This document shows, one piece after another, positions 1 to 22,145 of a stretch of 22,145 bases of DNA. This stretch comes from a virus: the IMG/VR virus record IMGVR_UViG_3300025687_000367, positions 1-22,145 of that record. The stretch is one strand, 5' to 3'. Under the pieces are notes generated by a model. That model worked only from the letters and a program-made list of their open reading frames with translations, did not search any database and was not told the origin of the DNA. The position numbers were made by a program, and so were the translations under genes. Every line of letters begins with the position of its first letter. The first letter of the stretch is position 1.

Positions 1-126
1 AGACTGGTATCTTTGGACACATTCTCTACTTATGCTGAGAAGTTCAAGTTAGAAAAGATAGATAAACTATACTTATCTTCAGGTGGTTTACAATCCATCA
101 GAAGTTCGTTCAACAATGTGAATTAA
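1..126 (+). CDS. C-terminal end of an upstream phage gene (partial)
   Basis: Frame 1 is open from the left edge and ends at a TAA at 124-126, giving 41 residues that end in SIRSSFNNVN. The stop lies only three bases before the next ATG (130), on the same strand, which fits the tight gene packing of the rest of the block. No start is visible, so the gene begins outside the window. The fragment is lysine- and serine-rich at its end and shows no motif I recognise. From its position before a baseplate gene cluster it is probably another tail or baseplate protein, but that is inference from context only. Confidence 0.6.
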   Translation, partial: RLVSLDTFSTYAEKFKLEKIDKLYLSSGGLQSIRSSFNNVN

Positions 127-129
127 GAT

Positions 130-3100
130 ATGGCAAAATATACATTTAAACATTCTAGACTGTATGATGGGCAACTGTATCAGGAAGTTTTTGAGTTTAA
201 CACCCCTCAATCTCCTGGAGATGAAGGTCCAGAGGTTGAAATCTTAAAACTTTATTTAGGAATTGATTCAATTCCCGGAGAAACACATGGCACATTCGAT
301 ACTCAATTGCAGGCAAGATTGAGACAATGGCAGTCTGAGTATTTTGATGATATTATGGCAGAAATGCCAGAAGAGCAAATCCCAGAAGGTGAGGCAAGGT
401 TTATTGCCAACCAATTTACAGAGCAGGGGGAACTTGGTGATTTGACATTCAGGGCAATGATGAGAAAGGGATTTGCCTCTGCTGCAAAACAATACTTAGA
501 ATCAGAGCACTACCTGTTGGTAAGAAAGGATGATGTAAATGCTTTGTTCGGTATTCGTGGGTTCCCGACTGGAAACGATGAAGTCCAAAAACCACCTACA
601 ATACAAGGAAACTTCATTGAATACAAGTATATAACCAAGTATACAACAAGAGACTTTCAGCAGTCTTCTATGGTTTTGGAAAACAAAGAAGTTGTCAGGA
701 CCATGTTCAGGAAGGCGGTATTGGAAGTGTTTGACTTCTACAATAAACCAAAGACCTGGAACATTAGCGGTGCACCAAGACCAGACTTACCAGAAGCACT
801 AAACGGTTTGTATAGCAATGCAGAGCACCTCAGAGTTGAATACGAAAAGATTTTAAAAACCGTAAGAAGGATAGAAGAGACAGATACATTTAGAGAAAAT
901 CAGAATTTTACATTTACGGTTACGGAACAGACCCTACAACAACAGATTGACCAATCGACTGTAGAGATAGATGTGTTGTTTGGTCAATCCATGAATCCAG
1001 GTGCATCACCCCAATTTGCATCAATAAAAGAAATATCTCCTCCTGGTTTGAGACCTTCTGCAACATACAACCTTGTTATACAGGTGAGGAGAGATTTGTT
1101 TGAAGCGATAGAAGGAGGACAGATAGACCTGTTGGGTAGAACTGGTGGTACTTTTGATGTAACAAATCCAGATACATACCGACAAGCAGCAAAAGCATAT
1201 GGAGATGCAAAGGAAAAAGCACAAGAACTTTGGAACAAAGCAGGTAGAGTTGGGTCAATACTAAATAACCCATCTCAAGTAAATGACCAAGTTGACAAGT
1301 TTGCAAAAGGACAAGCGAGAAAGGCGGCAAAGGCAGCAAAGAATCTTGGTAACAATTTATGGGACCAAGCAAGGACAGGGCAGGGTGGATTGTCCGATGC
1401 AGAGCGGCAAGCAAGAGCAGAAGAAGCAACGAGGAGAGCATCTTATCAACCAAACTATGGTGTTTTAGAAGTAAAACTAAACGAGTTTCGAGACATTCTT
1501 AGCACCGTAACAAACAAAATGGAAGAGTATCACTCTGATGTAGAGACTTTCAAAGAAGAAAATAGCAAACCAAGAGAGAACACTAGCAGATTCGAGAAAA
1601 CTTACAATCCAATTATACCAGACATAAACCCTCGTGATGAAGCAAGGAAGTTGAGAGAGGTGCTCGCTGGTTTGGAAGAATTTTTCCAAGTCAATGGATA
1701 CCAGTTTGGTGCTGGACCGAGCGATGATTCAAAAGTTAAAATTAATTTTGAACCAATAATGCAGGAAGTATTTGGTCCTTCCGAACAGACAGACAAGTCG
1801 CTCAACCCAAATTTGGATAATGTAGATGTAAACCCAACACAAACCGGATTTATGGCAGAAATTGGGTACAAGATAACAAATATCACACTCATTGACAAGG
1901 ACGGGAACGAAGACCTCTTAACTGCTGGTGTGAGCATATTTGACGAAACAAGAGGCAAAAGACCATTCATTTATCCAACAACCATGGGATATTTGTCTAG
2001 GTTAGACAAGATTGAAGAAGATGTCTTAGAGAATCCTTGTGATGATTTAGAAGAAGGAAACCCTGCATTGGTATTTTTTGCCAAGTGGCATTATCCACAA
2101 CCATCATTTAACTTCAACAAAAAGGCAGCAAGCGGTATTAACATCGATGCTTCCATAACTGTTCAAAGCGAAGTTGATGGAGAGACGAAAGCGAGAACTG
2201 TTAGAAACATTCCAGAACTAAAGAGTGCAGCAATTCTCACAGCAGCAGAAGAATTTGCAGAACAAAGGGCACTTCTAAGTGACAACATTAATGCAATAAA
2301 AGAATCTACACTTTTCGAAAAGAGAGGAAAAGTAATTCAAACAGGAGATGTATATCCAGAGTTTGGAAAAATTCCTTGTGACATTGAAGAGATGTGGAAT
2401 CAATTCTTAAATCAATGGAAAATGGAACTCATTATGTGTGATTTGAGGAAATGTATTCCTCAACTACCTGCTTTCAATATAAAATTTGATTGGAAACTAC
2501 CAGTGCTTCCTGACATCCCAACATTTGACCCAATGCACTTTGTGTTACCACAGTTAAGAATATCCATCAATGACATTATCTTGTCATTTATTTGTAAGTT
2601 TGTTAAGAATATTTTAGATACTATAAGAAAACCAGACTGTACAGACTTGATAAGGTTCGGTTTAGCAGGTTTTGCAAAACTTCAAGAAATGGCAGAGGAT
2701 GACCCATTTGCAAATGCACAAGAAAGGGCAAGCACATTTGAAAAGGCGGTCGACACGATAAACACTATGGGCATCTCAGGTCCCGCTTTGGATAGAGATT
2801 CAGAAAATGTTTTAGAGGCGGTAAGTCTAGCACTAACTCCAACAGAGTTATGTGACCTCTTACAAGGTCAAGCAACTGACGATGTTCTAGGTATAGTCCT
2901 GAGAACAATACAATCACTTACCTCTAACCTAAAAGATTACTTGAAAACAATAGACCAAGTGGAGAAGTTTTTTACTACACTTGGAACGGTTGTTGACCCA
3001 TTTATATGTGACAGAATAAGGGAACTGAATGATATCGTTATCGCACAAGAACTCTGTAGAAATGATGAAGACCTTAGAAAACTCTTGCAAGATGCCGGTG

Positions 3101-6100
3101 CCACTGATGAGCAGATAAGAAGTGAATTGGATGCACTAGACCAAAAGAGACAACTCTTAAATGACCTTTCAAAGCAAGGAGACTTCTCTTCTTTATTGCC
3201 AGGTTTGAGTCCAGAAGAAATGGCAAAAGCGGGATTGCCAGGACCATACAGTAACTCGTTTCAAGACAAGATGGTCAAATTGGCAATAAGTTCTATCTTG
3301 ACAAATGTCAAGTCTTATTTTGATGTGGAAATGGGAGCATTCCCAAATAAACTAATAACAGAAAACCTTATTTTAATTCAACCAGGAGAACCTGGATTTA
3401 ATGGACTTGATTATGCTAGATTCTTACACTACAGTTATCAACTAGACAAGATATCAAGAAATCCAGAAGCAAAAGCGATAAAGTTGGTTGGATTAAGGTT
3501 AACTCAATTTGCTGAACCAACCGAGGCATATGGACTTGGAAGACCAGTTAGTCCTCAAATCATACTAGAAGAATTGGGTGTTGAAGAGCAATATCGTCCA
3601 CTTGTTAGGATTTTTCCGATAGATTCATCCGGACCTGATATGAAACCAGATGAATTTGCCGAGGCAGTGCAAACATATGTTGTTGGATACATAGAAAAAT
3701 ACGGAAGAGTGCATTATTCTGTATCTCAGAACTTAAAAAACATATTAGACTCAGATATTAGTACAATAGTCAGAAAAAATCCAAGTCTTAAAGATGGATA
3801 TAGAGAATTTAATGTTAGGTTGCTGACAACTAAACTTGAAGAGCAACCGTTTGATGTTACGGGTATATCTCCACAATCAGTTGGTACTTCAATTGGTTTT
3901 ACCGAACTTCCATTTTCCGACAGCAACATAAAGGACTGCTACAGGTTTGCATATGATAATCCATTCACAAATGAGATAGTGTCGAGGAACTATTACAGCG
4001 ATTTACCTCAGCAATATATCGATATGAGGTCCGATGATTTGGACATACTATCAGACAAAGACAGAGCGAAACTGTTGAGACCGGCAGGATTTGCCTTCTA
4101 TTTGATACAGAAATATACAGAACTTGCTAATGGCAATACGGGAAGAACGACCTTTCAGACTTATGCAGATTCTGATTCGAATATAATACCAAAATTGCAG
4201 GGTTACTTGGAACCTGTTAGTTTGGACACTCTAAGAGAGCAGATATTCGAAAATGCCGAATCTGGTGCTGAACGGTTGGGAGCAGCACTTGTTTATGCCA
4301 TTCTTGGACCGCTGGTTATTGCTCAACAGGAATCAGTGCAGTCTGTATCATTGTATGAGTCAGTTGTTGATTCGATTAATTACCAGATATCAGATTACAC
4401 AACGAAATCAAAATACTTTATGGTAGAAAATGTTTTCGAGATGGAAGAGTCTGTAACAAGTGAGTACAGGGTCTCAAGAAAGAATGGTTCTGCTTGTTAT
4501 GTTAAAAACAAAAAGATGTTTGATTTTGAGAAGTTGGTTGATGGATTTGTAAAGAAGTTCAGAGAAGTGGCAAGTAAACCAAAGCATGACCCATCCTCTA
4601 GGGACTTTAACGAAAAGGGACCTTTTGAAGAGGCAATGATAGAAGGTTTGTTTAAACTTTATATAGACTTCTATTGTCTTGAGATTATGTTAAAAGGATT
4701 GTTTATGCTTTCGGTCACGGGTGCAAAAGACATCTTTAAGTCAGAGATGGTAGTAGATTATATCACTGATGGAATTGTTAATGAGTTGGGCGGTTCTCTA
4801 ATTGGTGCCAATACGACTGCTCAGTTTGAGGATATAGTTAAATCAATAACTAATCAAGATGATGTAAAATCTGCTATTCGTTCAATGGTATTGAAGAACC
4901 TAGACCTTGAAGAGATGGTAAACTATATTGAAGAGATATTTGAACCAAAATATTCTTCATTTAAAGAAAGGTTCTACAATGAATTAGCGGAGAACATCAA
5001 GGAAGTTCCGAGTACAACAGACTACCCAACTATCACCACAATTGTTCCTAGAGAACTTACAATAGATGAGTATTCTCAGAACATCGACGATGTGCTGGAT
5101 AACTACACGAATACAAGGAGAGCATCAAGTGTGTCGGAAGATTATGCTGGGTACAGAGATGTGCTTGTTGCACCAAAACTTCCGAGTTTGTATGACAGAT
5201 TTAAGTTTGAGGGATACTCTGACGAGTTGATAGAAAAGAAGATAAACTCAGGACACTTTTGGGTAGAGAAATTTTATAGAATAAAAGATTATGGTACTTT
5301 CAGAAGAATCTATAATGATATAGAAAGATTTACTCGTGATGAACCATCAATCGGAAGGATGGTGAGAATTGATGGAGAATATCAAAATTACATTTCATCA
5401 AAAGATTTAGAAAGACTTTTGTTTGGCACCGAGTTGTCATCTGATTCTGACAGATACTACCAACTAATAGAACAAAATGAAGAAAAAAGAAAAGAAGTCG
5501 AGCAACTTTACATTGATTTGAGGGACAAGATGCTTCAAATATCAAATGAAGATGACATTTCAACTAGACTTTCTTTAACAACGGAAGCATTCGAAATTCA
5601 AGAAAAAATCAACAACTTGCAAGACGGAGAAGGATACATTTCTGGTGTAACATTTACTGACACAAGAGCAGGTGCCTTTAATGTTGCCAGCAATATTTCT
5701 ACTGCAAGAAGAAACAGGGTACCGGTCAATGACAGAGATAGGACCATCAGTATGCTTGATTTTGATTCTGTGCTAGATAAACAGCAAGAACTTTATGAAC
5801 ACATTAGAGATAACCTGCAAGTTGGGTACAGATTGATGTTCGGACACAAAGTGGACAGACAAGAAGACTCTTTTTCCATAAATGGAGAAGGAGCGAGTCA
5901 AACAAGCACAATAAATCCTGAGCAAATATTCAGAGACTTAACCATCGATGATGGGACCGGAGAGATAGGTTTATCGAACAACACGACACTTTTCACATCA
6001 AAGAGGGCATTTGTTGGACATGTTGACAAGGAACCACTAACAGAAGCGAGTTCTACTGCTGAGTCAAGAGAGTCCCTAAATTCAGATTCTGCTTTTTATC

Positions 6101-7599
6101 TCAATGCCATCGCATATCTTGATAGCATCAATAGTGGATTTACCGGTCGACCTGTATACGACCCCAGTGATAATGGACTTAGGTTAAATGCAGAGTTGCA
6201 GATAACTTCACAAATAAAAGATAAAATGGTCTATTCAATACCGGTTGACGAGGTTGTTAGGGATGTTGATTGTTTTGAAGACTTATATAGCGATTTTGAG
6301 AAAAGAAGAAAAGAGAATATTTATTCGGTTCAACTACAAAATGTCATAGAAAGATACGATGCAATTGTGGATGGTACGATTATAATGCCAAACAGTCCAG
6401 AAACTGAAGCATCAATTAATAATTTGAGGTCTGAGATAGAGGACTATGAAGTTCTAAACCAAGGGTTTGGTAGACCTGGAGATGAACTTTATAGACCGGC
6501 AGGTCAATACACTAATGAGATTGAAACAAGACTTGCTCATATTGACTTACTTGAAGCGATTAGCACCAATGAAGAACTGGCAAGATTAACAAGAGAGAGG
6601 GAGAGACTTGAATTTATAATCAATGTTACCGGGCAACTGTTCACTTCTCCTCTCGGTGCTGGTTACAACACACAAGTCACTCCCATAAAGAGGGATTTTG
6701 TTAGATATGAATTGTTTAACAAATACAAGGAAGCATTAGAGTTTGAACTTCTTTCAATCGAAAGAGACGAAACGAACAAGAGAAGAGTTATCAAGTCATC
6801 CGATGATAATGATTATATGAAACCACATAGGGTTATGTTTGATTTCTTGTTTCCGATGGATAGATATGCTTCTTTGCACTTCCTGCAAAATGTAGAAGTG
6901 TTTGATGCTGATAACGGACCACAAGGAATCTTTGCGGCAACAAAATTGTTTATCATTCAAAATATGCTCATATACGATGGACTAGGAGATACGAAGAAGG
7001 ATGGTCCGCTTGCACCAGGTTCAGTCGATAATACTAAAAGTGTTATGTCAACAAGTGTAGGCGGTGATTTACCATCTGCTAGTGAAATACTGGTTATGAT
7101 TGCTAAAGCAATTGCTTCTGCCGCAGCAGATGCTGCCGCAGCAGCGGTAAGAGAACTAGCAAACACAGTAGACCCAGGTTATAATGATATGAGGAAGGGA
7201 TACAAGAAAGACCCTTGCAGTATGAAGTATGGTCTTGTGGAAGGACTTGTTGGAAAGAGGAACATATCCGAGTACAGCGGAGACCTAAAAAACGGATTTG
7301 GAACTAGAAATGGATGTAAGCAATATGTGCCAGTGACTCAGTTCCCTGTTGATTTACTGGAGTCTACTCTAGAATTAGATGCGGCAGGTGTAGCAAAAGC
7401 AACAAAGCATCTCGTCGGAACTATCAGGAATGAAAGTTGGAGATATGGTTATCCATTTACACCAATGGGTGGATATGCTCTTACTGTGAGAGAGAACAAG
7501 GGTGAGAGACATAGTAAACTTAAAAAAGATAATTCCTGTGAGGATGGTTGTGAGACAAAGGAACTAGTTACTCCTGAAGGACAGTGCGAGGACAAATAA
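130..7599 (+). CDS. Giant virion/tail structural protein, 2489 aa, with peptidoglycan-binding-like N-terminus
   Basis: The open frame runs without interruption from the ATG at 130 to a TAA at 7597-7599. Residues about 26-112 follow the pattern of a PG_binding_1 fold: a VEILKLYLGI helix, GTFDTQLQARLRQWQ, then a second G-x-x-G-D-x-T-F-R segment near 100-110. The rest matches no enzyme I recognise. Visible parts are an Ala/Lys/Gln-rich helical stretch (about 352-440), a Cys-containing block leading into a proline-rich LPVLPDIPTFDP segment (about 748-800), a likely coiled coil (about 1774-1833), an aromatic block with FDFLFPMDRYASLHFLQNV (about 2231-2285), an alanine-rich helix (about 2318-2344) and a Cys-bearing tail. 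There is no signal peptide. The next gene, gp25, starts one base after the stop, so a tail or baseplate structural role is likely. The start is set by its 3-base distance from the upstream stop, because no good ribosome-binding site is present. The CDS call is certain; the function is inferred. Confidence 0.9.
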   Translation: MAKYTFKHSRLYDGQLYQEVFEFNTPQSPGDEGPEVEILKLYLGIDSIPGETHGTFDTQLQARLRQWQSEYFDDIMAEMPEEQIPEGEARFIANQFTEQGELGDLTFRAMMRKGFASAAKQYLESEHYLLVRKDDVNALFGIRGFPTGNDEVQKPPTIQGNFIEYKYITKYTTRDFQQSSMVLENKEVVRTMFRKAVLEVFDFYNKPKTWNISGAPRPDLPEALNGLYSNAEHLRVEYEKILKTVRRIEETDTFRENQNFTFTVTEQTLQQQIDQSTVEIDVLFGQSMNPGASPQFASIKEISPPGLRPSATYNLVIQVRRDLFEAIEGGQIDLLGRTGGTFDVTNPDTYRQAAKAYGDAKEKAQELWNKAGRVGSILNNPSQVNDQVDKFAKGQARKAAKAAKNLGNNLWDQARTGQGGLSDAERQARAEEATRRASYQPNYGVLEVKLNEFRDILSTVTNKMEEYHSDVETFKEENSKPRENTSRFEKTYNPIIPDINPRDEARKLREVLAGLEEFFQVNGYQFGAGPSDDSKVKINFEPIMQEVFGPSEQTDKSLNPNLDNVDVNPTQTGFMAEIGYKITNITLIDKDGNEDLLTAGVSIFDETRGKRPFIYPTTMGYLSRLDKIEEDVLENPCDDLEEGNPALVFFAKWHYPQPSFNFNKKAASGINIDASITVQSEVDGETKARTVRNIPELKSAAILTAAEEFAEQRALLSDNINAIKESTLFEKRGKVIQTGDVYPEFGKIPCDIEEMWNQFLNQWKMELIMCDLRKCIPQLPAFNIKFDWKLPVLPDIPTFDPMHFVLPQLRISINDIILSFICKFVKNILDTIRKPDCTDLIRFGLAGFAKLQEMAEDDPFANAQERASTFEKAVDTINTMGISGPALDRDSENVLEAVSLALTPTELCDLLQGQATDDVLGIVLRTIQSLTSNLKDYLKTIDQVEKFFTTLGTVVDPFICDRIRELNDIVIAQELCRNDEDLRKLLQDAGATDEQIRSELDALDQKRQLLNDLSKQGDFSSLLPGLSPEEMAKAGLPGPYSNSFQDKMVKLAISSILTNVKSYFDVEMGAFPNKLITENLILIQPGEPGFNGLDYARFLHYSYQLDKISRNPEAKAIKLVGLRLTQFAEPTEAYGLGRPVSPQIILEELGVEEQYRPLVRIFPIDSSGPDMKPDEFAEAVQTYVVGYIEKYGRVHYSVSQNLKNILDSDISTIVRKNPSLKDGYREFNVRLLTTKLEEQPFDVTGISPQSVGTSIGFTELPFSDSNIKDCYRFAYDNPFTNEIVSRNYYSDLPQQYIDMRSDDLDILSDKDRAKLLRPAGFAFYLIQKYTELANGNTGRTTFQTYADSDSNIIPKLQGYLEPVSLDTLREQIFENAESGAERLGAALVYAILGPLVIAQQESVQSVSLYESVVDSINYQISDYTTKSKYFMVENVFEMEESVTSEYRVSRKNGSACYVKNKKMFDFEKLVDGFVKKFREVASKPKHDPSSRDFNEKGPFEEAMIEGLFKLYIDFYCLEIMLKGLFMLSVTGAKDIFKSEMVVDYITDGIVNELGGSLIGANTTAQFEDIVKSITNQDDVKSAIRSMVLKNLDLEEMVNYIEEIFEPKYSSFKERFYNELAENIKEVPSTTDYPTITTIVPRELTIDEYSQNIDDVLDNYTNTRRASSVSEDYAGYRDVLVAPKLPSLYDRFKFEGYSDELIEKKINSGHFWVEKFYRIKDYGTFRRIYNDIERFTRDEPSIGRMVRIDGEYQNYISSKDLERLLFGTELSSDSDRYYQLIEQNEEKRKEVEQLYIDLRDKMLQISNEDDISTRLSLTTEAFEIQEKINNLQDGEGYISGVTFTDTRAGAFNVASNISTARRNRVPVNDRDRTISMLDFDSVLDKQQELYEHIRDNLQVGYRLMFGHKVDRQEDSFSINGEGASQTSTINPEQIFRDLTIDDGTGEIGLSNNTTLFTSKRAFVGHVDKEPLTEASSTAESRESLNSDSAFYLNAIAYLDSINSGFTGRPVYDPSDNGLRLNAELQITSQIKDKMVYSIPVDEVVRDVDCFEDLYSDFEKRRKENIYSVQLQNVIERYDAIVDGTIIMPNSPETEASINNLRSEIEDYEVLNQGFGRPGDELYRPAGQYTNEIETRLAHIDLLEAISTNEELARLTRERERLEFIINVTGQLFTSPLGAGYNTQVTPIKRDFVRYELFNKYKEALEFELLSIERDETNKRRVIKSSDDNDYMKPHRVMFDFLFPMDRYASLHFLQNVEVFDADNGPQGIFAATKLFIIQNMLIYDGLGDTKKDGPLAPGSVDNTKSVMSTSVGGDLPSASEILVMIAKAIASAAADAAAAAVRELANTVDPGYNDMRKGYKKDPCSMKYGLVEGLVGKRNISEYSGDLKNGFGTRNGCKQYVPVTQFPVDLLESTLELDAAGVAKATKHLVGTIRNESWRYGYPFTPMGGYALTVRENKGERHSKLKKDNSCEDGCETKELVTPEGQCEDK
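7588..7592 (+). promoter_or_regulatory. Ribosome-binding site of the gp25-like gene
   Basis: GAGGA lies 8 bases before the ATG at 7601. It sits inside the last codons of the preceding 2489-residue gene, so the two genes are closely packed but gp25 can initiate on its own. Confidence 0.75.
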
Positions 7600-7600
7600 A

Positions 7601-7987
7601 ATGTATGGAATAGGACCAAAACTACCAATCAGATTCACAAAAGATGCAGCACCATTAAACACACAAACTATTGTAGAAAACACTCATCAGAATTTAAAAA
7701 ACCTATTACTAACTGCACCAGGTGAAAGGGTTATGGATGTTAATTTTGGGGTTGGTCTTAGAAGGTTTTTGTTTCAAAACAACACTCCGACAGCGAGAGT
7801 TGCAATTGAGTCAAGAATTTATGAGCAAGTTGACAGGTATATGCCATTTGTTGGAATAACTCTATTAGAGGTAGTTTACTCTGATGAGAATCCTAACTTA
7901 GTTGATATTATGCTTAGATACGACATTAAGAATATTGCTAGTGACCAAATATTGTCCTTATCACTTGACCCAAAAATAACTTCTTAA
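7601..7987 (+). CDS. gp25: Baseplate wedge protein, gp25/GPW family
   Basis: This 128-residue protein matches the GPW_gp25 family in length (T4 gp25 is about 132 aa) and in its signature. GERVMDVNFGVGLRRFLFQN at residues 41-60 corresponds to the family pattern of a GER, a short strand, then G-x-G-L-R and a Phe-rich turn. The C-terminal half gives an amphipathic helix (about 64-80) and paired strands (about 84-110). In contractile tails gp25 sits in the inner baseplate ring, contacts gp6, and links the wedge to the first sheath layer, so it nucleates sheath assembly. Despite the old name 'lysozyme-like', no catalytic role is indicated. It begins one base after the preceding stop and is followed 26 bases later by gp6, the expected partner. 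The identification is secure. Confidence 0.95.
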   Translation: MYGIGPKLPIRFTKDAAPLNTQTIVENTHQNLKNLLLTAPGERVMDVNFGVGLRRFLFQNNTPTARVAIESRIYEQVDRYMPFVGITLLEVVYSDENPNLVDIMLRYDIKNIASDQILSLSLDPKITS

Positions 7988-7999
7988 CTATTTAATATT

Positions 8000-8004
8000 G
8001 AGGA
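8000..8004 (+). promoter_or_regulatory. Ribosome-binding site of the gp6-like gene
   Basis: GAGGA lies 9 bases before the ATG at 8014, in the 26-base gap after gp25. This gap is the only real intergenic space between complete genes in the window. I see no promoter or terminator in it. Confidence 0.75.
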
Positions 8005-8013
8005 TTTCCGCAG

Positions 8014-9801
8014 ATGGCAAAAAAGAAAATACCTATTTCATATACCAATAGAGACTTCAACTCCATAAAAGCAGCACTGGTAGAACATGCCAGGAGATAT
8101 TATCCAGATTCTTACAAAGATTTTAACGAAGCATCGTTTGGTTCGTTGATGTTGGACACTGTTTCGTATGTTGGAGATGTTTTATCCTTCTATTTGGACT
8201 ATCAGGCAAATGAAAGTTTCTTGGAAACTGCAATAGAAAAAGAAAATATAATCAATTTATCAAGAAATATGGGGTATCGGTATAGTGATGCCATCTCTGC
8301 ATACGGTGAATGCGATTTCTTTGTCACTATCCCAGCAAACTCTGCGGCACCAGACTTAACATATGCACCAGTTTTGAAGGCGGGAGCAGAAGTCACAAGC
8401 ACTTCTGGTGGTAAATATACATTGATAGAGGATGTAGACTTTTCAGACCCAAACAATCTTGTTGTTGTATCGAGTGTCGATGATGCCACGGGTGCCCCTA
8501 CTTTTTTTGCAGTTAAGGCAACTGGTCAAATAAAGTCTGGGTATGTAGAGGAAAGATTTATAGAAGTTGGCGAGTTCAAAAGATTCCAGAAAGTTACAGT
8601 TGAGGCAGAAAATATTTCTGAGGTTGTAAGTGTGGAGGATTCTGAAGGACATCAATATTATGAAGTGGAGCACTTGTCTCAAGATGTAATCTATGTGAAT
8701 GTTTCTAATAGAAACCAGGACAAGCATAGAGTCAAGAACATTCTTAAACCACTATCGGTACCAAGAAGGTATAGAACTAATTTTCTACCAGGTGCTGTCG
8801 AACTACAATTTGGGCAAGGAAGTGATGAAGAAATATTGTCAGGTTCTTTCTTAGACCCTTCGAGTGTTGTGATGAGGCAGTTTGGTAAGGAACATGTGTC
8901 TGATACTTATCTTGACCCAACAAATTTCACAAGAACGGAAAAGATGGGTATTTCTCCAGCAAATACAACTTTGTCAGTCAGAATCAGAAGAGATGATATA
9001 GAGAATGTCAATGCTGCTGCAAATTCGATTCTTACTGTACAGTCAGCAGAACTGCAATTTGATAATGAAAATTCACTGGTTGCAACGAAGGTTGCAACAG
9101 TTAGACAATCAATCGAGTGCTCAAACGAAAATCCAGTAGTTGGTGACCTGAGTTTACCAGATGAAGAAGAGATTAAAGTTAGAGCGATGAATTCTTTCTC
9201 TGCTCAGAATAGAGCAGTGACGATGCAAGACTATGTAACTATGGCATATGCAATGCCAGGAAGATTTGGTGCATTAAAAAGAGTCAGAGTAGAGGTTGAT
9301 AAAGACTCGTTTAAAAGAAACATAAATATGTTTGTTATTTCAGAAGATGTTGACGGCAAGTTTGTTGCCCCAAGCATCACACTTAAAAATAATTTAAGAA
9401 CTTGGATAACAAATTATAAGATGATGGGCGATACATTTGATATCATTGATGCAAAGATAGTCAATCTTGGAATTGACTACACTGTTGTTATAGCAGAAAA
9501 TGTATCAAAAGCAGAGGTGCTTGCACAATGCGATAGGGAACTTCAAGAGTTATTTAGCATTCATCCTGAAATTGGAGAAGCACTCACAATAAACGATGTA
9601 TACAAGACTCTTAACAGACTTGATTCTGTTGTTGATGTAACTGATGTGGCAGTCAGGTCACTCAGTGGTGGGAACTATTCTTCTTTGAACTATTCAATAC
9701 AGGAAAACTTGAGTTTGGATGGTAGAGTTCTAGTCATACCTTCAGACCATGTGTATGAAATAAAGTTCCCTAATTCTGATATTAGAGGAACCGCACTATG
9801 A
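8014..9801 (+). CDS. gp6: Baseplate wedge protein gp6, baseplate-J family
   Basis: The 595-residue protein starts with the ISYTNRDFNSIKAALVEHA block (residues 8-26), followed by FNEASFGSLMLDTVSYVGDV (37-56) and LSFYLDYQANESFLETA (57-73). This is the characteristic N-terminus of T4 gp6-type proteins in large phages. A beta-rich middle (about 100-350) leads to the baseplate-J core around IKVRAMNSFSAQNRAVTMQDYV (387-408), where Q-N-R-A-V-T and the following D-Y are family hallmarks. An alpha/beta C-terminal part (about 480-550) follows. T4 gp6 is about 660 aa, so this is a slightly short but complete member. gp6 dimerises to form the inner ring that holds the wedges around the hub. The gene follows gp25, its structural partner, and its stop overlaps the next start by four bases (ATGA). 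Confidence 0.95.
   Translation: MAKKKIPISYTNRDFNSIKAALVEHARRYYPDSYKDFNEASFGSLMLDTVSYVGDVLSFYLDYQANESFLETAIEKENIINLSRNMGYRYSDAISAYGECDFFVTIPANSAAPDLTYAPVLKAGAEVTSTSGGKYTLIEDVDFSDPNNLVVVSSVDDATGAPTFFAVKATGQIKSGYVEERFIEVGEFKRFQKVTVEAENISEVVSVEDSEGHQYYEVEHLSQDVIYVNVSNRNQDKHRVKNILKPLSVPRRYRTNFLPGAVELQFGQGSDEEILSGSFLDPSSVVMRQFGKEHVSDTYLDPTNFTRTEKMGISPANTTLSVRIRRDDIENVNAAANSILTVQSAELQFDNENSLVATKVATVRQSIECSNENPVVGDLSLPDEEEIKVRAMNSFSAQNRAVTMQDYVTMAYAMPGRFGALKRVRVEVDKDSFKRNINMFVISEDVDGKFVAPSITLKNNLRTWITNYKMMGDTFDIIDAKIVNLGIDYTVVIAENVSKAEVLAQCDRELQELFSIHPEIGEALTINDVYKTLNRLDSVVDVTDVAVRSLSGGNYSSLNYSIQENLSLDGRVLVIPSDHVYEIKFPNSDIRGTAL
9785..9789 (+). promoter_or_regulatory. Ribosome-binding site inside the end of gp6
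   Basis: GAGGA lies 8 bases before the ATG at 9798, within the last codons of gp6. Together with the ATGA overlap at 9798-9801 it supports coupled translation of gp6 and the next gene. Confidence 0.7.
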
Positions 9802-11735
9802 GTATAAAAAGATTTTATGCAAATGCAGATAATACAATTACAAATGCTTTTGCTGCAAACTTGACCACGAGAGGTACAGGGTCTAATATGGGTGCTTCCG
9901 ACATCTTGGAAGTATTTTCAATTTACGGGCAAGCATCTAGCACATCGCTTGAAAAAGCGAGAGCAATGGTTCAATTTGATGTTTCGAAAATTAAAGCAGC
10001 GAGAGATGCAGGAACAATAGCACAGTCTGGAAGTGCAAAGTTTTTTCTTAGACTGTTCAATGCAGAGCACGGTCAAACTCTTCCAAAGAACTACACCTTG
10101 TCTGTACTCCCTATTTCACAATCTTGGAGTGAGGGTGCAGGATTGGATATGGAGGAGTATTCTGACCTCGATATTTCAAACTGGATTTTTGCCAGCGACA
10201 CTAAGGTTGCAGACATAACTGACATAAAGTTTGTTTCAACTACTCCTTCTGATTATGATGGAAAGTATTTTATTCTTCAGGTTGTCAACGACGACAAAAC
10301 AAAAACAAGACTAAATCTCTGGTTTGATGATGACGGTGCTGGCACTGCACCAAATGTCGATGGAACAGAGGTGGAAGTAGAACTCGACCAAGCAGCGGCA
10401 AACACTGTTAACAATTTTGCAAAACAAGTTAAAACAGCAGTAGATGCCTTAGCGAGCACAAACCTGTCTGCTTCTATATCTGAGGACGATACAAGCGATT
10501 CTACTGGTGCCACAGTAAGGTTGACGAATACAGTCGTTGGTGGAACTTCCGGTTCATTTATTCCGACAGTCCACAATGATGCTAATGTATTTACTTTGAC
10601 TGTTGCTCAAAGGGGTGGACCTACAAGATGGAGTGCTTCAGGTGGTGATTATCACGAAGTCACTTATGTGCCAGGTACGAATCTTCCGAACTACACTTAC
10701 ACAATCAACGATGGTACAGAAGATGTAGAGTTAAACATTACTGCTCTCGTTGAGGAATGGATTGCGGCAGAGTCAACAGTTGACCCAGACAGAGAAAACT
10801 ACGGTGTAATGATTAAATTATCCGACCAGTACGAAGATGGAACAGAGAAGCGGTCCTTTTATACAAAGAAGTTCTTTGCTAGGGGAACTGAGTTTTTCTA
10901 CAAGAGACCTTGCATCGAGGCGAGATTCGACGACCACATTGGAGACGACAGGGAAAACTTTTTTAAGAGTTCATCTCTTGCAACTGGACCTGAAAATCTG
11001 AACACACTTTATATGTACAACTATACGAGAAGAGGGTTGAGCAATATGCCAACTCTCAAGACGGCACAGGACGGTTCTGACCAGACAACTGGGGAAGCAT
11101 TGATGAAGGTGAGTTTATATTCAGAACTTGACAACAATGCAGGTCCACTGACTTTGCCAATCGGTGGTGGTGTTACAAGCAATAATGCTACATTTGCTTT
11201 CGCTTATTTACACAAGACAGGTATCTATAGTGCATCACTAGCATTTACCGGTTCTCAAACAAAGGTTTATGATGTATGGTCTGACTTGAGTGACAACCAG
11301 TTGTTTACTGGTTCTGCAATTACAGTCAAGGAACACAAACCACTTCCGTTTAGTAATGCGGACGAAGAGTATGTTGTTTCTATCACAAATCTGAAACCAT
11401 ATTATAGAACAAAAGACAAACCAAGTTTAAGACTTAATATACGAAAAAAAGATTACCAACCGAATATTTATACAGTAGCGAGTAACAAATTACAAAACGA
11501 AGTATTGTATAATGTATACTACAGAGCATATAGAGTAATCGACGGAGAGGAGGTAATATCATACGGTTCAGGAAGTGTCCCCCACACGAAGATGTCTTAT
11601 GACTCAAGTGGAAGTTACTTCAAGTTAGATATGTCCCTTTTCGAACCTGGTTACATGTATGCACTGGAAATATCAACTGACTCTTACGAGCAAAACATTG
11701 TGAACAAGAGTGAGTTTAAATTTAGAGTTGAGTAG
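9798..11735 (+). CDS. Baseplate-associated structural protein with DNRLRE/CBM96-like domain, 645 aa
   Basis: Residues 1-133 and about 276-375 together read as one DNRLRE/CBM96-type beta-sandwich. It opens with RFYANADNTITNAFAANLTT, then the ARAMVQFDVSKI strand (55-66), SQSWSEGAGLDM (108-119), VELNITALVEEWI (310-322) and NYGVMIKL (334-341). The order of 'alv-x-FD-x-S', 'W-x-EG' and 'x-VT-x-LV-x-W' is the family pattern. A roughly 140-residue module (about 134-275) interrupts it. The C-terminal 250 residues are beta-rich with Tyr-rich strands (for example LYNVYYRAYRVI near 570) and look like an Ig-like or fibre-type region. There is no signal peptide. The gene overlaps gp6 by four bases and precedes a giant structural gene, so a baseplate or tail-fibre-base role is likely, perhaps binding surface glycans. 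The DNRLRE match is from memory of the family; the function is inference. Confidence 0.88.
   Translation: MSIKRFYANADNTITNAFAANLTTRGTGSNMGASDILEVFSIYGQASSTSLEKARAMVQFDVSKIKAARDAGTIAQSGSAKFFLRLFNAEHGQTLPKNYTLSVLPISQSWSEGAGLDMEEYSDLDISNWIFASDTKVADITDIKFVSTTPSDYDGKYFILQVVNDDKTKTRLNLWFDDDGAGTAPNVDGTEVEVELDQAAANTVNNFAKQVKTAVDALASTNLSASISEDDTSDSTGATVRLTNTVVGGTSGSFIPTVHNDANVFTLTVAQRGGPTRWSASGGDYHEVTYVPGTNLPNYTYTINDGTEDVELNITALVEEWIAAESTVDPDRENYGVMIKLSDQYEDGTEKRSFYTKKFFARGTEFFYKRPCIEARFDDHIGDDRENFFKSSSLATGPENLNTLYMYNYTRRGLSNMPTLKTAQDGSDQTTGEALMKVSLYSELDNNAGPLTLPIGGGVTSNNATFAFAYLHKTGIYSASLAFTGSQTKVYDVWSDLSDNQLFTGSAITVKEHKPLPFSNADEEYVVSITNLKPYYRTKDKPSLRLNIRKKDYQPNIYTVASNKLQNEVLYNVYYRAYRVIDGEEVISYGSGSVPHTKMSYDSSGSYFKLDMSLFEPGYMYALEISTDSYEQNIVNKSEFKFRVE
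10197..10622 (+). other. Inserted beta-rich module within the DNRLRE-like domain
   Basis: Residues about 134-275 lie between the WIFAS strand and the RWSASGGDYHE segment, which I would expect to be nearly adjacent. The module begins with VADITDIKFVSTTP, continues through KYFILQVVNDD and RLNLWFDDDGAG, has an alanine-rich helix (NNFAKQVKTAVDALAS, about 205-220) and ends with a VRLTNTVVGGTSG turn (about 240-252). This strand, strand, helix, strand and Gly-rich turn order resembles the modules at 15806-16561 of the downstream gene. The reading frame continues unbroken across both edges, so it is a domain insertion and not a gene disruption. Confidence 0.6.
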
Positions 11736-11737
11736 AT

Positions 11738-14700
11738 ATGAGTCTGAAAGGTTTATTTGGTAAAGATAAGAAAACAAAAAACATTGGTTCTCTGATTAAT
11801 TTTCAAGATAAACTTGAAGATGTAGAGTCCGTTGGTTATATTGACCAATTCTTGAAAGATAGAAAGAGGTTCAAGACACACACCAACTTCTTTACTGCAT
11901 CAAACTTTGCAGCATACGGTTCACTAGAAGAATACTACAAGGCAGGTATCGACAGAATCGTAAACACTTATCCGTATGACGGTTCACTAAAAGAAAGACT
12001 AGCATGGTTCAATGAATCAAACGGATTTGACCTTCACCTTTTCGAGAACGAATACCCAAGAACAAATGGATATATCAAACTTTCAGATAATAGACCTGGT
12101 GGTGATGGTTGGGGTACCGTTACATCAACATCTGGAGCATACGGAAACCCAGAGACAAAAGAATATATTTACATTAAGGGTGGACCAAACATCGGGAATG
12201 TTTATAATACCGCTTCTTATCAGACATCGAATCTTGAAATTAACGGAAGGAACGGTAATACTGTAGAATTCTGGTTGAAGAAGTCTGAATTTGTTAGTTC
12301 CAAAACAGCAAGAGAAGTAATTCTAGATATTACAACAACTGGTTCATATCAGGGACAATCTGCATATGGTCGCTTGACAGTAGAACTTGACAGTTCAAAC
12401 TCTTCTGCCTCTCCTTTTCTCATTACCTATCAATCTGGTTCAACTGGATTTAAGGAAGCGAGAATAGGTACTACACATCTTTATACCAGTGCCTCTGATG
12501 ATTCTTGGCACCACTATGCGATATCATTTAAAAATCAGGACAACCAAGTAAAGGTTGGTCTGTATATAGACGGCGAACTTAATAAATCGGTCGTTACGGG
12601 AAGTGCCATTGGTTCCTTGAACACTGCACTTATTGGTAGTATTGGTTCATTGGTTGCAGGCAAAGACCCGGAACTTGTAACAAGAACAGCATCAGATGAT
12701 TTTATCCCCGGTCTCGGTTATGGTAAGTTGTCTGGTTCTTTGGATGAATTTAGATATTGGAAAAAAGAAAGAACTGCAAAAGACATCGGTCGTTTCTGGT
12801 TTACACAGATTGGGGCAGGTTCGAATACGGACCCCGCAAACTCTCCTCTTGGATTTTACTACAAGTTTAACGAAGGTGAGGTTGGAGTAACCTCGATTGA
12901 CAAGACCGTATTAGACTACGGTGGACGAGTTTCGAATGGTGTTTGGGTAGGTTATGCAGGATACGGAAGATACAACAACTCAGCAATGGTTGAGGCATCT
13001 GCATCTATCGCCGAGTTTAAAGACCCAATCATTTATCAGAATCACCCACTAGTATCTAATTTTAGACAAGATGCAATTGAAAGAGGGTATGCTTACGATT
13101 TAGAAAACTCTTCTGGAATGTATCACTCGTTTCCTGCTTGGATTGTTGACGAAGACGGCGAGGGAGCAGAAGACCTCAAGAAGATGACACAGGTTGTTGC
13201 GAGTTATTTTGATAGTCTTTTCTTGCAGATAAAAGATATGGGCGAGTTAAGACACTTAAAGTATGAAGATTTCGACAAGAAACCACACCCATTCAACAAC
13301 ATTAAACTTCAATCACTAGGTCTTGTAACTCCAGAACTTTTTATGGATGCAAGTAATCTAAACACTCTCGTTAATAGAGATGAAGATAAAGAATTCAGAC
13401 AAGATACATCTGATGTAAAGAACTTTATATACAACAACATTCATAACAATCTTGAAGCAATCTTCAAATCAAAGGGAACAGATAAGGCATTTAGAAATCT
13501 TTTTAGGTGTTTTGGTATTGATAGCGAACTTATAAAGATTAACCTATACTCAACCGACTCATCGTATCCGGTAGAGACCAGTTATGAAAATTCGACAGTA
13601 AAAACAAAGTATGTGAATTTTGCAGATTCTATTAACAAGAATGCTTCTGTTATTCAGTCTATCGATGGGTTAATTGGAGACTACAGGGCAGCAGATGCCC
13701 GTGGTTTTATGAAGGGAACAAATGGTTTAGTCAGTGATGACGATGGTGTATCTATTGGTCTAACGACCGAAGCACAAATCTTTTTTCCAAAGGTTTATCC
13801 AGTATCACACCCATTTCACTTTGCAACACCACTCAGTTCTAGTGTTTTTGGTTGTCACAATGTTGCTGACGAAAATGACGACACAGATTTGAGTTGGACA
13901 CTGGAAGGTGCAGACTACTCTAACTTCCAGTTATATGTTGTAAAAGAAAAGAGGCACTCAAGAACTGCTAAGTTTGTCTTAAAGAGTAGAGGTGACATCT
14001 TTGAGGCAATGGAAACAGACTATATCATTGACCTCTATGACTCAAATAGGTGGAATGTTGCAGTAAGACTAGCATCAGATACACCTGCTGGTTCGAATGT
14101 CACAGGTTCTGGCAACTCATATAGGTTTGAACTTTACGGTGCCAACACCGTTGCCGACGAGATTCAAGATAGTTTTGAAGTTTCAAGAACAATATCTGCA
14201 ACGAATGCAAAGAATTTTATCAAGAACTCAAGAAGATTCTATGTTGGGGCAGAGAGAGAAGACTTCGCAGGAACCCTACTGAATGAATCAGATGTAAAGG
14301 TTGCGAACTTTAGAGTTTGGAGTACAGAACTTTCCAATGAAGAAATAAACTCACATGCTATTGACCCACGGTCTTACGGTGTTGATGAACCGTCTAGAAT
14401 GAGTTTTCCACTCGCTGATATTGGTAACACTCAGTTGTCGAAGATTGACTTGCTTGCAATTAACTGGAACTTTTCTAGTTTAACAGGTTCGAACAGCAAT
14501 GGGGATATGTGGATAAACGATGTATCTTCAGGTTCTCTTGATGACGACTTGACATACGGAAAGTTATCTCCAGCAATCAGAAGACTTCACCCAGGTAAGG
14601 GAATTAATTTTGCTTCTGCAACCACTTCAAGTGTTGATGTGGAATATGACCAAGCAACAAGACTGCAAACATTTGAAAATGTCAAAGCATCTGATATGGT

Positions 14701-17700
14701 TCAGGTTGTACTGAATGACGATTTGACATTTACAAGAGAGACGAAACCAACAGATTACTTCTTTTCTTTTGAAAAGTCTATGTATGCTGCAATTACAGAC
14801 GAGATGTTAAACTTTTTTGCAGGCATTAATGAGTTCAGCAACTTAATCGGTGCACCCGTAGAAAGATACAGACAGAACTACAAAGGTCTCAGTAAGTTGA
14901 GGCAGATTTTCTTCTCAAGAATAGAGAATAACCCAGACATCGAAAGGTACACAGAGTACTACAAGTGGTTGGACTCTTCATTGTCAGTTATGATTGACCA
15001 GTTGGTGCCAGCATCGGTTGCTGCATCAGAAGACATCAGAAATGTAATTGAAAGTCACATCCTTGAAAGAAGCAAGTATTTTAATAAATTCCCAACAATG
15101 GATATGAAGGTGGTCGACCCCGTTGGGCAAATTCGTGGTATCAACGAACTATCTTACGATTGGCAACATGGTCACTCTCCCATCTCTGGAGACGAGAACG
15201 ATAACTGCTTATGGCAAAAAGAAAGAGCACAAAGGGCAACTGACAAGTCTGTTTCCAGCGAGATAGATTCAGACAGAGAAACAATCAGAAGAATCTCAGT
15301 AACTTCTGTGTCTGGTTCAACTTATGCAACGAGAAGATTGTCTAGACCATACCGTCTAACAGTTGAAGACCAAAGACATGCTAAGGGTGGCGACAACACT
15401 TTTGGAAACAAAAAGAAAAGACTTTATACTGGTATCTCAACAGCACACGGAATGTCACACATTGCCGTTACTGGTTCTGAACTAGCGACTTCACCTTGTA
15501 ATGATATTCAGAACCCAAGCAAGAAAAAGAGATTCCATGCCACGGCAGATATTGCTTTTACATCTAAAGACTTGGATATTAATGATATTGCTCCATTTAC
15601 AATCTACAGTAGTTCTGTAGATGCAGTATCAGATTACAAAGCGGAATTATTCAGCAACTTCAAGCAAGGTGTTGAGATTACAAACCTTCATTCTGATGAA
15701 TATGGCGACGACAGGGAAGTAACTCTTCAATCTCCATTCACAGAGCGATGGGTCGGCGGCAATGCTCATAGGCATCAAGATGTCGTGCAAGAGCAGGCAG
15801 TAAAAGCAACTGCTACAATACAAATTTCAGATGCTAGTACCGAAAACATTGGTCATGATTCTAGAATCACAATCACGAGTACTCAGGGTTTAACTAAAAC
15901 ATACATCTTTAAACAAGATGTCGGGTACACAAAACAGTTCACACTGACATCAGGCGGACAAGTTTTGTTGCCCGCTGCGGAATATAGTGGTTCTGCTGTT
16001 ATAGATTTGGCAGCAGCGATAAATGGTTCAACTGGTCACAATGGTCAAATTGCCGCATCTGTTGATGGCACAACTTTGACACTGGAACAAACACTGTATG
16101 GACCAGAAGGCAACTTGCCTATTACTTACAACTTTACTAATCCTGGTGCTCAATGTACGGTCTCAGTTAACAGTGCCCCAGTTAATGGCGAAACCTTCAC
16201 AATAACAGATGAGTCGAGCACTACACAGACATTTGTTGTCGACACATCAGTCACAACACAAGATGGCACCAGGGATGGTAGTAATAGAGTTATCATAGGG
16301 ACAAGCGGGTTGTCTACTGTTCAGGAGTATGGTGAAGCAATCGTTAATGCAATAAACGGAGCAAGACAGAAGGGGTATCTTTCAGAAATATTTGCTGCAA
16401 GAAAAACGACAGCAGGACCTTGGGAGATGTTGTTTATACATTCTAATACAGGGACCGTCACAAATTTTGCTGTTGTAGAGTCCGTCTCATGGATAACAGC
16501 AGGTACAGAGCAGGGTAGGACACTGCCAGCAACATTGACTATTGGAAATTTCGAAGGCGGCAAAAACGGTTTCTCATCAAGAGTAGAGGCATTTAAGTTA
16601 CTGGCACAAGGAGAGAAGTTATATATTCTTCCTCCGAATGCAACTGGCATTGATGCGAGTAACCTACCTGTCATCGACCAGAACATTCAGGGTGCTCAAG
16701 TACTAAGAGAAGAATTGGCAAAGAGACCGGTGAATATCAAAAACATTGCTACAACAACTGGAAGTGTTTCCCTTGGAAACTACAATCACATTTATGATGT
16801 AGTTCAATATACTTCCGAGGACCAAAGAAAAGATTTTCTTGTTGATAACTTGGAACAAGTCACTTCTTCTAACTCAACTGCAATACCAGGTGTTCAAGAG
16901 TTTGGTAAGTTTGAAAGACCGGTCAGGAAGTCTGTTTTTAAGGCGAGATTTGCCTCTCCAGGCGGCACAGAGGTGGCAGGTGATAGTAGAGGTGGGCACA
17001 GTCTAGACAGGGCGACAAATCAGTATTCTGTGTACAATTCTATGAATTATAGAAACCTTTCGGTTCGTGGTCCTCTTGATTTCTTAAACAAGATTCCACA
17101 GACTGCAAGTGCTGATAACACAAGTCTTGTGACAAATCACAAGATTAATGCTAACCCAAGATACCGGTATCGACTTGCCGAAGACATTGATTTATCAAGT
17201 GGAGAAGTAGATTTAAATCAAGATAATGTTTTTGTTCAGCATCCGATTCCACAGAATGATTATCAGTATGCTTGGATTACAGCATCTCTTGTTACTGGAA
17301 GGGAACCGGCATCAATCGCAGGACATCTCCACTCGTTTACCCAAGCATCTGTTGGCGATGCAACTGGGTCACTCGCATACGAAAGAACATATGAGTTCTT
17401 AACAGCGAGCAACAGAGAAGGAACAAAGATTATTGATTTTGCTGGTCTTAACACTTACATTGTTGACGATATAGATGCAACAACAAATACTATTTCTAGG
17501 TCTGCTGTTTACAACTTGACCGGCACAATCCACCACAGGCAGGGACCATATGGTCATCCAAGTTGGAAACAGATTAGAGCAGGCGATTCAGCACTTGGAA
17601 GATATTTCAGAAAGAATAATCAATACTCTATTCCTGTGGTTGGGGACCAGATAAGATTTACAACACTTGGAAACTACTCTTGGCCAAATAGCATTGACCA

Positions 17701-20700
17701 TTTGCGAGCAACTTCTGACAGGTCTGTAACAAATTCTAATTATAGATTCACAGACCCGCCAGTTTCATCAAACAGGTTGCCGATTGTTTTCAAGAATTCA
17801 ATACCAACACCGCCTGATGTTTTGGACATATACAAAGAATATTCTGATAATGACTTGTTTACAGTTGTTCCTTTCAGGAAGAGTGTTTCATTCAATAACA
17901 AACTAACAAAGTTTGCAAATGATGACATGACAAAAATTCTTGGCATTGAACCATCTAGGATTCAAGAAAAGGAAGCATTATATACAGACGACCTGAAAGA
18001 GTTTGATTTTGATAGAGTTGGGGCAACCGCAGAGTATTCTATCGAGATATTCCCACAAGAAAAGAATGCTTACTTGGAGAGAACAAGAGAAAGAACTCAA
18101 TACTCAGCAGATGACTTCTGGAAAACAAAGAGAGAAGAAAGAACACAAACAAACGGTGTTAACTCTCAAGGTAACACTATTCCAAACCTTTCTGTTTGGG
18201 CACTTGATGCACACGACAACTTTAGCACAACTGCCCTAAAGAAAACAACTGACAAGTTGGGAACAGATGGTTCTGGTGAGTTGTTTGGTAACTATGCGAT
18301 TTTCCACAACAACTTGACACATCCAAGTGCAAGTGCTTTGTTTGCAAGACCGATACCTTATCAGGCAACTTCAAGTTTGCCAAAACTAAAGTATATCGAT
18401 TTTAGACTTGCCTTTACGATGCACAGAAAAGCACAGTTTGAAAGCAAGTTGGTTATTAATGCGGATATATCAACTGCAACCCAAACAGATTCTCCACATA
18501 TTGTAGATGCTGGTGCTGTGAGGTTTGACATGAACAATGACTCCTACGAAGAAGGAGTTTTTATCGATGTTTCGGACGATATCCATGCCTCTTTTGTTAA
18601 TAACAACTCAGAAGATAGTTCAACATCTAATCCAACTGGTCCAAGGGGATACAATAACCGAACACCCGTCGCAGGTGCATACTTTTATCCAAATACATTG
18701 ATTGGAACTAGAACAGCAGTTGGGTCAATAACAAACCCTCCTGGCTCTGACGATGCAACAAACACACACTACAGATTCTTGGAATTCACAGGGTCTCTAT
18801 CGGACAGACCCCACTTATTCAGGTTTCACTTGAGAACAGGTTTCAATGCAGGCAGTGATGATGCTTTTGGTCTAAGAACCAGTACAAAACCTCTTTATTT
18901 GCAAATGAAGGGAGATACAGTCACAACTTATACAAAAGTTGCAAAGTTTGCTGGGTCTGATTATGTCGGTTCTGAAGATGGTGAATTTCAGTATGTCAAT
19001 GTGTTGGTTACCTCATCCTTTGGTGACAACACTAAATTTAGATTTATATCACCAACTCAAGACAGTGACACAGATGGTCTCTGGTCATTTGCATTTTTGA
19101 CAATTTACGAAGGCAATAATACAGTTAGTGAAATCTTTACGAACGGTAAGTCTTTGGCATCTGTGCCGACCATAACATCATCGGTATCAACATTGTCCAC
19201 GGCATATAGAAATCTACCAACATCAACAAGTTATTTTAGTCCACAGATAGGCATTGAATCAATGGTGTCACTCGGAAAGGTAGATACATATAGAGATGAA
19301 AAAAGCAAAAACTACACGATTGGAGATATATTTACATCAGAAATCGCTTCACCGGATGTTCCGACTGTCGACCATCTGGTAATCCAAAACTCCGACACAC
19401 AAAATATTGCTGCTGTTTATATGAAGGATGATAAATCAGCGAATCACCTTTATGGTTCTCAGTTCTTTAGAACACCAGAACATGCCTCAAGAAACCCATT
19501 TAACTTTGAGAACTACGAAGGTTTTGCAGAGCAGGCAAAGTTATTGGCAAAGGATTATGGTTTGGTTCCAGAGTTTAGAATCAGTGAGCATATAGATTAC
19601 TATGTTAATACTGTTGGTGGAGACGACCCATTCTTTTCTTGTAACGATACATTCTTAAAGATAACTGGTTCAACGACACCGGAAAATAGTTCACAAGATA
19701 CATTCTATGAAGTTTATTCACATTCAGATTTTGTAAAGCACTTCAATGTTGTCGAACAGGAAATGAACAGTGTGAAGGGTGCTTCTGCAACAAAGTTGAA
19801 ACTTGAATGTAAAGCATTTAAGAAATTCCTTCCTTATAAGGGATTCTATCCAGCAGATAGAATGGTTCAACTTGCTGGCGAATTGAGTTCTTCCTATTCG
19901 ACATTTGTGACTGGTGGTCACTGGAGAAATGTCTTAGCACCTTATTATGCTCCTGGTATTGGATTTAATTCAATCAAATCAGGTATTGCGGTTGATTACC
20001 CCGTAATCGAACCACACGAAGATAGACTTTATAATCAGTACGGTGTTATATTTCAATCAGCAAGTCTTGCAATAGATGAAGGTGGAAATGCAGTTCAGGC
20101 AATAACAGGTCGTCCTTGGGTTGCCGGTGAAGGCGGTTCCGGAGCAAGTGCCGCACTATCAAAGAACAGAATTGAAATAGGCGGCGGTTCACAGTGGGCA
20201 GACATCTTGACGGGAAGCAGTTCGCCTGGAGCATCAAGTAAGAGATTGACATTATCACTGTGGATGTATTTGCCAAAACATTTCCCAAGTTTTGGAGTCG
20301 GAGAATTATCTCACTACGGCAATCTAATGCAAAGAGGGTGTATTGCATCATTCGGCAGTGGTCAGGATGAAACGGATTCTGCTTGGAAGACAGGTTTGCA
20401 TTTTGGTTACTATATGTCTAGGTATATTGACACAGATACGGATGTTACCGACGACCCGAACATACCAGGCACAACTGACCGGTCTTCAAACTTTGGAGCG
20501 GACATGATTCCAGGTAATGGCACTGACAATGACCATTTAATAGATAGAACCTATTCGTTATGTTTTACTCTTATGGGCGGAAACGGAAAGGACTTTTTTG
20601 CTTTGTCGACAGAGAAAGGAACAGGAACTATTCACAATTCCAGAGTAAGTCCTGGGTGGAACCACATCATATTGTCTTGTGATTTTGACGGTCTTGGGAC

Positions 20701-22145
20701 GGTCGGAGACGATTTCAGTGGATTTAAAGCACATGTCAACGGGGTAGAATACCAGTCCGTATCGCACCTTACTTCATCAAGTGGATTTGATTTTTCTAGT
20801 GCAGATACCGCAGGTTCTCAGACTGCCGAGATACTTTTAGATGGAAAGAGGAACTGTTTTATTGGAAATCACTTAGGATATGTTAACAGAATTAATGACT
20901 CTTCACCTTCTGACCTAAGACCAAGAACATACGGGTATGATGAACCCGTACTCATTCAAGCGGGTCAAGATAGGACACAAACTCCAGGAGTCAATCAACT
21001 TGTAACCTTTGTTGCTATAGATGGCGGACTTAACAGTAGTGATTACGAGCACTACATGTCTGATTTTCTAAAACCATCAGAAATTATGATGACAGAAATA
21101 ATCATCTTAAATACTTATGATGACCACATGCCAGAAGCACTTTCTGGGTTCCCAAGTGGCAAAAATCCACCGGAGTACGAATATGGCAGGTTGCAAGACA
21201 GCAACGACTTTAAGAGTCAATCGCAATTAGAGTTGATACCTCTCGCAAGCGATATTGGAAATACATATGGTCCAGCAAATCCATATACAACCCTGTCAGC
21301 ATCATTCCATCAAAATATTGTTGGATGGTACCGTCCAGGTAACGATGGTGGGTATGACTTAAGAAGGTCTACAAACGGAAGACATATTTTTAATCATGCA
21401 CAAGACTTGTTTTCTGGAAAGATTCCAAATCACTCATCAAGTGCAGGAACTTACGACACTTATCAGATGCCAAAGGTTTATAACCATCTCACAGGTACAT
21501 TCTACGGATTTACTGAGTGGACAGGTTCTGTTGCAAACGATTTGAAGTTCTCTGACAAATATAGACAGAGATGGAACGGCATAGCGGACATTACAAATCC
21601 TGCTCAATATACTTATATTTATCACTATCCAAGAACTGATGCTAATGGAAGTCTTGGTAGCAAGGCACCATTTAAGACTTGGTATACACATCTTGGAGAG
21701 GATACGACCTGGTTCACAAACACTACAGATTATGTTGAGAAGACTCTTATTGAATCAAATGCCTTCTTGTCAAGTTCTTATACAATTTGTTCTGGAAGTG
21801 TTAGAATTCCATCGTTTATTGTTGGTACAAGGCACAACTTTACAAATGATACTTCAATTCCAAGAATCGGTTCTGCAAGTTATGGAACTTACCACTTCAC
21901 CGGTTCAGGCGAAATCGCAGACGACCCAGTGTATTCACAAGGATGGAGAACAGATTATCAGGGCAACACTGGTGTCAGAAAAGTAAATAGAATTCCTTTC
22001 GAGGCAATCATTGACCCTGCTGTATATACACCAGAGATGAAGGATGATGGAGATGGAGAATCATCAATTGCACTATTTTATGAGGTAGAACCACACCCAA
22101 GTGCAAGTCTTCTTGGTGCATTTAACAGGCAAAGAAAGTATATTG
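11738..22145 (+). CDS. Giant multidomain phage structural protein with three LamG domains (3' partial, at least 3469 aa)
   Basis: Frame 2 is open from the ATG at 11738 to the right edge; I translated it throughout and met no stop. The start lies two bases after the upstream TAG. Domains in order: a conserved N-terminus with NTYPYDGSLKERLAWFNES (76-94); LamG-like domain 1 (about 166-360; SWHHYAISF near 256, GSLDEFRYW near 333); a helical block (about 480-640); LamG-like domain 2 (about 673-875; VANFRVWSTELSNEEI); a helical region (about 1010-1120); two inserted beta modules (1357-1608); VQHPIPQND (1833-1841) and GPYGHPSWKQIR (1936-1947); LPYKGFYPADRMVQL (2698-2712) and APGIGFNSIKSGIAVDYPV (about 2738-2756); LamG-like domain 3 (about 2835-3125); and EPHPSASL (3453-3460) close to the edge. 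LamG domains usually bind glycans. I recall these motif blocks from giant structural proteins of large aquatic phages, but their function is unknown to me. Position after gp6 suggests a peripheral baseplate or fibre component. The C-terminus is not in the window. Confidence 0.92.
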   Translation, partial: MSLKGLFGKDKKTKNIGSLINFQDKLEDVESVGYIDQFLKDRKRFKTHTNFFTASNFAAYGSLEEYYKAGIDRIVNTYPYDGSLKERLAWFNESNGFDLHLFENEYPRTNGYIKLSDNRPGGDGWGTVTSTSGAYGNPETKEYIYIKGGPNIGNVYNTASYQTSNLEINGRNGNTVEFWLKKSEFVSSKTAREVILDITTTGSYQGQSAYGRLTVELDSSNSSASPFLITYQSGSTGFKEARIGTTHLYTSASDDSWHHYAISFKNQDNQVKVGLYIDGELNKSVVTGSAIGSLNTALIGSIGSLVAGKDPELVTRTASDDFIPGLGYGKLSGSLDEFRYWKKERTAKDIGRFWFTQIGAGSNTDPANSPLGFYYKFNEGEVGVTSIDKTVLDYGGRVSNGVWVGYAGYGRYNNSAMVEASASIAEFKDPIIYQNHPLVSNFRQDAIERGYAYDLENSSGMYHSFPAWIVDEDGEGAEDLKKMTQVVASYFDSLFLQIKDMGELRHLKYEDFDKKPHPFNNIKLQSLGLVTPELFMDASNLNTLVNRDEDKEFRQDTSDVKNFIYNNIHNNLEAIFKSKGTDKAFRNLFRCFGIDSELIKINLYSTDSSYPVETSYENSTVKTKYVNFADSINKNASVIQSIDGLIGDYRAADARGFMKGTNGLVSDDDGVSIGLTTEAQIFFPKVYPVSHPFHFATPLSSSVFGCHNVADENDDTDLSWTLEGADYSNFQLYVVKEKRHSRTAKFVLKSRGDIFEAMETDYIIDLYDSNRWNVAVRLASDTPAGSNVTGSGNSYRFELYGANTVADEIQDSFEVSRTISATNAKNFIKNSRRFYVGAEREDFAGTLLNESDVKVANFRVWSTELSNEEINSHAIDPRSYGVDEPSRMSFPLADIGNTQLSKIDLLAINWNFSSLTGSNSNGDMWINDVSSGSLDDDLTYGKLSPAIRRLHPGKGINFASATTSSVDVEYDQATRLQTFENVKASDMVQVVLNDDLTFTRETKPTDYFFSFEKSMYAAITDEMLNFFAGINEFSNLIGAPVERYRQNYKGLSKLRQIFFSRIENNPDIERYTEYYKWLDSSLSVMIDQLVPASVAASEDIRNVIESHILERSKYFNKFPTMDMKVVDPVGQIRGINELSYDWQHGHSPISGDENDNCLWQKERAQRATDKSVSSEIDSDRETIRRISVTSVSGSTYATRRLSRPYRLTVEDQRHAKGGDNTFGNKKKRLYTGISTAHGMSHIAVTGSELATSPCNDIQNPSKKKRFHATADIAFTSKDLDINDIAPFTIYSSSVDAVSDYKAELFSNFKQGVEITNLHSDEYGDDREVTLQSPFTERWVGGNAHRHQDVVQEQAVKATATIQISDASTENIGHDSRITITSTQGLTKTYIFKQDVGYTKQFTLTSGGQVLLPAAEYSGSAVIDLAAAINGSTGHNGQIAASVDGTTLTLEQTLYGPEGNLPITYNFTNPGAQCTVSVNSAPVNGETFTITDESSTTQTFVVDTSVTTQDGTRDGSNRVIIGTSGLSTVQEYGEAIVNAINGARQKGYLSEIFAARKTTAGPWEMLFIHSNTGTVTNFAVVESVSWITAGTEQGRTLPATLTIGNFEGGKNGFSSRVEAFKLLAQGEKLYILPPNATGIDASNLPVIDQNIQGAQVLREELAKRPVNIKNIATTTGSVSLGNYNHIYDVVQYTSEDQRKDFLVDNLEQVTSSNSTAIPGVQEFGKFERPVRKSVFKARFASPGGTEVAGDSRGGHSLDRATNQYSVYNSMNYRNLSVRGPLDFLNKIPQTASADNTSLVTNHKINANPRYRYRLAEDIDLSSGEVDLNQDNVFVQHPIPQNDYQYAWITASLVTGREPASIAGHLHSFTQASVGDATGSLAYERTYEFLTASNREGTKIIDFAGLNTYIVDDIDATTNTISRSAVYNLTGTIHHRQGPYGHPSWKQIRAGDSALGRYFRKNNQYSIPVVGDQIRFTTLGNYSWPNSIDHLRATSDRSVTNSNYRFTDPPVSSNRLPIVFKNSIPTPPDVLDIYKEYSDNDLFTVVPFRKSVSFNNKLTKFANDDMTKILGIEPSRIQEKEALYTDDLKEFDFDRVGATAEYSIEIFPQEKNAYLERTRERTQYSADDFWKTKREERTQTNGVNSQGNTIPNLSVWALDAHDNFSTTALKKTTDKLGTDGSGELFGNYAIFHNNLTHPSASALFARPIPYQATSSLPKLKYIDFRLAFTMHRKAQFESKLVINADISTATQTDSPHIVDAGAVRFDMNNDSYEEGVFIDVSDDIHASFVNNNSEDSSTSNPTGPRGYNNRTPVAGAYFYPNTLIGTRTAVGSITNPPGSDDATNTHYRFLEFTGSLSDRPHLFRFHLRTGFNAGSDDAFGLRTSTKPLYLQMKGDTVTTYTKVAKFAGSDYVGSEDGEFQYVNVLVTSSFGDNTKFRFISPTQDSDTDGLWSFAFLTIYEGNNTVSEIFTNGKSLASVPTITSSVSTLSTAYRNLPTSTSYFSPQIGIESMVSLGKVDTYRDEKSKNYTIGDIFTSEIASPDVPTVDHLVIQNSDTQNIAAVYMKDDKSANHLYGSQFFRTPEHASRNPFNFENYEGFAEQAKLLAKDYGLVPEFRISEHIDYYVNTVGGDDPFFSCNDTFLKITGSTTPENSSQDTFYEVYSHSDFVKHFNVVEQEMNSVKGASATKLKLECKAFKKFLPYKGFYPADRMVQLAGELSSSYSTFVTGGHWRNVLAPYYAPGIGFNSIKSGIAVDYPVIEPHEDRLYNQYGVIFQSASLAIDEGGNAVQAITGRPWVAGEGGSGASAALSKNRIEIGGGSQWADILTGSSSPGASSKRLTLSLWMYLPKHFPSFGVGELSHYGNLMQRGCIASFGSGQDETDSAWKTGLHFGYYMSRYIDTDTDVTDDPNIPGTTDRSSNFGADMIPGNGTDNDHLIDRTYSLCFTLMGGNGKDFFALSTEKGTGTIHNSRVSPGWNHIILSCDFDGLGTVGDDFSGFKAHVNGVEYQSVSHLTSSSGFDFSSADTAGSQTAEILLDGKRNCFIGNHLGYVNRINDSSPSDLRPRTYGYDEPVLIQAGQDRTQTPGVNQLVTFVAIDGGLNSSDYEHYMSDFLKPSEIMMTEIIILNTYDDHMPEALSGFPSGKNPPEYEYGRLQDSNDFKSQSQLELIPLASDIGNTYGPANPYTTLSASFHQNIVGWYRPGNDGGYDLRRSTNGRHIFNHAQDLFSGKIPNHSSSAGTYDTYQMPKVYNHLTGTFYGFTEWTGSVANDLKFSDKYRQRWNGIADITNPAQYTYIYHYPRTDANGSLGSKAPFKTWYTHLGEDTTWFTNTTDYVEKTLIESNAFLSSSYTICSGSVRIPSFIVGTRHNFTNDTSIPRIGSASYGTYHFTGSGEIADDPVYSQGWRTDYQGNTGVRKVNRIPFEAIIDPAVYTPEMKDDGDGESSIALFYEVEPHPSASLLGAFNRQRKYI
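12233..12817 (+). other. LamG-like (concanavalin-A-like) domain 1 of the giant protein
   Basis: Residues about 166-360. The visible hallmarks are an N-terminal NTVEFWLKKS strand, a central SWHHYAISF, a VGLYIDGEL hairpin, and the closing SGSLDEFRYWKKERTAKDI. This is the canonical Laminin_G_3 order. It is the clearest of the three copies. No catalytic residues are suggested, so binding or structure is the likely role. Confidence 0.85.
13754..14362 (+). other. LamG-like domain 2 of the giant protein
   Basis: Residues about 673-875. It contains AQIFFPKV near the start, RWNVAVRLAS (about 771-780), a YRFELYGANT hairpin, FYVGAERE (834-841), and closes with VKVANFRVWSTELSNEEI. It is more divergent than domain 1, but the closing strand and the helix start are typical. 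Confidence 0.7.
15806..16561 (+). other. Two tandem beta-rich modules inserted in the giant protein
   Basis: Module A (residues about 1357-1470) has ITITSTQGLTKTYIF, a VIDLAAAINGS helix, GHNGQIAASVDG and LTLEQTLYGPEGN. Module B (about 1471-1608) has FTITDESSTTQTFVV, the YGEAIVNAINGARQ helix, and a diverged final strand with IHSNTGTVTN. The two share the order strand, T-x-T-x-x-F strand, Ala-rich helix ending in AIN-G, and a Gly-Asn or Thr-Asn turn. They sit between an HRH segment (1344-1346) and KRPVNIKNI (about 1662), which I recall being closer together in related phage proteins. Both are in frame. Their function is unknown; surface decoration is a guess. Confidence 0.6.
20240..21112 (+). 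other. LamG-like domain 3 of the giant protein
   Basis: Residues about 2835-3125. It opens with KRLTLSLWMYLPKHF, has GWNHIILSCDFDG near 2973, FKAHVNGVEYQSV, RNCFIGNH near 3038, and closes with MTEIIILNTYDDHMP. It is longer than domain 1 because of acidic, Gly-rich loops between the strands (for example around 2895-2935). Confidence 0.7.

Follow-up and report, generated by a model that had tools for sequence, protein, structure and literature searches.

A Giant, Probably gp7/gpI-Type Baseplate Wedge Protein from a Marine Far-T4-Like Phage Group

The window, meaning the whole stretch of DNA analysed here, spans all 22,145 bases of its IMG/VR record, and it carries baseplate wedge genes in the order gp25, gp6, a 645-aa gene and a giant gene, an order that recurs in relatives (Table 1). 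The gp6/gpJ-type protein, whose TIGR02243 match falls below the curated cut-off, has full-length homologs in the Flavobacterium phage immuto, the Microcystis phage Mel-JY01 and LR756508. The 645-aa protein found no family match in PHROGs and Pfam scans. Upstream of gp25, positions 130-7599 hold a second very long ORF of 2,489 aa, whose relatives in an iterated search numbered 73 across the retrieved loci, with none in immuto, Mel-JY01, LR756508 or the IMG/VR locus L022.

Table 1. Genes of the wedge cluster and segments of the giant protein, in window coordinates
Feature	Coordinates	Strand	Basis or remark
gp25-type baseplate wedge protein, 128 aa	7601..7987	+	PF04965 E 5e-13; PHROG baseplate wedge
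gp6/gpJ-type baseplate wedge protein, 595 aa	8014..9801	+	phrog_219 E 9e-19; TIGR02243 E 3e-14
645-aa protein, function unassigned, between gp6 and giant gene	9798..11735	+	same-position homologs in L022, immuto, Mel-JY01, LR756508
Giant ORF of 3,469 aa or more, ending beyond the contig, about 4,120 aa expected	11738..22144	+	comparison with L002 and L003
N-terminal helical block, res. 1-151	11738..12190	+	conserved in 99 family ORFs
LamG domain 1, res. 165-365	12230..12832	+	PF13385 E 1e-8; Foldseek LamG/pentraxin
Core block, res. 430-638, helical, gp7/gpI-like	13025..13651	+	101 family ORFs plus compact orthologs
KSKGT motif stretch, res. 571-604	13448..13549	+	aligned with cyanophage gp7, T4 gp7 (res. 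~733-758), P2 gpI
LamG-like domain 2, res. 725-891	13910..14410	+	AF2 model, Foldseek; P 0.0012 against LamG1 in hhalign
Conserved block 'after', res. 903-1149	14444..15184	+	last block common to compact orthologs
Conserved block B, res. 1152-1349	15191..15784	+	family-specific
Variable insertion, res. 1357-1582	15806..16483	+	lowest conservation in the comparison with L007
Conserved block C, res. 1627-1853	16616..17296	+	end of the first gene in split-gene relatives
Conserved block D, res. 1896-2210	17423..18367	+	start of module 2 and, in L010/L011/L018, of the second gene
Variable block E, res. 2211-2570	18368..19447	+	close relatives only
Conserved block F of module 2, res. 2573-2757	19454..20008	+	iterated profiles
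Possible LamG-like domain 3, res. 2804-3054	20147..20899	+	hhalign P 0.003 to LamG1; Pfam none
Blocks G and H, res. 3105-3468	21050..22141	+	profiles of relatives

The giant frame opens with an ATG at 11738 and runs for 3,469 codons without a stop, remaining open at the window edge, exactly as the original prediction had described it. Since the window is the whole record, this edge is the contig end, where assembly stopped, and a search by exact 43-mer for a contig continuing past it found none. The two nearest complete relatives extend beyond the last aligned residue of the window by 652 (L002) and 657 (L003) residues, so a full protein of about 4,120 aa is expected. With a probability of about 1e-100 that 3,469 random codons at the base composition of the window (39% GC) would contain no stop, the frame is not random. 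An assembly error hiding a stop, which the original prediction had named as a possible refutation, is rejected because independent contigs carry complete open homologous frames, including L002 (3,927 aa), L003 (3,958 aa), L023 (5,534 aa), L026 (4,491 aa), L027 (5,104 aa), L028 (4,178 aa) and L017 (3,767 aa). Comparison of the window with L002, L003 and its nearest relative L007 (about 85% identity, itself truncated) revealed synonymous sites near saturation and pN/pS of 0.09-0.76 in every alignable 250-codon tile, so the whole frame is coding, and it is under purifying selection along its length. Frameshifts or in-frame stops do occur in some relatives (L071, L089, L106, L107, L109 and the IMG/VR record G020), as an assembly or frame artefact would predict; against this reading, the frame is intact in most relatives (of 50 complete ORFs, 42 reach at least 2,782 aa), and purifying selection acts along all of it. 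An artefact is thus scarcely credible, and for the window it is effectively refuted.

The family is large. Relatives of the first 654 residues are encoded at 21 IMG/VR loci, the core profile matches at least 486 IMG/VR stretches and gives three matches in bacterial or archaeal bins, and complete single-ORF relatives range from 2,782 aa (L066) to 5,534 aa (L023). Searches of other collections were empty: tblastn of both parts of the giant protein against 50,697 phage records gave no match at 1e-5, tblastn of the C-termini of L003, L011b and L116 against phage records gave none, and PHROGs and Pfam scans of the whole giant protein matched nothing. A single-sequence C-terminal query of IMG/VR was also empty because its patterns were strict, and a profile search against PDB sequences yielded no match for the N-terminal unit and only chance matches for module 2, the C-terminal part of the chain.

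The phage group was assigned through relatives, as the capsid and terminase genes concerned lie on their contigs and not in the window. Genes for a gp23-type capsid and a gp17-type terminase are present in all five long relatives (PF07068 over its cut-off, and phrog_2). The nearest isolates by gp23 include Mel-JY01 and RM378, which places the group among the Far-T4-like phages; the source is a marine phage group of the T4 superfamily. Background on Far-T4 phages is given in PMC4360716 and PMC7198788.

The anatomy of the giant protein was resolved with iterated profiles, which bear out the inserted modules and family-specific conserved blocks first proposed for this baseplate-region protein. 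Most members share a constant order of N, LamG1, hinge, core, LamG2, 'after', B, C, D, F, Ct1, Ct2 and Ct3, with a minimum of about 2,780 aa; Ct1-Ct3, which contain the NWPYDYFSLVELV motif, follow G and H in relatives and would lie past the contig end in the window. Extra length consists of insertions (the variable insertion, E, LamG3, G, H and others) that occur in fewer members or at shifting places, and pieces related to residues 1357-1582 are found at other places in the proteins of other members. Three LamG domains had been predicted, and they now stand at different grades. The first is firmly predicted by the Pfam Laminin_G_3 (PF13385) match of E 1e-8 in a tiled scan and by Foldseek LamG/pentraxin matches of E ~1e-6. 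The second is likely, since its AF2 model resembles LamG-pentraxin folds in Foldseek and hhalign gives P 0.0012, while the third is only possible, with hhalign P 0.003-0.012 and no Pfam match in the tiled scan. In the AF2 model of residues 1-1160, the PDB matches are LamG folds, not gp7; the core has pLDDT of about 45-55, and long helices are placed with low confidence at 477-506 and 550-577.

Compact proteins of 1,142-1,404 aa, corresponding to residues 1-1149 of the giant, occupy its gene position in the same neighbourhood. These orthologs comprise immuto gp109 (YP_010114574.1; 1,265 aa), Mel-JY01 WWT39511.1 (1,336 aa), an LR756508 ORF (1,404 aa) and the L022 protein (1,142 aa). Their HMM E values are 1e-18 to 1e-25, and L022 scores 5e-267 against a profile that includes its own sequence. 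In L022 all segments from N through LamG1, hinge, core and LamG2 to 'after' are retained, while the core is matched in immuto, Mel-JY01 and LR756508, along with part of 'after' in immuto and LR756508. In the compact loci searched, blocks B and C and module 2 went unmatched, and module 2 is absent from the whole records of these phages.

T4 gp7, P2 gpI and TssG of the type VI secretion system (T6SS) are regarded as equivalents that pair with two gp6-type chains as (gp6)2-(gp7)1 (PMC6300606). The giant protein resembles them in its position after gp6/gpJ and in an aligned KG(T/I) motif region, and differs in being several-fold to more than twenty-fold larger, with no threshold-passing match. It lies downstream of gp6/gpJ in the wedge cluster at the position of gp7/gpI with one extra gene, the 645-aa one, intervening, whereas no gene separates gp6 from the gp7 position in T4 and cyanophages. 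No match to T4 gp7, P2 gpI or Pfam/NCBIfam models passed a curated threshold, and similarity is mostly confined to a stretch of 25-75 residues. PF09684 (P2 gpI) and TIGR02242, run on whole relative genomes with P2 itself as positive control, gave sub-threshold matches only (best 14.5 bits). Of the viral-genome searches, 13 produced a match (5 with PF09684 and 8 with TIGR02242), every time inside the giant or compact ORF and in most cases at the KSKGT site. Neither model matched the window protein itself.

Profile comparison by hhalign, by contrast with comparison against single T4, P2 or Mu sequences, which was not significant, proved informative. The core aligned to the P2 gpI profile with P 0.0009-0.004 (other segments at least 0.086) and to the N-termini of cyanophage proteins at the gp7 position with P 2.9e-5 (73.7%) over 74 columns (all 11 other segments at least 0.06); this similarity to gp7/gpI relatives spans a short stretch. 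The cyanophage N-terminus profile in turn aligned to T4 gp7 residues 733-758 (P 0.0013), the same site that cyanophage MED4-213 matches by BLAST (E 0.004). A core profile search in T4, P2, Mu, RM378, LR756511 and XacN1 found none. These links are individually weak, yet they agree on one site, KSKGT. The giant protein is therefore probably a gp7/gpI-type baseplate wedge protein of a marine Far-T4-like phage, a wedge role inferred from gene order and from homology that is weak at the sequence level.

Proteins of comparable size are already known in cultured cyanophages, in the gene directly after gp6: 4,458 aa in MED4-213 (CPMG_00035), 3,048 aa in S-PM2 (p084), 4,225 aa in ACG-2014f, 3,032 aa in S-CAM1 and 6,405 aa in S-RIM50. 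They are annotated as 'baseplate wedge initiator gp7' in S-RIM50 (AMO42876) and 'baseplate wedge initiator' in ACG-2014f, gp8 lies downstream in three of these phages, and the MED4-213 N-terminus has relatives in 470 phage records. The original prediction had set the giant far above T4 gp7 (1,032 aa), which is true, but the comparator was the wrong one: with cyanophage proteins of 3,032-6,405 aa, size alone is precedented, and the giant gene is real and notable nonetheless. The cyanophage proteins share with it the position after gp6 in marine T4-like phages and the KSKGT core, and they lack counterparts of its blocks B, C, D, F and Ct1-3. In the four cyanophage proteins tested, giant-family profiles found nothing convincing except the core and LamG-like pieces of S-RIM50 gp7, where the LamG1 profile matches residues 2322-2391 and 4154-4197 (E 2e-7), which means that a cultured phage, too, has LamG inserted in a giant wedge protein. 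Since the cyanophage expansions show no similarity beyond core and LamG, enlargement was either repeated or has diverged beyond recognition.

Module 2 consists of residues from about 1896 onward plus the missing C-terminus. AF2 folded the module 2 of L066 (1,083 aa) into one cohesive unit with pLDDT 79 and pTM 0.81. Foldseek found no match for this model in the PDB (best E 0.2), while in BFVD it matched seven unnamed viral proteins with E 1e-93 to 1e-24. These marine-virus proteins (A0A1B1IUQ9, A0A516M7I0, A0A0F7LAZ6 and others), which have no described role, apparently represent the module 2 family, already deposited without function. This structurally unmatched module is the most original part of the protein.

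In L010, L011 and L018 the gene is split exactly at the C|D boundary into two adjacent genes; these loci make up a single, well-supported clade that lies within fused members, and at this boundary L011 and L018 have a GGGAGTTAAGAATG start in common, with near-identical flanking sequence. L075 and L078, elsewhere in the tree, are split near the end of block C. Splits at other positions in L071, L089, L106, L107 and L109 may be sequencing errors. Because early branches hold fused members, fusion looks ancestral in the giant family and fission derived, on a tree whose root sits on very long outgroup branches. With three relatives encoding module 2 separately, the suggestion that the chain does the work of several proteins is partly supported, as at least two modules are separable; it falters in that the chain yielded no segment convincingly similar to gp8 or gp10. 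Module 2 segments matched gp8 only with P of at least 0.048, the N block gave one 25-residue gp8 match (P 0.0047), and gp10 gave no profile match. That module 2 is a new fold replacing the T4 outer-wedge proteins gp8-gp11, one chain building most of each wedge, is a doubtful extension of these results; gp7 gigantism would then have arisen independently in Far-T4-like phages and cyanophages.

Read as a wedge protein, the chain could be organised as follows. The N-terminal unit (residues 1-1149) holds the KSKGT core, which in T4 gp7, P2 gpI and T6SS TssG would be part of the wedge heterotrimer with two gp6-type chains, and this core would seat the chain beside gp6 in each of the six wedges. LamG and other modules inserted into or after the core may form outward-facing, lectin-like surfaces that contact host surface glycans, and module 2 (residue 1896 to the C-terminus) may build the outer baseplate or support it. 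At one copy per wedge, six chains of about 450 kDa would add about 2.7 MDa. The length variation of 2,782-5,534 aa would reflect modules gained at variable sites, as expected of a conserved scaffold with evolving host-contact decorations.

Two other readings accept the gene as real and assign the chain differently. It might be a giant receptor-binding fibre or adhesin that merely adjoins the wedge genes, its modules binding and KSKGT acting as a short attachment motif. LamG domains, modular insertions, strong length variation and pN/pS values that are highest in the inserts would all suit such a protein; nevertheless, the core and its flanking blocks are the most conserved part, it is the core to which the gp7/gpI similarity maps, and compact orthologs hold this core at the same post-gp6 position, all of which makes this reading unlikely. 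The chain might otherwise be a polyprotein, cut, for example near C|D, into separate baseplate proteins. C|D is indeed a clean gene boundary in the L010 clade, with the near-identical flanks of L011 and L018, the L075/L078 split falls nearby inside the end of C, and module 2 is predicted to fold independently; however, T4 baseplate wedge proteins are not known to undergo such processing, and cleavage is considered quite improbable.

The gp7/gpI-type assignment gives a likely identity to a common, uncharacterised marine protein family (the 486 or more IMG/VR stretches) by tying it to the gp7 wedge position, and suggests that in marine T4-type phages a wedge protein can accommodate thousands of additional residues. 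With members that run from 1,142 aa in compact form to 5,534 aa, split genes among them, the family can be used to ask how host-contact modules are added to a conserved wedge core and whether separate baseplate proteins give way to fused chains.

Several individual loci deserve mention. CP070664.1 (L123), a WOR-3 MAG described as a bacterial chromosome, carries the N-terminal unit near 589 kb and module 2 near 2.756 Mb, which suggests a chimeric bin or two prophage pieces. Two contigs of 4-5 kb with the giant gene (L121 and L122) were binned as Flavobacteriales and Poseidoniales MAGs, with titles giving a coverage of about 0.1; this binning is probably viral contamination, and the host hints are weak at best. 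G020 (IMGVR_UViG_3300025132_007963) has, at 113709-115817, one in-frame TGA inside module 2 of a giant frame that is otherwise open. In L106 the giant gene, at 8870-19100, is broken into five or more pieces (687, 91, 369, 1186 and 510 aa) that keep the blocks in order, suggesting decay or assembly errors. Additionally, an ORF 3' of the giant gene is conserved (L066 17218-18135 and equivalents; 287-393 aa in the loci used). It was tested as gp8, which was unsupported; over its first ~45 residues it resembles proteins of L022 and Mel-JY01 rather than T4 gp8-gp12. Thirty-six of the 38 post-giant ORFs form one family.
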